Source: Arthrobacter sp. ERGS1:01 (lineage in GTDB: Bacteria; Actinomycetota; Actinomycetes; Actinomycetales; Micrococcaceae). From it: DNA of 64,000 bases. The position numbers and the translations under genes are program-made. Within the stretch, counting starts at the first letter, position 1. Each line of letters starts with the position of its first letter. A model generated the notes under the pieces. That model was not told the origin of the DNA and searched no databases. It worked only from the letters and a program-made list of their open reading frames with translations. The stretch is taken from positions 88,178-152,177 of the forward strand of contig NZ_CP012478.1 of assembly GCF_001281315.1 (NCBI RefSeq). The letters run 5' to 3'. This document shows, piece by piece, positions 1 through 64,000 of the stretch.

Positions 1-62
1 TGGCCATGACTACGTTCCTTCAAAATACTCTGATTCACCCCCAGCTGGGCGGCGGCGGACAT
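1..62 (-). CDS. possible 5' end of an unidentified gene running off the left edge
   Basis: The minus strand is open from an ATG at 62 to the window edge, encoding about 20 residues that begin MSAAAQLGVNQSILKE. The pattern of small residues followed by LGVNQS resembles the recognition-helix region of a LysR-type helix-turn-helix. An in-frame stop lies just upstream and no good ribosome binding site is visible. It sits outside the left transposon repeat, so it could belong to the host replicon and have been cut by the insertion. The fragment is too short to be sure it is coding. Confidence 0.2.
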   Translation of the reverse strand, partial: MSAAAQLGVNQSILKERSHG

Positions 63-93
63 CGTCGTCCGTGGTCACCAATGTACTACGGGC

Positions 94-138
94 GGAATCC
101 GGCCTTGGGGACCAGCGGTACAGCGGTTGGCGCTAAGC
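94..138 (+). repeat. left terminal inverted repeat of the Tn3-family element
   Basis: The core GGGGACCAGCGGTACAGCGG followed by TTGGCGCTAAGC is identical to the reverse complement of 23848-23892. Identity continues outward through a GGAATCCGGCC segment with two mismatches. The TAAG end points toward the resolvase gene, as expected for the inner border of a Tn3-type end. Confidence 0.85.
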
Positions 139-226
139 GTGTGACGTGGTCCCGGGCTACGGTTCATCTGGTGCCAGAGTCGTCTGTACTCCGCAGGGTA
201 ACCAGTAATCGCCGGCTTTCGACGGA

Positions 227-802
227 TCAGGCGTTTGGGTTGAGGTGGCGGTAGAGGGTCGCGCGACTCCACCCGACCAAGCGCGCAGCGTCCTCGGCGG
301 TGCGTCCCCTCGCCCGGGCGTCCTTCGCAATCGCTAGCTTGTCCGCGATCACCGTCGGGTCCGAGAGCGGCCGGCCGAAACGGGTACCGCTTTGCCGGGC
401 CGCGGCGATCCCGGCGTTGACGCGCTCCACGATCAGCTCGCGCTCATACTCGGCCAAGGAAGCCAGCATGTTCAGCATCATCCTCCCGGTCGAGGTCGCC
501 GGGTCGATGCCGTCCGAAATGGACCGGACCTGCACGCCGCGTTCGCGCAGCAGATTCACGGTGTTCAGCACATCAACCAGGGACCGGCCGAGTCGGTCGA
601 CCCGCCAGACCACCACGGTATCTCCGGCCTCGGCATATTCCAGGAGCTTCTTCATCCCGGGCCGCTCGATCGCCCTCCTGCTGCCGGAGGTTACATCGGC
701 GAACACGTCCCGCTTTTGCACCCCGCCCTTGACCAGCGCATCAAGCTGCAACTGCGCATCCTGGCTCGAGGTGCTCACCCGTGTGTATCCCAAAAGTCTC
801 AC
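227..802 (-). CDS. tnpR: Tn3-family serine resolvase
   Basis: This 191-aa serine recombinase would resolve transposition cointegrates at a res site. The N-terminal catalytic domain begins LLGYTRVSTSSQ, where the serine of VST is the nucleophile position. A WRVDRLGRS motif with active-site arginines follows, then the SLAEYERELIVERV long helix. A C-terminal helix-turn-helix carries WSRATLYRHL. The GTG at 802 is chosen because it directly precedes the conserved strand and gives the family's usual length. An upstream in-frame extension has no family similarity. The gene lies immediately inside the left terminal repeat and 20 kb from the matching transposase. Confidence 0.93.
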   Translation of the reverse strand: MRLLGYTRVSTSSQDAQLQLDALVKGGVQKRDVFADVTSGSRRAIERPGMKKLLEYAEAGDTVVVWRVDRLGRSLVDVLNTVNLLRERGVQVRSISDGIDPATSTGRMMLNMLASLAEYERELIVERVNAGIAAARQSGTRFGRPLSDPTVIADKLAIAKDARARGRTAEDAARLVGWSRATLYRHLNPNA

Positions 803-1071
803 CCCACCATTTTGACTCAAAAAACCCTCGTGGCCAACCGGGCGAGACGTTTTACGGTAAGACGACTTTTTGGAACAAAACGCCTCCCGAAACTTCACCA
901 CCGCCGATCGGCAAAAAAGGTGCCGCTCGCCTGTCTCAGAAACCTTTAGGTTTCTAAGGCATCGCAGACTCGGGACCATTACGCGGAGAACTGGTGCTAA
1001 CGCGTTCCGGGGTCTTGATCGCACTCGGTACTCGCTGTGGAGTGCGCGTCGGGCAGGGGGATGATGGGTAC
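803..1071. other. resolvase upstream region, candidate res site
   Basis: No gene is visible here. The stretch upstream of a Tn3-type resolvase normally holds its res recombination site. An AT-rich part at 815-880 and a perfect inverted repeat at 938-955 (AGAAACCT, two T, AGGTTTCT) fit such a site, although the three-subsite pattern could not be proven. The repeat could instead be a small terminator. Confidence 0.4.
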
Positions 1072-2010
1072 ATGATGGGTCGTGTGGTGGTGACTGGTGG
1101 TACGGGCCAGGTGGGGCGTCCGCTGGTACGGGCCTTGGCTGCAGCCGGGTGTGAGGTTGTCGTGTTGACCCGTCGCCCTGAACAGGCACGCGGGCTGGTC
1201 CCCGAGGCCGCTGATTGGGTCGCGTTCGACCCCGAGCTGCCCGAGACGTGGGAGCACACGATCGATGGTGCCGATGGCGTGGTCGTGCTGGGCGGGGCAC
1301 CGTTCTTCCGTCGGTGGTCCAGTTGGGACGAGTTCGAGCGCGTCGCCACCGGTGGCCGGGTAGCCGCGAACCGTGCCATCGTCGACGCGATCGCCCGCGC
1401 GGAACATAAGCCCAGGGTCCTGGTGACCGGATCCTCGGTGGGCTACTACGGGTTTGAGGTCTCTGAGGCGATCGTTACCGAAGACACACCGGCAGGAACG
1501 GACCGATGGGCGCAGGGGACGGGCCGGTACGAGACCGAAGCGAAGCGTGCGGCCCAGTTTGGCATTCGGGTGGTGTGTCTGCGCACGGGCATCGTCTTCA
1601 GCCCCGACGACGGTATGGCAGCGCAAATGGCCGACCAGTTTCGTCGCGGGTTCGGGGCGGTCATCCTGCCCGGAACACAGTGGCTGCCGTGGATCCACAT
1701 TGACGATGAGGTCGCACTGATCATGCTCGCGCTCAATGATGACCGAGTAACCGGAGGGTTAAACGCGTCCTCTCCGAACCCGGCACGCTATCGCGAGTAC
1801 GCGGCGGCGCTGGGTCACGTGTTCGGCCGACGCGTCCGACTACGACTGCCCGGGCTCGTCATGCGCCTGGCCTTGAAAGACATCGCCGAAGCTGTCCTGT
1901 ACAACCGGCGCATGGTCCCGGCCAAGGCGCTGGGACTTGGATTCGAGTTCACCCACCCGGATCTGGAGCCGGCATTGCACGATCTACTGACCGCCCGCGG
2001 CGGCCGCTGA
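1072..2010 (+). CDS. TIGR01777-type epimerase / NAD(P)-binding oxidoreductase
   Basis: This 312-aa extended-SDR protein belongs to the YfcH/SulA-like group. The N-terminal VVVTGGTGQVG is the dinucleotide-binding Gly-rich loop. GSSVGYYG near residue 120 and PWIHIDDEV near residue 205 are hallmark motifs of this subfamily, and the length is right. The ATG at 1072 follows a GGCAGGGGG ribosome binding site; an upstream in-frame ATG at 994 would add 26 atypical residues. The substrate is unknown in this family, so no reaction is assigned. It stands alone between the resolvase and the sugar operon as the first cargo gene. Confidence 0.85.
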   Translation: MMGRVVVTGGTGQVGRPLVRALAAAGCEVVVLTRRPEQARGLVPEAADWVAFDPELPETWEHTIDGADGVVVLGGAPFFRRWSSWDEFERVATGGRVAANRAIVDAIARAEHKPRVLVTGSSVGYYGFEVSEAIVTEDTPAGTDRWAQGTGRYETEAKRAAQFGIRVVCLRTGIVFSPDDGMAAQMADQFRRGFGAVILPGTQWLPWIHIDDEVALIMLALNDDRVTGGLNASSPNPARYREYAAALGHVFGRRVRLRLPGLVMRLALKDIAEAVLYNRRMVPAKALGLGFEFTHPDLEPALHDLLTARGGR

Positions 2011-2439
2011 CCGCTACCCCGCAGGGGTATCAAGGGATTGAGTATCTACGCCGATCACCACGGGCTCCCGATTCTATGGGAGATCAATCCTGGATCAGGT
2101 TCCACCGCTGACGCAATGCCCCCTCTAGCCCGGTCGTACTTCCGGCACGGATTCCTTAAGGTGACGATGCCCCAGCGCATTTTAGGCACGCAACGGGACA
2201 ATCCGACGTGAATCCCAAGGGAAAGGCGTATGAAAGCCGGCGCTGGCGGGGTCGGGGGTTCAATCGGAACGGGGATGTCAATAGCGCCAAGCGCATGGAC
2301 TACCTCAATCGATCGTTCGCAAGACACTCCAAGACCTTCGCAGTGTTGTCCCAATTCCGAAGGCGAGTGTGTACGGATGCGCGAAAGTTGTTGAGCGTTG
2401 TTGTCTGGGATCCAGAGAAGATTGAGGCCATGGACACCG
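2011..2439. other. intergenic region, no gene recognised
   Basis: About 430 bp separate the convergent epimerase and aldolase genes. Short open frames on both strands show no family motif and no ribosome binding site. It may be scar sequence joining two cargo modules. Confidence 0.5.
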
Positions 2440-3318
2440 TCAGCGAAGTGTAGTTTCCGCGTCTTTTCGTGATTGATTGATGAGTCGGATGAGGGTCTCC
2501 ACCGTTTGTGACATGTCTGCTCTGGCGGGGCCGAGGTATCGGCGTGGGTCAACCAGGGCAGGGTCGGCGGTAAGAATGGATCGGATCGTGGCGCTCATGG
2601 CGCCATTGAGGGCGGTCCCTATGTTGACTTTGACGATTCCGGCAGCGATGGCTGCGCGCAGCTCCGTATCGGGGACTCCGGAGGAGCCATGGAGCACGAG
2701 TGGAACTGGCAGGCGCGCGTGGAGCCGATTGATAAGGTCCACGTCCAAAGATGCGGACTTGGTGTTCATGGCGTGTGAGCTGCCGACAGCAACTGCCAAG
2801 GCGTCAACACCCGTTGCCTCAGTAAAAAGGAGGGCCTCGGCAGGGTCAGTTCGCACGCCGTCAGCGTGGGCACTTTGCGGTTGGTTTGGTTTTCCGCCGA
2901 TGTACCCGAGTTCTGCCTCTAGCCAAAGACCGTGACCGTGTGCCCAGCGCACAGCGGCGCGTGTACGCTCGACATTCTCGCTGTAGGGGAGTGAACCAGA
3001 ATCGAACATTGCAGAGCAGATTCCGGCATCCACGCTGGCCTTGAGCAGGTCAATGTCATCGACGTGGTCCAGATGCAGCGCGACGGGGACGGAGGAGAGT
3101 TCCCCGATCGCGTTTGCTGCAGCAGCGAGCGGACGAAGGTGTCCGCCGTGAAATCTGACGGTGTTCTGGCTGATTTGTAGGATTACCGGTGCCTGTGCGG
3201 CCTCCGCTGCAGTGACGATTGCTTCGGCATGCTCGAGGGTGATGATGTTGAAGGCTGCGATGCCGGCCTGGCGTCTAATAGCTGCCGTGATCAGGTCACC
3301 GGTATGGACCAGGGGCAT
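2440..3318 (-). CDS. class II fructose/tagatose-bisphosphate aldolase family
   Basis: This 292-aa metal-dependent aldolase of the FbaA/GatY/KbaY family would cleave a ketose 1,6-bisphosphate into dihydroxyacetone phosphate and glyceraldehyde 3-phosphate. Visible features are the zinc-binding HLDHVDD segment near residue 80, FDSGSLPYSENVERT, and a distal LVLHGSSGVPD with a metal-ligand histidine and phosphate-binding Gly/Ser residues. The ATG directly abuts the stop of the upstream kinase (ATCTGAATG), indicating translational coupling. As last gene of the leftward operon it fits a tagatose-1,6-bisphosphate or related route. Fructose-bisphosphate specificity is not excluded. Confidence 0.88.
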   Translation of the reverse strand: MPLVHTGDLITAAIRRQAGIAAFNIITLEHAEAIVTAAEAAQAPVILQISQNTVRFHGGHLRPLAAAANAIGELSSVPVALHLDHVDDIDLLKASVDAGICSAMFDSGSLPYSENVERTRAAVRWAHGHGLWLEAELGYIGGKPNQPQSAHADGVRTDPAEALLFTEATGVDALAVAVGSSHAMNTKSASLDVDLINRLHARLPVPLVLHGSSGVPDTELRAAIAAGIVKVNIGTALNGAMSATIRSILTADPALVDPRRYLGPARADMSQTVETLIRLINQSRKDAETTLR

Positions 3319-4278
3319 TCAGATCTCCTCAATGACGATGTCGGCCATAGCTTTGTGCCGCGTGGCCTCGTCGATCTCTCCGGCTGTCTTGGCTACCACG
3401 GCCGCGGTGGCCGTGGCGGTGGCTTCCCTCAGTAGGGTTGGCCAATCCAGGTCGCGATTCAGCCCGCTGGCGATAGAGGCGGTGAGCGCATCCCCGGCAC
3501 CAGTGGGATTTCCTTGATAGCGGCGTTGGGGTTTGGCGTGCCAGGCGCCGTCTTCGCTCACCAGGACGGTGCCGGTGGATCCGGCCGAGATCGCGACGGT
3601 CTTGGCTCCGAGCTGCCGCAGTTCGACGGCAGCCTGACGGATCTCCGGGATTCCGCGGAGCGGGCGGCCAAAGAGGGCTGCCGCCTCGTGAACATTTGGT
3701 TTGGCTAGATCCGGGTTGGCTGCCAGGGACTTCCGGAGCGGGATCCCCTCGGTGTCGATGATGCAGCGCGCGCCGACGGTGTGTGCCGCACTGATGAGCT
3801 GCTGGTAGGCGATCGGGGGAACGCCCGGCGGAACGCTGCCGGAGAGGACGATCCACCGGGAGGCGGCGGCTTCATGTCGAAAAGCTTCCATGAAGGCAGC
3901 CCATTCGGAGGCGCTGATCGTGGGCCCGGTCTCGTTGAAGACCGTGGCGTCAGCGGCGTCGACGACGGCCACTGTCCGCCGCGTGGACTCGGCAATGGGG
4001 ACCAGTCGTGACGGCAGACCCCCGGCCTTGAGGTCCTGGGTGCAGCTTTTGCCGTCGGGGCCGCCGGCGAAGCCCAGCAGGCGAACGGGCTGGTCTAGCT
4101 GCTGGAGGACGCGGGCGACGTTGACGCCTTTGCCGCCGGCCCGGACCAGTGGGTGGCCGACACGGTGGCTGTTGCCGTGGAGCAGACGGGCCACGGAGTA
4201 CGTCATATCGAGCGCCGGGTTGAGACAGACAGCCAGGATTGGACGTGGCGGAGTGGTTTTAGTCGTCTCTTGTTTCAC
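3319..4278 (-). CDS. LacC/FruK-type phosphosugar kinase (PfkB family)
   Basis: This 319-aa kinase has the 1-phosphofructokinase/tagatose-6-phosphate kinase layout. It starts with LAVCLNPALDMTYSV, has GGKGVNVARVL near residue 50 for substrate binding, and ends with the NPTGAGDALTA signature that carries the catalytic aspartate and anion hole. The GTG at 4278 overlaps the upstream stop as GTGA. Longer in-frame starts run inside the preceding gene in a different frame and are not conserved. It probably phosphorylates the ketose phosphate made by the SIS protein and hands a bisphosphate to the aldolase encoded directly downstream. Confidence 0.88.
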   Translation of the reverse strand: MKQETTKTTPPRPILAVCLNPALDMTYSVARLLHGNSHRVGHPLVRAGGKGVNVARVLQQLDQPVRLLGFAGGPDGKSCTQDLKAGGLPSRLVPIAESTRRTVAVVDAADATVFNETGPTISASEWAAFMEAFRHEAAASRWIVLSGSVPPGVPPIAYQQLISAAHTVGARCIIDTEGIPLRKSLAANPDLAKPNVHEAAALFGRPLRGIPEIRQAAVELRQLGAKTVAISAGSTGTVLVSEDGAWHAKPQRRYQGNPTGAGDALTASIASGLNRDLDWPTLLREATATATAAVVAKTAGEIDEATRHKAMADIVIEEI

Positions 4279-4589
4279 TCCGTGGTCACCACCCATTGCA
4301 CCCAGGTCTGCTCCGGTGGGCACTGGTAGGCGGAGGCCAGTGCCCGCGCCGCGGCGTCGGCAGCGGCCGTCATGGCACCGGCGTCCCGAAGGCGTCCGTG
4401 CATGATTGCGGTGGGCCAAGCGGTGGTGGGTGTGGTTCCCGTGCATCCTGTCGCGGCCGGGATGAGCATGCTGTGGACGGCCTCCGGGGGTAGGCCCAGC
4501 GCCTGGCTGGTCGCCAGGTTTAGTGCGGCCAGCGTCTGGGAGCTGTCGATTGATGCGGGGTCCGGGGCGAAAACGGTGATGACCGGCAT
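4275..4589 (-). CDS. small tautomerase-like protein of unknown role
   Basis: This 104-aa protein begins MPVITVFAPDP. An N-terminal Met followed by Pro and a beta strand is the hallmark of the 4-oxalocrotonate tautomerase superfamily, where Pro2 is the catalytic base, and the length fits a longer single-domain member. The rest is not clearly diagnostic. It sits one base after the SIS stop and overlaps the kinase start by 4 nt, so it is translated as part of the sugar operon. It might interconvert sugar anomers or keto/enol forms, which is inference only. Confidence 0.6.
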   Translation of the reverse strand: MPVITVFAPDPASIDSSQTLAALNLATSQALGLPPEAVHSMLIPAATGCTGTTPTTAWPTAIMHGRLRDAGAMTAAADAAARALASAYQCPPEQTWVQWVVTTE

Positions 4590-4590
4590 G

Positions 4591-5481
4591 TCAGCCGATT
4601 TGGACGGAGCGGGAGAGGAAGGGCGGTACGTCCGGGTTGCGGCCGGCGGCCTTGGCCATGGCCACGGCCATCCGGTGGATGGCTACTAGTTCCGCCTGCG
4701 GGTCCCACTCTGGATCTACAACGGTGGCGCCGGTTTGGCGGATGGCGTCGGCGATCGCGGCGTCCAGGGGGACCAGGGGCCAGACGATGGTGCCTGGGCC
4801 GGCGGCGGAGATGGGGCCGTGCTGGTATTCCATGACGGCGTACGCCTCGGCCCAGCGTCCGGAGGATTCAAGGCATTTCAGGGCCGCCTCGTGGGCCAGC
4901 CCCAGGGAGAAGCCGGTCCCCAGGAACACCACGTGCTCGGGCGCAGGGGTGGGCAGGGTTCGGGTCAGGGCTTGTTCGGCTTCGGTAACCAGATGCCCGA
5001 GGTCCGGCACCAGGGAAGCGCGCAATAGGGTGAAGGCCGTGGAGGCGAACCGGGTCTGCACGATGGAGACTTCATCGGCATAATCAAGCATGACCACCTC
5101 GGTGCAGGCGTCGATCAGGGGGCTTTCGGGTGTTCCGACCAGACCGATCACCTGGTGTGTGGCCTTGAGGTTCCGGGCGGCGTCAATGACGTCAGTGGTG
5201 GTGCCGGAGCGGGAGAGTACGATGACGGTCTCGTCGTCCTCGATGTAAGGGATTTCAGAGGGGACGACCGCACGGGTACGGCCCAGACCCAGCTGGTTGC
5301 GTAGCCGGGCATAGGCTTCCCCGACATAGTAGGAGGTGCCGCAGCCGATGAAGAGCACCGGTGTGCCGGCCTCGGGTAGGGCTGTGCCGGCGGCCGCCTG
5401 GTTGATGGCCTGCTGCCAGGTCTGCGGCTGGCTGAAGATCTCCCGCAAAGTTTCGGTGGCGAAGGATTGTGTCTCGGTCAT
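4591..5481 (-). CDS. SIS-domain sugar-phosphate isomerase/deaminase (AgaS/GlmS-C/FrlB-like)
   Basis: This 296-aa protein has two SIS domains. Motifs include FIGCGTSYYVGEAYARL, where phosphosugar-binding residues lie, LSRSGTTTDVIDAARN, and FLGTGFSLGLAHEAALK in the second domain. There is no glutaminase domain, so it is not complete GlmS. Relatives either deaminate hexosamine 6-phosphates (AgaS) or split Amadori compounds (FrlB). The start at 5481 is set by AAGGAGACACAATG. With two PfkB kinases and an aldolase next to it, deamination/isomerisation of an amino-sugar phosphate to a ketose phosphate is the best guess; an Amadori deglycase is the main alternative. Confidence 0.82.
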   Translation of the reverse strand: MTETQSFATETLREIFSQPQTWQQAINQAAAGTALPEAGTPVLFIGCGTSYYVGEAYARLRNQLGLGRTRAVVPSEIPYIEDDETVIVLSRSGTTTDVIDAARNLKATHQVIGLVGTPESPLIDACTEVVMLDYADEVSIVQTRFASTAFTLLRASLVPDLGHLVTEAEQALTRTLPTPAPEHVVFLGTGFSLGLAHEAALKCLESSGRWAEAYAVMEYQHGPISAAGPGTIVWPLVPLDAAIADAIRQTGATVVDPEWDPQAELVAIHRMAVAMAKAAGRNPDVPPFLSRSVQIG

Positions 5482-5523
5482 TGTGTCTCCTTGTAGGTGG
5501 GTCATTGCTGGGTCATGGCAGGG

Positions 5524-6513
5524 TCACCACAGGACCCGGACGTGGGGGAAGGAACCGGCGATGCGCTCCTGCAGTTCGGCGGGGGTGGCCAGGCTGCCGG
5601 TACCGCCGCGGCCTTGAATGGACACGGTTCCGGCCGCCACGGCGGAGGCTAGACATTCGGCCAGTGGCGCCCCGCGGGAAACGCCATGGAGGAATCCGGC
5701 GTTGAAATTGTCGCCGGCCCCCGTCGTATCGAAGGGGGTCGCGGGTTCGGTATCGAGTTGCAGGCCCGTGTCTTTGCTGCAGACCAGTCCGCCGTGGCCG
5801 CCACGCTTGAGCACCACCGTTGGTCCCAGGGCTGAGAGTGCGCGGGCGGCGCCGACATACCAGTGGGGTGTGTCCTGGTGGTGGGCGATGCCCAGCCGCT
5901 GCGCGATCCCGCCCAGCTCGGCTTCGTTGGGGAATATGTAACTGGTGTTCTCTAACGCGTCCGCGATTCCTCCCCAGTCCTGGCGGGGGTCCCAGCCGGT
6001 GTCCAGGGACGTTGTGACACCACGGGCGCGCAGCTCGGCGAAAAGGGTGGCGAGCTCGGGCAACAGCGCCCGCTGGAGAAAAATGGAACTGACATGGACA
6101 TGGCGGGCGTCTGTGAGTAGTTCGGCGGGGATGTCGGCGACCCTCAGCTCGGCCATGGTCCCGGGAAAGGTGAGCAGGGCCCGGTCTCCGCCTGGGACGT
6201 TGATGACGACGGTGAGCCCGGTGGCCCGATTCTTCCGGCGGATGACGGCTCCGGCATCCACGCCGGTGCGTTCGAGCAGCCCGAGAGTGAAGGATCCGAG
6301 TTCGTCATCGCCCAGGACGGCACACATGGCCACGGGCAGGCCGAGGGCTGCTGCGGCGGCCGCGGTGATGGCGCCGGAACTGCCCAGGGTGACTGCGGCG
6401 TCGCGGAGTTCGGTTTCTACTTGGCCGAAGGCGACCGGGCCGCCGTCGCTGTCCAGCAGCACGTCGGGGTTGAGTTCGCCGAGTACGAGAAGGGTCCATG
6501 GGATAGAGGTCAC
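5524..6513 (-). CDS. PfkB/ribokinase-family sugar kinase
   Basis: This 329-aa carbohydrate kinase has the expected N-terminal LLVLGELNPDVLL strand, a Gly-rich GSSGAITAAAAAALG segment, and the C-terminal DTTGAGDNFNAGFLHG signature with the catalytic Asp. It is the first gene of the leftward operon, starting with GTG at 6513 next to the shared divergent control region. It most likely phosphorylates the sugar delivered by the divergently encoded ABC importer and feeds the SIS isomerase. Substrate identity cannot be read from sequence. The GTG lacks a strong ribosome binding site, so the start is less certain than the family call. Confidence 0.86.
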   Translation of the reverse strand: MTSIPWTLLVLGELNPDVLLDSDGGPVAFGQVETELRDAAVTLGSSGAITAAAAAALGLPVAMCAVLGDDELGSFTLGLLERTGVDAGAVIRRKNRATGLTVVINVPGGDRALLTFPGTMAELRVADIPAELLTDARHVHVSSIFLQRALLPELATLFAELRARGVTTSLDTGWDPRQDWGGIADALENTSYIFPNEAELGGIAQRLGIAHHQDTPHWYVGAARALSALGPTVVLKRGGHGGLVCSKDTGLQLDTEPATPFDTTGAGDNFNAGFLHGVSRGAPLAECLASAVAAGTVSIQGRGGTGSLATPAELQERIAGSFPHVRVLW

Positions 6514-6677
6514 AAGGACGAGCGTAATGCCCTAAACAGCCATGAGTCAATCAAAAGTGAGTAGATATGATCAATTTCATGGAATCTATTGATCTAACTT
6601 GCTTGAGCGTTGTACGGTTATGCTCACTTAGCTCGTAGCGGCCGACCAGCGGCACGCTTGACTCAAAGGAGATGTCA
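6514..6677. promoter_or_regulatory. divergent control region between the two sugar operons
   Basis: This 164-bp AT-rich region separates the kinase gene and the ABC operon. It contains nested inverted repeats. AAGTGAG (6555-6561) pairs with CTCACTT (6623-6629), and inside it GATCAAT (6569-6575) pairs with ATTGATC (6588-6594). A TATGCT at 6619-6624 could be a -10 element for the rightward operon. The DeoR-type regulator encoded at 11000-11758 is the obvious candidate to bind here. Confidence 0.5.
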
Positions 6678-8039
6678 ATGGATGTGACACGGCGCGGGTT
6701 TCTGTCCGGAACCGTTGGTGCTGCGGCCCTACTGGGCCTGGGGGCGTGTTCCTCGGTGCACTCAGACTCGGCAGGCGGTGCCGGAACCGTGGGACCCGCC
6801 GGCACCCCGGGCACCAAGTCGAGCATCGGACCGGTCACCGGGAAGCTGACGTTCGCCTTTTGGGGTGGAAGTGCGGGAGAGACGGCGGGTTTCAACTATG
6901 CCAAGCAAAAGTTTGAGGCCGCCAACCCCGGAACGACCATCCAGCTGAAGGTTCTGCCCTACGACGGATTCTTCTCCGCTATCGACCGCGGGATCGGATC
7001 CGGCACCGCCCCGGATGTGTTTCGGGTCGACTACACCACGATCGGCCGGTACAGCGCCAAGGATGTCCTGTTGGATATGACGCCGTACTTCAGTACCGAG
7101 GAGTCGGCAAAGTTCCTGCCCGCCCTGTGGGAGGCCGTGAAATATAACGGCGTTCCGTTCGGTGTGCCGCATCAGACCGACACGACGTGCCTTGTTTACA
7201 ACAAGGCAGCCTTCGCGACGGCCGGCATCACCTCGGTGCCGGACAAGCTCTCCGATGCCTGGTCCTGGGACGAGTTTTCCACGGTCGCCGCCAAACTGCG
7301 CCGTACACTGCCGGAGAGCAAATACCCCTTCGCCTATGACTGGACCCAGGCCGGGGCCTACCGGTGGCTGTCCTGGCTCTACCAGTCAGGGGGCACCTTG
7401 CTGACGCCTGATCTGAAGAAGAGCGCCCTGCCCAGCGGTCCCGCCACCACGGCCATGGACTACACCAAGAGCTTCTTCGACAAAAAATGGGTCCCGGCGA
7501 ACAACACCATCAAGACCAGTGTCTACTCCGATAACTTCTTCCTCTCCCAAACCGTACCGATGACCTTCATGGGCGACTTCCTGATCCCCGAGCTGGCCGA
7601 CCCCAAACAGGGATACACGGGAGGGGACTGGGGCGCTACCTTTATGCCGCAGGACAAGAGCGCGGCCTCGGATCTGGGAGGCAACGCGATCGTCGCCCGC
7701 AAAGATACCAAGAACCCCGATTTGGCGGCCGCGTTCCTGAAATTCCTGGTCAGCGAGGACGCGATGAAATATTTCTGCGAACAAGCCATCGAACTGCCCA
7801 CCTTGCAGTCGTTGGCCGGGGAGAAACTCAACTATGTGACCCGCCCGGACGTCGTCAAGATTTTTGCCGAACAGGCCCCCACCATCACCAACACGGTGGT
7901 CAAGGAGTCCACTGTCTCGTCCTTCGCCACCATTAACACCGTGCTACAGGACCAGCTCGAACTGGCCTTCCACGGCCAATCCAGCGACACCACCGTCAAT
8001 AACATTGCCAGCGGAGTCAACTCCGCCCTCGGATCCTAG
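6678..8039 (+). CDS. sugar ABC transporter substrate-binding lipoprotein
   Basis: This 453-aa extracytoplasmic binding protein (MalE/UgpB-type, family 1) begins with a Tat-like TRRGF segment and has a lipobox LGLGAC with the lipidated Cys at residue 24. The mature part reads LTFAFWGGSAGET, typical of carbohydrate-binding family 1 proteins. AAGGAG sits 6 nt before the ATG at 6678; an ATG 6 nt upstream touches the Shine-Dalgarno and is unlikely to be used. It captures the sugar for the two permeases encoded downstream. No ATPase gene is present, so the importer probably borrows a shared MsiK-type ATPase. Confidence 0.92.
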   Translation: MDVTRRGFLSGTVGAAALLGLGACSSVHSDSAGGAGTVGPAGTPGTKSSIGPVTGKLTFAFWGGSAGETAGFNYAKQKFEAANPGTTIQLKVLPYDGFFSAIDRGIGSGTAPDVFRVDYTTIGRYSAKDVLLDMTPYFSTEESAKFLPALWEAVKYNGVPFGVPHQTDTTCLVYNKAAFATAGITSVPDKLSDAWSWDEFSTVAAKLRRTLPESKYPFAYDWTQAGAYRWLSWLYQSGGTLLTPDLKKSALPSGPATTAMDYTKSFFDKKWVPANNTIKTSVYSDNFFLSQTVPMTFMGDFLIPELADPKQGYTGGDWGATFMPQDKSAASDLGGNAIVARKDTKNPDLAAAFLKFLVSEDAMKYFCEQAIELPTLQSLAGEKLNYVTRPDVVKIFAEQAPTITNTVVKESTVSSFATINTVLQDQLELAFHGQSSDTTVNNIASGVNSALGS

Positions 8040-8050
8040 AGGAGAACGAG

Positions 8051-9037
8051 ATGATCCCGGCCGAAGTCAATGTGGCACCATCCGGTGCCACAGGACAGCG
8101 CAAGAATCACCGGCAGTCCCCCAGCGCTCGGGGAGAGAATCCTCGACGGGCTGGGGCCCTGGTCCGGGCCCAGACCCTAGTCGCGGGAGCCTTCTTGCTG
8201 CCGAATCTGATTCTGATAGGGCTGTTCCTTCTGCTCCCGCTGGTCATGGCGTTCGTGATCAGTTTTCAGAAGCTCGGCTCTCTGGGACCGTCGCAGTGGT
8301 TGGGCATCAACAACTATATTGACCTGCTCAGCGACCCGGTCTTCTGGCAGTCACTGGCGAACACCGGGGTTTTCACCCTGTTCACCGTCCCGGTCGGTAT
8401 GGCCCTGGGACTCGGTATCGCGGTACTACTCAACGGGGTCCTGCCGGGCCGGACGCTGTTCCGGTCCATCATTTTCCTCCCGCTGGTTGTCTCCGGCGTG
8501 GCGACGGGAGTTCTCGGGGCCTGGATGTTCGATCAGAACAACGGCTTCATCAATAAGATGCTCGCCGGGTTTGGCCTGGGTGCACCTGCGTGGCAGTCCA
8601 GCGGTACCTGGGCTATGGTCTCCCTCATCCTGGTCACGTTGTGGCAACGGGTCGGATTCGACATGCTCATCTACCTGGCCGGACTCCAAGGCGTCGATCC
8701 CGCCCTCCTGGAAGCCGCGGCCATTGACGGGGCCAACGGGTGGCAGCGGTTCCGTAATGTGACGGTGCCTATGCTGGGTCCCTCGACGTTCTTCCTGCTC
8801 ATCATGAACATGATCTATTCCTTCCAGGTCTTCGACACCGTCTGGGCGATGACCCGGGGAGGTCCCGACTACTCAACCACGACGGTTGTGACCTACGCCT
8901 ACCGCACCAGCTTCGACGAGCACGGCCCCCAATTGTTGGGCTACGGGGCAGCCGTCGGGGTGGTCATTTACCTCATCACCTTGCTGATCACGGCCATCCA
9001 ATGGCGCTGGAACCGCGGCCGCGACGAGTCCGTCTGA
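8051..9037 (+). CDS. sugar ABC transporter permease (MalF type)
   Basis: This 328-aa inner-membrane permease has about six predicted helices after a 50-residue polar N-terminus. The EAA loop that docks the ATPase is visible as EAAAIDGANGWQRFRNVTVP. GGPDYSTTTVV near the end is typical of MalF/LacF-type permeases. It follows the binding-protein gene by 11 nt with AGAGGAGAACGAG before the ATG, and it forms a heterodimer with the next gene product. Confidence 0.92.
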   Translation: MIPAEVNVAPSGATGQRKNHRQSPSARGENPRRAGALVRAQTLVAGAFLLPNLILIGLFLLLPLVMAFVISFQKLGSLGPSQWLGINNYIDLLSDPVFWQSLANTGVFTLFTVPVGMALGLGIAVLLNGVLPGRTLFRSIIFLPLVVSGVATGVLGAWMFDQNNGFINKMLAGFGLGAPAWQSSGTWAMVSLILVTLWQRVGFDMLIYLAGLQGVDPALLEAAAIDGANGWQRFRNVTVPMLGPSTFFLLIMNMIYSFQVFDTVWAMTRGGPDYSTTTVVTYAYRTSFDEHGPQLLGYGAAVGVVIYLITLLITAIQWRWNRGRDESV

Positions 9038-9051
9038 CGAAGGAGTCTCCC

Positions 9052-9942
9052 ATGAGCATTACTACCGCCTCCGGCGTGCTAGCTGAAACCCCGCCGCCAA
9101 GCGGTGCAGTGCGTTCCCGTCCCCGCAGTCGATGGCTGTGGCTGCGACTGGGATGTGCCATTGTGATCACCGCCGTCATCTTCTTTCCGCTCTACTGGAT
9201 GATGATGACAGCCTTCTCGACCCGGGCGGACCTGTATGCCCCCGGTCTGCACTTTTGGCCGCAGCACTTCACCTGGTCCAATTTCACTGATCCGATCGCC
9301 CAGTTCCCCGTCTGGACCTGGTTCGGGAACTCCTTCACGATCGCGGCTCTCACCACGGCGATCACGGTGGTGTGCAATCTGCTGGCCGGGTACGCTTTCG
9401 CCAAGCTGCGCTTCCGGGGAAAGAACGCCCTGTTCCTGCTCCTGCTCTCCACCATGATGATTCCGGTTCAGGCCATCATGGTCCCGCAATTCAAGTTATC
9501 GGTCCAGCTGGGGCTCTACGGCAACATTTGGTCCGTCATCCTGCCCGAGAGCGCCGCTATCTTCGGCGTGTTTTTGGCCCGGCAATTCTTCCTTGCCATT
9601 CCCGATGAACTCATGGAGGCCGCCCGGGTTGACGGGGCGGGACAGCTGCGCACCTTCGTCAGTATCGTCCTGCCGCTGTGTAAACCGCTGTTGGCCGTCC
9701 TGACACTGCTCACCTTCATGAGCGAATGGAACTCTTTCGGCTGGCCTCTGATTGCGTTGTTCAGCGACGAGCAGTTGTTCACCTTACCGATCGGCATGGT
9801 GACGGACCTTCAGGGCCAGTACACCTCCAACTACGGGGCCATCATGGCCATGAGCCTGCTGATGATCGCCCCGGTGGTGGTGCTGTTCGTCGCCTTCCAA
9901 AAGTATTTTGTCCAGGGCCTCGCCCGATCCGGTATCAAGTAG
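9052..9942 (+). CDS. sugar ABC transporter permease (MalG type)
   Basis: This 296-aa permease has about six membrane segments. FPLYWMMMTAF near residue 50 is the usual first helix end of MalG/LacG-type proteins. The EAA loop reads ELMEAARVDGAGQLRTFVSI and the protein ends YFVQGLARSGIK, a common MalG-type terminus. The ATG at 9052 is preceded by GAAGGAGTCTCCC. A longer start at 9001 lies inside the upstream permease gene in another frame and adds unrelated residues. Confidence 0.92.
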   Translation: MSITTASGVLAETPPPSGAVRSRPRSRWLWLRLGCAIVITAVIFFPLYWMMMTAFSTRADLYAPGLHFWPQHFTWSNFTDPIAQFPVWTWFGNSFTIAALTTAITVVCNLLAGYAFAKLRFRGKNALFLLLLSTMMIPVQAIMVPQFKLSVQLGLYGNIWSVILPESAAIFGVFLARQFFLAIPDELMEAARVDGAGQLRTFVSIVLPLCKPLLAVLTLLTFMSEWNSFGWPLIALFSDEQLFTLPIGMVTDLQGQYTSNYGAIMAMSLLMIAPVVVLFVAFQKYFVQGLARSGIK

Positions 9943-9951
9943 GAACAGCCC

Positions 9952-10995
9952 ATGTTTACAGGCACTGCCCGCATCAATTACCTCTCCACCCTGAACTTCG
10001 ACGACGACTTCCTCGAACGGATCGGCTCGGCCGCCGACGGTGTGGAAGTCCGCCAGATCACCGCCTCTTCGGCCGAGGAGATCGATGCCGCGACCTGGGC
10101 CCAGGTCGACGTGCTGCACACCTCCTCGGCCATCTGTGATCCGGCTACCGCCCCCCGGCTGCGCTGGATTCAGCTCGACACCTCCGGGGTGGACCATCTT
10201 CGGGGGACACCGGCGTGGAACAGTGTCGTGGATATCACCACGATTGGCGGTATTTCGCCCGTGCCCTTGGCCGAGTACGTGATCTGGTCCATCCTGGGCA
10301 CCGCTCACAGGCTACCGGCGCTGTTGGACGTGCGGCAGAGTCGTCAATGGCCCTCCCCGGATGAGCGGTGGGAGCGCATGCTGCCGGCCCCGGTGCGCGG
10401 GTCTACGGTCGGCATTGTCGGCTATGGCAGAATCGGGCGGGAGATCGGCCGACTCGCCCAGGCCCTGGGTATGCGGGTGCTGGGTCTGAGCCGGACGGCC
10501 GGGACTCGAACCGCCGATGTGGGGGACTATTTTGATGCCGCCCAGGACCAGTCCGGTAGCGGCCAGGCGACGGCGGTGGAACTGTTGGGGCCGGATCGTC
10601 TGCACGAGCTGATGAGCCGGTCTGATTATCTGGTGGTGGTGGTGCCGCTGACGGAGGCCACCCGGAATATGATCGACGGCCCGGCGTTCGCGCACTTGAA
10701 GGACCAGGCCGTCGTTATCAACGTCGCGCGCGGCGGCATTGTTGATGAACAGGCCCTGCGCGAGGGTCTGCACGAGGGCCGGATTCGGGCCGCCGTGCTT
10801 GACGTCTTCGATGCCGAACCGCTACCCCCGGAGGATTCCTGGTGGGATGAGGCGAATGTCTTCACCACCCCGCACGTCAGCGGGCTGGCACCGGAATATT
10901 CATCACAGGTGTTGGATATTGTGGGTGAGAACCTCCGCCGTTTTGCGGAAGGCCGGGCATTGATGAATCTCGTCGATCGAGAGCAGGGGTATTGA
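9952..10995 (+). CDS. D-isomer 2-hydroxyacid dehydrogenase family
   Basis: This 347-aa NAD(P)-dependent oxidoreductase interconverts a 2-hydroxy acid and a 2-oxo acid. The coenzyme-binding loop reads VGIVGYGRIGREIG. The catalytic Arg lies in NVARGGIVDE, the Glu in FDAEPLP and the His in TPHVSG, so the R-E-H set is complete. It sits 9 nt after the permease gene and 4 nt before the regulator gene. In a sugar operon it may reduce glyoxylate or pyruvate-type products or oxidise a sugar acid, but its substrate is not predictable here. Confidence 0.88.
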   Translation: MFTGTARINYLSTLNFDDDFLERIGSAADGVEVRQITASSAEEIDAATWAQVDVLHTSSAICDPATAPRLRWIQLDTSGVDHLRGTPAWNSVVDITTIGGISPVPLAEYVIWSILGTAHRLPALLDVRQSRQWPSPDERWERMLPAPVRGSTVGIVGYGRIGREIGRLAQALGMRVLGLSRTAGTRTADVGDYFDAAQDQSGSGQATAVELLGPDRLHELMSRSDYLVVVVPLTEATRNMIDGPAFAHLKDQAVVINVARGGIVDEQALREGLHEGRIRAAVLDVFDAEPLPPEDSWWDEANVFTTPHVSGLAPEYSSQVLDIVGENLRRFAEGRALMNLVDREQGY

Positions 10996-10999
10996 AGAG

Positions 11000-11758
11000 A
11001 TGTTAAGTTATGAACGGCAACGAGAAGTCCTCCGACACATGCGGTCGCACGGTGCCGGCAATGTCAACGAGCTGGCCGCGGCCGTTGGTGTCAGTGCCTC
11101 CACGATCCGCCGTGATCTGCGGGAGATGGACGAGCAAGGCCTGCTGACCCGTGTCCACGGAGGGGCAAGCCTGGCGGATACCGACATCGAAAGCGCCCAT
11201 ACCGCCCGACAGAACGAGCATGTGGCGGAGAAGCGCCGCATCGGGGAGGCCGCGGCGAAGCTGGTACGTGATCACTCGACCATCCTGATCACCGGCGGAA
11301 CCACCACCGAGGCCATGTTGCCGTTCCTCGAGGGGCGAGAGGGGCTGACCATCCTCACCAACGGGCTCAACATCGCGGTGCAGCTCTCCCGGCAGAGTGC
11401 CATCACCGTCGTGGTGCTCGGCGGCATTTTGCGGCCCGGGGAGCTCTCGCTCCTGGGGTCCCTGGCCGAGCAGACCCTGGATGAGTTCCGGGTAGAGAGC
11501 GCCTTTATCGGCAGCTATGGTGTAGATGCCGCCAGCGGCATCTACGGGGCGTCGGTGCACGAAGCGAGCACCGACCGGATGCTCCTGCGCCGACTCGACT
11601 CGCTCGTGGTCCTGGCTGACGGCAGCAAATTCACCCAACGCGGACCGGTCCGGTTGGCAGGGGTGGAACAAATCACCACCCTGATCACCGATTCAACGGC
11701 CCCGACTGCGGACGTGAAGGCACTTTCCGCCGCGGGGGTCGAGGTCCTCGTTGTCTAA
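11000..11758 (+). CDS. DeoR-family transcriptional regulator
   Basis: This 252-aa repressor has the DeoR layout. The N-terminal helix-turn-helix includes VNELAAAVGVSASTIRRDL, followed by the family signature LLTRVHGGAS. The C-terminal DeoR sensor domain carries ILITGGTTTEAMLPF and SAFIGSYGVDAASGIYG. Such proteins usually sense phosphorylated sugars and repress the neighbouring catabolic genes. It is encoded inside the importer operon and probably controls the divergent region at 6514-6677, using a phosphosugar made by the leftward operon as inducer. Confidence 0.9.
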   Translation: MLSYERQREVLRHMRSHGAGNVNELAAAVGVSASTIRRDLREMDEQGLLTRVHGGASLADTDIESAHTARQNEHVAEKRRIGEAAAKLVRDHSTILITGGTTTEAMLPFLEGREGLTILTNGLNIAVQLSRQSAITVVVLGGILRPGELSLLGSLAEQTLDEFRVESAFIGSYGVDAASGIYGASVHEASTDRMLLRRLDSLVVLADGSKFTQRGPVRLAGVEQITTLITDSTAPTADVKALSAAGVEVLVV

Positions 11759-11816
11759 ACCGGGGGTTTCCTCCCCGCGCCGGCAAACAATCCATTACTG
11801 AGAAAGGCACTGTCCC

Positions 11817-12104
11817 ATGTCAACTTCGTCCCCACCCACGCTCGAGACCTTGCGTGAAGCGATGACCCGGGCTACCAACCGGGAAGGCATCCCTATGGTG
11901 GTTGCCCTGGTCGATGAGCGTGGCACCATCCCGGCTGTCACCGATCCAGCGGTCCGGAACACCGGAGCCACGATCGCCCACCAGATCCAACACGTGCGCG
12001 ATGACCTCGCACCCTCCATGGCGGATGGGGACAACGGCGGAGTTATCAACGCCCTCGTCATCGCCGCCCACGACCTAACCGACCTAGGAGCGCACAGTGG
12101 CTGA
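11817..12104 (+). CDS. small protein of unknown function in the sugar operon
   Basis: This 95-aa soluble protein is not recognised. It has GAGAAAGGCACTGTCCC before its ATG and overlaps the start of the next gene by 8 nt, so it is very probably translated. The only notable segment is MVVALVDERGTIPAV near residue 26, a hydrophobic strand followed by charged residues. No signal peptide, membrane helix or metal motif is seen. Its coupling to the deacetylase-like gene suggests a joint role. Confidence 0.6.
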   Translation: MSTSSPPTLETLREAMTRATNREGIPMVVALVDERGTIPAVTDPAVRNTGATIAHQIQHVRDDLAPSMADGDNGGVINALVIAAHDLTDLGAHSG

Positions 12105-12777
12105 CCTCGGCTTTCAGCGACACATCGACGCCATTTCCGCCGGGCATTTCGTCCGCCTGGTGAACTATCACAACACCCCCGCCAGCCAGGGGCCAGCATT
12201 GCGGGCCGAGTTGACACGGTTGAGCGAACATTACGACACCGTGACGCTGGCGGACCTTGACGGTTTCTTCGCCACCGGGCAGTGGCCCACGACGCGTCCA
12301 GTCTTTATTCCCGTCTTCTATGAGGGGTACCGGAACAGCGCGGACGTGGCCGCGCCCATCTGTGACGAGCTGGGCATCACCGGATGGTTTCCGGTCTGCA
12401 CAGGATTTGTCGATTGTCCGCCCGCGGAGCAGGAATTCTACGCCCGCGCCCACTACATCGGGCTGGTGGACGAAGAACAGTCCCAGGACCGGTTGGCCAT
12501 GACCTGGGACGACGTCGGACGTCTGTCCGAACGCCACGTTGTCACCCCCCATACGGCGGCCCATTTGGGTATCAATGACATCAGTACCGACGATGATCTG
12601 CAGCGTGAAGTTTTCGAACCGAAACGGAAGATGGATGCGGTGACGGGACAGTCAGCGCCGGCGTTCGCGTGGTTGCATGGAAGTGCCTGGGGCCTGAGTC
12701 AGCGCTACGACGACGCGGTTCGCGAGGCCGGCTACCGGTACCAGATCGGCAACACGATGATCCACCGGATCGCCTGA
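12097..12777 (+). CDS. polysaccharide deacetylase-like protein with altered first motif
   Basis: This 226-aa protein follows the outline of NodB-fold deacetylases: an early LVNYHNTP, a VTLADLDGFF segment, a central beta strand with VFYEGYRN, and TPHTAAHLG. The HTAAH segment matches the zinc-binding H(S/T)xxH second motif. The usual first-motif aspartate pair is replaced, since FYEG stands where FDDG is expected. It may therefore use a different chemistry or be inactive. The GTG start overlaps the previous gene by 8 nt. No secretion signal is present, so it would act on an imported sugar in the cytoplasm. Confidence 0.68.
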   Translation: MADLGFQRHIDAISAGHFVRLVNYHNTPASQGPALRAELTRLSEHYDTVTLADLDGFFATGQWPTTRPVFIPVFYEGYRNSADVAAPICDELGITGWFPVCTGFVDCPPAEQEFYARAHYIGLVDEEQSQDRLAMTWDDVGRLSERHVVTPHTAAHLGINDISTDDDLQREVFEPKRKMDAVTGQSAPAFAWLHGSAWGLSQRYDDAVREAGYRYQIGNTMIHRIA

Positions 12778-12835
12778 CCGGGTGCGCGCGTTCCTGCCCT
12801 GCCCGCGCGGCAGGACAGGAACGGGCATCTGTCGG

Positions 12836-13846
12836 TTAATGCGGTGGCTCGGCAGGAGCAGCCGCGTAGCGGTGAACCGGTGTGTCGGTACTCTGCAACC
12901 AGACCGTGCTGCAGATCGGATCGGGCACGACTTGTGCAAGGCTGCCATCGACGGGGTTCCAGCGGTGGTGCCGTAGTTGGGTACCTGAACGCGTGATGAT
13001 CTCAATGCACCCGCCCGACAGCGAACTCCACGCTGCCGAGGCGCTCTCGCAGCGGCCATCCGGCAGCACCGGGCCACCGGTCCAGGTCAGCCCGCCATCC
13101 ACGGTCGTCAGCATCCTGACGGCACGGCTCGCCTCGAGCCCCACCAGATGGATGGCACCGTCCCGGACGATCACCTTGGCTGTGTGCCATTGGCCCCCGG
13201 GGCCGCCTAAGCCCCGCCATGCCCGGCCATCGTACTGGTAGAGCCGGAGCCGGCCGCCGGCGACGACCGCCGCCACCAGGGCCCCAGGCTCGTCCGGATC
13301 GGGGGCCAGATCAAGGGAGGTGACATTGTCGGCGGTGTCAAGGGCCGCAAGCGGCCGCCACGACAGCTCCGGGTAGCGTGTCACCTCGGAGGCCAGATGG
13401 GTGATCGTCCCGTTCCGGGAGCACACCACGGTGTGGAGCGCATCCTCGGTGTGGACCAGCGGCGCCGGGTCGGTCATCGTGCCTTGGCCGAGGTGGCCTC
13501 CGTCGAGGAACCCCTGCTCCGGCGTCCAGTACCAGCGATGCAAGGTGCCTCCGGACCGGGTCAGGACCTCCAGGAAGTCTGGACCGAACGGCACCTGGCT
13601 GATCCGGACGGCGTCCACCTTTTCGGGTGTGGGAATATGCAACCCCCCGCTCCAGTGGCCGCGCTTGGCCCCGGCGTGGTGTTCGCTGTCATCGCCGTTG
13701 AACCAGAACACCCAAAATCCCGCTCCTGGGTCCGCGGCGACTAGTTCCAGGTTTCCCCTTTCACCGTAGACGCCCTGGGATACTCCCGGGCTGCCGGCAA
13801 CGGGTGGAAATGGTTGGGTCTGAAGTATGGGAACAAAATTCATCAT
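12836..13846 (-). CDS. BNR/sialidase-like beta-propeller protein, cytoplasmic
   Basis: This 336-aa protein contains repeated four-strand-like units with Asp-box-like turns, for example TTVDGGLTWTGG near residue 268, and many evenly spaced Trp and Gly residues, consistent with a six-bladed propeller like exo-alpha-sialidases. It has no signal peptide. It is encoded opposite to both flanking operons and is divergent from the FAH gene, sharing the region 13847-13955. Catalytic assignment to sialidase is not justified because the arginine triad is not evident. A sugar-binding or lyase-like propeller is equally possible. Confidence 0.58.
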   Translation of the reverse strand: MMNFVPILQTQPFPPVAGSPGVSQGVYGERGNLELVAADPGAGFWVFWFNGDDSEHHAGAKRGHWSGGLHIPTPEKVDAVRISQVPFGPDFLEVLTRSGGTLHRWYWTPEQGFLDGGHLGQGTMTDPAPLVHTEDALHTVVCSRNGTITHLASEVTRYPELSWRPLAALDTADNVTSLDLAPDPDEPGALVAAVVAGGRLRLYQYDGRAWRGLGGPGGQWHTAKVIVRDGAIHLVGLEASRAVRMLTTVDGGLTWTGGPVLPDGRCESASAAWSSLSGGCIEIITRSGTQLRHHRWNPVDGSLAQVVPDPICSTVWLQSTDTPVHRYAAAPAEPPH

Positions 13847-13881
13847 TCAATCAGTTTCGAGCAAAAATAAGCATTGTCAAG

Positions 13882-13901
13882 GCATTCATGCGCATGTATG
13901 C
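13882..13901. promoter_or_regulatory. 20-bp palindromic operator candidate
   Basis: The sequence GCATTCATGCGCATGTATGC is symmetric except for one base pair and contains the perfect 10-bp core CATGCGCATG. It lies in the short divergent region between the propeller gene and the FAH/GH4/dehydratase operon, 55 bp upstream of the latter's ATG. This is a typical place for a dimeric repressor or activator site. Confidence 0.55.
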
Positions 13902-13955
13902 TCATATTGCGCGGGTATTCTTTCGCGTTCACAACAATCGAAGCAGGAGACAACT

Positions 13956-14807
13956 ATGAAGTTGGCACGGGCACGAGTCGGTGACGCGGTAATCGCCGCG
14001 TCAGTGGAGGGCGATCTGCTCGTCGAGCTCGAGGTGCGTGGCGCCGAGGGTTGCCCGGAGGATCCGCTGATGGGGTGGCTGAGAACCGGCGCTGACCTGG
14101 GAGCACTTGTTCCTGCCAGGACAGGACGCAGCCACCAGCTCGCCGACGCTCAGCTGCTGGCACCGATTCAGCGGCCGGGCAAGATCATTGCCGTCGGACT
14201 GAACTACGCGGACCACACCTTAGAAGCTGGCCTTGAGGCCCCGGCTGAGCCGTTGACCTTCGCCAAGTATCCGAGCTCCATCACCGGCCCCGACACGGAA
14301 ATCATCGTGCCGGCAGCCGTGACGACCGAGGTTGACTGGGAAGCCGAGCTGGCGATCGTCATCGGGACCGTGTGCGGTCCGCAGCGCCGCGGAACCATGG
14401 CGAACGTGGCGGCCTTCACCGTCGCCAATGACGTCTCGGCGCGCGACCTGCAATTCCGTGATGGCCAGTGGACCCGGGCCAAGAGCCTGGATACGTTCTG
14501 CCCGATCGGGCCGGTTCTGGTCACCCCGGATGACATTCCCGATCCCGCGTCCTTGCGGATCTACGCCACCGTCAACGGCCAGGTGATGCAGGACGCCAAG
14601 ATCGGGGACATGATCTTTCCCATCAGCACCCTGCTCGACTTCATCACCGCGACCATCACCCTTGAACCCGGCGACATGATCCTGACCGGCACACCCCCCG
14701 GCGTCGGCGGATTCCGCAACCCTCCGGTATTCCTTGCCGACGGTGACGTCATCGAGGTAGGCGTCGACACCGTCGGCGTCCTGCGCAACACCGTCCGCCA
14801 CATCTGA
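13956..14807 (+). CDS. fumarylacetoacetate hydrolase (FAH) family protein
   Basis: This 283-aa enzyme of the FAH superfamily cleaves C-C bonds in diketo acids or dehydrates 2-keto-3-deoxy sugar acids. Seen are IIAVGLNYADHTLEAG near residue 70, the metal-binding VDWEAELAIVIG acidic motif, FTVANDVSARDLQ, and the ILTGTPPGVG signature at the C-terminus. The start at 13956 follows AGCAGGAGACAACT. Next to an IlvD-type dehydratase, a role as 2,4-diketo-3-deoxy-sugar-acid hydrolase is attractive, giving pyruvate plus a hydroxy acid. Ureidoglycolate-lyase-like activity is an alternative. Confidence 0.85.
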   Translation: MKLARARVGDAVIAASVEGDLLVELEVRGAEGCPEDPLMGWLRTGADLGALVPARTGRSHQLADAQLLAPIQRPGKIIAVGLNYADHTLEAGLEAPAEPLTFAKYPSSITGPDTEIIVPAAVTTEVDWEAELAIVIGTVCGPQRRGTMANVAAFTVANDVSARDLQFRDGQWTRAKSLDTFCPIGPVLVTPDDIPDPASLRIYATVNGQVMQDAKIGDMIFPISTLLDFITATITLEPGDMILTGTPPGVGGFRNPPVFLADGDVIEVGVDTVGVLRNTVRHI

Positions 14808-14836
14808 GAATCACACACGCAGTGGAAAGGCATTCC

Positions 14837-16204
14837 ATGACAGCCCGACGTAGCCTCGTCCTCATCGGCGCGGGAAGCGCGGTCTTCACGCGCGGCCTGC
14901 TGGCCGATCTCATCTCCGCCCGTGACCTGGGCGACTGGGAAATCCGCCTGGTCGACATCAACGAACGCTCACTGGCCAAGGCCGTGGGCCTGGCCCGGCA
15001 AATGATCACTGCCCGCAACGTCGGGGACCACATCACCGTCACCGGATCCACCGACCGTCGAAGCGTGCTCCCGGGTGCCGACTTCGTCGTGACCTGCGTC
15101 GGAGTCGGCGGACGGCCCGGCTGGCAGAAGGACCATGAAATCTGCATGCAGCACGGCATCTTCCAGCCGGTCGGGGACTCCGTCATGCCCGGTGGCATCT
15201 CGCGGCTGCTCCGGACCACCCCCGTCCTGGTAGACATCGCCCGGGATGTGGTGGAATTGGCCCCGGACGCTTTCTTCTTCAACTACAGCAACCCGATGAC
15301 CGCCAACATCATGGCAATGGCCAAGTATGCCGGGGCCGAGAACGTCGTCGGGCTCTGCCACGGCATGCACCACGTGCAGCATCACCTGGCCACCTTCATC
15401 AACAAGCCCTTCGAGCAGACCTCGACCCTGTACGCTGGCATCAACCATCTGACGTTCATCTATGACTTCCGCTGGAACGGCCAGGACGCCTGGCCGCTGG
15501 TGAAGGCCAAGGCCGACCAGGAACTGGCCCTGCCACCGGTATCCGAAGATCTCGGCAACATCTTCGCCGACGGAACCAAGGCCTGGCACAACCCCTTCTC
15601 CTGGGAGATCTTCCGCCGCTACGGCGCCTTCCCGGCCGCTGAGGACCGCCACGTCACGGAATTCTTCCCCGAACGCTGGGCCGGCGGACAGTACTACGGC
15701 AAGACGCTGGGGGTGGACGCCTACTCGGTGCCCGAAATCCTGGACTGGGGCGAGAAACGCTACCAGTCCATGATCGCCCAAGCCGACGGTACCGAGCCCC
15801 TGGATGAGACAATCTTCGACCGCTCCAGCGGTGAACAGGAGCAACTGATTTCCATCATCCGCTCAGTGCTCACGGACTCACGGGAAATGTTCTCCTGCAA
15901 CGTGCTCAATAACGGTTCCGTCCCCGGGCTGCCCGACGATGCGGCCCTGGAAATTCCCGGTGTCGCCACCGCCCGGGGCATCCGCCCGATTTCGGTACCC
16001 GACCTCTCGAGCCCGTTGACGGCAATACTGGCGCGCCGCCTTTCCTCGGTCTATCTCGCGGTGGAAGCCGCGATGACCGGTGACCGTGACCTTGTTGTCG
16101 AGGCGATGATCGCCGACGGCGCGGTCACCGACCCGGGCGCCGCGGCCAAGCTGACGGACGCGCTCATTGAAGCTCAGCTCCAGTACCTGCCGAGGTTCCA
16201 GTGA
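14837..16204 (+). CDS. GH4-family NAD-dependent glycosidase
   Basis: This 455-aa protein belongs to glycoside hydrolase family 4, whose members use NAD+ and a divalent metal to cleave glycosides through transient oxidation at C3. The Rossmann N-terminus reads VLIGAGSAVFTRG. NYSNPM is the substrate/metal loop, and GLCHGMHH supplies the metal-binding Cys-His pair. GINHLTF follows near residue 208. The ATG at 14837 follows GGAAAGG. Family specificities include alpha-glucosides, alpha-galactosides and alpha-uronides. Its neighbours point toward a uronic or sugar-acid glycoside, but that is inference. Confidence 0.9.
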   Translation: MTARRSLVLIGAGSAVFTRGLLADLISARDLGDWEIRLVDINERSLAKAVGLARQMITARNVGDHITVTGSTDRRSVLPGADFVVTCVGVGGRPGWQKDHEICMQHGIFQPVGDSVMPGGISRLLRTTPVLVDIARDVVELAPDAFFFNYSNPMTANIMAMAKYAGAENVVGLCHGMHHVQHHLATFINKPFEQTSTLYAGINHLTFIYDFRWNGQDAWPLVKAKADQELALPPVSEDLGNIFADGTKAWHNPFSWEIFRRYGAFPAAEDRHVTEFFPERWAGGQYYGKTLGVDAYSVPEILDWGEKRYQSMIAQADGTEPLDETIFDRSSGEQEQLISIIRSVLTDSREMFSCNVLNNGSVPGLPDDAALEIPGVATARGIRPISVPDLSSPLTAILARRLSSVYLAVEAAMTGDRDLVVEAMIADGAVTDPGAAAKLTDALIEAQLQYLPRFQ

Positions 16205-17922
16205 CCGGGCCGCTGCGCAGCGCAGCCTGGTTCGCCGCCCCCGGTAAAACCGGAATCATGCACCGATCATGGATGCGGTCCGAGGGCCTGCCCGACGATT
16301 CGTTCGAAGGCCGTCCGGTGATCGGCATCGCCAACAGCTGGTCCGAGCTGACACCGTGCAACCTGCACTTCCGTGAGCTCGCCGAACATGTCAAACGCGG
16401 CATCTGGCAAGCCGGTGGCGTCCCCTTTGAGTTCCCCACCACCTCGGCCGGGGAATCCCTGATCCGGCCGAGCGCCATGATCCTGCGCAACCTGATCGCC
16501 ATGGACCTCGAAGAGACCCTGCGCGCCAACCCGCTGGACGCCGTCGTCCTCTTGGCCGGATGTGACAAAACAACCCCGGCCTACCTGATGGGTGCAGCGA
16601 GCGTTGACCTGCCCACGCTGCTGATCACCGGCGGCCCCATGCTCAACGGGAAGTACCGCGGCACCGACATCGGTTCCGGAACCTCGATCTGGCGTTTCAC
16701 CGAACAAGTCCGGGCCGGCCAGATGTCCGCTGCGGACCTTTCGGAAGCTGAATCCTGCATGGCGCGCAGCAACGGTCACTGCATGACCATGGGCACCGCA
16801 TCAACCATGGCCATCCTCTCCGAAGTGCTGGGCATGCAACTGCCCGGCAGCGCCGACCTGCCCGCCAATGACTCACGCCGCAAGAAGCTCGCCCACCTGG
16901 CGGGCCGGCGCATCGTGGACATGGTTGCCGAGGATCTTCGCCCCTCCACGATCATGACCCGAACCGCGTTCGAGAACGCCATCCGCGCCAACGTCGCCAT
17001 CGGCGGCTCCACCAACGCCGTCGTGCACTTGCTGGCCCTGGCCGGCCGGCTGGGCGTTGACCTGAAGCTGGACGACTTCGAAACCCTCGCCGCCGATGTT
17101 CCCACCCTGGTGGACCTCATGCCATCGGGGCGGTTCCTGATGGAAGACTTCTGCTATGCGGGCGGTCTCGGCGCACTCATCGAGCGGATGGGCACACTCC
17201 TGGACCGAGACGCCGTCACCGTTACGGGGGCAACGATCGGCGAAAACTACGCCGGTGCCCCAACGTACAACAACGAGGTTATCCGCGAACTCGACACCCC
17301 GGTCAAACCGGTCGGTTCGGGCATTGCCGTCCTACGCGGAAGCCTTGCCCCGGACGGGGCGGTGATCAAGCAGTCGGCCGCCTCGACCGAGCTCCTGGTG
17401 CACCGAGGCCGGGCCCGCGTGTGGGACCGCGTCGAGGACTACCTCGTCGAAGCCGAGAATCCCGACACCGATATTGACGCCGCCGACATCCTGGTCATCC
17501 GCTACGCGGGGCCGCGCGGATATCCCGGGATGCCCGAGATCGCCAACGTCGCCCTGCCCAAAAAGCTCCTACAGGAAGGCATTCGCGACATGGTCAGGAT
17601 CTCGGACGCGCGCATGTCGGGAACCTCCTACGGGACCGTGATCCTGCATGTGGCGCCGGAGGCCGCCAACGGCGGCCCGCTGGCACTGGTCCGCGACGGC
17701 GACATCATCTCCTTGGACGTGCCGGCCCGACAGCTGGATCTGGAGGTCGGCGAGGAAGAACTTGCCGCCCGCCGGGCCGACTGGACGCCACCCGCCGTTG
17801 AAGGCACCGACCGGGGCTATCTCAAACTGTTCGTGGAACATGTCAACGGGGCGGACACCGGTGCTGACTTCGACTTCCTCATCGGTGGCAGCGGCGCCAA
17901 AGTGCCCCGGCAGGCGTTCTAA
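16201..17922 (+). CDS. IlvD/Edd-family sugar-acid dehydratase
   Basis: This 573-aa iron-sulfur dehydratase converts an aldonic acid to a 2-keto-3-deoxy acid. Three cysteines, Cys53 (TPCNLHFRE), Cys121 (AGCDKTTPA) and Cys194 (NGHCMTMGTAST), match the positions of [2Fe-2S] ligands in pentonate dehydratases such as arabinonate and xylonate dehydratase. Full-length motifs such as GPRGYPGMPE and RMSGTSYGTV are present. The GTG start overlaps the GH4 stop as GTGA. Branched-chain amino acid synthesis is unlikely because the gene sits in a sugar operon and resembles the sugar-acid subgroup. Confidence 0.9.
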   Translation: MTGPLRSAAWFAAPGKTGIMHRSWMRSEGLPDDSFEGRPVIGIANSWSELTPCNLHFRELAEHVKRGIWQAGGVPFEFPTTSAGESLIRPSAMILRNLIAMDLEETLRANPLDAVVLLAGCDKTTPAYLMGAASVDLPTLLITGGPMLNGKYRGTDIGSGTSIWRFTEQVRAGQMSAADLSEAESCMARSNGHCMTMGTASTMAILSEVLGMQLPGSADLPANDSRRKKLAHLAGRRIVDMVAEDLRPSTIMTRTAFENAIRANVAIGGSTNAVVHLLALAGRLGVDLKLDDFETLAADVPTLVDLMPSGRFLMEDFCYAGGLGALIERMGTLLDRDAVTVTGATIGENYAGAPTYNNEVIRELDTPVKPVGSGIAVLRGSLAPDGAVIKQSAASTELLVHRGRARVWDRVEDYLVEAENPDTDIDAADILVIRYAGPRGYPGMPEIANVALPKKLLQEGIRDMVRISDARMSGTSYGTVILHVAPEAANGGPLALVRDGDIISLDVPARQLDLEVGEEELAARRADWTPPAVEGTDRGYLKLFVEHVNGADTGADFDFLIGGSGAKVPRQAF

Positions 17923-17926
17923 AGCC

Positions 17927-18457
17927 ATGGACGGTCCAGTTCTCGTCGTCGGGGCGACGCGCATGCTGCGCCCCGCCGTCGACGAACTGGTCCGGGGCGG
18001 ATCCACGGTCATTGCCGTGGCCCGATCCGCCGCTGACCTGCAAATCCTGGCCGCCGAGCATCCAGGGACCGTGACGGGTATTGCCGTCGATTATCGCGAC
18101 GCCGACCGATTCCTGCGACTGCTCCAGTCCGTACACACCCCGGCATCTGCGGCGATCGTGTACATCCCCTCCGCGGAACCGGCGGCACTGTCCACCCTCA
18201 GATCCCTGGTCCGCGGACCTGTGGTGCAGGTGCTGACCAGCCACGTTGCCGATCCTGCCGGCGGAGAGCCGTTCACCTTCGAAAACCTTCCCCAGCCCCC
18301 CGGACAGCCCTGGTACCGGCTCGTTCTGGGATGGAGTAAGACAGGCGCCTGGCACTCACCCGACGAAATTTCGGCAGCAGCAGTCGCCGTGCTTAGACAG
18401 AAAAGAGACGGACAACTTGGTGAGCTGCGCCCATGGACCGACCGGCCCGAAGCGTGA
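17927..18457 (+). CDS. small Rossmann-fold (SDR-like) protein
   Basis: This 176-aa protein begins VLVVGATRMLRPAVDELV, a nucleotide-binding strand-loop-helix with an atypical glycine pattern. A second half with VQVLTSHVADP keeps the Rossmann order but lacks the YxxxK catalytic pair of classical SDRs. It starts 4 nt after the dehydratase stop. By position it could act as a sugar-acid dehydrogenase or an accessory protein in the same pathway. Function is not assigned. Confidence 0.6.
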   Translation: MDGPVLVVGATRMLRPAVDELVRGGSTVIAVARSAADLQILAAEHPGTVTGIAVDYRDADRFLRLLQSVHTPASAAIVYIPSAEPAALSTLRSLVRGPVVQVLTSHVADPAGGEPFTFENLPQPPGQPWYRLVLGWSKTGAWHSPDEISAAAVAVLRQKRDGQLGELRPWTDRPEA

Positions 18458-18544
18458 CCACAGATACCAGCAGCCACCACCACCATGCTCTGTGTATAGC
18501 CGGTCGCGTACTTGATGCGGGCCGATGAAAGGGAAGAGGGCCTC

Positions 18545-20050
18545 GTGCTGAAGATTCCCGTGATACGAGCGGGTTTGCCGCAGTGGCTGGCCCTGGCAGT
18601 GCTGACGCTACCGGTGCTGCTGATCGCCGTCGACTCGACAGTGCTCGGCTTTGCAGTCCCCGCCCTCACCGAGGCATTGCGACCATCGGGCGTCCAATTG
18701 CTGTGGATCGTCGATATCTACTCGTTCATGCTCGCCGGCTTGCTCGTGACAATGGGCACGCTGGGGGACAGGATCGGACGGCGCAGGCTATTGCTGATCG
18801 GTTCGGCGGGCTTCGGTGCCGCCTCCGCGCTCACGGCCTACTCCAGCTCACCCGAGATGCTGATTGCTGCACGGGCCGTGCTGGGGTGCGCCGGTGCCAC
18901 CCTGATGCCCTCGACCCTCTCCATTCTGCGGCACCTCTTTCATAATGCCCGGCAGCGCCGGCTGGCGATCGCCATTTGGTCCGCCACGGCCTCCGGCGGG
19001 GCGGCACTGGGGCCCATCCTCGGGGGCTTCCTGCTTGAGCATTTCTGGTGGGGTTCGGTGTTCCTGATCAATGCACCCGTCATGGTGCTGATCCTGATTG
19101 CCGCACCACTACTCGTCCCGGAGTCCAAGGACCCACATCCGGGCAAGTACGATCTGCCCAGCGCGGCGTTGTCCCTGGCAGCCATCCTTCCGGTGATCTA
19201 CGGGATTAAGATGCTGGCCGCAGACGGACCGGCCCCGATGCCGGCATTCTCACTGGTGGTTGGCCTGCTGCTCGGTGCGGCATTTATACGTCGACAAAAA
19301 CGGTTGGCCGATCCGATGATCGACGTGCGCCTGTTCACCAACGCAACCTTTTCAGCCGGCGTGGTCATCAACTTGTTCTCAGTTTTTGCCCTGGTGGGTG
19401 TGTTCTTCGTGGTCACGCAATACCTGCAGCTCGTGCTGGGATTAGGTCCACTGGAGGCGGCGCTTTGGCTGATGCCGGCCATGGTGGCGGAAGCACTCAG
19501 TGCGCTGGCCGGGGTCTGGCTGGTTCGGCTGATGCCGCTCAACCGCGCCGTTTGTCTGGGACTCGTGCTGGCAGGAGCCGGCATCGGGCTGTCCACGCTA
19601 ACAGCGTCTCACCCGTTCCCGGGCATAATATTTGTCGGATTCCTCCTGCTCGGACTGGGTTCCGGGCTGGCCTATGCACTCAGCAACGATGCGATTATTG
19701 CTGCCGTCAACCCAGAAAGGGCCGGAGCCGCCGCGGCCGTCTCCGAGACGGCCTACGAGCTCGGCGCAGCTTTGGGTGTCGCGATCCTGGGCACCGTGCT
19801 CAACACGGGTTACCGTTCCGGGTTTCTTCCAGGAGCAGGTGTCAGTACCGTGACGGCGAGTCAGGCCCGTGAAACCCTCGGCGCGGCCAGGGTCCTGGCC
19901 GAATCGCTTCCACTTGATCAGGCCACCCTGCTAATGGACGCCGGCCGGAGTGCGTTTCTCAACGGAATGTTCGCCGTTGGCCTAGTGGCAGTCACAATCC
20001 TGGGCGGGACGGCCATCTTCTCGCTCTTCTGGTTCAGAGAGAAGAACTGA
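18545..20050 (+). CDS. MFS multidrug-type exporter, DHA2 family
   Basis: This membrane protein of about 500 aa has 14 predicted helices in the QacA/SmvA layout. LIAVDSTVLGFAVPAL is the first helix with the family's acidic residue. LLWIVDIYSFMLAG and GTLGDRIGRRRLLLIG (motif A) follow, then ATASGGAALGPILGG (motif C), which marks exporters. The GTG at 18545 has GGGAAGAGG upstream; an ATG at 18515 is the alternative start. A TetR-like remnant follows directly, the usual regulator partner of such pumps. It may have been cargo unrelated to sugar use. Confidence 0.88.
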   Translation: MLKIPVIRAGLPQWLALAVLTLPVLLIAVDSTVLGFAVPALTEALRPSGVQLLWIVDIYSFMLAGLLVTMGTLGDRIGRRRLLLIGSAGFGAASALTAYSSSPEMLIAARAVLGCAGATLMPSTLSILRHLFHNARQRRLAIAIWSATASGGAALGPILGGFLLEHFWWGSVFLINAPVMVLILIAAPLLVPESKDPHPGKYDLPSAALSLAAILPVIYGIKMLAADGPAPMPAFSLVVGLLLGAAFIRRQKRLADPMIDVRLFTNATFSAGVVINLFSVFALVGVFFVVTQYLQLVLGLGPLEAALWLMPAMVAEALSALAGVWLVRLMPLNRAVCLGLVLAGAGIGLSTLTASHPFPGIIFVGFLLLGLGSGLAYALSNDAIIAAVNPERAGAAAAVSETAYELGAALGVAILGTVLNTGYRSGFLPGAGVSTVTASQARETLGAARVLAESLPLDQATLLMDAGRSAFLNGMFAVGLVAVTILGGTAIFSLFWFREKN

Positions 20051-20166
20051 ACCCTGCGCATACAGGCTGCTATGGTGTACGGCAAAAACTTAGCGTGGTA
20101 TTTGTTCCGTTTTCTAGCGACCCCCTTTTGTCGTCTTTCCCCGAAGGAGGACAGCTGGAAAGGTAA

Positions 20167-20376
20167 CGGCAGCATGCCCTGAAGGGCTTGGAGGAGATCA
20201 TTCGTCTGGCCAAGGCCTCCGGCACGCTGCGCCCAGGCTTCGACGTCGAGGATATCTCACTGCAGTTGCTGGCCCACGACGGAGTGCTCACCGGCACCGA
20301 GCCAAACACTTAAACTGCCTCGGAACGAATCATCGGCTGGCTGCTCGACGGCTGCCGGAACACCCCGACGCCGTAG
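20167..20376 (+). pseudogene. TetR-family regulator C-terminal remnant
   Basis: One frame reads LEEIIRLAKASGTLRPG then VEDISLQLLAHDGVL, then a TAA at 20311-20313, and continues in the same frame with RIIGWLLDG to a TAG at 20374-20376. This is the ligand-domain end of a TetR regulator of the kind that controls QacA-like pumps. The DNA-binding half is missing, and the stop splits the remainder. The intact pump gene just upstream suggests that regulation was lost during rearrangement. Confidence 0.7.
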
Positions 20377-20602
20377 TGACGCACCCTGAGTTGTTTGATG
20401 AACGAAAGCTCACGGCGCAGGATAGGGATCACCCGGGTGGACGTCCCTTCAAGCACCGGGTTCACAGATCTACGCTGAGCCTTCGAGGGCAGGGTCTTTG
20501 GACGAGACGTCTCATAACCCAGGCGAGGCAAAACGATGCAAAGTATGGGCGAGCGACACCGCAGGGAAGCTGATTACCACCCCGACCGGCCCTTGGCACC
20601 AT
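20377..20602. other. intergenic region before the transposase 3' end
   Basis: No gene, tRNA or clear terminator is seen. This 226-bp stretch joins the cargo end to the transposase 3' end and may hold the junction where cargo entered the element. Confidence 0.4.
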
Positions 20603-23600
20603 TCAGTCTTCCGCGCCTTCCTCGTCGTCGTCGAGTCCGGTCGTGTCGGGATCACGCAGCGGGCGCAGGGTGCCGCCTGCTGGCTGCGTGGCGGTGAAGT
20701 TGTAGCGTCCGAGCAGGTTGAGGTTCTTGTGTTTGAGCGGGGAGAGCCGGGCCACGTCCTCATCGCGGATCTCGTGGCCCTCGGTGCGGAGCTGGGCGAC
20801 TGCGGCGTCAATGTAGCGGGTCGTCCAGAGCACGACTGCGTTCAGGACCAGGCCGAGCGAGCCGAGTTGGTCCTCCATTCCGTCGCGGTATGCCTGGTGA
20901 ATGGTGCCTTTCTTGCCGTGGCAGATCTCGCGGGCCAATTTGTGGCGGGATTCCTGCACGGTGAGTTGCTTGTGCATTTGCCGCCGGTAAGTGTCATCTG
21001 CGGGGTCAACGACGGCAAGTAGGTGCAGGGTCTTGGCGATCCGCCCGTACTCGGCGAACGACTGACCGAGCGGTGTGGGGCGGCCCTCGTGTCCGAACAT
21101 CCGCAACAGGTCATAGGCGCGCACCTGGTTGGTGACCAGGGAGCCGGCGACCCGCAGCATGTCCGGCCAGGCGGTGAGCACCTTGTTCACATTCACTTTG
21201 TTGTTGCGCGCCAGTGCCTCCAGCGCTCCATAGCTCTCTGCCGGTTCGGCGCCTGGCATCTGCGCCTTCCAGAACCGTTGGTCTTCGAGGTCCTTGAAAC
21301 GCGGGGAGAAGCGGTAGCCGAGCATCTTGAAAAGACCGAAGACCATGTCGGAGTAGGAAGCGTTGTCGGTGGCGACCATCTCGGGCTTCACCCCGCCGTC
21401 CAGGTTCAACAGGGCGTCCAGAATGAAAAGGGAGTCACGTGGGGTGCCGGGCACCACCATCTGCCCGAGGCCGGCCACCTGGTCGTTGATCGCGTTCAGC
21501 CAGGTGATGCCCTTCTGCTTAGCGAAGTACTTCGGGGAGGGCGCGGCGTTGATGGTGCGCACGGGAACGACGAAGCGCAGGCCGTCGACGGAGGCGAGCA
21601 GTCCCTTGCCCCAGAACTGCACGATGGGCACCTTCGCCTGGGCTTCGATCAGTGCGGCGTTCGCCGCGGCGATGGTGGTGGTGCGCAGGTAGTACTGGTC
21701 AACGTGGACCAGCCGGGAGCGGGTGAGTGCCTCATGGCTAGGGTTGATTACCGGGGTCATGCCGATGTTGCAGGCCTCCGAGACAAGCAGCGCGACGAGC
21801 GAGGTGCTCAGGTCTTTCATGCGGGTCCTGCCATCGCCCAGGTGCACGAAAGCGTCCAGGAACCCGGTCCAGGAGTTCACCTCGAAGAGCAGGTCCGGCA
21901 GGTCGATCTTCGGGAGCATCCTCTCCACCCGTCCGCGCAGCCAGGCCAGCGACTTCGGCTCCCCGAGCGCGTGAATCTTCTCCACATTCAGTTTCGCCCG
22001 TCCGTTTGGCTGCACCTCGATGCTGATCTTCGCGTCATCACCGGCTTCATCGAGGCGCTCGGCCATCTGCCTCCAGGTGGCATCCAGCACCTCGACGAGT
22101 TCCCGCAGGTGCTGCTCGGCATCCTCCTCCAGGCTCAGGCCGGCCAGGATGTCCTCTCGCACCGCCTCCCAACCCGTTCCCATGAGCAGGCGGGCGCGTG
22201 GGTCCGACCAGCGGTGCGAGGGCGAGGCGAAGATGTCCCGACGCTTCAGAGCGCGGAAGAGCTGTTCCAGGACACACACCACGTACGCGTCGCGGTCCAC
22301 CGCACCCTCCGGCAGCTCGGCGTTCGCATACACCGCCTTGTGCCAATGCGGCGGCACGAGCTTGTCGTCGATCTCCCGGGGCAGCAGCGGCTTCTCGCCG
22401 ACCTTCCGCCGCGAGAGTGCGGGCAGCTTCTTCACCCCGGCCAAGATGCGCACCCCGTCGGTCGCGGCCTCCAGCGCCGAGGTCTCACCCAACAGAGACA
22501 GGAACGGCCTGACGGTGTTGTAGCGCAGCGCCAGCGCCCCGCGCAGTGCACTTTGCGCCGAATCTCCGTCCTGAGGCACCAAAGTCACCACTGTGGCGGC
22601 CGCGCCCGACATCACCAACCGGGGCGCGATCTCCTCCAATGCCCGCCATAGCGCGGCCACATCCACCTCACCCCCGGCTTCCTCGATGGACTCCAGCTTC
22701 TCGATGAACACCTTCGCTGCCCTTGCCACGATCCGTGACGCCTTCTCCAGCTGCGGCAAGGTGGACAGGCGCTGCTTGTCCGTGGCGCGCTTCGCGGTGC
22801 TGATCAGCCTGGTCGCCATCAGGATCTCGAACAGGTCCAGGGCATCATCGATCGCCTTGGCCTCCAGCTGGCGCATCACCGCGGTGAGTATCGCCGTGCG
22901 CTTGGGCTCCGCGGTCCGCTCCAACTTCGGGGCCTTGGCGCCCAGCCCGTACCGAGCCAGCACCGAGAGCCGGTTCGGCGGTACCTGTTCCAGCTTCAGC
23001 CGACCCAGCCCGAAGGCGCCTATGTCCTCAACCCGCTGCAACGCACCCTTCATCGCGGTGCCGGTGCTCCGCGTGGGCGGTCGACGCATCCGCTCCAGTT
23101 CCGAGTACCGGGTACCCTCCGGTGTTTTCAGCGTGGCAACCAAGTTCCCCGGCAGTGCAGCATCCGCCCGCACGGCGGCCTTGGCAACCGTGGCGTGCAG
23201 CCGCTTCTCGGCGATGGTGCGAACCTCGGAAACCTGCCGGGCCAGCACGTTCACCCCGGGTAGCAGCACCCGATGCCGCCGCAGCCAACCCGCCGCGTGG
23301 TTGAACAACGCGACCGGTCCCTCGGCGTGCGTCCAAGCCCGCCCGTGCAGGAACGCCCTGAACATCCGCCCGTGGGCGGGATCCTCGTACTGATGGTAGC
23401 CGTACGCATCGCGGATCTCCCACGCGTGCTCGTACGCTGTCTTTGGCCGCTCGGTGTACTCCTTGAGGCAGGAGGGATCCTCAATCGCCAGCTGCGCCGC
23501 CAGATGCTCAACGACCGGCCACGGCACGGCCGAGGGGTCCTCCAGGAACAGCCCGATATACCGGACCGTACACATCTGCAAGGCAAAGCCCAGACGATTG

Positions 23601-23740
23601 TGGTCACCGCGCCGTTTCACGACCAGGTTCCGGTCCTCGTCGTCGAGGAAGAAGAAGCGCTCCAACTCGGGCCGCGTCGGTTCCTCGGCGAACCTTCCAT
23701 AGGCCTCGGCCTGCTCATCAGTCAGAAATTCCACGGGCAT
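20603..23740 (-). CDS. tnpA: Tn3-family transposase
   Basis: This large transposase of about 1045 aa starts MPVEFLTDEQAEAYGRF, typical of the DUF4158 N-terminal domain. The C-terminal DDE domain shows SVDGLRFVVPV, MVATDNASYSDMVFGLF and ESRHKLAREICHGKKG, which carry the expected acidic residues, then the closing LSPLKHKNLNLLGRY. The frame is uninterrupted, so the gene looks functional. A longer in-frame start would read through the terminal repeat itself (ATLGTSGTAVGAK-like residues) and is rejected. It lies just inside the right repeat, as expected for a Tn3-type element. Confidence 0.95.
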   Translation of the reverse strand: MPVEFLTDEQAEAYGRFAEEPTRPELERFFFLDDEDRNLVVKRRGDHNRLGFALQMCTVRYIGLFLEDPSAVPWPVVEHLAAQLAIEDPSCLKEYTERPKTAYEHAWEIRDAYGYHQYEDPAHGRMFRAFLHGRAWTHAEGPVALFNHAAGWLRRHRVLLPGVNVLARQVSEVRTIAEKRLHATVAKAAVRADAALPGNLVATLKTPEGTRYSELERMRRPPTRSTGTAMKGALQRVEDIGAFGLGRLKLEQVPPNRLSVLARYGLGAKAPKLERTAEPKRTAILTAVMRQLEAKAIDDALDLFEILMATRLISTAKRATDKQRLSTLPQLEKASRIVARAAKVFIEKLESIEEAGGEVDVAALWRALEEIAPRLVMSGAAATVVTLVPQDGDSAQSALRGALALRYNTVRPFLSLLGETSALEAATDGVRILAGVKKLPALSRRKVGEKPLLPREIDDKLVPPHWHKAVYANAELPEGAVDRDAYVVCVLEQLFRALKRRDIFASPSHRWSDPRARLLMGTGWEAVREDILAGLSLEEDAEQHLRELVEVLDATWRQMAERLDEAGDDAKISIEVQPNGRAKLNVEKIHALGEPKSLAWLRGRVERMLPKIDLPDLLFEVNSWTGFLDAFVHLGDGRTRMKDLSTSLVALLVSEACNIGMTPVINPSHEALTRSRLVHVDQYYLRTTTIAAANAALIEAQAKVPIVQFWGKGLLASVDGLRFVVPVRTINAAPSPKYFAKQKGITWLNAINDQVAGLGQMVVPGTPRDSLFILDALLNLDGGVKPEMVATDNASYSDMVFGLFKMLGYRFSPRFKDLEDQRFWKAQMPGAEPAESYGALEALARNNKVNVNKVLTAWPDMLRVAGSLVTNQVRAYDLLRMFGHEGRPTPLGQSFAEYGRIAKTLHLLAVVDPADDTYRRQMHKQLTVQESRHKLAREICHGKKGTIHQAYRDGMEDQLGSLGLVLNAVVLWTTRYIDAAVAQLRTEGHEIRDEDVARLSPLKHKNLNLLGRYNFTATQPAGGTLRPLRDPDTTGLDDDEEGAED

Positions 23741-23847
23741 GAGACTGACAATAGCCGCCCCACCAGTGATCGAGACTCTTCCGACGAAAATCTGCACGCA
23801 ACTCCGTGCAACTTGGATCGCCTGAACTGAAAGATCAAGGTCAATTG

Positions 23848-23892
23848 GCTTAGCGCCAACCGCTGTACCGCTGGTCCCCAAGGTCGGAATCC
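23848..23892 (-). repeat. right terminal inverted repeat of the Tn3-family element
   Basis: This is the inverted copy of 94-138 with two mismatches in the outer 12 bases. The TAAG end points inward to the transposase gene about 110 bp away. An unrelated small inverted repeat (CGTCCCA paired with TGGGACG) lies just outside, at about 23904-23929. Confidence 0.85.
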
Positions 23893-23963
23893 CGGAGCAG
23901 GAGCGTCCCACTACCCAGGAACTGGGACGTCGGGTGGAACAACAGAAATGACAGCGCTTCGGG

Positions 23964-24386
23964 TCATTGATCCCGAAGGATGCGATTCTCGTGCGGTATT
24001 GCCCTTGTCGCCAGAAGTGTTACTACGAACAGCCCAAAGGTAAAGAACAGCCATACCGGAGCTGCCCCGATATCGTAGAAGGCTCCCTCCTTACTGCCCA
24101 GGGAGAGACGCAGGGCGCTTCCCACGATAGAAAGCGGGGCAAGGACGGCCGTGCCGATGACCAGCCGTCGAAGCTTCCGGCTCTGCTTCAACAACTGACC
24201 AGAGACCGCCATGGTGAAGGCCAGTGGGGTGGCCACAGCAAAGACAATGGATGCGATATAGCCTGTGATGTACAGCGAATCGAATTGCGGGAGTATGAGT
24301 CCTGCGATCACCGCCAGGCTGGCACAGGTTGCGGGCAGGCCCCGGGCAACGGAGGCTCTTGACCTATCGTTTGTCATCTCACTCAT
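23964..24386 (-). CDS. small integral membrane protein
   Basis: This 140-aa protein has about four hydrophobic helices (LAVIAGLILPQF, YIASIVFAVATPLAF, LVIGTAVLAPLSIVG, VWLFFTFGLFVVTLLA) separated by short charged loops. The ATG at 24386 overlaps the stop of the phospholipase-like gene as ATGA, indicating co-translation. It could be an immunity or transport partner of the secreted phospholipase, which is inference from the coupling. No known family was recognised. Confidence 0.6.
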   Translation of the reverse strand: MSEMTNDRSRASVARGLPATCASLAVIAGLILPQFDSLYITGYIASIVFAVATPLAFTMAVSGQLLKQSRKLRRLVIGTAVLAPLSIVGSALRLSLGSKEGAFYDIGAAPVWLFFTFGLFVVTLLATRAIPHENRILRDQ

Positions 24387-24736
24387 CCGAAAGTCCAAGT
24401 GTTGGCGGAGACTGCTACGTAGTAGGTAACTGCTACGGTCCTGCAAGCGGGTGCAGTGAATGAATTGTTTGCCATGTTGCAGCTCATAAACAGGTTGGTG
24501 TGAAGTCCTGCATCGCATTTGCTTCGTTCGACTTTTCGTTGCAAGGTCGGCATCCACATGATCTTTTCTAGGCATAAGTCGTGTCGTGCACATGAGTCCT
24601 TGAAGTTGGCGTTTCCAAAGGAGTCCGGTGACAGTGTGCAGTAATCATGAAGCTCTTTTGGGCTCATCTTCGGATTGTTTAATGTAGTTCGAAGGGATGG
24701 AGACCCCGGCCAGGCGCAATTGAGGTCCGCCGTCAC
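24383..24736 (-). CDS. phospholipase A2-like domain (prokaryotic type)
   Basis: This 117-aa segment contains DSCARHDLCLEK, matching the Cys-xx-His-Asp-x-Cys catalytic helix of phospholipase A2, where His-Asp activates water. More cysteines in CDAGLHTNLFMSCN and CRTVAV could form disulfides as in secreted bacterial enzymes. It has no signal peptide of its own and overlaps the preceding secreted-protein gene by 92 nt in another frame. The two frames may once have formed one secreted protein separated by a frameshift. A GTG at 24736 is the earliest possible start. Confidence 0.65.
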   Translation of the reverse strand: MTADLNCAWPGSPSLRTTLNNPKMSPKELHDYCTLSPDSFGNANFKDSCARHDLCLEKIMWMPTLQRKVERSKCDAGLHTNLFMSCNMANNSFTAPACRTVAVTYYVAVSANTWTFG

Positions 24737-25301
24737 CGGCGTTATCGCCCGGAATATTTAGGAGCATTTGATGGTAGTTGGCTGACACCTCAGCGTCCTC
24801 GCTGTGGCCATCCCTGAGGTACGCCGGGGCCAGGGTGATCGGATAGACGGTGGATGCGGTCACGGTGAATTCCTGAGTCACCGTGTCGCCGGCAACCGTG
24901 TAGGTGGACGGAATTTTGACCCCATTGGCGTCCATCGCAAAGGGTGCCGTGAGCTGACCGTACGGCCCCCCGTCTGCTGAAAGAACTACGAATTCTTGGG
25001 GTTCGCCGCCCTGGCTCTCTGCGACCACTCCGTCGCTCAAGCCCGTGATCGCGAACGAGTTTCCTTGATCTTGGTTCAGCACGATAACTGTATCTAGCAG
25101 TGGCCTAATGGCACTGTTATCAATTCGAATCGGAAGATTTGATTCGGACGAAGAATCCGTATTCGTCACACCAGAGGCCCCGGGGCTGAGCTTTGCGTCT
25201 GCGGCGTTGGCGGAAGTAACCGCACCCAATGTCATACTGCTGGCAACCAAAAGGATTGCGAGAATGCCGCCTAAATTGCTAAATTTCTTTCGATGATTCA
25301 T
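24645..25301 (-). CDS. secreted protein preceding the phospholipase domain
   Basis: This 218-aa protein begins MNHRKKFSNLGG, followed by a hydrophobic core and ANAADA, a clear Sec signal peptide with cleavage near residue 34. The mature part is rich in beta-prone and polar residues and matches no family I recognise. Its last 30 residues overlap the phospholipase-like frame. It may be the N-terminal half of a two-domain secreted lipase now split by a frameshift, or a separate partner protein. Confidence 0.6.
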   Translation of the reverse strand: MNHRKKFSNLGGILAILLVASSMTLGAVTSANAADAKLSPGASGVTNTDSSSESNLPIRIDNSAIRPLLDTVIVLNQDQGNSFAITGLSDGVVAESQGGEPQEFVVLSADGGPYGQLTAPFAMDANGVKIPSTYTVAGDTVTQEFTVTASTVYPITLAPAYLRDGHSEDAEVSANYHQMLLNIPGDNAGDGGPQLRLAGVSIPSNYIKQSEDEPKRAS

Positions 25302-25477
25302 CGTTCAAGCCCCCACTTGTATTCGGCCATTACTTTGGACCGAGTACGCCCGACGAAATTCGAGCGTCCTTCAATCTAACCTAGAAATGATGGCTACCCG
25401 TCAAATTGATCCCCGAGGGTCTCACGTGCGCCGCTGCTGGATCTTCCCCAGGGACTATGCCGCTAGGCCGTGATGTA

Positions 25478-26347
25478 GGGGTCTTGGTAGTCATGGACCG
25501 GATTTACACGATAGGCCGTCCCTGTACCCCCGAATCAGTGGCGGAGTCATCGTCGTGGACTTATGGCAGGCTTGTCCCGTGTTCTTCAAACGAAAGAAGT
25601 CCTCCGCACCAGGTGTGGAAGCTCAGGAGCAGTTGTCGCCGGCTGTCCTGGCCAAGCGGACATTGGGCGTTGATTCCGCGGAGCAGGCCGCCCAATATCC
25701 CGCCCTGTTCGTGCAGTAGCAGAACGGTGATCTCCGGCCTGCTGCCATCACTCTTGCCTTTGATCCCGAGGCTCGTGGCGGACGAGACCGGATGTTTTCC
25801 TCGCCACAATTTGTGGGGGCATGGGTTGATGAAGCGTGCGGGGCCCGCGAACCTGCCGTGGACAGGTGGGAACAAGGGTTGTTCTATCCGACCTGGGAAC
25901 AGCTGTGCAAACTAGCGGCCCTCACTCAAACATCCCTGGACACGCTCCTGAACGGTCCCGTTCCCCCTAATTTTTTGGATGGATGCTCGCAAGTACCCAC
26001 GGCCTTCGCCCTGCGTCAAAGCTTCTATCCCTGCATTGTGGCCGCTACCGTCAGCGCGCACCCCCACCAGGCCCCTTTAGAAGACATGACGCGAGCTCTC
26101 AGGCAGGCGATCTCTGCCATTCTTCAATCCATCGAAGACGAAACGGATCCGCTGACCCTGTTTCTCCGCGAGGTGCAAACAGGGTCAAACCCCGGCGAAC
26201 AGGACAATTCTTGATGCTAAGAGGTCGACAAATCTTGCAACCCATTGACGCGGCCATGAGGTATGGGACTTGAAGTAAGGCAACTGAACCGCTGATCTCC
26301 TCGATAGTGGCCTATCGTGTAAATCCGGTCCATTACTACCAAACCCC
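25478..26347. mobile_element. miniature element bounded by ~39-bp inverted repeats
   Basis: The left end 25478-25517 and right end 26309-26347 are inverted copies. They share GGGGT, TGGTAGT and then a perfect 25-bp block ATGGACCGGATTTACACGAT plus AGGCC. Only one substitution and one single-base indel separate them. Repeats of about 38 bp starting GGGG are typical of Tn3-family ends, so this 0.87-kb unit could be a non-autonomous Tn3-derived element. It carries a regulator-like gene fragment and no transposase. No target duplication was found. Confidence 0.6.
25579..26214 (+). pseudogene. helix-turn-helix-like gene interrupted by an amber codon
   Basis: A 211-codon frame beginning GTG TTC TTC AAA is open except for a TAG at 25717-25719. 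Upstream it reads LSPAVLAKRTLGVDSAEQAA. Downstream it reads ITLAFDPEARGG, FVGAWVDEACGAREPAVDRW and WEQGLFYPTWEQLCKLAALT. The last parts resemble an XRE-type helix-turn-helix (SNP/VDRWEQG then YPTWEQL), so a DNA-binding role is plausible. The single stop suggests a recent inactivation or, less likely, readthrough. It lies wholly inside the inverted-repeat element. Confidence 0.55.
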
Positions 26348-26433
26348 GTGTTTCCACGACTCCCCGGCAACTTTCATTCGGGGGGATGTCGGCGGGGGAG
26401 TGTATCAGTTCCAAGGAGGTGGAGGGGTCACTT

Positions 26434-27228
26434 TTAGCGTAGTGCTGACCAGTCAACATGGATATTGGCGTGTTCGATTTCTCGTGCAAGGGTGTGCTTC
26501 CAGGCTCCGGCCGCATCCAATGACGTGTAGACAAGACCCGTCACGTCCCCGGGTACTTCTACACCTTCGTCCATGAGCACTGCCACATGTGATCGACCCA
26601 GGGCGCCCATGAAGAATCCCATTTCAAAGACGACGTTCTGGCGCCCCCGTCCATTTAGATCCTCCTCCGTCTTGGCCCTGCCGAGGTCATCAGCGGTCAG
26701 GAGAACGACGGCAAACCCTGTGCCTGCGGCACTCGTCTCTAGTTTCTCCATCAGGAGCGCACCCTTGTTAGGTTGCTCGTGGAGGATGACGGGTTCACTG
26801 CCTGTCAGAGCCGTCAGGAAGCGTGCCAGCTCGTGCTTCTTGCCATCGTCATGGCCATGAACGATGAAGATGCGACCAGGGGTCTCAACGGTGCCTTTGT
26901 CGGCTACATCGATGAGTTCTTCAACCTCCGCCGTAAGCTCCGCCTGCTGAGATTCTGCCCTAATCCTCAACTCATTCTGGGCCGCGCGAAGGATCGAAAG
27001 CGCCTTATCAATACCAGCCTGCCTGCGTTCAAAGAACGCGCCGCCGGCCCCGGAGCTTGGCCTGAATTGAGTAAGAGTAAATTTCATGTGCAAGGGAGAG
27101 CCGTTCCCCATGACCGTACGGAGCACCATTTCAGTGCCTTCCCTCCAGTCTTCGAAGCCTGAAACAAGGTTCTTATTGGCGGTATCGATCTGCTTCTGTA
27201 AGAGCTCTAACTTTCGAGATAAATCCAT
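26434..27228 (-). CDS. TIR-like domain protein, putative defence effector
   Basis: This 264-aa protein has an N-terminal coiled-coil-like half (MDLSRKLELLQKQIDTANK onward) and a C-terminal TIR-like nucleotide-binding domain. Visible signatures are IFIVHGHDDGKKHELARFL, LHEQPNKG, and VVFEMGFFMGALGR, whose Glu corresponds to the catalytic residue of NAD-cleaving TIR proteins. Proteins of this type act in CBASS/Pycsar-like or standalone abortive-infection systems. No cyclase or other partner gene is next to it, so a standalone role or an incomplete system is likely. Confidence 0.8.
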   Translation of the reverse strand: MDLSRKLELLQKQIDTANKNLVSGFEDWREGTEMVLRTVMGNGSPLHMKFTLTQFRPSSGAGGAFFERRQAGIDKALSILRAAQNELRIRAESQQAELTAEVEELIDVADKGTVETPGRIFIVHGHDDGKKHELARFLTALTGSEPVILHEQPNKGALLMEKLETSAAGTGFAVVLLTADDLGRAKTEEDLNGRGRQNVVFEMGFFMGALGRSHVAVLMDEGVEVPGDVTGLVYTSLDAAGAWKHTLAREIEHANIHVDWSALR

Positions 27229-27296
27229 TGGATGAGACTATCCAACTTCCTTGAAGCTCCTGGCCGTGGCCGTTGTCAGGGGGAAGGCCTACACTC

Positions 27297-27324
27297 AATT
27301 AGTAGAACTTTATTTCTAGTAATT
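27297..27324. promoter_or_regulatory. imperfect palindrome upstream of the UmuD-like gene
   Basis: AATTAGTAGAA (27297-27307) pairs with TTCTAGTAATT (27314-27324) with one mismatch across a 6-bp spacer, only 8 bp before the ATG. Such placement suits a LexA-type or autoregulatory repressor site. It does not match the usual actinobacterial GAAC-N4-GTTC SOS box closely. Confidence 0.45.
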
Positions 27325-27332
27325 GGTGTGTC

Positions 27333-27707
27333 ATGGCTCATGTTTCTTATATTTGTTTAGTAGACTTTGCGGCCCCTGCCGTGCACCCGCTACTTGCCCC
27401 CGTCTCCGTGGCTGCCGGGTACCCGTCGCCGGCTCAGGACTACTTTGACGGTCGGATCAACCTGAATGATCACCTGATCAAGGATGTGACGAGTACGTAC
27501 ATCATCCGTGTGTCGGGTCATTCCATGGAGGGTGCCGGCATTAGTGATGGGGACGAGTTGATCGTTAACCGGGCCCTGGAACACATCGAGAGCGGCACTA
27601 TTGAGCAAACGGAAGTAGTGGCCACCGACTACCACGAAGGCCTAGACGCCATGCGTCGCACCCTGCCCGAAGGCGTAAGGCTCTTGAGCGTGAGAATCGA
27701 GCGATAA
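27333..27707 (+). CDS. UmuD/LexA-like protein with a foreign C-terminus
   Basis: This 124-aa protein keeps the UmuD-type start: PLLAPVSVAAGYPSPAQDYF, then LNDHLIKDVTSTYIIRVSGHSMEGAGI with the catalytic Ser in SGHSM, and DGDELIVNRALEH. Beyond that the sequence changes to ATDYHEGLDAMRRTLPEG, which is not UmuD-like. The strand carrying the catalytic Lys is missing, so autocleavage is unlikely. It looks like an in-frame fusion of a umuD front to another gene's end. No umuC follows. Confidence 0.75.
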   Translation: MAHVSYICLVDFAAPAVHPLLAPVSVAAGYPSPAQDYFDGRINLNDHLIKDVTSTYIIRVSGHSMEGAGISDGDELIVNRALEHIESGTIEQTEVVATDYHEGLDAMRRTLPEGVRLLSVRIER

Positions 27708-27769
27708 TGCCGGAAAGCCACTTGTCGGGATTTCGTGGCAGCCTGGTAATTTCCCTGTGAGCACCTAAA

Positions 27770-27812
27770 AAAGTTCTGGACACCCACGTTCAACGCGGGT
27801 GTCCAGAACTTT
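27770..27812. terminator. strong bidirectional hairpin terminator
   Basis: A 16-bp perfect stem (AAAGTTCTGGACACCC with its complement) closes an 11-nt loop. A-rich sequence on the left supplies a T tract for leftward transcripts. It separates the UmuD-like gene from the convergent secreted-protein gene. Confidence 0.8.
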
Positions 27813-27826
27813 GAATCATGAACGGT

Positions 27827-28372
27827 TTAGTAGATCGTGAAGGATGTTCCGGTTACGGGGCCGTTGAATACAACGAGCTGCTTGGGAGACGCTTTCACGT
27901 AGCAAGTAGCGGTCGAGCAGGCGGAGACATAGCGGGTCTGGGAGCCGTAGCTGCTTCGCCCGGGCCAGTTTCCTGTTGCCGTGCCGCTGCCAACGGCCGT
28001 GAAGCCGTAGTCAACGTACGGGACGCCGGTGCCGTAGTAGCAACCCGTGACGCCAGCGCAGTTGGTCTTAACGCCGACGGCAAAGATCTGCACGGAGGAA
28101 ATCGGGGCAACCTTTTCGATTTCACCGGACTGTGCATCGACGGTGATGGTCAAGGGGTCTCCGGCGGCGACCGCGGCCTTTTCCTTCGGGGTGAGCTTTC
28201 CGCTCACGGAGTCCAGGCTGGGAACGTTCGTCGGCGCCGGCGAGGGAGTCACCTGGATAGTGGTTGGTGCGGGAGCTGTGGTTGCGGCGTTCGCGGCAGG
28301 TGCAGCAAATACGGTGGCGGCCAAAATCGAAATTCCGGCCAGGGCGAGGGTGCGCCTCATTGTGTTCTTCAT
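27827..28372 (-). CDS. secreted protein of unknown function
   Basis: This 181-aa protein starts MKNTMRRTLALAGISILAAT with a cleavable Sec signal ending near ANAA. The first mature stretch is Pro/Thr-rich (APAPTTIQVTPSPAPTNVPS). The C-terminal half has four cysteines, in NCAGVTGCYYGTG and ACSTATCYV, and many Gly, Ser and Tyr residues, suggesting a small disulfide-bonded extracellular domain. The start at 28372 is chosen because upstream in-frame residues are translated from a long hairpin. No family was recognised; a peptide bacteriocin or surface protein are possibilities without direct support. Confidence 0.65.
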   Translation of the reverse strand: MKNTMRRTLALAGISILAATVFAAPAANAATTAPAPTTIQVTPSPAPTNVPSLDSVSGKLTPKEKAAVAAGDPLTITVDAQSGEIEKVAPISSVQIFAVGVKTNCAGVTGCYYGTGVPYVDYGFTAVGSGTATGNWPGRSSYGSQTRYVSACSTATCYVKASPKQLVVFNGPVTGTSFTIY

Positions 28373-28444
28373 CTTTACCCCAAGTTTGACGATCAAAGTC
28401 CGGATCGAACGATTGGACAAATTAATCCTAACCATGGATTTATT

Positions 28445-28502
28445 CAAGTTCGGTAGCAACACCCGCTTGCCCAAAGCCAAGCAGGTGTTGCTACCGAACT
28501 TG
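28445..28502. repeat. long hairpin with 25-bp arms
   Basis: Arms 28445-28469 and 28478-28502 (CAAGTTCGGTAGCAACACC, one mismatch, then GCTTG) pair across an 8-nt loop. It lies about 75 bp upstream of the secreted-protein gene, in its likely leader. No T tract follows on either side, so simple terminator function is doubtful; attenuation, RNA stability or a protein site are alternatives. Confidence 0.65.
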
Positions 28503-29084
28503 ACGGAATTCATTCAGGGGAAAGTGCCTCGCTTGGGGGACCCTGTGGAGTCGTGAGCCTATGACGCCTCTCGCGTGGGTTGTCTGGCTGTGGTCAGGGA
28601 GTGAGACGGTTGCGCTGATTGTCAGAGTGTCCGTGTAATGTCGATAGTGAAGTGGTCAATTATCCCCCAGGAGTTGGCCATTTCGTCATTTAACAACCGT
28701 GCTCTTTTGCCGGCTGCGGGCAAGTTTCCCATGGACCAAGCCTGCCGCTGCCGAGCCGCCGGCCGCTGTGGTCAGGTTCTTTTCAGCCGATGACGACGCA
28801 TATGGGGGAGTGGGGCCAAGTTCGCCAGGCAGAGGAACCCATAGCTCAGGGGTGAGGTCACAGGCGCAAGGGGATTTACGTCGAGGTACTATCCGTTCTC
28901 ACACCACACCCACCTAGCGCCGCGCACGTCAGAAACGACATCAAAACTGCTCAAGAATTGTTAACAAATTCCTTGAAATGTAGGGCAAAAACCCTTGTCT
29001 ATCCCTATGAATAATTGATAGAATAGGGGTATAGCAACAGCCGAACATAACCAGTATTGATACGCAACGCAGGAGCTGATTCCC
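28503..29084. other. intergenic region with two small palindromes
   Basis: No convincing gene is present in about 580 bp. Near its right end the perfect palindrome TTGTTAACAA lies at 28958-28967. Nested repeats TCTATC/GATAGA and CCCTAT/ATAGGG span 28998-29028, 57 bp before the redoxin gene. They are candidate operators for that gene. Confidence 0.4.
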
Positions 29085-29354
29085 ATGACGATTACCATCT
29101 ACATGAAGCCCGCAGGATGCTTTGGTTGTGACAAGACTAAGGCGCTGTTCACAGCTCAAGGTGTTCCGTTCGTGGAAGTCGACATCACCACCAATGAGGC
29201 AGCGCTGGAGTACATCACTGAAGAGCTCCAGTACGCCCAAGCCCCGGTGGTTGTGTACGAAATTGACGGCAGTATCGATCACTGGTCAGGGTTGAACCCG
29301 CCCCGTATCAACCAGGTCATTGCCCTCGAAGCGACCCAGCACCTTTCCCTGTAG
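29085..29354 (+). CDS. NrdH-like glutaredoxin-fold redoxin
   Basis: This 89-aa thioredoxin-fold protein starts ITIYMKPAGCFGCDKTKALF. The CFGC pair is the redox-active motif, and VPFVEVDITTNEAALEYI and the PVV segment with DHWSGLNPPRINQV match NrdH redoxins, which supply electrons to ribonucleotide reductase. The ribosome binding site is AGGAGCTGATTCCC. It is encoded just before the damaged ssb, an arrangement suited to plasmid or phage replication genes. No reductase genes follow, so it would serve a host enzyme. Confidence 0.85.
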   Translation: MTITIYMKPAGCFGCDKTKALFTAQGVPFVEVDITTNEAALEYITEELQYAQAPVVVYEIDGSIDHWSGLNPPRINQVIALEATQHLSL

Positions 29355-29399
29355 AACACCCCATATCCCCAGCGCGTTAGCTAACGAAAGAGGACTCTC

Positions 29400-29933
29400 A
29401 TGGCCGGCGAAACCACCATTACCGTCATTGGTAATCTCACCAGCGACCCCGAACTCCGCTTCACGCCTGTTTCCCGTGAGTTCGGGAATTCTGAAGGGTC
29501 CTCCGTCTTGAACCCAAGGTTGGATGAGCGTTAGTCCTGGCGGGAGGCGGCCGAGAACGTGGCCGAGTCCCTGACCAAGGGCACCCGCGTCATTGTCAGC
29601 GGCCGGCTCAAGTCCCGGACCTACGACACGAAGGAAGGCGAAAAGCGCACAGTTATGGAGCTGGAGGTCGATGAGATCGGACCCTCGCTGCGGTACTCGA
29701 ATGCCAAGATCAACCGCACCCAACGCGCCAACAACCAGGGACCCGGCGCAGCGCCGGCCAACCAAGGCAACCAAGGCGGTGGCTATGCGGGGCAGTCCAA
29801 CCAGGGCGGCCAGTCACGACCGGGCCAGGCGGCATCATCCTTCCCCCCGGCGAACGACCCGTGGGCCGTTCCCAGCGGCCAGGGCGATGACGGGTGGGGG
29901 AGCGGCCCCACCTCAGACGAACCCCCGTTCTAA
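29400..29933 (+). pseudogene. ssb: single-stranded DNA-binding protein gene with replaced internal segment
   Basis: The frame starts MAGETTITVIGNLTSDPELR, a canonical SSB N-terminus. After FTP, about 65 bp of unrelated sequence follow, ending with TAG at 29532-29534. SSB sequence then resumes with [16 protein letters not shown] and continues through [10 protein letters not shown] and a Gly/Gln-rich linker to the acidic tip DEPPF. The usual strand between residues about 24 and 56 is missing. All parts stay in one frame. The shortened product from a downstream ATG (29559) would lack half of the OB fold. Confidence 0.8.
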
Positions 29934-30017
29934 GCTCTGTCCTCGTGTCGGGGCCGGCCTGTACGCTAGCCCCGACATGCAACCCCGTCGGACCCCGCAC
30001 CTGATGTTTGAAATGAG

Positions 30018-30452
30018 ATGACTATGCACGACGAACACTTCGAAGACCTCCGCGCTTGGGCCAAGGGCAGTTATACCGCCGAGGCGGCTACGGAGTTGTT
30101 GATCCGCGCTTTTGAGGGACGCTTCGCTGCACCGGGCAACTCCTGGATCCACAAGAGTGAGACATCAGGAAAACACTGGATCCGCTTCGGAGAGATCCCT
30201 GAGCACGTTGATGTACTTTCCGGGGGTGAAAGTCGGTTCCTGAGACTTGTTGCCTCCATTGCTGCCGTTGAGGTCAGCGTGGACTTGGGCGAGGTTCTTC
30301 CCGGGCTTGATCGCCGGGTCCTCGAGCTGGTGCTGGCGGCGGTAGCTCACGCTGGCGGCAGCCATGAACATTCCGGCTTCATCACCAACGCGGATGGCTC
30401 CCCAACCATTGAGCGGCTATCCACCCTGTACCCGTGGCCCAATGAAGGATAG
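30018..30452 (+). CDS. hypothetical protein
   Basis: This 144-aa soluble protein starts MTMHDEHFEDLRAWAKGSY and contains WIRFGEIPEHVDVLSGGES and an alpha-helical, valine-rich C-terminal half. No family was recognised. Its position after ssb and an 11-nt overlap with the following RHH gene indicate a plasmid maintenance cluster. No membrane helix or signal peptide is seen. Confidence 0.6.
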   Translation: MTMHDEHFEDLRAWAKGSYTAEAATELLIRAFEGRFAAPGNSWIHKSETSGKHWIRFGEIPEHVDVLSGGESRFLRLVASIAAVEVSVDLGEVLPGLDRRVLELVLAAVAHAGGSHEHSGFITNADGSPTIERLSTLYPWPNEG

Positions 30453-30699
30453 GCGCCCGCCGAGCTTTAGCCTGACCCTGCCGGCAGAGACGGCAGACCA
30501 GGTGCGGGCCGCGCAGCAAGCCGCCGGCGCCCAGGAGGGGTACGCCTCCGTCAACGAGCTCCTGACGGCGGCGGTCAATCGCGAGTTGCGCCGGCTACAG
30601 CGCAAACACAACGGCGGTAAGCCCTGGGAGGGGACCCCCGCCGGGGTCCTACGACCGGGACGACGGACTCAGGAAGAAACCCGCGGCAGTGGGGAGTGA
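30442..30699 (+). CDS. ribbon-helix-helix DNA-binding protein
   Basis: This 85-aa protein has SFSLTLPAETADQVRAAQQA near its start and YASVNELLTAAVNRELRRL following, which is the strand-helix-helix pattern of RHH repressors. The tail is basic and disordered. It overlaps the preceding gene. Plasmid partition (ParG/ParB-like) or relaxosome accessory proteins often look like this, but no ParA or relaxase gene is visible nearby. Confidence 0.65.
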   Translation: MKDRRPPSFSLTLPAETADQVRAAQQAAGAQEGYASVNELLTAAVNRELRRLQRKHNGGKPWEGTPAGVLRPGRRTQEETRGSGE

Positions 30700-30703
30700 T
30701 CGC

Positions 30704-31252
30704 GTGGACACGTTAACGCTCTACCTCGCTGACCTGTCCAAACTGTGGTCGGTGTTCGTTTTGGTGCTGGTGGCTCTAGCCGTCCTGGCAGCCTTGCTGA
30801 TGTTGCCCATCACCTACATTAAGGCTCCATCCCGGATACTGAAACGAATCGAGGGAGAGACCTGCCACCATTTCATTGCCAGCAAGTACCTTCCAGCGGA
30901 CTCAACAAGCGGGGAGGCTCTCGTATCCCTGGCGGTGCAGCCTGCACATTTCACAAGTTCTGGTTGTTGGCCCCATCCGGCCCTGTACCTCTACTTGGGG
31001 CACAAGGACCGGGGAAGCAAGCTCAATGGGCGACTAGGTGACCGCAACGACCGTGGTGCGCCGCAGACGCTTGTCTCCATCAGAGGCTCCGATCTGCTGG
31101 CGGGGATTGATCGGGGCAAAATTAGGTGGCGTCGGCGCGATGATGCTTTGGCTTTGATAGGTAGTGGCTATCGGGGTCCCGCTCATCTTATTCATGGCGT
31201 GGATCATACTGAGGTCCGATCACAACGAGCCTCACCCTTCGACTTTCATTAG
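30704..31252 (+). CDS. possible single-pass membrane protein, C-terminus uncertain
   Basis: A GTG at 30704 opens a 182-aa frame with a strong transmembrane segment (SVFVLVLVALAVLAALLMLP). After about residue 70 the composition turns to Arg/Gly/Leu-rich and looks non-coding. The start overlaps nothing but is close to the RHH stop. The front part may be real and the rest a fusion to unrelated sequence. Confidence 0.35.
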   Translation: MDTLTLYLADLSKLWSVFVLVLVALAVLAALLMLPITYIKAPSRILKRIEGETCHHFIASKYLPADSTSGEALVSLAVQPAHFTSSGCWPHPALYLYLGHKDRGSKLNGRLGDRNDRGAPQTLVSIRGSDLLAGIDRGKIRWRRRDDALALIGSGYRGPAHLIHGVDHTEVRSQRASPFDFH

Positions 31253-31567
31253 CTGTCACATCCCGCCGCTGATATGCAAGAACGTCGCATCAGACCAGAG
31301 GCCAGAGAGCTCATCCGTGGCGATCGAATGAATGACGACTCGTCAACCTAGGTTGACGTAGTATTAATTATTGGCGTCGAACCCACGGTAGAGGTAGCTA
31401 GTAGAACGCTCATTTTTGGACCGCATCGAGTCCGAGATTTGTCGAGGGACAATTCGCTCCCCTGAGGATGAGGAACGCGCCCAGCTAGAACGTGGACTGG
31501 ATCAGGGCGTGCCAGCCTCTGGCAGCAGGTCGCGTCGGCTCAGTGATGAGGCGGAGCAGCGACCCAA
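31253..31567. other. intergenic region with a possible gene fragment
   Basis: A short plus-strand frame at about 31410-31570 reads LDRIESEICRGTIRSPEDEE and ends in TAG. It looks coding in composition but has no start codon or ribosome binding site, so it may be a gene remnant. A perfect palindrome lies at 31341-31358. Confidence 0.3.
31341..31358. promoter_or_regulatory. 18-bp perfect palindrome
   Basis: CGTCAACCTAGGTTGACG reads the same on both strands. Its right half contains TTGACG, which could serve as a -35 hexamer, so a repressor bound here would block transcription. No obvious rightward gene follows closely. Confidence 0.5.
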
Positions 31568-31993
31568 CTAGTATTTATCCACTTTGTGCTGACCATTTCG
31601 GGAATAGATGAGTTTCCATGCATGCTCGCTTGCCGTCCAGGCGTTATCGCGAGCCGTAGTCTCAGAAGCCCAGGTTAGTGCCGATTCCAGCCATTCATCA
31701 CGGAGCTGCGCTCCTATTTCTTTTGACAGTTCTGTGGGTACGGAGTTCATTGTCATGGACAGGAGGCGGCCACCTTTTTCACGCAGATGCATAAAGTTAC
31801 TGGCCATGTCGGCCTGACAATGCAGCGTGAGCACGTACAAGTCGACTCCCTTTACCTGGTCGCCGCGCCTCAGTGACAGGGAATCTAGCTGGACGTCCTT
31901 ACGCTCCAGAGCTTCCTGAATCTCATCCCGTCCTGACGGATACGACCACCCTCGTGGCAACTTGTCCTTGTAGTAACTGTTCCAGGACTCCAT
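31568..31993 (-). CDS. hypothetical protein
   Basis: This 141-aa protein starts MESWNSYYKDKLPRGWSYP and is balanced in charge with several Trp residues, including ALTWASETTARDNAWTASEH. It has no recognised domain, signal peptide or membrane segment. GAGAGGGATTT precedes the ATG. A stand-alone leftward gene in the plasmid-like region. Confidence 0.5.
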   Translation of the reverse strand: MESWNSYYKDKLPRGWSYPSGRDEIQEALERKDVQLDSLSLRRGDQVKGVDLYVLTLHCQADMASNFMHLREKGGRLLSMTMNSVPTELSKEIGAQLRDEWLESALTWASETTARDNAWTASEHAWKLIYSRNGQHKVDKY

Positions 31994-32095
31994 AAATCCC
32001 TCTCATTGAATGCCACTCTCTCGTATCACTTCAACACGCCCGCTGCCAGTTCAAAAGCTTTTGCGATACACAACGTTGTGCGATACAATTAGAGT

Positions 32096-32371
32096 ATGGC
32101 AATCACCTTCGCGGCATCGGCAGACAAGCATGGCGTACCGCGCGAGGATGCGATGCACGCCATGGCGAATGCCTACTACTCTGAGGTTGAGTTTGATGAG
32201 CCGCGGGTGCCTGGTCGTAGCAAGCCCACGTTGTTCGTCGGGCCGCCCCGCCAGCTTGGCGGGCCATTGTTGGAAGTCATGGTTGAGATCACGCCGCCAA
32301 GGGACATGTTCATCTTCCATGTGATGGAAGCTCGCCCGAAGATTCTTGAAAGGATGAATAGTGATGACTAA
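32096..32371 (+). CDS. toxin-like small protein of a putative toxin-antitoxin pair
   Basis: This 91-aa protein starts MAITFAASADKHGVPREDAM and contains RPTLFVGPP-like SKPTLFVGPPRQLGG and FIFHVMEARPKIL. The size, beta-rich core and pairing with a following RHH protein resemble BrnT/BrnA-type modules, where the toxin is an RNase and the antitoxin is a ribbon-helix-helix protein. The coding frames overlap by 8 nt. An 8-bp promoter-like AT-rich stretch lies just upstream. Confidence 0.6.
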   Translation: MAITFAASADKHGVPREDAMHAMANAYYSEVEFDEPRVPGRSKPTLFVGPPRQLGGPLLEVMVEITPPRDMFIFHVMEARPKILERMNSDD

Positions 32372-32777
32372 GAAAGATGCTCTGGCGCTGAGCGCCGACG
32401 ACCAGGCCCGCTACGATTCGATGGCGGATTGGGCTGAAGATGCGATGCCCTTTGCGGCCGGAACGGCCACGGTTCGTCGCGGATCGGAGGCTGCCGCTCA
32501 CGGGCGGGCGGCCCTGCTTGAGGCCGGGATGGATCCGGCGGAGCTTGACCGCCTTATTGGTGGACGTCCCAGTGTGGACCCGGATGCCAAGCCGGGCAAG
32601 CACTCTCCGCAGATCAACGTGCGAGTTTCTGCTGACATGAAGCAGCAGATCAAGGCACTTGCTGCGGAGCGAGATGTCCGGCCGAGCGATATGACCAGGG
32701 AAGTGCTGGAAGCCGGCTTGCGTGAACTGCAGCGCTCCCACCATGGCGCCGCGCGCCGGGTCAAGCACCCGGCCTGA
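32364..32777 (+). CDS. RHH antitoxin-like protein
   Basis: This 137-aa protein has a disordered acidic N-terminal half and a C-terminal ribbon-helix-helix (INVRVSADMKQQIKALAAER, then PSDMTREVLEAGLREL). The ATG at 32364 overlaps the toxin-like gene's end. Antitoxins with a C-terminal DNA-binding part commonly autoregulate their operon. The stop overlaps the ATG of the HNH gene (TGATG). Confidence 0.65.
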   Translation: MTKKDALALSADDQARYDSMADWAEDAMPFAAGTATVRRGSEAAAHGRAALLEAGMDPAELDRLIGGRPSVDPDAKPGKHSPQINVRVSADMKQQIKALAAERDVRPSDMTREVLEAGLRELQRSHHGAARRVKHPA

Positions 32778-33253
32778 TGGACGTAATGGCCGAGTCACAC
32801 GATCGGTTTTGGTCCAAGGTCCTCAAAGGCCCGGGCCCGGAAGCGCACTGGGTCTGGACGGCAGCCGTCGCTGATGACGGGTACGGCCGGTATTTCCTGC
32901 GCCAGGACGGGCGGGATACCTCCGTACGGCCCCACCGCTACGCTTACGAGCTGGCCACCGGGGTCCCGCTGCGCGAGGGCGAAGTGTTGCGCCAGGTGTG
33001 CAATATTCCTATCTGTGTGCGCCCGGATCCCCGGCACCTGATAGCCGGCACGCAGCGGGAGAACATGCTGGATCGTGCCTGGGATGGCCGGCACGCCAAC
33101 GGCGCCACCTGGCGGTGGCGCGGCGTTGGACGAGAACTCTTTGCCGCCCGCTCCCGCGCCCTCCGGGACGCAGCCCTGGCACACGGCTGGGACCCCGCCA
33201 TACTAGGCCCGCTCAGGAGGGGCATCGACCCGGAAGCACCCACACTTTTCTAA
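32777..33253 (+). CDS. HNH-type endonuclease domain protein
   Basis: This 158-aa protein carries HWVWTAAVADDGYGRY, VRPHRYAYELATG and CNIPICVRPDPRHL followed by AGTQRENMLDR. These are the zinc-binding loop and catalytic His/Asn pattern of His-Me finger (HNH) nucleases of phage and plasmid origin. It overlaps the antitoxin-like gene by one base. It may be a free-standing homing-type nuclease or a plasmid processing enzyme. Confidence 0.78.
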   Translation: MDVMAESHDRFWSKVLKGPGPEAHWVWTAAVADDGYGRYFLRQDGRDTSVRPHRYAYELATGVPLREGEVLRQVCNIPICVRPDPRHLIAGTQRENMLDRAWDGRHANGATWRWRGVGRELFAARSRALRDAALAHGWDPAILGPLRRGIDPEAPTLF

Positions 33254-33281
33254 GAGATTTTCCCGTGCGAAGGAAAAAATT

Positions 33282-33309
33282 GCAGGGTCGGCCATTCGGC
33301 CGGCCCTGC
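33282..33309. terminator. hairpin terminator after the HNH gene
   Basis: A 12-bp stem (GCAGGGTCGGCC against GGCCGGCCCTGC, one G-T pair) with a 4-nt loop lies 29 bp after the HNH stop. The following sequence is only weakly T-rich. Confidence 0.6.
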
Positions 33310-33343
33310 TATTCCTACTCTGACGTAGGCTGACATCAGAGAA

Positions 33344-33382
33344 CCCTGCCGGGCGTCCCGCTATGGCCCCGGCAGGGCTTTT
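33344..33382 (+). terminator. rho-independent terminator
   Basis: CCCTGCCGGG pairs with CCCGGCAGGG across a 14-nt loop and is followed by CTTTT, giving a standard terminator for rightward transcripts. Confidence 0.7.
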
Positions 33383-33869
33383 CCATGCCCAGGCCACAAC
33401 GCCCCGGCAATGGCGCCAGGGCATTGGTGGTGGTGTGGATCCGCTCTGGCCGGCAGTTTCATAAGTGGCCTGGTGCTCACGAGCTCGCACCAAGCTAAAG
33501 GGCGGTCGCTGCGCGCCCGACTGTGGGTGTTCGGTCCAGGCTCCGCAAGCTCCGCCCGGCCCGAACCCCTGCTTTTGAAAACGCTGCGCGTTTTTTGGTT
33601 GCTGTCCTTCGGATTCTACGTGTCCGCTCCACCCCGTCTAGCCCCTCCTTCGTCGGGGCCTGCGCCAGGGAAAACATGTTCCGGCGCTCCTGCGTCGCTT
33701 ATTTCCTCCACACGTTTTCTCAGTCTTGCCCTTACGGGTAGACAGGGCTCCGTCGGCCACAGCTACGCAAGCTTCGCCAGCAACCAAAAAACAACGGGGA
33801 AAAGAGAAAAGCAGCTGGCCGGGTCACACCGCTCTCTCACCCCACCCTTCGCACAAGGAACAAACAACT
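33383..33869. other. long non-coding leader-like region
   Basis: Nearly 490 bp have no supported gene. The region carries GC-rich inverted segments and a CGCTGCGCG motif with T runs around 33580-33600. It precedes a small plasmid-type gene whose ribosome binding site is AAGGAA. It may hold a structured RNA, an origin or transfer-origin elements; none could be proven. Confidence 0.35.
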
Positions 33870-34298
33870 ATGAGCCTTACAACGCTGACGCCAGTAGCGA
33901 CGCAGGACACCAAGGAAGTCATCACCCACGGCCAGATGCTGGGCGATTACCGGGAGGGCACCGGGTACGACTGGATGGAAGAAATCGAGGAAGAGGGCTG
34001 GGCCGTCATCCCCAACTGGGGCATTGACGGCTGGGACTTGGGCCAATGGCCCTACGTCATGGTCGCAGGCACCCGCACAGCGGACGGGAAAGGCCCGCTG
34101 TGGGGCATGGCCACCTACTGCGAGGGCGACGTCAAAACGACCTGGTACCGGAACCAGAAAGCCCACTGGGTCGCCGTCACCGAGCAAGCTCACTTCTCCT
34201 GGTCCATGGGACAAGCCACCGGCCCGAAAGACCTCCCGGCCAAGCTCGAAGACATCCCCGCCCAGTACGCCCAGCCGTACCCCGGCTGGCTGAGCTAG
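33870..34298 (+). CDS. hypothetical plasmid-type protein
   Basis: This 142-aa acidic protein starts MSLTTLTPVATQDTKEVITH and is notably Trp-rich (WAVIPNWGIDGWDLGQWPY). It shows no signal peptide or known motif. The ATG at 33870 follows AAGGAACAAACAACT; longer in-frame starts read through non-coding sequence. A strong hairpin follows its stop. Confidence 0.6.
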   Translation: MSLTTLTPVATQDTKEVITHGQMLGDYREGTGYDWMEEIEEEGWAVIPNWGIDGWDLGQWPYVMVAGTRTADGKGPLWGMATYCEGDVKTTWYRNQKAHWVAVTEQAHFSWSMGQATGPKDLPAKLEDIPAQYAQPYPGWLS

Positions 34299-34308
34299 CC
34301 CAAGAAAT

Positions 34309-34349
34309 GCTGTGGTGGCCCTCCCAAAAGCGGGGAGGGCTACCACAGC
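34309..34349. terminator. hairpin terminator
   Basis: A 17-bp stem with one G-T or mismatched pair (GCTGTGGTGGCCCTCCC against GGGAGGGCTACCACAGC) closes a 7-nt loop, 11 bp after the preceding stop. No T tract follows. Confidence 0.6.
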
Positions 34350-34409
34350 CCCCGCCACACATCCCGGGAGAAGGAGCCGTCATAATCAGTTTCATAAAGG
34401 AACACTGCC

Positions 34410-34613
34410 GTGGCCACAGGCACCGTTAAATGCTTCAACGCAGAGAAGGGCTTTGGCTTCATCGCCGCCGATGACGGGTCGCAAGACGTATTCGCGCACC
34501 ACACGGCCATCGCCAGCGGCGGGTTCCCCACCCTGGAAGAGAACCAGAAAGTCCAATTCAACCTCGTCCAAGGCCCCAAAGGCCCCCAGACTGAAAACGT
34601 TCGCCCTCTGTGA
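34410..34613 (+). CDS. cold-shock-domain protein
   Basis: This 67-aa CspA-type protein binds single-stranded RNA or [23 protein letters not shown] contains RNP1 (KGFGFI), and DVFAHHTAI is RNP2. The length is exactly that of the family. It starts with GTG at 34410 after AAAGGA. It is a common small gene on actinobacterial replicons and is followed by a very long palindrome that probably ends its transcript. Confidence 0.93.
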
Positions 34614-34659
34614 CCGCTCACGTCCATTGCGGCCAATCGAACCACTCCATCCGCTGCAT

Positions 34660-34708
34660 AGTCTAGGGCTCAAGAACCAGGCCAGGCCTGGTTCTTGAGC
34701 CCTAGACT
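34660..34708. repeat. 49-bp perfect palindrome after the cold-shock gene
   Basis: Arms of 24 bases (AGTCTAGGGCTCAAGAACCA then GGCC) are perfectly complementary around a single central A at 34684. Such length without a loop is more than a normal terminator needs, and no T tract follows. It could be a transcription block, a recombination site or a replication-associated palindrome. Confidence 0.75.
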
Positions 34709-34768
34709 GTGTCGGTTTGGAAGACACGATCGCTCAGGTCGTTGCGGGGAATGCGTAACTGTCACTCG

Positions 34769-34945
34769 TTACCGTTGACGGTACCGTACAGTACGTAGAA
34801 GCCTCGCTCGGCGCTCGGACCGTCGGCGGCGAGGGCAAGCGCGCCGAATAACGGCCATCCCAGGCGGCCCCTTCGGTCCAAGCACCTTGAGTTCCATCAG
34901 TTCTTCTGCCGTCAGCCCTGTCAGCACCTTATTGATTTCAGCCAT
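34769..34945 (-). CDS. possible small or truncated gene
   Basis: A 58-aa frame starts MAEINKVLTGLTAEELMELK after the very good ribosome binding site GGGGGAAG. The first 30 residues look like a genuine protein start, but the remainder is Arg-rich and probably out of frame with the original gene. It is likely a truncated remnant. The rest of 34709-35179 shows no other gene. Confidence 0.3.
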   Translation of the reverse strand: MAEINKVLTGLTAEELMELKVLGPKGPPGMAVIRRACPRRRRSERRARLLRTVRYRQR

Positions 34946-35179
34946 GAAACACTTCCCCCACTTGTGCAGGCTCATGTCCGCCTGAGTCCACGGGCTTGAG
35001 CATGGTGGCCGGTGTCGCAAGAATACGGGGATCACTTCCCACCAGTGGTACTTGGCGGTCTGGGACTGGCTTGGACCAGATATAGAGGTTGGCAATATCC
35101 TTGTGGCTGGGGCACTGCAGAATACAACTTTCCATTTTCTGGAGGACCACACCAGGGTCGTGAAATACTGGTGCTAGTG

Positions 35180-36574
35180 CTATATCCCGGCCAGAGTGGC
35201 TGGGGATAGGGCCAGCGCCAGCTCTTCCTCACCGAGCAGCTCACGTTCACGCACGATGCTGACGATGCCACGGCCTGTAGTCAATGCCTCCTTGACCAGT
35301 GCTGCGGAGACGGCGTATCCCAGCAGTGGGGTCAGCCCTGTCACGACCCCTAGTGACTCGTCCATGCGCCGGCGCAACACCGGTTCGTTTGCTGTGATGC
35401 CGTCCACGCAGCGTGAGCGCATTGTATCACAGGCGTTGGTGAGCCATTCCAGCACCTCAAGCAGTGTCTGCGCCATCATGGGTTCGAACGCGTTGAGTTG
35501 CAGCTGGCCTGCCTCCACGGCCATCGTCACGGCCGCGTCGGCGCCGACCACCCGGTAGGCGACCTGGCTGACCATCTCGGGGATCACCGGATTCACTTTG
35601 CCTGGCATGATCGAGGACCCGGCCTGGACCGGTGGCAGGATGAGCTCGCCGAACCCGGCTTGCGGTCCGGAAGACAGTAATCTCAGGTCGTTGCAGATCT
35701 TTGAAAGCTTCACTGCTGCCCGTTTCAGGATGCCGGAGACCAGCAGGAATACCCCCGCGTCGGATGTCGCCTCGATCAGGTTCGTGGCACTAACCAGGTC
35801 TAGGCCGGTAATTTCACGCATTTCACGGACCACTTCGGCACGGTAGCCGGTCGGTGCGGTGATGCCAGTGCCAATCGCTGTGGCCCCGAGATTGATTTCC
35901 CGCAGGTGGGGCAATAGTTCCCGCAGCCGCTGGGTGTCTTCGGCCAGGGTATCGGCGAACGCCGTGAACTCCTGGCCCAGTGTCATGGGCACAGCGTCCT
36001 GCAACTGGGTCCGTCCCACTTTCAGGATTCCGGAGAACTCTGCACCCTTGGTCCGAAACGCCATGCCCAGCTCCGCGTGGGCGGTGCACAGCGTCTCGAT
36101 GGCGCGGTGCAAGGCCAGCTTGATCGCCGTCGGATAGGTGTCGTTCGTGCTCTGGGACCGGTTCACGTGGTCGATCGGGTTCAATTGCGCGTAGTCGCCC
36201 AAACTGTGGCCGAGCAGTTCTAGCGCTCGGTTGGCGATGACCTCGTTCGCGTTCATATTCGTGCTGGTCCCGGCGCCGCCTTGGATGCAGTCGACGGCGA
36301 AAGCGCTGTCGAATCCACCGGCCATGACCTGTTTGCAGGCTTCCTGGATGGCAGCTGCGCGTTCGGTGTCCAGTAGTCCCAGGGTTTCGTTGCTGCGAGC
36401 CGCGGCCAGCTTGATGGCCCCGAACGCCCACACCACCTCTCGCAGTGACCCCACCGGATGACCGCTGATCGGAAAATTCTCCATCGCACGGAGTGTGGAA
36501 ATACCCCAGTACACGTCGGCAGGGATTTCCCGGCTCCCTAGCGAATCTGTCTCAAGCCGGCTTTTCGTGATCAT
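35180..36574 (-). CDS. aspA: aspartate ammonia-lyase
   Basis: This 464-aa enzyme deaminates L-aspartate to fumarate and ammonia. The fumarase/aspartase signature GSSIMPGKVNPVIPE is complete, and GGAGTSTNMNANEVIANRA and the active-site loop are conserved. The ATG at 36574 overlaps the stop of the amidohydrolase gene as ATGA. As the last gene of a coupled five-gene operon behind a monooxygenase and an amidohydrolase, it probably removes aspartate produced by this pathway. It is not likely a housekeeping copy given its location. Confidence 0.93.
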   Translation of the reverse strand: MITKSRLETDSLGSREIPADVYWGISTLRAMENFPISGHPVGSLREVVWAFGAIKLAAARSNETLGLLDTERAAAIQEACKQVMAGGFDSAFAVDCIQGGAGTSTNMNANEVIANRALELLGHSLGDYAQLNPIDHVNRSQSTNDTYPTAIKLALHRAIETLCTAHAELGMAFRTKGAEFSGILKVGRTQLQDAVPMTLGQEFTAFADTLAEDTQRLRELLPHLREINLGATAIGTGITAPTGYRAEVVREMREITGLDLVSATNLIEATSDAGVFLLVSGILKRAAVKLSKICNDLRLLSSGPQAGFGELILPPVQAGSSIMPGKVNPVIPEMVSQVAYRVVGADAAVTMAVEAGQLQLNAFEPMMAQTLLEVLEWLTNACDTMRSRCVDGITANEPVLRRRMDESLGVVTGLTPLLGYAVSAALVKEALTTGRGIVSIVRERELLGEEELALALSPATLAGI

Positions 36575-37755
36575 GGTGAGTGTTCCTGGGGTGTAGTGGT
36601 GTAGTCCAAGGCCGTGAGGGCCAGGGCGGCGGCGCCGTCGTGGATCGCCTGGTTGGCGGCCGCGCCAACACAGTGTGCGGCAAAGTCGGGCTGGTGGTTG
36701 CTTGCGGGAAAGCATCCGAGCCCGATGTAGGGGTGGATGGCCGGGACGAGCTGGGAGACGTTGCCCATGTCTGTGGACGCCCGATTCATGGTCGCCTGCT
36801 CGGCCGGGGCATCGAAGCGTCGGCCCAGCGACTGGGCGTGCGCCTTGTAGAGTCCCAACGCCCGTTCATCGGTGTGGAACTCCGAATATGGTTCCGATTC
36901 GGGGGTGATGGCCAGTTCGGCACCGGTTGCCAGAGCCCCCGCTTCAAAGCAGCGACGCACCAGTTCATCGAGGGGGCCGAGTTCAGCCAGTGTTTCGGCG
37001 CGCACATACCAGCGGCCCTCGGTATGCTCGGGGATCGCGTTCGGGGCCTGTCCGCCGCGTGTTTGGATGCCGTGTACTCGGGTGCTGGCCGCCAGTTGTT
37101 GACGCAAAAGGCCCAACGCCACCTGGGCGATGATGAACGCATCGTTCGCGTTGACGCCCCGGTCCGGATAGGCGGCGGCGTGCGCCGATTTGCCCCGGTA
37201 CTCGACGTGGTGGTGGGCGACGGCGAAGGGGCGGGCCTCCGCGGAATCCACCGGGCCAGGGTGCACCATCATGGCCAGATTAAGTCCGGCGAATGCACCC
37301 CGCTTGATCAGCTCGATTTTGCCGCCGCCACCCTCCTCGGCCGGGGTACCGTACAGCTCAATGGTCAAGTCACGTTCGGCGGCAAACGATGAGAGGATGA
37401 TGGCGGCGCCGACGGAGGTGGCGGCGATGATGTTGTGGCCGCAGGCGTGGCCCAGGCCAGGTAGGGCGTCATACTCGGCCATGAGCCCGATACGCTGGCT
37501 TCCGCTGCCAAACGTCGCGCGCACAGCCGTGTCGAAACCGAGATAGCCACGGTCAACGGTGAAACCATGCTTTTCGAGAAGCTCGGCCGTCCACGCACTG
37601 GCTTGGTGTTCGGCCCAGCCGAGCTCTGGGGTGGCGTGCAGCCGTTCGGAAAAGTCGATGAGCGAAGGCATCTCGGCGGCGACGGAGGCGAGCACCAGCG
37701 TCCGGGTCTTGGCGCTGTTCACAGCAGCTGCGTCCGTGGAAATGTCAGCGGTCAT
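36571..37755 (-). CDS. M20-family amidohydrolase
   Basis: This 394-aa metallo-hydrolase belongs to the M20/AbgB group. AEYDALPGLGHACGHNI carries a metal-binding HACGH and Asp/Glu ligands, GTPAEEGGGGK the catalytic Glu pair, and VHPGPVDSA a further His. Its start overlaps the DUF1028 gene by 11 nt. Such enzymes hydrolyse N-acyl or N-aminoacyl amides. In the proposed imidazoleacetate route it would release aspartate from N-formimino- or N-formylaspartate. Confidence 0.88.
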   Translation of the reverse strand: MTADISTDAAAVNSAKTRTLVLASVAAEMPSLIDFSERLHATPELGWAEHQASAWTAELLEKHGFTVDRGYLGFDTAVRATFGSGSQRIGLMAEYDALPGLGHACGHNIIAATSVGAAIILSSFAAERDLTIELYGTPAEEGGGGKIELIKRGAFAGLNLAMMVHPGPVDSAEARPFAVAHHHVEYRGKSAHAAAYPDRGVNANDAFIIAQVALGLLRQQLAASTRVHGIQTRGGQAPNAIPEHTEGRWYVRAETLAELGPLDELVRRCFEAGALATGAELAITPESEPYSEFHTDERALGLYKAHAQSLGRRFDAPAEQATMNRASTDMGNVSQLVPAIHPYIGLGCFPASNHQPDFAAHCVGAAANQAIHDGAAALALTALDYTTTPQEHSP

Positions 37756-38416
37756 CGCCGGGCACCCCATAGCCCACCGAAACGGCCGGATCCAGGCCGC
37801 GCACCACGTAGGCATCGCGCTGGGGCAACCACACGCCCAGCAGCTCGCCAAGGGCGTCGATAGGGTCGTCGTGCCAGTCCACGCGCAGGTCCGTGTCCGG
37901 CCAGCCATGACCGGAGGTCACCGACAATCCGGCCGAATGTAGGGGCCCAGACTCGCCTCCGGCCACTAGCCCCGCGCGTAGTGCCGCCAGGAGCCGGACC
38001 TCAAGTTCACCGGTGGTGGCAGTGAACGCGTCACACATTTCCTGGGGGACACTGTCGTTCGCCAACATGTTTCCCGCGGCCACGGAACCATCCCCATAGC
38101 CTTCCCCTAGGGTGCCGAGCGTGTGTGCACCGCTGAACACAGCCGATGTCCCGGCGATGTCGAGGACGATGATCTGGCGGTACTCGATGTCCGGCGTCTG
38201 TGCGGTCAGCCGCGCCAACGCCTCCGCGGCTGGCACGCCGGCTTCCAAGGCATCGAGCAGCGTCGTACCTAGGCGCGGGTCGGTGATGTTTTGCGAGCTG
38301 ACCACGCCGGCACGGTCGCGCAGATGTGCGCAACGGGCAGCCACAGCGGGCGAGGAGGAGGTGACGGCGATCCCATACCGGCCCCCGCCGTCGGTGCCGG
38401 CAATGCTGAAAGTCAT
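37745..38416 (-). CDS. DUF1028-family protein
   Basis: This 223-aa protein starts MTFSIAGTDGGGRYGIAVTS and contains ARCAHLRDRAGVVSSQN and AAGNMLANDSVPQ, the family's conserved blocks. DUF1028 proteins have an Ntn-hydrolase-like fold and recur beside RidA and peptidase genes. The ATG overlaps the RidA stop as ATGA. A role as amidohydrolase in the same pathway is possible; the exact reaction is unknown. Confidence 0.85.
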   Translation of the reverse strand: MTFSIAGTDGGGRYGIAVTSSSPAVAARCAHLRDRAGVVSSQNITDPRLGTTLLDALEAGVPAAEALARLTAQTPDIEYRQIIVLDIAGTSAVFSGAHTLGTLGEGYGDGSVAAGNMLANDSVPQEMCDAFTATTGELEVRLLAALRAGLVAGGESGPLHSAGLSVTSGHGWPDTDLRVDWHDDPIDALGELLGVWLPQRDAYVVRGLDPAVSVGYGVPGDDR

Positions 38417-38835
38417 CTCCGGTCTCCTGCCAGGACGGCGGTGGCGTCGATCTCCACGAGCCATTCGGGCCGGGCCAGCGCGCTGACCACGATCCCGGTG
38501 GAGACCGGAAATACACCTTTGAGCCAGCGGCCCATGGTGCGGTAGACCGTTTCCCGGTAGCGCGGGTCGATCAGGTACACGGTGACTTTCACAATGTCCT
38601 CCAGCGTCCCGCCGGCTTCTTCCAACAACATCTTGATGTTCGCCATGGCCTTCTCGGCCTGGACCTCGACGTCGCCAATGCCCACCGACTCACGGGTGTC
38701 CAAATCCTGCCCGATCTGCCCGCGCAAATAGACCACGCCGTTGGCGACGACCGCCTGGCACAGGTCATTGTCCAGGTTCTGCTCCGGATAGGTTTCCTTG
38801 GTATTGAACGGACGGATGCGCGTGTGTGTCGACAT
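38413..38835 (-). CDS. RidA-family enamine/imine deaminase
   Basis: This 140-aa protein has the family's GQIGQDLDTRE near residue 40 and the Arg-containing loop, with ARPEWLVEIDATAVL at the end. RidA proteins hydrolyse reactive enamines or imines. The start at 38835 follows GGGAG and shares bases with the monooxygenase stop. In the proposed pathway it could speed loss of ammonia from an unstable imine produced after ring hydroxylation. Confidence 0.9.
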   Translation of the reverse strand: MSTHTRIRPFNTKETYPEQNLDNDLCQAVVANGVVYLRGQIGQDLDTRESVGIGDVEVQAEKAMANIKMLLEEAGGTLEDIVKVTVYLIDPRYRETVYRTMGRWLKGVFPVSTGIVVSALARPEWLVEIDATAVLAGDRR

Positions 38836-40112
38836 CAGAATGCTCCCATCGCCGCAAGGGCTGTTTGCTCGTTTTGGGCAAGGTAACTTTGCTGAATCGC
38901 GATCTGGTCCGCGACATACTTGGCGTCGTGCCACACGCCCCAGATGAAACTCGATCCGCGGCGTGACTGCCACGGCAGGCCGAGGAAGTAGACTCCGGCC
39001 TCGGGCGATACGCCGCGTTGCTGCCGCGGCTTGCCGAACTCATCGAACGCGTCGACCTGCAACCAGCTGTAGTCGAGGGCGAAGCCGGTGGCCCAGACGA
39101 TCGTGGCGACCCCCGCGTTGGTGAGGTCGAGCTCGAGGATTGGGTGGGTGACGTTTTCGGGATCGGGGCGCAGAGTGCGCGCATCAGGCTCTTCGGGCAG
39201 GTCCAGGCCGTTGCGCTGGATGTAGGCATCGGCTTCGTCCAGCACCTCTAGATAGTGGGCGTCGCCGTTCGCGATGTTCTTGCGAAGATCTTGGGCAAAG
39301 TGCATGGTCCCGTTGGCGAACGATTCGGTCCGGCCCACGAGCTCGATGCCATTCTCCGCGAGAGCCCGGAAGTCCACGGTATGGCCGCCGTCCGCTCCAC
39401 TCACCGCGATCGTGACGTGCTCCGCACCCAGGGGGGGCGTGGAGGCATCCCACATACCGAGCACTCCGAGCCACCAGCAAAAGTCCCGTCCGCGGTAACT
39501 GCGGGGGGGCCTGTCATGCGGCCCGACCGAGAGGAAGACTTGCCGGCCCGACCTCTGAATTTCCGCAGCAATCTGTACGCCCGAGGACCCCGCCCCAACA
39601 ACGAGAACGGCACCTTCAGGTAGTTGTCCCGGGTTGCGGTAGGAACTTGAGTGGATCTGCACGAGCTCGGCAGCGTCGGGAACGACGGCTGGAATCACCG
39701 GTCGTTGGAACGGCCCCGTCGCGGCAACCACGTAGCGTGCATTGAAGTCTCCGTCCGATGTCTGAACGTGAAAGCCGGGTGCACCCGCGTTTCTACGTAC
39801 AGAGGTCACCTCGACACCGCAGCGGATCGGCGCATCGATCTTCTCCGCATAGGAGACGAAGTAATCCGCGACCTGCTCCTTTGACGCAAAAGCCCCCGGC
39901 TCGAGTCCGTCAAATTCCAGGCCAGGAAAGCGGTCATGCCAGACCGGGCCATTCGCTACCAGGGAGTCCCACCGCATTGAGCGCCAACGCTCGGCGATGC
40001 GGTGACGCTCCAGAACGAGATGCGGTATGCCGCGGTCGCTCAGGTGTTCACTCATCGCGACTCCGGCCTGTCCTGCACCTACGACCAGGACCTCAACCTC
40101 TTGCCTTGACAT
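38835..40112 (-). CDS. FAD/NADPH flavin monooxygenase (candidate imidazoleacetate hydroxylase)
   Basis: This 425-aa class B-type flavin monooxygenase has an FAD loop VLVVGAGQAGVAMSE at the N-terminus and an NADPH loop VLVVGAGSSGVQIAAEI near residue 170, with an IHSSSYRNPG segment between. TIVWATGF lies near the C-terminus. TAGGAGATTGAT precedes the ATG. It is first in the five-gene operon. Given aspartase and amidohydrolase downstream and an amine oxidase nearby, the best fit is imidazole-4-acetate hydroxylation. Other amine or heterocycle oxidations remain possible. Confidence 0.82.
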   Translation of the reverse strand: MSRQEVEVLVVGAGQAGVAMSEHLSDRGIPHLVLERHRIAERWRSMRWDSLVANGPVWHDRFPGLEFDGLEPGAFASKEQVADYFVSYAEKIDAPIRCGVEVTSVRRNAGAPGFHVQTSDGDFNARYVVAATGPFQRPVIPAVVPDAAELVQIHSSSYRNPGQLPEGAVLVVGAGSSGVQIAAEIQRSGRQVFLSVGPHDRPPRSYRGRDFCWWLGVLGMWDASTPPLGAEHVTIAVSGADGGHTVDFRALAENGIELVGRTESFANGTMHFAQDLRKNIANGDAHYLEVLDEADAYIQRNGLDLPEEPDARTLRPDPENVTHPILELDLTNAGVATIVWATGFALDYSWLQVDAFDEFGKPRQQRGVSPEAGVYFLGLPWQSRRGSSFIWGVWHDAKYVADQIAIQQSYLAQNEQTALAAMGAF

Positions 40113-40315
40113 ATCAATCTCCTAATCCTTGGGCAATTGCCACAACGCGAGTTGACGCGCACGACTGCAAAAGAGCATGCACGTTGCCAGTCCCGTCCAC
40201 GGCAACCATCGGCCGGAGTGTTTTCGTAACGGCCGCCGCGGCCCTTTGTGTGACGGCCATTTCATTCTCACCCCACAAACCTTCATCTGCATAGCGCATA
40301 AAATCGCTCAAACGC

Positions 40316-40330
40316 ATCAGAAATTCTGAT
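40316..40330. promoter_or_regulatory. LysR-type operator candidate
   Basis: ATCAGAAATTCTGAT is a perfect palindrome around its central A and contains the LysR consensus T-N11-A as TCAGAAATTCTGA. It lies 22 bp before the LysR ATG in the divergent region, where these regulators normally bind to control themselves and the opposite operon. Confidence 0.65.
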
Positions 40331-40351
40331 TTCGGGGGTTAGGATTGCTTC

Positions 40352-41263
40352 ATGGATGTCACCCTCACCCAACTGCGCTACTTTGTCGAGGCAGCCCGGC
40401 GCCTGTCCATGACCGGGGCCGCCGAGCGGCTCAACGTTGCGCAGTCGGCCGTCTCCGCCGCCGTGTCCGCGCTGGAACGCCAGATCGGCTCCCAGTTCTT
40501 CATCCGCCAACGTTCCAAGGGGCTGGTGCTCACGCCGGCCGGAGAGCTGTTCCTGCGGGACGCGCAGGCCGTGCTGGCGCACCTGGAAGAGGCCCTGGAC
40601 CATGCCCGAGGCGAGCAGCGCAGCGTCGAGGGGCGAGTGCGTCTGGCCTGCTTCAGCACCCTGGCACCGTTCTTGCTCCCAGGGATCCTAGGGCGACTGC
40701 GCGCAGAGCATCCGCGGCTCGAGCTTGAGGTCACCGAAGCCGATGCCGCAGGCTGTTCCGCGGCTTTGCTTAGCGGGCAGACCGACTTGGCCCTGTGCTA
40801 TGACCTGGGACTTCCAGACGGGATCGCTTGCACCGCCGTCGACACCGCCCGTCCCTATCTGGCGTTGCCTCCCGGGCACAAACTGGCAACGCGGAAAGAG
40901 ATTGCACTTTCTGAACTGCGCGATGAACCGTTCGTGTTACTGGACCTGCCACATAGCCGCGAGCTCATGCTCTCCATTCTCCGGGGGGCGGGACTGGAGC
41001 CTGACGTGCGGTTCCGCTCGGCAAGCTACGAGACCGTGCGCACTTTCGTGGCCAACGGTCACGGCTATTCGATCCTGCACCAGCGCCCGCACCACGGGCT
41101 GACGTACGACGGCGGGCGGGTCGCCACGGTCGCCATAATGGATCAGGTGCCCGAGCTCCGAACCGTTTTGGCGCACCTTCGTACGCAACGGGCGACTGCG
41201 AGAATGCGGGCGGTCGCTCACAGTGTCCGGGCCCAAGTGGCCGCCGCGCACCGAGTGGAATAG
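40352..41263 (+). CDS. LysR-family transcriptional regulator
   Basis: This 303-aa regulator has a standard N-terminal winged helix (LTQLRYFVEAARRLSMTGAA then LNVAQSAVSAAVSALERQIG) and a C-terminal substrate-binding domain. It is divergent from the monooxygenase operon, with a palindromic LysR box between them, so it probably activates that operon in response to a pathway intermediate. An in-frame small frame on the opposite strand at 40114-40317 is not supported as a gene. Confidence 0.93.
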   Translation: MDVTLTQLRYFVEAARRLSMTGAAERLNVAQSAVSAAVSALERQIGSQFFIRQRSKGLVLTPAGELFLRDAQAVLAHLEEALDHARGEQRSVEGRVRLACFSTLAPFLLPGILGRLRAEHPRLELEVTEADAAGCSAALLSGQTDLALCYDLGLPDGIACTAVDTARPYLALPPGHKLATRKEIALSELRDEPFVLLDLPHSRELMLSILRGAGLEPDVRFRSASYETVRTFVANGHGYSILHQRPHHGLTYDGGRVATVAIMDQVPELRTVLAHLRTQRATARMRAVAHSVRAQVAAAHRVE

Positions 41264-41476
41264 CGTACAGCAGTGCCAGAGCGGACCGCTGAAGCCCCTG
41301 TTAAGGTGGCGACCATGCCGTCAGCAGTTCCGACGCGGCGTAGTGCAGATACTACGCCCTGCGACTCGGCCATCCTGTACCTCGATGCACCTCGCCCCTG
41401 CCGGCCGCCTTCCATCTTCGGCTTGATGGTGCCGCCTGAGCAGCCAAGCCCGCATCAGGGCGCGGCGGTGCCGGTG

Positions 41477-42130
41477 CTACCGTCGCAATCCGTCGCTGTC
41501 AGCGGTGCTTGGAACTGTCTGGTGTGCTGCGGGTTCCCCGGCGGTCAGGCGTGACAGGGCCCGTTCCACCAGGTGGCGTTGCCGGGATCCGGTGATGGCA
41601 TCCGGGTCCAGCATTGAGGTGATATGCAGGCCGAACATGACGTTCAGCAGCTCATCGGCTACTGCATCCGGGTCCGCCAAGGTGGCACATTCGCCATCGT
41701 ACTCTGCCTCTGCGAGGAAACCCATCACCAAGGCCCTCCAGTGCAGCAGTGCGTCCCGCCCCACGGCACGTAGGGGCTCCTCGGTCTGAGCGCGCTGCCA
41801 GAACGAGACGGCGACGCGGGCCTCGACCACGGTCAGGGGATTTGCCGGAATGATTTCCAGGCACAGGCCGCGCAGTGCGGCCAGGCCGCGCCGTCCGCAG
41901 ATGCCAGTCTCGATCCGCTCGTTAGTGCGCTCACAAATCAGCTCATAGGCGGCCAGCAGCAACGCGTCCTTGTTCGGGAAATAGTAGGCCAGCACGCCGG
42001 GGGCCGCGTAGCCGCACTCCCGAGCGATGTCGCGCATGCTGGCATTGTCAATGCCGTGACTGGCGATCAGCTGCCAGGTGGTTTCGATGATGGAGCGGCG
42101 CCGTTCCTGGTGATCGACCAACCGTGGCAT
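41477..42130 (-). CDS. TetR-family transcriptional regulator
   Basis: This 217-aa regulator has a typical N-terminal helix-turn-helix: IIETTWQLIASHGIDNASMR, then ECGYAAPGVLAYYFPNKDAL. The ATG at 42130 is chosen over one 3 nt upstream for better spacing to AAGGAG. It is encoded downstream of the amine oxidase on the same strand after a strong terminator, and may repress the amine oxidase and aldehyde dehydrogenase transcripts. The inducer could be histamine or another amine. Confidence 0.9.
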   Translation of the reverse strand: MPRLVDHQERRRSIIETTWQLIASHGIDNASMRDIARECGYAAPGVLAYYFPNKDALLLAAYELICERTNERIETGICGRRGLAALRGLCLEIIPANPLTVVEARVAVSFWQRAQTEEPLRAVGRDALLHWRALVMGFLAEAEYDGECATLADPDAVADELLNVMFGLHITSMLDPDAITGSRQRHLVERALSRLTAGEPAAHQTVPSTADSDGLRR

Positions 42131-42206
42131 CATTACTCCTTGTTCGTACGGGGGCCGTCTCCCGGGGGTTGCCCGGATCCTTCAGAGGGCATGGTTCGTC
42201 TGGGCA

Positions 42207-42248
42207 ACGGTGGCGGGGGCCCGGTTATTAACCGGGCCCCGCCACCGT
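42207..42248. terminator. hairpin terminator of the amine oxidase gene
   Basis: A stem of about 19 bp (ACGGTGGCGGGGGCCCGGTT against AACCGGGCCCCGCCACCGT, with one bulged G) has a 3-nt loop. It lies 30 bp beyond the amine oxidase stop in the direction of its transcription. Confidence 0.8.
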
Positions 42249-42277
42249 AGCACCACGGGGCACGGTGCGGCCGCGGT

Positions 42278-44248
42278 TCAGCCTCCGCAGTGGCCGGCTG
42301 TGCCGCTGTCAGGACCGGCTTGGCTGGCCGTGCAGTGCCCCGGGGTTGACGTGGGCACATTCAGGGTCGGGTTCGCATCGAAGAAGCCGTGGGGCTTCAG
42401 GGTGAACCCGGTGGTGTCCACGGGCATGACTGGCCAGTCCTCCGGACGCGGGAAGTGGGTAAGACCGAAGGAATGCCAGACCACGATGTCCTGCCCGTTA
42501 ATGTCCCGGTCGGCCGCCACAAATGCGGGCAGGCCGGCGCCGCCGGGGTGCTGGTTGACGAAGTCGCCGGCCGCGTACCGCTCGTCCTCGGCGAACTGTG
42601 TGACCCACAGGTGATGCCGGGCAAACGTAGCCCGATCGGCTATGGAGGAGTCCTCGGCCATCGCCAGTGTGGGCTGTCCTTCCGGGTAAAGCGTGTAGCC
42701 AACCGGGTGGCCCAGGTGGTTCAGGGACGTCGGATTGCTAATGTGCCACACGCGCCCCAGGGCACCGTCCGCGTCTCGCACGGCCGCCGCTTCGGAGGCC
42801 AGCACCGTGCGCTTTTGGGTAAACGCGTTGCCGTGCGGGTTCCCCGGGCCTTTCGGCAGGCGCATCAGGTCCAGTTCCTCGACCCGATTGTTTTCGCCAT
42901 CGACCATCATGTCCAGGCGGGCGTTGAAGAGGTGCTGGTGGAATGGTGCCCCCAAGCCCGGGGCGATCTCCGAGGCGAAGGCATAGTTCTTGTGGGGCAG
43001 TGCCGCAGTGAAGACGATTCCGGTGGCTTTCGCCTCGAATTCGATGGTGCCGTCCAGGTAGAGGTACCAGTAGAACCCGTAGTCGTAGTTGCCCACGGTG
43101 GTAAAGAAGGAGACGACGAGCCGGCGATTGCGGCGCACTTCGTTGGAATTCGCCCATTCGTCGGTGTGCTTCCACAGGATGCCGGCATCCTCTTCGTGAA
43201 TGCAGATTCCGTTCTCGATTTCCCGCGGGTTGCCGAAGTCGTCGGCGACGATGGGGGAAAGGTAGGTGATGTCGCCGAGGCAGTCGCAGCCGAGTTTGAG
43301 CGAGTTCGCGTCTCGGCCCACCAGGTATTCTCCCGAGTCGAAGTAGTTCTGCCAGCTGCGGTACGGTGCCGGGTCCCCGTACGGGACCACCATTTCGGAG
43401 ATCGACGCGCGATGGATCAACGGCCGACGGTGACCGGCCTGGGTGTGGTGGATCTGGTGCAACACCAGCCCCTCGCGGGCATCGAAGCCCACGCGCAGGT
43501 CCCAGCCGAGCCACGAGAGGTGGTTGCCCTCCAGCGCGAAGCTGGGCCCTTCCGGCTGGGTGATTTCGATGGGTCTCAGGTCGGTGCGCAGTGTCCCGTG
43601 GATGGCGGCTTCGGTGTAGTTGCCGTTGACATTCGGGACAGGGACGGGGCCGTCGTCGATGAGGTGGTTTACCCGCCGGTTCTCGATGTCGACGAACGCG
43701 ACAAGCCCATCGATGGGGTGGGCCCAAGCGTGGTCGCCGGGGTGGTCCTGGCGGAATCCCAGCCCGCGCAGCAGGCGCTTGCCTGTTTCGTTCTCATACT
43801 CAAAAACCCCGGCGGACAGTGGGGCCACACGGACCTGAATCGGGGTGAGCCCTCGGCTGGCCAGGGCTGCCTGCCACTGCGGGTCGGCAGAGAGGATCTC
43901 CTCGATGATCTCGAACTCCTCCAACAGCACCGGCAGCTGACCATCATGGGAGGGGTCCAGTTCGCGGCTATGGATGACTGAGCTGTCATCGAGGGACACC
44001 GATACATCCAGTGAGCGGGATTGGGAGGCGTCCCAGAGCATCACCCGGACCCGGCGGCCCGGGGCCGGGGTGTCGGTGCCGTATAGCTCGGCCTTGGCCG
44101 GCTCCAGCAGGCCTAGGTACGCAAATCGAGTGGTGTCGGCGACCAACCCGGCCGCTTCCAGAATGCTGCGCGCAGCCAGGATTTCTTCTGCGGCCAGCTG
44201 GTCCAGCGGGTGCAGCTGCGTCATCGCAGCGTCGGTGGTGATGGTCAT
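42278..44248 (-). CDS. copper amine oxidase (TPQ-type), histamine/phenylethylamine oxidase class
   Basis: This 656-aa enzyme oxidises primary amines to aldehydes with release of ammonia and hydrogen peroxide. VGNYDYGF holds the Tyr388 that becomes topaquinone. [10 protein letters not shown] has the base Asp304, and copper ligands are His437 and His439 (FHQHLF) and His598 (LTHFP). These are each 6 residues beyond the Arthrobacter globiformis enzyme's D298, Y382, H431, H433 and H592. GAGGAAGTGCC precedes the ATG. The neighbouring dehydrogenase and the aspartase operon favour histamine over phenylethylamine. Confidence 0.93.
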
Positions 44249-44396
44249 GGCACTTCCTCAAGTCGATTTTTGATGGTACAACTGTTCAACCAACAATTAT
44301 GATGTTACCCAGACCACACCGTCTTCGTAAAGCGTCCGTTCGACGCGAATGGAAGGGGGCCGGATATTCCGGGCCCGGAATAGAAAAGAGACAGCA

Positions 44397-44861
44397 GTGA
44401 CTCCTCTGGAAACCCAGTCGGCCACCACTGCAGGCCATGACACCCGCCGTCGGCGGGGGCCCGCCACGGTGCTGGTTCTGGCGGCGGTGGCAACCGTAGC
44501 GACGCACCTAGCTGGCGCCGCCGGGGCAGCAACCTCGGGCACCGGGCAGGGGATGGCGTGGGTGATGGCGGCCATGGGAGTGGCGTGCCTAGGCTGCCTA
44601 GTCCACTTGCGTCGGCCCTCGCACGGTGTCGCGGTCGCGGCGATTCATCTGATGGTTATGTCCACCATCATGGTGGCGATCCACCTGGCTATGGTGGCGG
44701 CGGGAGGACCGGTGCACCACCACGGTGGAGGTGCCACGGTCGGATCCGGGGCCGGCGCCGGACATGGCGGGACAATGTTGGCGCTTATTGGTGTCGAACT
44801 GGCCTGCCTCGCGGTTGCCGCGTGCGTGAACCGGCACACCTGGCGGACCGCGGAACACTGA
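44397..44861 (+). CDS. small membrane protein, His-rich loop
   Basis: This 154-aa protein starts with GTG and has about four helices (for example VLVLAAVATVATHLAGAAG and VAAIHLMVMSTIMVAIHLAM). A GGPVHHHGGGATVGSGAG loop is rich in His and Gly, a metal-binding look. It is divergent from the copper amine oxidase and 39 bp before the aldehyde dehydrogenase. A role in copper supply for the oxidase is attractive, but it is inference from loop composition and location. Confidence 0.6.
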   Translation: MTPLETQSATTAGHDTRRRRGPATVLVLAAVATVATHLAGAAGAATSGTGQGMAWVMAAMGVACLGCLVHLRRPSHGVAVAAIHLMVMSTIMVAIHLAMVAAGGPVHHHGGGATVGSGAGAGHGGTMLALIGVELACLAVAACVNRHTWRTAEH

Positions 44862-44900
44862 ATGCCACACCTCGGGGAACCTACAAATAGGGAGATAGAC

Positions 44901-46388
44901 ATGACGGAACTGACAAGAATGGTCTGGACGACGCGGGCCGATGGTCTGGACATCGACGGCCGGGCCTTCATTGACGGGGCCCGCAGGCAACCCGCCGATG
45001 GAAACGGACGGCCGAGCACGAGTCCCATCGACGGGCGGACCCTGGCCACGCTAGGGTCCTGCGGGGTGACCGAAGTCGAGACCGCCGTCGCGGCAGCACG
45101 CCGGGCCTTCCCGGCATGGTCCGGGGCTGGAGCCGTAGCGCGCCAACAGCTGCTGTTTCGCCTGGCCACACTGATGGAGGACAACGCCGAGGAGCTGGCG
45201 CTGCTCGAAACCCTCGACAGCGGCAAGCCCATCCTGCAGACCTCTACCGTTGACGTGCCCGGCGCCATCGCGACGCTGCGTTGGTATGCCGAGGCCGTCG
45301 ACAAGATCGCCGGTGAACTGCCTGTCGTGCCGCCCGGCGCCACAGCCCAGGTTTCACGGGAGCCTCTGGGGGTCGTCGCTGCCATTGTGCCGTGGAACTT
45401 CCCGCTGGAGATCGCCATGTGGAAGTTGGCGCCGGCCCTCAGCTCGGGCAACACGGTCGTGCTCAAGCCCGCGGAACAGACGTCGCTGAGCATGCTGCGC
45501 GTCGCTGACCTGGCCACCGAGGCGGGGCTGCCTGCTGGTGTCTTGAACATCGTCACAGGTTCGGGCCGCGAGGTTGGCGCCGCGCTGGCGCACCACATGG
45601 GCGTCGACGCGATCGCCTTCACCGGCTCCACAGCGGTCTCCCGGACCCTACTGGAGGCCTCGGGGCACAGCAACCTGAAACGGCTAAGCCTGGAGGCCGG
45701 CGGCAAAAGCTCAAACATCATCTTCGCCGACACCGCCAACCTTGCCGAAGCCGCCGATAAGGCGGCGTTTGGCGCGTTCTATAACCAGGGTCAGGTCTGC
45801 TCGGCTACCTCACGAATCCTCGTCCAGCGTCAGATCCACGACGAGTTTCTGGCCTTGCTACGCAAATCCGCTACCGCCTATGAGCCTGCCAATCCGCTGG
45901 CCGGGCTGGAGGGCAACGGCTCTCTGATCTCCAGCGCACACACTGACGAGGTGGCGGCGTGGATCGAGCGTGGGCGTGCCGACGGGACGGTCTTGTTCGG
46001 CGGCGGTCGGCGGGTAATCGCCGGCTCGGACGCCTACCTGGAGCCGACGCTCATCGGCGGACTGGCACCCGAGCACGCCCTGCACCGTGAGGAGGTGTTT
46101 GGACCGGTGGCCGTCCTGCAGCCCTTCGACACGGAGGAGGAAGCGGTTGCTATGGCCAATGACACCGACTACGGGCTGGCCGCAGCCGTGTGGACAGCCG
46201 ACCTAGCCAGGGCTCACCGGGTTGCCGCCGCGCTCGTGGCAGGAACCGTATCCGTGAACACCATCGACGCCTTGGGCAACAGCACCCCGTTTGGCGGGTT
46301 CAAGCAGTCCGGCTTCGGTCGAGACCTCTCCCTGCACGCGTTCGATAACTACACGGCTCCGAAAACCACCTGGTTCCAGTTCGGATAA
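44901..46388 (+). CDS. aldehyde dehydrogenase (candidate imidazoleacetaldehyde dehydrogenase)
   Basis: This 495-aa NAD(P)-dependent dehydrogenase has PWNFPLEIAMWKLAPAL, GSTAVSRTLLEAS, the catalytic Glu loop SLEAGGKSSNI and the catalytic Cys in NQGQVCSATSRI. GGGAGATAGAC precedes the ATG at 44901. Being encoded next to a copper amine oxidase, it most likely oxidises the aldehyde produced, for histamine imidazole-4-acetaldehyde. It has the length and motifs of the betaine/aminoaldehyde dehydrogenase group. Confidence 0.92.
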   Translation: MTELTRMVWTTRADGLDIDGRAFIDGARRQPADGNGRPSTSPIDGRTLATLGSCGVTEVETAVAAARRAFPAWSGAGAVARQQLLFRLATLMEDNAEELALLETLDSGKPILQTSTVDVPGAIATLRWYAEAVDKIAGELPVVPPGATAQVSREPLGVVAAIVPWNFPLEIAMWKLAPALSSGNTVVLKPAEQTSLSMLRVADLATEAGLPAGVLNIVTGSGREVGAALAHHMGVDAIAFTGSTAVSRTLLEASGHSNLKRLSLEAGGKSSNIIFADTANLAEAADKAAFGAFYNQGQVCSATSRILVQRQIHDEFLALLRKSATAYEPANPLAGLEGNGSLISSAHTDEVAAWIERGRADGTVLFGGGRRVIAGSDAYLEPTLIGGLAPEHALHREEVFGPVAVLQPFDTEEEAVAMANDTDYGLAAAVWTADLARAHRVAAALVAGTVSVNTIDALGNSTPFGGFKQSGFGRDLSLHAFDNYTAPKTTWFQFG

Positions 46389-46536
46389 CTCCATTGGAAC
46401 AATGAATCGCGCGATTTTCCGGCGATGGCAGTAATGCGCGACCACTGGCCGCACAAAGGCGCCCCCTCGCGCACAGACTTGTCAATCCGGGACAGGGACA
46501 TTCGGTCGGCGCTCTGTTGCGCAGCGAGCAGAGGGC

Positions 46537-46610
46537 ACTGAACACGAACGACACCACCCACGTGAAAAAGTCATCTACGGTACGCCTGGGTGGCGTCGTT
46601 CGTGTTCAGT
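46537..46610. repeat. inverted repeat with 24-bp arms
   Basis: Arms 46537-46560 and 46587-46610 (ACTGAACACGAACGAC with CCACCCA, one mismatch) face each other across 26 bp. It lies after the aldehyde dehydrogenase and before the permease. It may terminate or attenuate transcription between them. The surrounding 385 bp contain no other supported feature. Confidence 0.6.
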
Positions 46611-46773
46611 AGCCGCCACTGGCCCCCGGCGGTATATCGAAATATTCGATGCAGTCCATCAATTTCCAATGCTTTACGTGATGAATCTCACGCTTCTATG
46701 CTGAGGCTACCCCACAGCACCGCGTTCCTGACATCTGGTAAAGGAATCGGTAACTGTCCCCGAAAGGAACCCC

Positions 46774-48299
46774 ATGGCACAGTCAACAGGACCGACGGCA
46801 CTGGCCCAAGAGCAGAGCAAGCATCTGCAAAAGTCCCTCGGCCGACTGGACATCCTCCTCCTCGTGGTCGCGGCCGTCATCTCTATCGAGGTACTTGGAC
46901 AGGTCTCGGGTTTCGGCGTGGAAACGTTCACGTGGACCCTTGTCCTGGCCATCACGTTCCTGATCCCCTACGGGCTGATCTTCGCCGAGGTCGGCGGCAC
47001 GTTCACGGAGGAGGGCGGAGTATACGTATGGACGAAGATGGCCTACGGCCGAGTGGCAGCCGCCGTCACAGCGCTGTTCACCTGGGTGACGCAGCCCGTC
47101 TGGGTGGGCGGGGCCATGGCGTTCGTCGCCGTCGAGACATGGTCAGGCTATGTGACACCTATCGAAGCTGGCAGCCTTTCCGACTACCTGTTCAAGCTCG
47201 GCTTCATCTGGATCACCGTCGGATCGGCCGTCATCAGCCTCAAACGCGGCAAGTGGCTGCCAGCACTGGGTGCCATCCTAAAGATCGTGTTTCTGGCATT
47301 CTTTCTGGTCGTCACGGCTCTCTACGGTTTCCAGCACGGTTTCAACGGACTGAACCTGGCTTCCTTCTCGCCAACTCTGGCCGGCTTCCTGGGCGTGACC
47401 CCTTGCTGCTGTTCTCCTTCCTTGGCTTCGAATCGGGCAACAGCGCCGCCGGAGAGATGAAGAACCCGGGCCGTGACGTGCCCATCTCGGTGGCTCGCTC
47501 CGCCATCATCGCTGCGGCAAGCTACCTGCTGCCGATCCTGGCGATCTTGCTGGTAGTCCCGTTGGACAAGATCACTGGCATCAGTGGGCTCTTCGGAGCC
47601 GTGTCGACCGTGTACACGATTTTCGGCCCGGCGCAGCACGCTATGCTGGCCATCTCCGCTGTCGTGTTCTGCTTCGTGCTGGTCTCTCAAGGTGCGGCAT
47701 GGATGATCATCAGTGACCGCATGCAGGCGATGGCCGCCGCGGACGGATCGTTCTTCGGGGGTTTCTTCGGCCGGTTCCACCCAAAGCTGGGCACGCCCGT
47801 GCGCGTCAACACGCTCTCCGGCGTGGTCGCCACAGTGTTCATGCTGGTGGCCATGCAGCTGACCGGCAACAGCGGTGCACTGTTTCAAGTCGTGCTGACC
47901 ATTGCCATCTCGACCTACCTGCTCAGTTACCTGCTGGCCATCCCGGCCGCCGTGAAGCTGCGCACAAAGTTCCCGAACGAGCCCCGGCCGTTCAAGGTAC
48001 CAGTCTCTGATCGAGGCTTCTGGATCCTCGGCGCCATCTGCTTCATCTGGGTGCTGCTGGGTTCGTGGGTGGCCATCTTCCCCGGCACACTGGAGGCCGT
48101 GTTCGGGATCCAGTACAGTTTCGCCAACATCTGGGGCGTCTCGCAGGGAACGTTCGAACTGTTCACGGTCGGAACCCTACTGTCCATCCTCGCACTAGGG
48201 CTGGTTGGATACGCGTGTGGCAAGCCGGTCCGCGACCTGGTCAACGGGGATCTAGGCGCCGGGTCCCCCGTGGATGTGGCGGTCGACGCCGACGCATGA
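46774..48299 (+). pseudogene. APC-family amine/amino acid permease with one frameshift
   Basis: The first frame (46774-47402) encodes the N-terminal helices: VVAAVISIEVLGQVSGFG, EVGGTFTEEGGVYVW. At a run of C at 47399-47402 the frame changes, and a second frame continues with LLLFSFLGFESGNSAAGEMK through LGSWVAIFPGTLEAV to 48299. Restoring one C joins them into a normal ~508-aa, 12-helix transporter. A real loss of function or a homopolymer sequencing error are both possible. Its place suggests uptake of histamine or a related amine. Confidence 0.78.
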
Positions 48300-48435
48300 G
48301 TCGAGTTCCCGCCAACCGAAGTACCCGATAAACTCAAAGATGATGTCTACCCGGACCAAGTAACTAGCCTAGTCTGTTTAAGTATTTCACCCAAGGCCAC
48401 ACTAAGAAGCCCACTGCGATTGCCATAGTAAAAAG

Positions 48436-49885
48436 GGCTCTTCAGGATTGAGGGTGTAGAGGGCGTCGCGGCATTGTGAGTCGAAGTTCGTTGAGTTGTT
48501 CCAAAACTAGGTGAGGGCCTTAGGAGAGAATCGGATTGTCTAAGATCTGATCCCTCGTCCACAAGGCCCTCGTGAACAACGCTACCTTCCACAGCCCTGA
48601 CCTGACCACTTTCTGCCGCCTTGACGGCCTCGGCCTAGAAGTCACCGGGCAGTGTTTGTATCCAGACCGTGCGGTTCTTGCCTGCCGCGTGGTGGAACCG
48701 GATGAGTGGTGCAAGAAGTGCGGTTCCCAGGGTGTCCCGAGGGATACCGTGACGCGTCGGTTGGGTCATGAACCTTTCGGCTGGCGGCCCACCATTTTGC
48801 TGATCAGGCTCCGCCGTTACCGCTGCACCGACTGCGGTCACGTGTGGCGGCAAGACACCTCGAAAACTGCAGCGCCGCGGGCGAAGCTCTCCCGCCGTGG
48901 GCTGGCCTGGGCGCTGGAAGGCATCGTGGTCCAACACCTCACCATCGCCCGCGTCGCCGAAGGCCTGGGCGTTACCTGGAACGCCGCGAACAACGCCGTG
49001 CTGGCCGAAGGTAAGCGGATACTGATTGATGACCCCCACCGCTTCAACGGTGTGAAGGTCATTGGTGTTGACGAGCATGTCTGGCGGCACACCCGCCGTG
49101 GAGACAAATACGTCACCGTCATCATTGACCTGACCCCAATCCGCGACAAAACAGGCCCGTCCCGCCTGCTTGATATGGTCGAGGGCCGCTCGAAACAAGT
49201 CTTCGCCACCTGGTTGCATGAGCGCCCACAAGAGTGGCGGGACGGCATTGAAGTGGTGGCCATGGACGGCTTCACCGGGTTCAAAAGCGCCTCGACCGAG
49301 GAACTACCCGAGGCCGTCCCGGTCATGGACCCCTTCCACGTCATCCGCCTGGCCGGGGACGCACTGGATGTGTGCCGGCGCCGAGTTCAACAAGCAACAT
49401 TCGGGCACCGCGGCCGTGCCGGGGACCCGCTGTACAAAGCCAGGCGAACCCTTCACATCGGCGAGGGTCTGCTGATCGACAAGCAACGCCAACGCCTTCA
49501 AAACTTGTTCGACGATGATACACATGCTGAAGTGGAGGCCACCTGGGGCATCTATCAGCGCATGATCACGGCCTACCGGGACCCAGACCGGAACCAAGGC
49601 AAGAAGCTCATGCAGTCCGTGGTTGACTCCCTCTGCGCCGGCGTCTCGGCCGCACTCACGGAACTCAAAACCCTGGGACGAACCCTCAACCGCCGGGCAG
49701 CGGACGTGCTCGCCTATTTCGACAGACCCGGAACATCAAACGGTCCCGCCGAAGCGATCAATGGCCGCCTGGAACACCTCCGCGGATCAGCACTGGGCTT
49801 CCGCAACCTCACCAACTACATCGCCAGATCACTACTGGAATCCGGCGGGTTCAGACCGAAACTACACCCTCAATTCTGAAGAGCC
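48436..49885 (+). mobile_element. ISL3-family insertion sequence
   Basis: The terminal inverted repeats are 48436-48459 and 49862-49885: GGCTCTTCAG, one mismatch, ATTGAGGGTGTAG. They enclose one transposase gene. The unit is 1.45 kb, normal for ISL3 elements. No matching 8-bp target duplication is visible, so it may have moved by recombination or lost one side. It lies between the histamine-type and kynurenine-type gene blocks. Confidence 0.85.
48572..49879 (+). CDS. ISL3-family transposase
   Basis: This 435-aa transposase has an N-terminal zinc-finger-like part (CKKCGSQG, CTDCGHVW) and the DDE domain with VKVIGVDEHVWRH, VVAMDGFTGFKSAS and the closing Glu region in PAEAINGRLEHLRGSALGF. It fills the IS from end to end without frameshift, so it could be active. 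The stop lies just inside the right inverted repeat. Confidence 0.93.
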   Translation: MNNATFHSPDLTTFCRLDGLGLEVTGQCLYPDRAVLACRVVEPDEWCKKCGSQGVPRDTVTRRLGHEPFGWRPTILLIRLRRYRCTDCGHVWRQDTSKTAAPRAKLSRRGLAWALEGIVVQHLTIARVAEGLGVTWNAANNAVLAEGKRILIDDPHRFNGVKVIGVDEHVWRHTRRGDKYVTVIIDLTPIRDKTGPSRLLDMVEGRSKQVFATWLHERPQEWRDGIEVVAMDGFTGFKSASTEELPEAVPVMDPFHVIRLAGDALDVCRRRVQQATFGHRGRAGDPLYKARRTLHIGEGLLIDKQRQRLQNLFDDDTHAEVEATWGIYQRMITAYRDPDRNQGKKLMQSVVDSLCAGVSAALTELKTLGRTLNRRAADVLAYFDRPGTSNGPAEAINGRLEHLRGSALGFRNLTNYIARSLLESGGFRPKLHPQF

Positions 49886-50004
49886 TGTTTGATCTGGTCA
49901 AAGGTGCTGGATACCTTTGTCTCCTGGCTCAGGATAACGAAGTGTCGCGGAGAGGTGCCTCGAGCATGAGCGGGTTGGGGCGGGGACGGGCTAACCCCGG
50001 GTAC

Positions 50005-51303
50005 TCAGGTAACGGCGTTGCGCGTCTTGAATTTGGCTTTGTCCCAGGCGCGGGTGTCGAGGATGTCGCGCAGGATCTCGACGGCATCCCAGACGTCCGC
50101 ATGGCCGAGGTAGAGCGGGGTGATGCCGAAGCGGAGGACCCCGGGCTCGCGGTAGTCGCCAATGACGCCGCCGGCGATCAGCGCGCTCATGACGGCGTAG
50201 CCGTCCGGGTGGCGGAAGCTGACGTGACTGCCTCGGATGGCATGGTCGCGCGGGGTGATTAGTTCCAGGGGGTGGCTGGCGCAGCGCTGTTTAACGAGGG
50301 CGATGAACAGGTCGGTCATGGCTAGCGACTTGGCCCGCAGGGCTGCGGGGTCGACGTCGAGCATGATGTCCAGCCCCGTCTCCACCATGGCTAGTGAGGT
50401 GATCGGCTGTGTCCCGCACAGGAAGCGGTTGATGGTCGACGCCGGTGCATAGGAATCCGCCATGTTGAATGGCTTCGCATGCGACCACCAGCCGGACAGC
50501 GGCTGCCAGAAGCGGTCCTGGTGGCGGGCGTTGACCCAGATGAAGGCCGGGGCGCCCGGACCGCCGTTGAGGTATTTGTAGGTGCAGCCGACGGCGTAGT
50601 CGGCATCGGCGCCGTTGAGGTCGACGGCGACTGCCCCGGCCGAGTGGGCCAGGTCCCAGATGGCCAGCGCGCCCACACCATGCGCCTTGGCCGTGACAGC
50701 GGTCATGTCCCACATGGCGCCTGTGCGGTAGTTGACGTGCGAGAGCGCCAGGACGGCCACCGAACCGTCCAGGGCCTGCTCCAGCGACAGGTCTTCGTCG
50801 ATAAGCCGCACCTCGTAACGGATGCCCGTCTCCTGCGCCACGGAGTTCAGGAAGTCCGTGATCCCCTCGGCGATGTAAATATCCGTGGGGAAGTTGTCGC
50901 GCTCCGTGACGATGACGCGTCGCTCCGGGTGATCCACCTGCTGGATGCGGATGGCGGACGCGAGGGCTTTGAACAGGTTCAGGCTGGTGGTGTCGGTGAC
51001 GACAGTTTCGCCGTCTCGACCGCCGATCAGTTTGGCGAGCTTGTCGCCCAGGCGCACCGGCAGCTCGAACCAGCCAGCCGTGTTCCAACTGCGGATCAGC
51101 CCCTCACCCCATTCGGTAGCGATGACCTGCTGTGCCCGTTCCAGGGCCCCGACCGGGCGCGGACCGAGGGAGTTGCCGTCAAGGTAGATCACGCCGTCGG
51201 GCAGGATGAAGCGTTCCTTGAAGGACGAGAGCGAATCAGTCGAATCGGCGGCAACGCAGGCTTCGCGCGTGCTGAGATCCAAGGGGTGGGTGAGGGTTTC
51301 CAT
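50005..51303 (-). CDS. kynU: kynureninase
   Basis: This 432-aa PLP enzyme cleaves L-kynurenine to anthranilate and alanine. [13 protein letters not shown] near residue 40 is the family's start motif. [14 protein letters not shown] and [15 protein letters not shown] hold the PLP-binding Asp and Lys. AGGAGAATTT precedes the ATG. It is divergent from an Lrp-type regulator and stands beside a gene block for CoA-dependent anthranilate breakdown, so it probably supplies that pathway. Confidence 0.95.
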
Positions 51304-51431
51304 AAATTCTCCTGTAGTACCGAAAGCTGTGCGTCTACGCGACGGGTATTGTGTGTTTCAGCTCACAGATTAGAATATGAATCGGGCAGCGTTCACCCCT
51401 TCCGAATAATCAATCAAGATTGGAGCCAGTA

Positions 51432-51947
51432 TTGAATCTCAATTCAGAAGTCATCCGTGCGCGCCCCCGTCAATCGAATCCGATTCACTTGGACGAGGCG
51501 GACATGGTGATCCTGCGCGAACTCTCCCAGGATGCCCGCACGCCCAATAACTTGTTGGCCAGCCGGGCCGGACTGGCTCCCTCAACCTGCTTGAATCGGG
51601 TGAGGGCGTTACGGCAGGCTGGGATCATTCGCGGCTTCCATGCCGACATTGATCTGGGCAGCTTGGGGCTGTACATTTTCGCGTTGATTTCCATCAACGT
51701 CCACGGCCAGGCCCGCAAAAACATGCTTGAGTTGGCCCGGGAGCTGCGGGACTTGCCGCAAACGCTCAATGTCTTCGTCCTGGGTGGAGAGCATGATCTG
51801 CTCTTGCACGTTGCTTGCGCCAACACAACAGAGCTCCGGGACTTCGTGGCCGCTAACCTCGGCAGCAATCAGGCTTTCGTCAGCACCCAGACCACCCTGA
51901 TTTTTGAGCACATGCAGCCTACCTCGCGAATTCAAAGCGCCCGCTGA
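51432..51947 (+). CDS. Lrp/AsnC-family regulator
   Basis: This regulator of about 171 aa has the AsnC-type helix-turn-helix (MVILRELSQDARTPNNLLA, then AGLAPSTCLNRVRALRQAG) and a C-terminal RAM/ACT-like effector domain (VFVLGGEHDLLLHVAC). The TTG at 51432 follows GGAG by 6 nt; a TTG 12 nt upstream is possible. Divergent from kynU, it probably senses kynurenine or a related amino acid and controls kynU, as Lrp-type KynR regulators do in other bacteria. Confidence 0.9.
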   Translation: MNLNSEVIRARPRQSNPIHLDEADMVILRELSQDARTPNNLLASRAGLAPSTCLNRVRALRQAGIIRGFHADIDLGSLGLYIFALISINVHGQARKNMLELARELRDLPQTLNVFVLGGEHDLLLHVACANTTELRDFVAANLGSNQAFVSTQTTLIFEHMQPTSRIQSAR

Positions 51948-52085
51948 GCGGTTGGTGGAGATCCTCGGGTGCATCTCTCATACCGGGGAGCCCTGGTTGA
52001 GCTAGGCCAGCTGGCGACCGGTTCTAGCCCCATTGGTCTGGCGTTTTGGGGACGAGCGGCATCAGAGCGACATAGAATTGGTCCT

Positions 52086-52544
52086 ATGAGCGAACACCTC
52101 TTTGATGCGGGCCCCGTCCAACCTTGGGCAGGTGCCTCAGCTGCCGTTGTTGAGCACACGGTGGAGTGGGTTGACACGGATGCGTCGGGGCACCAACACA
52201 ACTCCGCGATCATCCGTTGGGTCGAATCTGCCGAGGCTGAGCTGTTTCGCCAACTTGCCCTGCCGGACTATTTCCCATCCGCTCCGCGCGTGCACCAGTC
52301 GGTGAATTTCCGCGCCAAGGTCTGGTTCGGTCAGCGCGTCACCACCACGATCTGGGTGCAGAAACTGGGTGTTTCCTCTGTGACCTTTGGCTTCGAGGTC
52401 AGGGTCAAGCCCATGGGGGAGCGCCCGGGAGGGCTCGCGGCCGACGGCATTGTTGTTGCCGCGCATGTCCCCGCCGGCGGAGACTCCTCGGCACCCTGGT
52501 CGGAGCACATTCGTGGCGCGATCACGGAGGCGGTGCCGCAGTGA
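52086..52544 (+). CDS. hotdog-fold acyl-CoA thioesterase (4HBT type)
   Basis: This 152-aa protein has WVDTDASGHQHNSAIIRW, where the Asp and His/Asn are the active-site pattern of 4-hydroxybenzoyl-CoA thioesterases. VNFRAKVWFGQRV follows in the second strand set. The GTG of the next gene overlaps its stop. It may release a hydroxylated aryl acid from its CoA thioester in the same pathway. The start at 52086 is chosen because upstream in-frame residues have no similarity. Confidence 0.88.
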   Translation: MSEHLFDAGPVQPWAGASAAVVEHTVEWVDTDASGHQHNSAIIRWVESAEAELFRQLALPDYFPSAPRVHQSVNFRAKVWFGQRVTTTIWVQKLGVSSVTFGFEVRVKPMGERPGGLAADGIVVAAHVPAGGDSSAPWSEHIRGAITEAVPQ

Positions 52545-53398
52545 GCGCTCTTGAGCCGGGCATCCGGCATCATCAATTGATCATCACCCTCTATGGCCTG
52601 TACTGTCGGGGCGTCGGCCAGGCAATGCCCGTTTCTGTGCTGATCGACATGCTCGGCGACCTTGGGTATGACGGGGCCGGGGTGCGCTCGGCGGTGTCAC
52701 GACTGAAAGCCAAAGGTGTCCTGCGGAGCGTGAAGGATGGCAATGTCGCCCAGTACGAGCTCTCCTCGGCTGTTGCTGATTTGTTCGCCGAAGGTGACGA
52801 GCGGATCTTTTCTGACGGAACCCCGAATGTCACCCATGGTTGGGCGCTGGCCATTTTCTCGGTTCCCGAGACCTTGCGTAGTCGCCGCCATCAACTGCGC
52901 ACGGTACTGTCTGGGTTCGGCTTTGGGTCGATGGCTTCGGGTGTCGGAGTCGCCCCGGAATCCGCTCTGGAGCGGACCAAAAAGCGGCTTCAAGCACTGG
53001 AGCTTGATCAGTTCGTCGACTTTTTTCGGGGCGACCACGTAGCTGAAGGTGATTTGCGCGCCAAAGTTGCCCAATGGTGGGACTTGGCGGCGTTGGATGC
53101 GCAGTTCGTTGAGTTCCTGAGCCTATACAGCGCAACGGCCGACCAATGGGTCGCCCGGATCGGCACCGATCCTGAACGTGCACTTGAGAAATCGACGCCG
53201 GAGCTGAGGCGGGAAGCCTTCCGCTCCTACATTCCCATGTTGACCGTGTGGCGGCGGTTTCCCTACAAGGACCCGGGCCTTGCTTCGGAGTACCTCCCTC
53301 AAGGCTGGAAGGGGCAGGATGCCAGAAAGGTATTCCTGGAGATTCACCGCCTGCTCGCACCCCTTGCCGAGGCCCATGCCCGGTCCTTGATGGCCTAA
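52541..53398 (+). CDS. PaaX-family transcriptional repressor
   Basis: This 285-aa protein has the PaaX layout: an N-terminal winged helix (LIITLYGLYCRGVGQAMPV, VRSAVSRLKAKGVL) and a C-terminal domain with VTHGWALAIFSVPETLR. PaaX proteins bind aryl-CoA inducers such as phenylacetyl-CoA. The pathway here generates aryl-CoA thioesters, so it is the likely sensor of anthraniloyl-CoA or a hydroxylated derivative. It starts with GTG overlapping the thioesterase stop. Confidence 0.88.
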   Translation: MSALEPGIRHHQLIITLYGLYCRGVGQAMPVSVLIDMLGDLGYDGAGVRSAVSRLKAKGVLRSVKDGNVAQYELSSAVADLFAEGDERIFSDGTPNVTHGWALAIFSVPETLRSRRHQLRTVLSGFGFGSMASGVGVAPESALERTKKRLQALELDQFVDFFRGDHVAEGDLRAKVAQWWDLAALDAQFVEFLSLYSATADQWVARIGTDPERALEKSTPELRREAFRSYIPMLTVWRRFPYKDPGLASEYLPQGWKGQDARKVFLEIHRLLAPLAEAHARSLMA

Positions 53399-53419
53399 AT
53401 ACCCGTCATTGTGTCGGCT

Positions 53420-53812
53420 CTATTGGATGACGGCAATGCCCTGGATTTCAATCAGGGCTTCTTTCTGCCATAGTCGGCTGACGCCGATCCCTGCCATGGC
53501 TGGGTACTCTGAGCCTGCCATTTCGCGCCACAGTCGGCCAATTTCGCGGCCGTTGGCCATGTAGTCGTCGACGTCCGTGAGGTAGATCGTCACGCTGACC
53601 AGGTCTTGTGGCTGGCCCCCCGCTTCAATCAGGGTGGTCAGCACGTTGCTCAGTGCCTGTTCGAACTGGGCCACGATGCCGCCCGGAACGATCTGCATAT
53701 CCGCATTCAATGCCGTTTGGCCGCCAAGGTACACAGTGTTGCCGGCCAGGATGCCGTGGGCGTATCCCGAGGGCTTGGGGAGGGCGGACGGGTTGATGGT
53801 CTTGTTGGGCAT
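53420..53812 (-). CDS. RidA-family deaminase
   Basis: This 130-aa protein starts MPNKTINPSALPKPSGYAHG and has LGGQTALNADMQIVPGG and the ending with ALIEIQGIAVIQ, standard RidA features. AAAGGAAAAATG precedes the ATG at 53812. It is divergent from the FAH gene and sits inside a pathway that would generate amino-muconate-like or imine products, where RidA could hasten loss of ammonia. It differs clearly from the RidA at 38413. Confidence 0.88.
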   Translation of the reverse strand: MPNKTINPSALPKPSGYAHGILAGNTVYLGGQTALNADMQIVPGGIVAQFEQALSNVLTTLIEAGGQPQDLVSVTIYLTDVDDYMANGREIGRLWREMAGSEYPAMAGIGVSRLWQKEALIEIQGIAVIQ

Positions 53813-53850
53813 CATTTTTCCTTTAGTTGGGAAGTCCGTCTCAAAAATAC

Positions 53851-53878
53851 TGTGACATGACTCTCATTTGGTGTTACA
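53851..53878. promoter_or_regulatory. candidate operator of the catabolic operon
   Basis: TGTGAC (53851-53856) faces GTTACA (53873-53878) with one mismatch across 16 bp, in the divergent region between ridA and the FAH gene. The PaaX-type repressor is the likely binder. The half-sites are short, so support is modest. Confidence 0.35.
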
Positions 53879-53937
53879 TTGAGCATATTCGACGATCGTA
53901 AATAAGTCGACATATACCTTTGAGGGGAACGGCACCC

Positions 53938-54798
53938 ATGAAACTTGCCACTTTGCGCACCGGTGGATCAGGCACCACGGCGGCCCTGCTGCTGGAGGAT
54001 GAGGGCTATCTGCCGCTGCCGGCATCCAATGTGGGGAAGCTGTTGGCTCGCCCAGACTGGAAGGCCCAGCTATCCGCCGCAGCGGCAGGGGAGCATTTCG
54101 GCGTCGTCTCCCTGGGGGAGGCTGATCTGGCGCCGCTGCTGCCCACGGCAGGAAAAGTTATCTGCTGCGGCGTGAATTATCTCGACCACATCCAGGAGAT
54201 GGGACGCGAGGTACCTGACTACCCGACGCTTTTCGCCAAGTATGCGGACACGTTGATTGGTGCCAGGGACAGCATTGAGGTCCAGGGCAGTGAGCGTGTG
54301 GACTGGGAAGCCGAACTTGCCGTCGTCGTTGGGGCACCCCTTGCTCGGGCAGATGAGGAAGAAGCAACTGCGGCGATCGCCGGATACACCGTTGCCAACG
54401 ACGTATCCATGCGGGACTGGCAAAACCGAACGCTGCAATGGTTCCAGGGAAAGGCGTTCGACGCCACGACACCCTTGGGCCCGGTTCTGGTCACGGCGGA
54501 TGAATTCCCCTCCAGCCATGGCTTTGAAGTTAGCAGCCACGTCAACGGCGAACTCGTCCAAAACGGCAACACCGCGGAACTGGTTTTCGGCCCTGCCAAG
54601 CTGCTGTCCTATATCTCCCAATTCACCACACTGCGACCCGGAGACGTAGTCCTGACCGGAACCCCCGGTGGCGTTGGTATGGGCATGAAGCCGCCGCGCT
54701 TCTTGGCCGACGGGGACGTCCTGCTCACCGAAATCGCAGGAATCGGCCAACTGGAGAACCAGGTCCGAATCCACGCTGTCGCCAACACCACCCACTAG
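53938..54798 (+). CDS. FAH-family hydrolase
   Basis: This 286-aa protein has VICCGVNYLDHIQEMG, metal ligands in VDWEAELAVVVGAP, YTVANDVSMRDWQ and the C-terminal VVLTGTPGGVGMG. It is a second, different FAH protein from that at 13956. In fumarylpyruvate or related ring-cleavage pathways such enzymes split acylpyruvates. With the cupin encoded next it is a good candidate for cleaving the ring-fission product. The ATG at 53938 is the one supported by the family N-terminus. Confidence 0.88.
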   Translation: MKLATLRTGGSGTTAALLLEDEGYLPLPASNVGKLLARPDWKAQLSAAAAGEHFGVVSLGEADLAPLLPTAGKVICCGVNYLDHIQEMGREVPDYPTLFAKYADTLIGARDSIEVQGSERVDWEAELAVVVGAPLARADEEEATAAIAGYTVANDVSMRDWQNRTLQWFQGKAFDATTPLGPVLVTADEFPSSHGFEVSSHVNGELVQNGNTAELVFGPAKLLSYISQFTTLRPGDVVLTGTPGGVGMGMKPPRFLADGDVLLTEIAGIGQLENQVRIHAVANTTH

Positions 54799-54829
54799 AC
54801 ACCCGATACATCCAATAGGAGTGAAAATC

Positions 54830-55309
54830 ATGAGCGAAACCATTGCCTACCAAACCGAGGGCGATAACTCCATCTACGCAAACGCCGCCGGCGCCGTGGT
54901 GCCCGTGGTAACCCGGGCCGGGGAAGAAGACACGAACACCGCCCAGTCCGGCGACTGTATCCGTGTTTCTGGGGTGTCCATCCAGCACACCCCGGCAACG
55001 AAGATCTGGTTCGGCCAGGTCTCCAACACCCCCGGCTACCGCTCGCTGCCGCACCACCACGGCGAGGCAGAAACCGGCGGGTACGTGCTGCGTGGCCATG
55101 GCCGCATCTACTTCGGCGAGAACTACTCAGAATTCCTGGACATGAAGGCCGGCGACTGGGTGTTCGTGCCACCCTTCATGCCCCACGTTGAGGCGAACAT
55201 GTCCGTCACCGAGGACCTCGTCTGGCTCACCGCGCGCACGCCGGAAAACCTGGTGATCAACCTTGAGGATGTTCCAGACGAAACTCTGGCCGACTACCGG
55301 AGGGCCTAG
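54830..55309 (+). CDS. single-domain cupin, putative ring-cleavage dioxygenase
   Basis: This 159-aa protein has a complete cupin metal site. Motif 1 is PGYRSLPHHHGEAETGGYVL with His-His and Glu ligands; motif 2 is GDWVFVPPFMPHVEAN with the last His. TAGGAGTGAAAATC precedes the ATG at 54830. Gentisate-type dioxygenases are larger two-cupin proteins, so ring cleavage here would be by a small enzyme. The alternative is an isomerase or hydrolase role. The FAH gene upstream and hydroxylase downstream support an intermediate step. Confidence 0.72.
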   Translation: MSETIAYQTEGDNSIYANAAGAVVPVVTRAGEEDTNTAQSGDCIRVSGVSIQHTPATKIWFGQVSNTPGYRSLPHHHGEAETGGYVLRGHGRIYFGENYSEFLDMKAGDWVFVPPFMPHVEANMSVTEDLVWLTARTPENLVINLEDVPDETLADYRRA

Positions 55310-55314
55310 GGCCT

Positions 55315-56196
55315 GTGAACAGCGAAACAGCGATCCTGGAAGCCGGAACCTCGGAGACTTTCCTCAGAGCCATCGAACTCACCTCGGTGGCGCCGCAGGT
55401 CCATGATCTGGCTTTCGAAGCCACCACACAGTACGTGCCCTGGCCCAAGTCCTACGGTGGGGACATGGTCGCCCAGTGCGCCGCGGCCATGATGCGCTCC
55501 GTGGAATCAGACCGCAAGCTGCATTCCATGCACAGCTATTTCATGCGTCCCGTCGACATTGGTGCCGCAGTCCGCTACGAAGTGGAAATCCTGCGCGACG
55601 GGCGCGGCTACTCGACCCGCAGTGTCAGGGGCTATCAGAACGGCAAAACTGTGTTCGCGGCCATGGGTTCCTTCCACGTCCCGGAAGCCGGGTCTGAATA
55701 CCAGCCTGCCATGCCGGCTGCGGTGGATCCGGAGTCTCTGCGCAGTGCGGCAGAAGTGCTCGATGGTGTCCCGGGTCCGGCGGCCGACTATTGGGCCAAC
55801 GGACGAAGCTTCGACATGCGACACATCCCCGGTCCCGTGTACGTCCAGGTTGAGGGCGAGGCAACGCCAACGCAGGCCATCTGGGTGAAGGCCTTTGACA
55901 GTTTGCCCGACGACCCGGATCTGCACCGCACGGCGTTGGCCTACGTGTGCGACTACACCATCCTGGAACCGCTTCTGCGGGTCAACGGGCTCAGCTGGAC
56001 ATCGCCCGGACTTGTCACCGCAAGCCTTGACCATTCCATCTGGTTCCACCGCGACGGCCGGGCCGACGACTGGGTGCTCTACGCCCAGGAAGCCGTTTCC
56101 GGCCAACACAACAGGGGCCTAGCCATGGGCCGGTTCTTCTCCCGGAACGGCACGCTCCTGGCTACGGTCGCCCAAGAGGGCATGGTCCGAGCCTAG
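55315..56196 (+). CDS. TesB-type acyl-CoA thioesterase
   Basis: This 293-aa double-hotdog protein begins with GTG and contains LHSMHSYFMRPVDIG and SLDHSIWFHRDGRADDW, where the Asp of SLDHSIWFH is the catalytic residue of TesB/acyl-CoA thioesterase II. It ends with RFFSRNGTLLATVAQEG. Together with the 4HBT protein it gives the cluster two unrelated thioesterases, suggesting that CoA is removed from aryl intermediates. It starts 5 nt after the cupin stop. Confidence 0.88.
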   Translation: MNSETAILEAGTSETFLRAIELTSVAPQVHDLAFEATTQYVPWPKSYGGDMVAQCAAAMMRSVESDRKLHSMHSYFMRPVDIGAAVRYEVEILRDGRGYSTRSVRGYQNGKTVFAAMGSFHVPEAGSEYQPAMPAAVDPESLRSAAEVLDGVPGPAADYWANGRSFDMRHIPGPVYVQVEGEATPTQAIWVKAFDSLPDDPDLHRTALAYVCDYTILEPLLRVNGLSWTSPGLVTASLDHSIWFHRDGRADDWVLYAQEAVSGQHNRGLAMGRFFSRNGTLLATVAQEGMVRA

Positions 56197-56250
56197 AACC
56201 GACCACCGGTCCTGTCCCACACCGCGTATTGACTTTGAAAGGAAATGGCC

Positions 56251-57954
56251 ATGACATTGACGACATCGGCCCATGTGGACTCATTCACCCGCGATCATCT
56301 TCCACCCGCCGACTCCTGGCCCATCTTGGAGTTCACCCTTCCGGAGCTGCAATACCCGGAGCGGATGAATGCTGCTACGGTGCTGATCGATGACGCCGTC
56401 GCCCTATTTGGCCCCGACCGTCCGGCCCTCCATACACCGGATGGCACCACCTGGACTTACGGCCAGCTGCTTCGACACGCCAACCAAGTGGCCCAAGTAC
56501 TGACAGAAGACTTCGGCGTCGTGCCCGGAAACAGGGTGCTGCTACGCGGCCCCAACAACCCGTGGCTCGTCGCCGCCTGGCTGGGCGTCCTCAAAGCTGG
56601 CGCCGTGGTGGTCACCACGATGCCCATGCTCCGAGCCTCAGAGATTTCCATACTGATCGGGCTCACCCAGCCGGCCGTGGCCATCACCGACCACCGCTTT
56701 GTCGAGGATCTTCACGCGGCTGCCGGGCAGACGCTGCCGTTCATGACCTACGGAGCGGACCACGCCGGTGACCTCACCGCCCGCTGTGCCGCCAAGAGCG
56801 GGACGTTCACCAACGTCGATACGGCAGCCGACGACGTCGCCCTTCTTGGCCCGACCTCCGGCACCACAGGCACGCCGAAGGTCACCATGCACTTCCATCG
56901 GGATATTCTCGCGAACGCGGACACGTTCGCCCGGTACCTGCTGGAACCCACTCCGGATGATGTCTTTGCCGGATCACCGCCGTTGGCCTTCACCTTTGGC
57001 CTGGGCGGACTGGTCGTCTTCCCCTTGCGGTTCGGCGCCTCATCACTGCTGACGGAACGTGCCGCACCCCTAGAATTGGCCGAAGCGGCGGCTGCAGCCA
57101 ATGCGTCCATTCTGTTCACGGCCCCTACTGCTTACCGGGCCATCCTCAAGGAAGGCCGCGGCGATCTGCTGAGCCGCCTGCGTATCGCAGTTTCCGCCGG
57201 CGAGCACCTGCCCAAGGAGACCTGGCAGCACATCTTTGACGAAACCGGGGTGAAACTGGTCAATGGTATCGGGGCCACCGAAATGCTGCACGTCTTCATC
57301 TCGGCAGCGGGGGAGGACATCCACCCCGGCGCCACCGGTGTGGCCGTCCCTGGCTACCGGGCCCTGATCCTGGATGACCACGGTGCTGAGGCTGCGCCGA
57401 ATGAAGCCGGCAGACTGGCAGTGATCGGCCCCACCGGTTGTCGGTACCTCGATGACCCCCGCCAAGCCAACTACGTCCACGACGGTTGGAACGTCACCGG
57501 GGACACGTTCTTGCGAGACGACGACGGCTACTTCGTGTACCAGGCACGCTCGGACAACATGATCGTCTCTTCCGGTTACAACATTGGCGCCCCGGAAGTG
57601 GAAGCTGCCATCAACGAGCACCCCGACGTCGTCGAAAACGCCGTCGTAGCCCGTCCTGACGAGGAACGCGGCTCCGTGGTGTGCGCCTTCGTGGTCCTGC
57701 GAGACGGAGTAGACGGCGACGCTGCCAAGCGCAAGGAAATCCAGGACTTCGTCAAAGCCACCATCGCTCCCTATAAATACCCCCGTGACGTGCGGTTCGT
57801 GACCGAACTGCCGCACAACCCCAGCGGAAAACTGCAGCACTTCCGGCTGCGTGAAGCCATCGCCAAGGAACGCGAATTCCAAAGTGGTGCTTCCTCCGTT
57901 GATTCCGCACAGGCCCCTGCGATGGCCGATGCCTTCACCCAAAACTCTCGATAG
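56251..57954 (+). CDS. aryl-CoA ligase of the 2-aminobenzoate-CoA ligase type
   Basis: This 567-aa AMP-forming ligase activates an aromatic acid with ATP and CoA. TSGTTGTPKVTMHFHRD is the P-loop-like motif with the HFHRD tail typical of 2-aminobenzoate-CoA ligases. GWNVTGDTF and YPRDVRFVTELPHNPSGKLQ (with the catalytic Lys) complete the set. The ATG at 56251 has GAAAGGA upstream at good spacing. With kynureninase nearby, anthranilate is the likely substrate; salicylate is the main alternative. Confidence 0.9.
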   Translation: MTLTTSAHVDSFTRDHLPPADSWPILEFTLPELQYPERMNAATVLIDDAVALFGPDRPALHTPDGTTWTYGQLLRHANQVAQVLTEDFGVVPGNRVLLRGPNNPWLVAAWLGVLKAGAVVVTTMPMLRASEISILIGLTQPAVAITDHRFVEDLHAAAGQTLPFMTYGADHAGDLTARCAAKSGTFTNVDTAADDVALLGPTSGTTGTPKVTMHFHRDILANADTFARYLLEPTPDDVFAGSPPLAFTFGLGGLVVFPLRFGASSLLTERAAPLELAEAAAAANASILFTAPTAYRAILKEGRGDLLSRLRIAVSAGEHLPKETWQHIFDETGVKLVNGIGATEMLHVFISAAGEDIHPGATGVAVPGYRALILDDHGAEAAPNEAGRLAVIGPTGCRYLDDPRQANYVHDGWNVTGDTFLRDDDGYFVYQARSDNMIVSSGYNIGAPEVEAAINEHPDVVENAVVARPDEERGSVVCAFVVLRDGVDGDAAKRKEIQDFVKATIAPYKYPRDVRFVTELPHNPSGKLQHFRLREAIAKEREFQSGASSVDSAQAPAMADAFTQNSR

Positions 57955-57966
57955 GACCGAAAAACC

Positions 57967-60363
57967 ATGAAGATCGCAATTGTTGGCGGCGGCCCCGGTG
58001 GGCTGTACTTTGCCGCATTGATGAAGCAGCTGGACCCCTCCCACCAGATCACCCTGTGGGAGCGCAACGCCGCCTCCGACACTTTCGGATTCGGTGTCGT
58101 CTTCTCCGATGAAACCCTCGGCGGCATCGGCAACGCAGACCCCGTCGTGGCCGACTACATGAGCAGGCGATTCGCACGCTGGAGCGACATCGACATCCAC
58201 TTCAAGGAGCAGATGACCACGGTCGGCGGGCAGGGCTTTGCCGCGATGAGCCGCAAGGAACTGCTGCAACTGCTCCAGCGGCGCACGCTGGAACTCGGTG
58301 TGGACGTCCGCTTCAGCACCATGGCACCCCCGGTGGAGGACCTGGCCTCCGGCTACGATTTGGTGCTCGCAGCCGACGGTGTCAACTCCCAAATCCGGGC
58401 CAAATACGCTGACACCTTCAAGCCGTCCCTGGATGTGCGCGGCAACAAGTACATGTGGCTGGGAACCGACAAGGTCTTTGAGGCGTTCAAGTTCTTCGTC
58501 AAGGAGACCCAATGGGGTGTCATGCAGATCCACGGCTACCCCTACTCCGATGAGGGTTCGACATTCATCGCCGAAATGTCCCCGGAGGTCTGGCACGCCG
58601 CCGGCTTCGACGAGACGGCTAACGATGTCTTCGCCCCCGGCGTCTCCGATGAAAAAGCAGTAGCGAAGATCCGTGACATTTTCGCTGAGGAACTAGCCGG
58701 GCACCAGGTGCTGACCAACAACTCGAAATGGCTGAACTTCACCACCGTGCGCAACGAAAACTGGCGCAATGACAACATCGTGCTGCTCGGCGATGCTGCC
58801 CACACCGCCCACTTCTCCATCGGCTCAGGGACCAAACTGGCCATGGAAGATGCCCTTGCCTTGGCCGCCTGCCTGCACGAACACGCCAGCGTGGATGCAG
58901 CCCTGTCCGCCTACGAGGCCGAGCGACGCCCCGTGGTCGAATCCACTCAGCGTGCCGCCCAGGCCTCATTGGAATGGTTCGAGAACATCGGTCAGTACAA
59001 GGACCAGGATCCCGCCCAGTTCTGCTTCAACCTGCTCACCCGCAGTCGCCGCATCACTTATGACAACCTGAAGTTGCGCGACCCCGACTTCGCCCATCAC
59101 GTGGATGCGAACTTTGCCGCCTCCCAGGGATTGGACCAGGTCGCCCCAGCCATGTTCCAGCCGTATCAGATCGGAAGCCTGGAACTGAAGAACAGGATCG
59201 TCGTCTCACCCATGGACATGTACTCCGCGGTCGACGGCGTCCCGGGCAATTTCCACCTAGTCCACCTCGGCAGCAAGGCCATGGGCGGGGCCGGGCTGGT
59301 CATGACGGAAATGGTGTGTGTCTCCGCCGAGGGCCGCATCACCCCCGGCTGCAGCGGCCTGTACACCGACGCCCAAGGTGACAGCTGGGCGGAGATCGTG
59401 GACTTCGTCCACACCCAGTCCACCGCGAAGATTGGCGCCCAAATCGGACACTCCGGCCGCAAGGGCTCCACGAAGCTGATGTGGGAGGGCATTGACGAGC
59501 CCTTGGCCGAGGGCAACTGGTCGGTCACCGGCCCGTCCGCCGTCCCCTATGGCCCCGCCAGCCAGGTCCCCCGGGAAATCACCCGTTCCGAAATGGATGA
59601 GGTCCGCGAACAGTTCGTTGCTGCGGCCCGACGCGCTGACGTTGCCGGCTTCGACCTCCTGGAAGTGCACGCCGCACACGGCTACCTGCTCTCCTCGTTC
59701 CTCTCGCCGCTGGCCAACCAGCGCACCGACGAATACGGCGGCAACCTGGAGAACCGGCTGCGCTACCCGCTGGAAGTGTTCGACGCCGTTCGTGCTGAGT
59801 GGCCGACACACAAGCCGCTGACCGTGCGCATCTCCGCCACAGACTGGTGCGAACGCGGCAACACGGCTGATGACGCCGTGGAGATCGCCCGCGCGTTCGT
59901 GACCCATGGCGCCGCCGGCATTGACGTCTCCACCGGCCAGGTCGCCAAGGAGGAAAAGCCTGCCTATGGGCGCAGCTACCAGACTCCCTTTGCGGACAGG
60001 ATCCGCCAGGAGGTGGCCGCCCCGGCCGGTGCCGCCGTGATCGCCGTCGGCGCCATCTCCTCCTACGACGACGTCAACTCGATCCTGCTGGCAGGGCGAG
60101 CGGACCTGGTGGCCTTGGGCCGTACGCACCTGTACGACCCGCAGTGGACCCTGCACGCCGCCGCCGAACAGGACTTCAAGGGCGACTCCGCCGCCTGGGC
60201 CCTGCCGTTCCAAGCCGGCAACCGCAAGCCCCCGAGCGCCCGGACCGACGCCGTCCGCCCCCGGCTGTCCCTGCTCAAAGAACCGGAGACCGATAGCACG
60301 CCGGTGCATGTGCGCTGGACCCCGTCTAAGGCCGCTGAGGAGGTCCTTGCCCGTAGGAATTAG
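57967..60363 (+). CDS. fused aryl-CoA monooxygenase/OYE-type reductase
   Basis: This 798-aa two-domain flavoprotein has an N-terminal FAD monooxygenase (IAIVGGGPGGLYFAALM, and GDAAHTAHFSIGSGTKLAME) and, from about residue 400, an old-yellow-enzyme reductase (YQIGSLELKNRIVVSPM, EVHAAHGYLLSSFLSP). This fusion is the hallmark of 2-aminobenzoyl-CoA monooxygenase/reductase and salicylyl-CoA 5-hydroxylase. It starts 12 nt after the ligase stop, so it likely hydroxylates the ligase product. Neighbours favour anthraniloyl-CoA. Confidence 0.93.
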   Translation: MKIAIVGGGPGGLYFAALMKQLDPSHQITLWERNAASDTFGFGVVFSDETLGGIGNADPVVADYMSRRFARWSDIDIHFKEQMTTVGGQGFAAMSRKELLQLLQRRTLELGVDVRFSTMAPPVEDLASGYDLVLAADGVNSQIRAKYADTFKPSLDVRGNKYMWLGTDKVFEAFKFFVKETQWGVMQIHGYPYSDEGSTFIAEMSPEVWHAAGFDETANDVFAPGVSDEKAVAKIRDIFAEELAGHQVLTNNSKWLNFTTVRNENWRNDNIVLLGDAAHTAHFSIGSGTKLAMEDALALAACLHEHASVDAALSAYEAERRPVVESTQRAAQASLEWFENIGQYKDQDPAQFCFNLLTRSRRITYDNLKLRDPDFAHHVDANFAASQGLDQVAPAMFQPYQIGSLELKNRIVVSPMDMYSAVDGVPGNFHLVHLGSKAMGGAGLVMTEMVCVSAEGRITPGCSGLYTDAQGDSWAEIVDFVHTQSTAKIGAQIGHSGRKGSTKLMWEGIDEPLAEGNWSVTGPSAVPYGPASQVPREITRSEMDEVREQFVAAARRADVAGFDLLEVHAAHGYLLSSFLSPLANQRTDEYGGNLENRLRYPLEVFDAVRAEWPTHKPLTVRISATDWCERGNTADDAVEIARAFVTHGAAGIDVSTGQVAKEEKPAYGRSYQTPFADRIRQEVAAPAGAAVIAVGAISSYDDVNSILLAGRADLVALGRTHLYDPQWTLHAAAEQDFKGDSAAWALPFQAGNRKPPSARTDAVRPRLSLLKEPETDSTPVHVRWTPSKAAEEVLARRN

Positions 60364-61200
60364 ATGCCGGCGGCATCCCCTCACCTCCCGGCGTACTGCG
60401 GCCACGCAGCCGGCGCACCGCGGCCAAGGAGCGGATAGAGCCCGCCGCCAGGCCAATGGACCCATCTCTATCTGTTGTTGACCGGCTGTACCGCCGACGC
60501 TGCGACGCCGGTGGGCCCGGACGTTTACACCCGACTCGGGACGAATGAGGCTTCCGGGCCCGGCACCGGTGCATCCAGACCCCAGTGGTCTTGCACACTG
60601 GCCGTGCTGCTGGTTGGCACCTTCAGCATCAGCGCACCCGGCGACATTGCCGGCGGCAAGAGGGAGGGCTCCACCTCGGCGGTGGTTCTGGCACAGGCTC
60701 GGAGCGGCCGCGCCCCTGAACCCAGGGCTGCACAGCCTCTTCGGGGTGCCCGGCGTTTAGACCTTCGCAGTGGGCCGATAGCCGCCTCTCATTGACGGTC
60801 GAATCCTGACGAGCCATCACCGAGGGACTGCTGTTAGGCACCCACTCATGCCGGCTTTGGTGCGACCACCGGCCACCCATTGGGGTCCGATGGACCGGGT
60901 AACTCTGTCACTCCGCCTGGGTCAACTCCTAGAAGACAGAAGCTTGGTATGCCGAAATGCAGATTCCACCCGTTTGTATTTCGCTCATTCAAGCGAAAAT
61001 TGCCGTCATAACAAGGATTATTGCCTAAGAGCATTGACGTTGATTATTTTTGGGTATACGTCAATCGCATCGGGCCAAGGACGTCCGGTGCGAATGATGG
61101 AGGGAAGACTGACGTGGTTGAACGAGAACCGAGACTTACCGAAACGGGTCGGGCTGCGATGTGTGCAGCGAACGGGCCGCGACATCCATGAGTTGAAACG
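60364..61200. other. intergenic region, promoter-like repeat near its end
   Basis: No supported gene lies in about 840 bp after the operon. TTGACGT (61034-61040) and ACGTCAA (61058-61064) form an inverted repeat in an AT-rich window, with TTGACG and TATACG 15 bp apart as weak -35/-10 elements. It could have driven the decayed amidohydrolase gene downstream. Confidence 0.35.
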
Positions 61201-62776
61201 GTGAGCGCGGCAACGGTGACGCCGCCGCGGGCGGTGGCATTGGCCGGCAGGTTGGAGCGTGACTCTGCCCTAGCCGAAAACCGCGGCCTCGGGGTCGATG
61301 GCCTTCGCGACCCGAGCCGCCCCTTGGTTTTGGCCCCAGTTGGGTGCTTGCCCACGAGAGGGGGAGATGGTCCTGCTGCGCGACCATGAAGGTCGTCGTG
61401 AGGACGGTCGCATCGAGGCGTCCGGCCGCAGTCAGGCACCACGGACGAGCGTTGACATGCACGGCCAGATTCTCTTGCCCGGCTTGATTTCCATGCACAG
61501 TCACGTCGCTGGCGGCGGCGGCACCCGCGGCTACGTCGAGGGCAATCTGACCCCATGAGCAAGGGCGCACACTGCGCAGGGCCCCAGTTCCTCAACGCCA
61601 TGGTCCTTCTGGAGGACCTGCGAGGAGGACTGGACACCATGACGGCCTGAATCTGGCAGAAATCCTCCGGGCGGATGCACCACGCAGGTCGAAATGTCCA
61701 AGGGTCTGCGGTCGATGCAGTCCTATGTGGCGTTGCCCGCGGTTTGGGATCCGCGGCTACCCGTCGGGGGCGGTTCCGGGATGAAGCGGATTCTGCGATC
61801 TGGAAAGGGGCACCAACGACCAAGCATTGTTCGACTCAGTTCCCGAACCCATGGCCGAAATCCAGGCGAACCTGGCCTACACGGACATCAACGGGTCGAC
61901 GACGGCCGGATTCTGCCCATGATGGCTCCGGCAACCAACGCGGTGCACACACCGAGACATTCGCGGCCATGAAGGCTGCCCGCCCAAAGCTTCATGGCTG
62001 CAATTCACCTTCAGGCTGGCTACGGCCGGGCCCCGCAACCTGACAAGGTAGCGATGAATAGGTTGTGGGGCAACGATGAGATCCCGTGGCTCCACAGCTT
62101 GGGACTCTTCGGCGGCTCAGTCCGGGTCTTTGGCGCCATCTGCTAGGCATCGATTTTGAGCGGGATCTCCCGTTGTTGGCCAATCCGTTCTTCACCTTCG
62201 CCAACTGCCCGTCGGGCACGGGCGCCGGCGTCACTCCGGCGCAGTGGCCCTGGCCGGAGGTCCTCGGCGCAGGCGTCAACTCCGGCATCGGCCTGGACAC
62301 GCACTCGAACGATTACATCGAAAACCTGAAGCTGGCCGTATCTATGGCCGGATCCGGGCCGATTTCCTGGGCGACTCGACGCCTGTGCCCATGGTCCGGC
62401 ATCTATCTGGACAGCTGTCGAACCGCACGCTGGGCGGCGCACGTGGATCGGGCGCGAAGACATCGGCCGCATCGCCGTGGGAGCCAAGGCGGACCTCACC
62501 AGCGTCGATGTCAGTGGCCTGCTCGTCGGTGTTGGAACTGTTCCCCGCGAACCCTTGAACCACCTCATGTATGCCAACGGCCTCTCCGTCAGAAACGTCA
62601 TGACTGATGGCCAATGGCAGGTGCGCAACGGCGCGCTAACAATCGTCGACGAGGCGCGCCTGGTGCGCGACGCTGGCAAGGTCGTCCAGAGAATCTGGGA
62701 CCAGATGGACGCGGACGGGGTTTTTGTAGACGAGCCCCGGAGCGACCTCGTGCCCGCTGCATCCGGTCACGTGTAG
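61201..62776 (+). pseudogene. amidohydrolase-family gene broken by several frameshifts
   Basis: Pieces in different frames are recognisable. ILLPGLISMHSHVAGGGGTR near 61460-61540 supplies the metal-binding HSH. A middle part has QANLAYTDINGS. GIDFERDLPLLANPFFTFAN and GAGVNSGIGLDTHSNDY near 62145-62320 follow, then the closing DLTSVDVSGLLVGVG with LNHLMYANGLSVRNV to 62776. Together they make a cytosine-deaminase/chlorohydrolase-type amidohydrolase. Multiple shifts and stops make it non-functional as read, unless sequence errors are involved. Confidence 0.72.
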
Positions 62777-62883
62777 GGCACGGATACGCCCTGGTTTCGC
62801 GGCGTGAGCCACCGAGTCGACCGTTCGCCTATTTTTTCTTTTGCTCATCCTCTGTACCATTCAACGAATTTGGAGTCATATCA

Positions 62884-63861
62884 ATGAAGAACAATGCTCC
62901 CGGGTACCAACCCTCTGGCGCAAGCTCATGGCGGCCGCAGTGCTGAGCACCGTGATAGCCGGCACAGCAGCGTGCGGAGGACCGGCACAGACGGCGTCCA
63001 CTCCGGCATCAAACGGCAACGCTCCCTTGGCCGCCTGGTGCCGGCCAGCATCAGAGCCAAGGGCACGATCGTCGTTGGAACCCAACCCGATTTTGAACCG
63101 GCCGATTTCACACCCATCGGCGAAAACGGTGTCAAGGGTTTCAATATTGACCTCATGGATGCGATGGCCGCCAAACTGGGGTTGAAAGTCACCTACCAGA
63201 AAGTGCCATTCGACCAACTACTCGTCGGTGTACAGACCGGCAAATTCGACGCTTCGATTGCCGGCATGACGGACCGCAAGCAACGCCAGGCAAATGTTGA
63301 CTTTGTCGACTACCAGGTTGCCGGAACGGTCTTCATGGTGGCCAAAGGTAACCCAAAGAACATCACCGGAGACGCCAATGGTGGCTGCGGTATTAAGATC
63401 GGCGGCGTTAAAGGCAACGATGACGAGCGACTGGTCGGCCTGATGGCAGCGGCGTGCACCGCGGAGGGCAAGCCGGCCCCGGAGTTGGTCACGTTCCCCA
63501 CAGGCAGCGACAAGAACCTGGCGCTCACCTCCGTGTTGATGCCATTTTCTGGCCTGATATGGCGGTCTCGGTGATCCAACGCGAGACCGGTGGAAAGCTT
63601 GAATCCGTGCCCGTGAATTTCGAGCCGAAGGTTTACCTCGGGATGATCTTCGACAAGAAGAATGCTCAGCTGCGCGATGCGTTCCTGAAGGCAACGGAGG
63701 CAATGCATGCCGACGGCAGCTACGACGCAATCCTGAAGAAGTGGGACGTCGCAGTCATCAACCTGCCCAAGCCGGCGTCAATCTGGCCACGTCATAATCC
63801 ATCCGGAGGGCGGGCGGCTATACAAACCAGCAAGCCCTCCGGATTCCCAATCGCAAAATAG
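62884..63861 (+). pseudogene. ABC amino-acid-type solute-binding lipoprotein, frameshifted
   Basis: The product is spread over three frames. The lipoprotein signal MAAAVLSTVIAGTAACGG precedes a shift near 63025. The main domain then has GTIVVGTQPDFEPADFTPIG and FNIDLMDAMAAKLGLKVTY, and a second shift near 63530 leads to VDAIFWPDMAVSVIQ and the end at 63861. It is a family 3 (HisJ-like) binding protein. A third shift lies between the ATG at 62884 and the signal. It probably served an importer for the decayed amidohydrolase substrate. Confidence 0.75.
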
Positions 63862-63913
63862 GACAGGTTCATGATAATTTTCTCGAACGATATTTCCTGG
63901 GGTGGCATCCGAC

Positions 63914-64000
63914 ATGACAGTTAAGAGCATCCGCATCCGACAGGAGCCGGGAATTGCAGGAGAGACCCCGGAATTTATTTCCCCCGGCCCGGCTTTGGGC
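63914..64000 (+). CDS. 5' end of an unidentified gene running off the right edge
   Basis: An ATG at 63914 opens a frame of 29 codons (MTVKSIRIRQEPGIAGETPE onward) to the window end. It follows a binding-protein gene, so an ABC permease is expected from order, but the visible residues are not diagnostic. Confidence 0.35.
   Translation, partial: MTVKSIRIRQEPGIAGETPEFISPGPALG

Follow-up and report, generated by a model that had tools for sequence, protein, structure and literature searches.

The window analysed here, the whole 64,000-nucleotide stretch from Arthrobacter sp. ERGS1:01, carries a module for aerobic catabolism of the anthraniloyl-CoA type, with a lower pathway unlike the one in Azoarcus. 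The best overall explanation, which we put at about even odds (probability near 0.5), is a CoA-type anthranilate module with a lower route formed by a Rid-family protein, a cupin and an FAH hydrolase. More tentatively, and with the odds leaning against it, this would be a new way of opening the anthranilate ring: dearomatisation as the CoA ester, action of a Rid protein lacking its Arg on a thioester enamine, cupin attack on a cyclic beta-keto acid and an acylpyruvase yielding succinate and pyruvate, exchanged at least three times with beta-oxidation ring opening behind the same fused enzyme. If true, there is a new ring-opening reaction, and Rid proteins without the Arg are tied to a specific intermediate, their first substrate. 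What becomes of the ring once the fused enzyme has acted is an acknowledged gap. Tryptophan degradation via this enzyme was left out of GapMind for want of knowledge (PMC9007349, accessible part), and no description of the downstream ring-opening route was found in the open-licence PMC literature.

Genes at the locus

All ten genes were confirmed in place by profile searches of the window's open reading frames:

50005-51303, minus strand: kynureninase (TIGR01814, 320.8 bits, above the cut-off of 246.4), likely supplying anthranilate
51420-51947, plus strand: Lrp/AsnC-type regulator (PF13404, PF01037), divergent from the kynureninase gene
51969-52544, plus strand: 4HBT_2 hotdog thioesterase (PF13279, 7.4e-8)
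52541-53398, plus strand: PaaX-like repressor (PaaX_M, PaaX_C and PaaX profiles)
53420-53815, minus strand: Rid-family protein (PF01042) with Met where the catalytic Arg is expected; proposed enamine-CoA hydrolase
53920-54798, plus strand: FAH-superfamily C-C hydrolase (FAA_hydrolase, PF01557, 1.8e-70); proposed acylpyruvase
54821-55309, plus strand: single-domain metal cupin (Cupin_2, PF07883); proposed ring-opening dioxygenase
55315-56196, plus strand: TesB-type acyl-CoA thioesterase (TIGR00189, 207.5 bits, below the cut-off of 292.85)
56245-57954, plus strand: AMP-binding CoA ligase of anthranilate type (TIGR02262, 321.7 bits, below the cut-off of 375.25)
57967-60363, plus strand: fused FAD monooxygenase/OYE reductase of 2-aminobenzoyl-CoA monooxygenase/reductase type (NF006101, 1222.9 bits against a cut-off of 1078; PF01494 and PF00724)

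The original prediction had named the kynureninase, ligase, fused enzyme, two thioesterases, cupin, FAH hydrolase and Rid protein, and each has a profile match where it was placed; the Lrp/AsnC-type and PaaX-like regulators are two genes missing from it. The local lack of beta-oxidation genes is also borne out, as no beta-oxidation enzyme profile matches among the ten genes and enoyl-CoA hydratase (ECH) or acyl-CoA dehydrogenase (ACAD) genes occur in 0 of 78 related, cupin-selected loci. The ligand of the PaaX-like repressor is probably a CoA ester, and the FAH gene likely starts at the ATG at 53938. The host is a soil bacterium.

Is this arrangement peculiar to one genome? Of 78 named loci, which were fetched with the cupin and counted after merging split matches of one gene, 69 keep the order FAH–cupin–TesB–ligase–fused enzyme, the Rid gene being divergent. 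Cupin, TesB, ligase and fused enzyme are jointly present in all 78 of these cupin-selected loci, and a 4HBT thioesterase homologue in 55. Operon and divergent Rid gene together form a conserved module, far beyond chance. It was found in dozens of contigs from Micrococcaceae and relatives, although of 57 relatives searched, the window's own genome not counted, only 6 have a close cupin. FAH is not strictly tied to the cupin: 4 of 90 cupin-type loci (L062, L063, L071, L206) lack an FAH match, and three loci (L170, L172 and L212) have one but no cupin, L172 also having ECH/ACAD. In three cupin-type loci from alphaproteobacteria (L019, L020, L192), the stretch contains no ligase. The module is also plasmid-borne, and one such copy adjoins alkylquinolone-breakdown genes. 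On pAL1 of Arthrobacter sp. Rue61a (NC_009453, L016), the 'lower pathway' genes are Rid, FAH, cupin, TesB, ligase and fused enzyme, identical in content and order to those of the window, but they sit on a quinaldine plasmid in a stretch without kynureninase. The word 'cupin' has no match in the main text of the Rue61a report (PMC3534580).

Probable activation and dearomatisation

The ligase is closest to the benzoate-CoA ligase model, yet below its cut-off; its best solved relative is 4wv3, 'Anthranilate-CoA ligase' (7.7e-65). It is 78% identical to the pAL1 ligase, and in E. coli extracts both Rue61a ligases acted on anthranilate, according to the accessible text of PMC3534580. On sequence, it is a putative 2-aminobenzoate-CoA ligase of the anthraniloyl-CoA pathway. 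The fused enzyme matches an NCBI model named after a salicylyl-CoA-type enzyme (NF006101) and has both active sites intact; 89 of 89 loci of the cupin type retain the OYE His/His/Tyr, loop Tyr and Arg. By analogy with characterised relatives, it is very likely that the ligase would form anthraniloyl-CoA (step 1) and the fused enzyme a non-aromatic enamine-CoA (step 2). The predicted passage from anthranilate to anthraniloyl-CoA, followed by oxidation at the CoA-ester level, is supported.

Two known systems begin alike. The aerobic 2-aminobenzoyl-CoA pathway of Azoarcus evansii (Schuhle 2001, as described in the accessible parts of PMC4539516 and PMC3534580) shares the CoA ligase and the fused monooxygenase/reductase, but the module has cupin, FAH and TesB instead of ECH and ACAD. 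The salicylyl-CoA/gentisate route shares a CoA ligase and CoA-level 5-hydroxylation, whereas the module has no recognised gentisate dioxygenase or maleylpyruvate isomerase.

Does the fused enzyme only hydroxylate? The original prediction had a thioesterase release 5-hydroxyanthranilate (5-HAA), the cupin cleave it in a gentisate-like manner and Rid and FAH finish the breakdown. Two thioesterases are indeed present at the locus, 5-HAA was described in Nocardia opaca (Cain 1968, via the accessible part of PMC4539516), and single-domain cupin ring cleavers exist, such as 5-nitrosalicylate 1,2-dioxygenase, though that enzyme is inactive on 5-HAA (PMC10306065, accessible part). However, the reductase site is intact in all 89 of the cupin-type loci compared, Rid is common to beta-oxidation clusters, and C1–C2 cleavage would by our chemistry leave an amide needing an amidase; the module has no recognised amidase or maleylpyruvate isomerase. 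Profiles for gentisate dioxygenase and 3-hydroxyanthranilate dioxygenase (PF06052 included) give no match to the cupin, and no gentisate 1,2-dioxygenase (a bicupin) was recognised among the ten genes; elsewhere in the genome a gentisate-dioxygenase-like gene scores 276 bits, below the cut-off of 442. The physiology of Rue61a cuts both ways. According to the accessible text of PMC3534580, this strain grows on anthranilate and not on 5-HAA or gentisate; it nevertheless co-metabolises 5-HAA, uptake was uncontrolled, hydroxyanthraniloyl-CoA was also detected in anthranilate-grown cells, and a mutant free of pAL1 still grew on anthranilate via presumed chromosomal paralogues. These observations weaken the growth argument, and the mutant's growth also counts against our preferred reading, since the pAL1 copy may be dispensable. 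Altogether 5-HAA as the main intermediate is quite unlikely. A genome search for 3-hydroxyanthranilate 3,4-dioxygenase (PF06052) gave no match, but its control was also silent; anthranilate 1,2-dioxygenase had no match in the genome. Single-domain hydroxylase matches were tried as a gentisate contrast and set aside: 11 loci were fetched and the neighbours of 5 scanned, giving tyrosinase, transporters, regulators and other enzymes, and no gentisate genes.

Two lower pathways behind one enzyme

If the fused enzyme delivers the enamine-CoA of our preferred reading, what comes after it? Among 138 loci, 89 have the cupin type of lower pathway (77 of them drawn from the cupin-selected set), 41 the beta-oxidation type (ECH/ACAD), 8 neither and none both. 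In a phylum-wide draw by the fused enzyme (matches of fused length, G320 and fragments left out), cupin plus FAH occur in 2 of 40 loci, neither with ECH/ACAD, and ECH or ACAD in 30. A fused-enzyme tree of 42 rows, selected by us from the fused-enzyme loci, implies 3 changes of lower-pathway type (5–95% bootstrap range 3–3). L212, which lacks both gene pairs, was labelled beta-type there; a 41-row test without it rejects a single cupin clade (p-AU 0.000445) and still gives 3 changes. An earlier quick tree of 61 rows agreed on the actinobacterial cupin group, recovered as a single change (support 98), and separated the three alphaproteobacterial rows, giving two changes. A Ruegeria cupin (L139), considered as a counter-example having both lower pathways, was rejected as barely similar (21.9 bits). 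Since the two gene sets are never together, were exchanged three times and both come with a Rid gene, and the reductase half is intact in the cupin type, the cupin and the hydratase/dehydrogenase pair of the Azoarcus type probably start from one common reduced product. That cupin and FAH replace the beta-oxidation ring opening is, by this comparison, likely.

Could this be an ordinary Azoarcus-type pathway, with beta-oxidation genes elsewhere and cupin and FAH serving another substrate or detoxification? Actinobacteria encode many acyl-CoA enzymes elsewhere in the genome, and ligase, fused enzyme and Rid all belong to the Azoarcus-type pathway, the A. evansii cluster also encoding a Rid protein. 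Yet gaps of just 22 and 5 bases separate the cupin gene from its operon neighbours, its company with TesB, ligase and fused enzyme is constant in the cupin-selected loci, and the mutual exclusion and the three exchanges on the tree argue the same way, making this very improbable.

The proposed Rid step

Rid genes accompany the fused enzyme in both kinds of locus, in 88 of 89 of the cupin type and in 37 of 41 of the beta-oxidation type, and Rid is therefore most simply assigned to the common enamine intermediate. It would hydrolyse the enamine to 2,5-dioxocyclohexanecarboxyl-CoA, still a thioester (step 3), which we consider somewhat favoured. The module Rids share the family and the conserved Glu with RidA enamine/imine deaminases and differ in that the essential Arg is replaced. 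The window's Rid has Met aligned with the Arg of PAR in solved Rid proteins; none of the 126 Rids collected at these loci has an Arg105 equivalent (one being a gap), and 106 have Met. The Arg of RidA-type proteins binds substrate carboxylates, and the function of Rid proteins lacking it was unknown as of 2015 (PMC4433059, accessible part). A thioester substrate would explain a Rid without a residue for binding a free carboxylate. Other aromatic pathways include enamine deamination by Rid-like proteins (PMC6449761, accessible part). The Arg-less Rid4-7 have shown no deaminase activity to date (PMC8113886, accessible part), a report that counts against the proposed step. The CoA esters C7H7NO3-CoA and C7H8O4-CoA appear only in anthranilate-grown Rue61a; the latter, assigned by formula only, was suggested by its authors to be possibly cyclohexanedione-carboxyl-CoA (PMC3534580, accessible text).

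Proposed ring opening by cupin and FAH

The cupin has 162 residues with likely metal ligands H78, H80 and H122 (plus E84); the three His are kept in 74 of 74 cupins and E84 in 65. The layout fits that of Dke1, with metal binding predicted. Dke1, the acetylacetone dioxygenase of Acinetobacter johnsonii, is a 153-residue single-domain cupin with three His that splits beta-dicarbonyls with O2, substituents deciding which bond is cut (PMC4019311, accessible part). Both are small metal cupins with His-x-His and a third His, and by analogy we propose beta-dicarbonyl chemistry for the module cupin; by sequence, it could be significantly connected neither with Dke1 nor with any other solved protein (best E 0.027 and 0.0088; none below 0.001). 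A first cupin model was discarded (pLDDT 48.4), and the second (pLDDT 88.8) indicates a general cupin fold only. Dke1 is absent from the best 50 rows of each of two fold searches, which excludes nothing. Among the matches listed, lyases, dehydratases, a cyclase and isomerases have nearly tied Z, so the fold gives no proof of oxygenase activity.

The FAH lid His/Glu, metal Glu/Glu/Asp and Lys are kept in 85 or 86 of 86 sequences, the remainder being gaps. Among the solved relatives are 8gsr, a 2,4-diketo-acid hydrolase, and FAHD1, an acylpyruvase; the module FAH shares their superfamily and catalytic residues but falls below every listed NCBIfam curated cut-off, and its acylpyruvate substrate is putative.

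How might these enzymes work together? TesB and/or the 4HBT thioesterase would free the acid before or after ring opening (step 4). The cupin would use O2 on the cyclic beta-keto compound, breaking C1–C2 to give 4,6-dioxoheptanedioate, a 2,4-dioxo acid of the succinylpyruvate type (step 5); we assume here that the cut opens the ring and does not remove the thioester carbon. FAH would then split this acylpyruvate into succinate and pyruvate (step 6). The atoms balance (C7H8O4 + O2 = C7H8O6; with H2O, succinate + pyruvate), and we give this O2-dependent route a little less than an even chance. Downstream roles for cupin, Rid and FAH, as originally predicted, are likely; release of 5-HAA as the main intermediate is not supported.

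Alternatively, once Rid has deaminated the enamine, FAH or a thioesterase might open the beta-keto ring by hydrolysis, with no O2 consumed, to yield 4-oxopimelate or the corresponding CoA ester; the cupin would then be an isomerase or accessory lyase. FAH-superfamily enzymes perform retro-Claisen hydrolysis of 1,3-dicarbonyls, and the isomerases, dehydratases and cyclase among the listed fold neighbours suit such a cupin. The four cupin-type loci without an FAH match speak against it, and by our chemistry 4-oxopimelate would need enzymes absent from the module, whereas the products of the O2 route are central metabolites; hydrolytic opening is unlikely.

Possible sources of anthranilate

The original framing as kynurenine breakdown was too narrow. 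The kynureninase is real at this locus, but it is an add-on outside the recurring module: just 2 of 90 cupin-type loci have one (the window and L023, whose kynureninase-like gene is 37% identical and adjoins TDO), plus a weak match in L081 (29%), and kynurenine was rejected as the defining input. Neighbouring genes or reports point to sources that differ by strain, namely quinaldine, alkylquinolone and tryptophan. Given its spread in Micrococcaceae-related contigs and plasmids, one with alkylquinolone genes, the module may complete the degradation of tryptophan and quinaldine, and perhaps of quorum signals, in these strains. Kynureninase genes also adjoin some beta-type clusters (L140, L177, L209, L211).

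Gene content and conservation of the module

The upper half of the pathway, which activates anthranilate and passes it to a fused FAD monooxygenase/OYE reductase of the 2-aminobenzoyl-CoA type, is already known. GapMind, as described in PMC9007349, omitted tryptophan degradation via this enzyme for lack of knowledge. What follows the fused enzyme here? ORF calls and profile searches gave ten genes within 50005-60363 of the window, which is the right end of contig C2 (genome of 4.94 Mb in three contigs), and they form a real, conserved and new variant of the anthraniloyl-CoA pathway. Five of them make up an operon with spacings of 22, 5, 48 and 12 bases.

Rid gene and operon of the module
53420-53815, divergent from the operon, Rid gene
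53920-54798, + strand, FAH protein, first gene of the operon
54821-55309, + strand, cupin
55315-56196, + strand, TesB thioesterase
56245-57954, + strand, ligase
57967-60363, + strand, fused monooxygenase/reductase, last gene of the operon

To the left lie a PaaX-like regulator, an Lrp/AsnC regulator, a 4HBT_2 thioesterase and kynureninase; the original prediction had named its genes correctly but omitted the two regulators. Its link to kynurenine is a local one. A second kynureninase, 71% identical (contig C1, 353450-354694), and a tryptophan 2,3-dioxygenase (C1, 422926-423720) lie elsewhere in the genome, away from the module.

A cupin scan across the contigs of named genomes turned up 168 relatives, the nearest in Arthrobacter and its kin, and the best 80 correspond to 78 distinct loci; being selected by the cupin, these are evidence of linkage and no measure of frequency. 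Cupin, TesB, ligase and fused enzyme are present in all 78, Rid in 77 and FAH in 75, and the beta-oxidation pair of enoyl-CoA hydratase and acyl-CoA dehydrogenase, sought in the same loci, in none. The order Rid (opposite strand), FAH, cupin, TesB, ligase, fused enzyme is kept in 69/78 once split matches of one gene are collapsed.

Loci of deviating order
L032, L035, L061: tandem cupins and ligases
L102, L103: FAH close by, on the opposite strand
L062, L063, L071: without FAH
L105: short contig starting at FAH

The gene set is plasmid-borne in Arthrobacter strain Rue61a (pAL1), in Tsukamurella, in Rhodococcus erythropolis BG43, where it adjoins the aqd genes of alkylquinolone breakdown, and in R. 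qingshengii N9T-4, where it adjoins tryptophan 2,3-dioxygenase and a kynureninase-like gene. Locus L056 comes from P. aurescens TC1. Four alphaproteobacterial loci have a variant with fused enzyme, SDR, thioesterase, Rid, cupin and FAH; no ligase was found within the stretch at three of them. L206, like L062, L063 and L071, is of the cupin type yet has no FAH match. A region weakly resembling an alpha/beta hydrolase occurs in the latter three, and also in L103, which has FAH; it is perhaps a C-C hydrolase replacing FAH in L062, L063 and L071. A close cupin also accompanies FAH in two stretches lacking a full-length fused enzyme. In L018 (8989-14637) their neighbours are a TRAP transporter, SDRs and a cycloisomerase, and in L022 (5762-9390) MaoC and CoA-ester lyase genes; cupin and FAH may thus also take part in other pathways.

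Two lower pathways behind the fused enzyme

Fused-enzyme clusters of Paracoccus, Ruegeria, Thalassospira, Phyllobacterium, Haladaptatus, Limnohabitans, Comamonas, Sulfitobacter and Ensifer carry the hydratase and dehydrogenase instead of the cupin. When 396 genomes of the window's phylum were searched with the fused enzyme, 40 loci of fused length were fetched (genome G320 and fragments left out): two had cupin and FAH, 30 hydratase and/or dehydrogenase (one of these, L172, also with an FAH match), one FAH alone and seven, some on short contigs, none of the genes sought; cupin and hydratase/dehydrogenase never occurred together (0/40). Among 138 loci with an unbroken fused-enzyme match, 77 of which stem from the cupin-selected set (L029 being split), 89 have the cupin, 41 the beta-oxidation genes, eight neither and none both.

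A tree of 42 fused enzymes implies three changes of lower-pathway type. None of 200 bootstrap trees needs a single change only (5-95% range 3-3), and a single cupin clade is rejected (p-AU 0.000445, in a tree without the mislabelled L212). The cupin types fall into actinobacterial, Rhizobium and roseobacter groups, the first being sister to beta-type genomes of its own class. The tree counts the changes without orienting them; one gain and two losses may account for all three. The simplest reading of these gene patterns is that the two pairs would be alternative ring openings acting on one common intermediate. In an Ensifer beta-type cluster (L211, 8001-18220) the last gene is annotated as 3-oxoadipyl-CoA thiolase, a hint of how the Azoarcus-type route ends.

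The intermediate and its proposed ring opening

Is the ring reduced before it is opened? The OYE His/His/Tyr, loop Tyr and Arg are retained in 89/89 cupin-type loci, which argues that the reductase half is under selection; His/His/Tyr is retained in 33-36 of 41 beta-type loci. A 2,5-dioxocyclohexanecarboxyl compound would be the deaminated product of the pathway, and the formula of 2,5-dioxocyclohexanecarboxylic acid is C7H8O4. According to the Rue61a study (PMC3534580), both ligases are active on anthranilate, and CoA esters of C7H7NO3, the hydroxyanthraniloyl formula, and of C7H8O4 are reported from anthranilate-grown cells only. The strain is described there as growing on anthranilate and not on 5-hydroxyanthranilate or 3-hydroxyanthranilate (both co-metabolised), catechol or gentisate. 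A mutant without pAL1 retains growth on anthranilate, for which the paper names chromosomal paralogues. Release of 5-hydroxyanthranilate, as originally predicted, is thus unlikely, given the conserved OYE site and the reported lack of growth on that compound (PMC3534580); the nearest older claim is a Nocardia opaca route through it (Cain 1968, as cited in PMC4539516).

In the cupin, H78, H80 and H122 are kept in 74/74 aligned homologues and E84 in 65/74. Comparison with solved proteins gave no significant match. The model, a confident one (pLDDT 88.8), shows a plain cupin fold whose neighbours, namely lyases, dehydratases, a cyclase and isomerases, are near-tied, and structure therefore does not decide the chemistry. 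The FAH protein retains the whole catalytic set; its top profile, below the cut-off, is 2,4-dioxo-acid hydrolase, and among its solved relatives are a hydrolase of that kind and FAHD1, an acylpyruvase, although a predicted hydratase (6j57) ranks first. PMC4019311 describes acetylacetone dioxygenase Dke1, a cupin of 153 residues, as using O2 to cleave beta-dicarbonyls. Acting likewise, the cupin would convert 2,5-dioxocyclohexanecarboxylate to succinylpyruvate, an acylpyruvate, which the FAH protein would split into succinate and pyruvate. We infer this route by analogy; it would use the module's genes and it balances. Searches of the open-licence literature turned up no earlier description of a lower pathway built on cupin and FAH.

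The Rid protein

Rid matches accompany both types (88/89 cupin, 37/41 beta); 12 loci lack a match, among them some on short contigs and Comamonas L207. RidA-type proteins, as described in PMC4433059, bind the substrate carboxylate through an Arg that is essential there. Alignment places Met at this position in the window's Rid, and the Arg is found in 0/126 Rids of these loci (Met 106, Leu 11, Ile 3, Val 2; Thr, Ser, Pro and a gap once each); the Pro-bearing protein of L212 is probably a different Rid. Four other Rids of the genome could be aligned, two with Arg and two without. A thioester substrate, having no free carboxylate, would explain the loss. Counting against this idea, PMC8113886 reports deaminase activity for none of the Arg-less groups Rid4-7. 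A second Arg-less Rid gene (38434-38763) lies near an FAD oxidoreductase, a LysR regulator and an AGAO-like copper amine oxidase, by gene content a putative amine-oxidation neighbourhood (38434-44248).

Assembly and neighbouring features

The module region, from 50002 to the contig end at 64000, recurs on contig C1 from 734375 on. Over the 13.1 kb compared the copies are 99.4% identical, and since they differ by eight mismatches but 65 gap openings, either the region is duplicated or one piece of DNA entered the assembly two times, with indel errors. In the C1 copy the FAH, cupin, TesB and PaaX matches are broken or weak. An ISL3-family transposase (48572-49879) lies directly left of the repeat's start. 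Further left, an amino acid permease gene (46590-48299) appears split across two frames (46774-47460 and an overlapping frame), perhaps by an indel. Near the contig end, an SBP_bac_3 solute-binding protein gene (62894-63861) apparently continues in another frame, and a Tn3-family transposase lies at 20603-23911.
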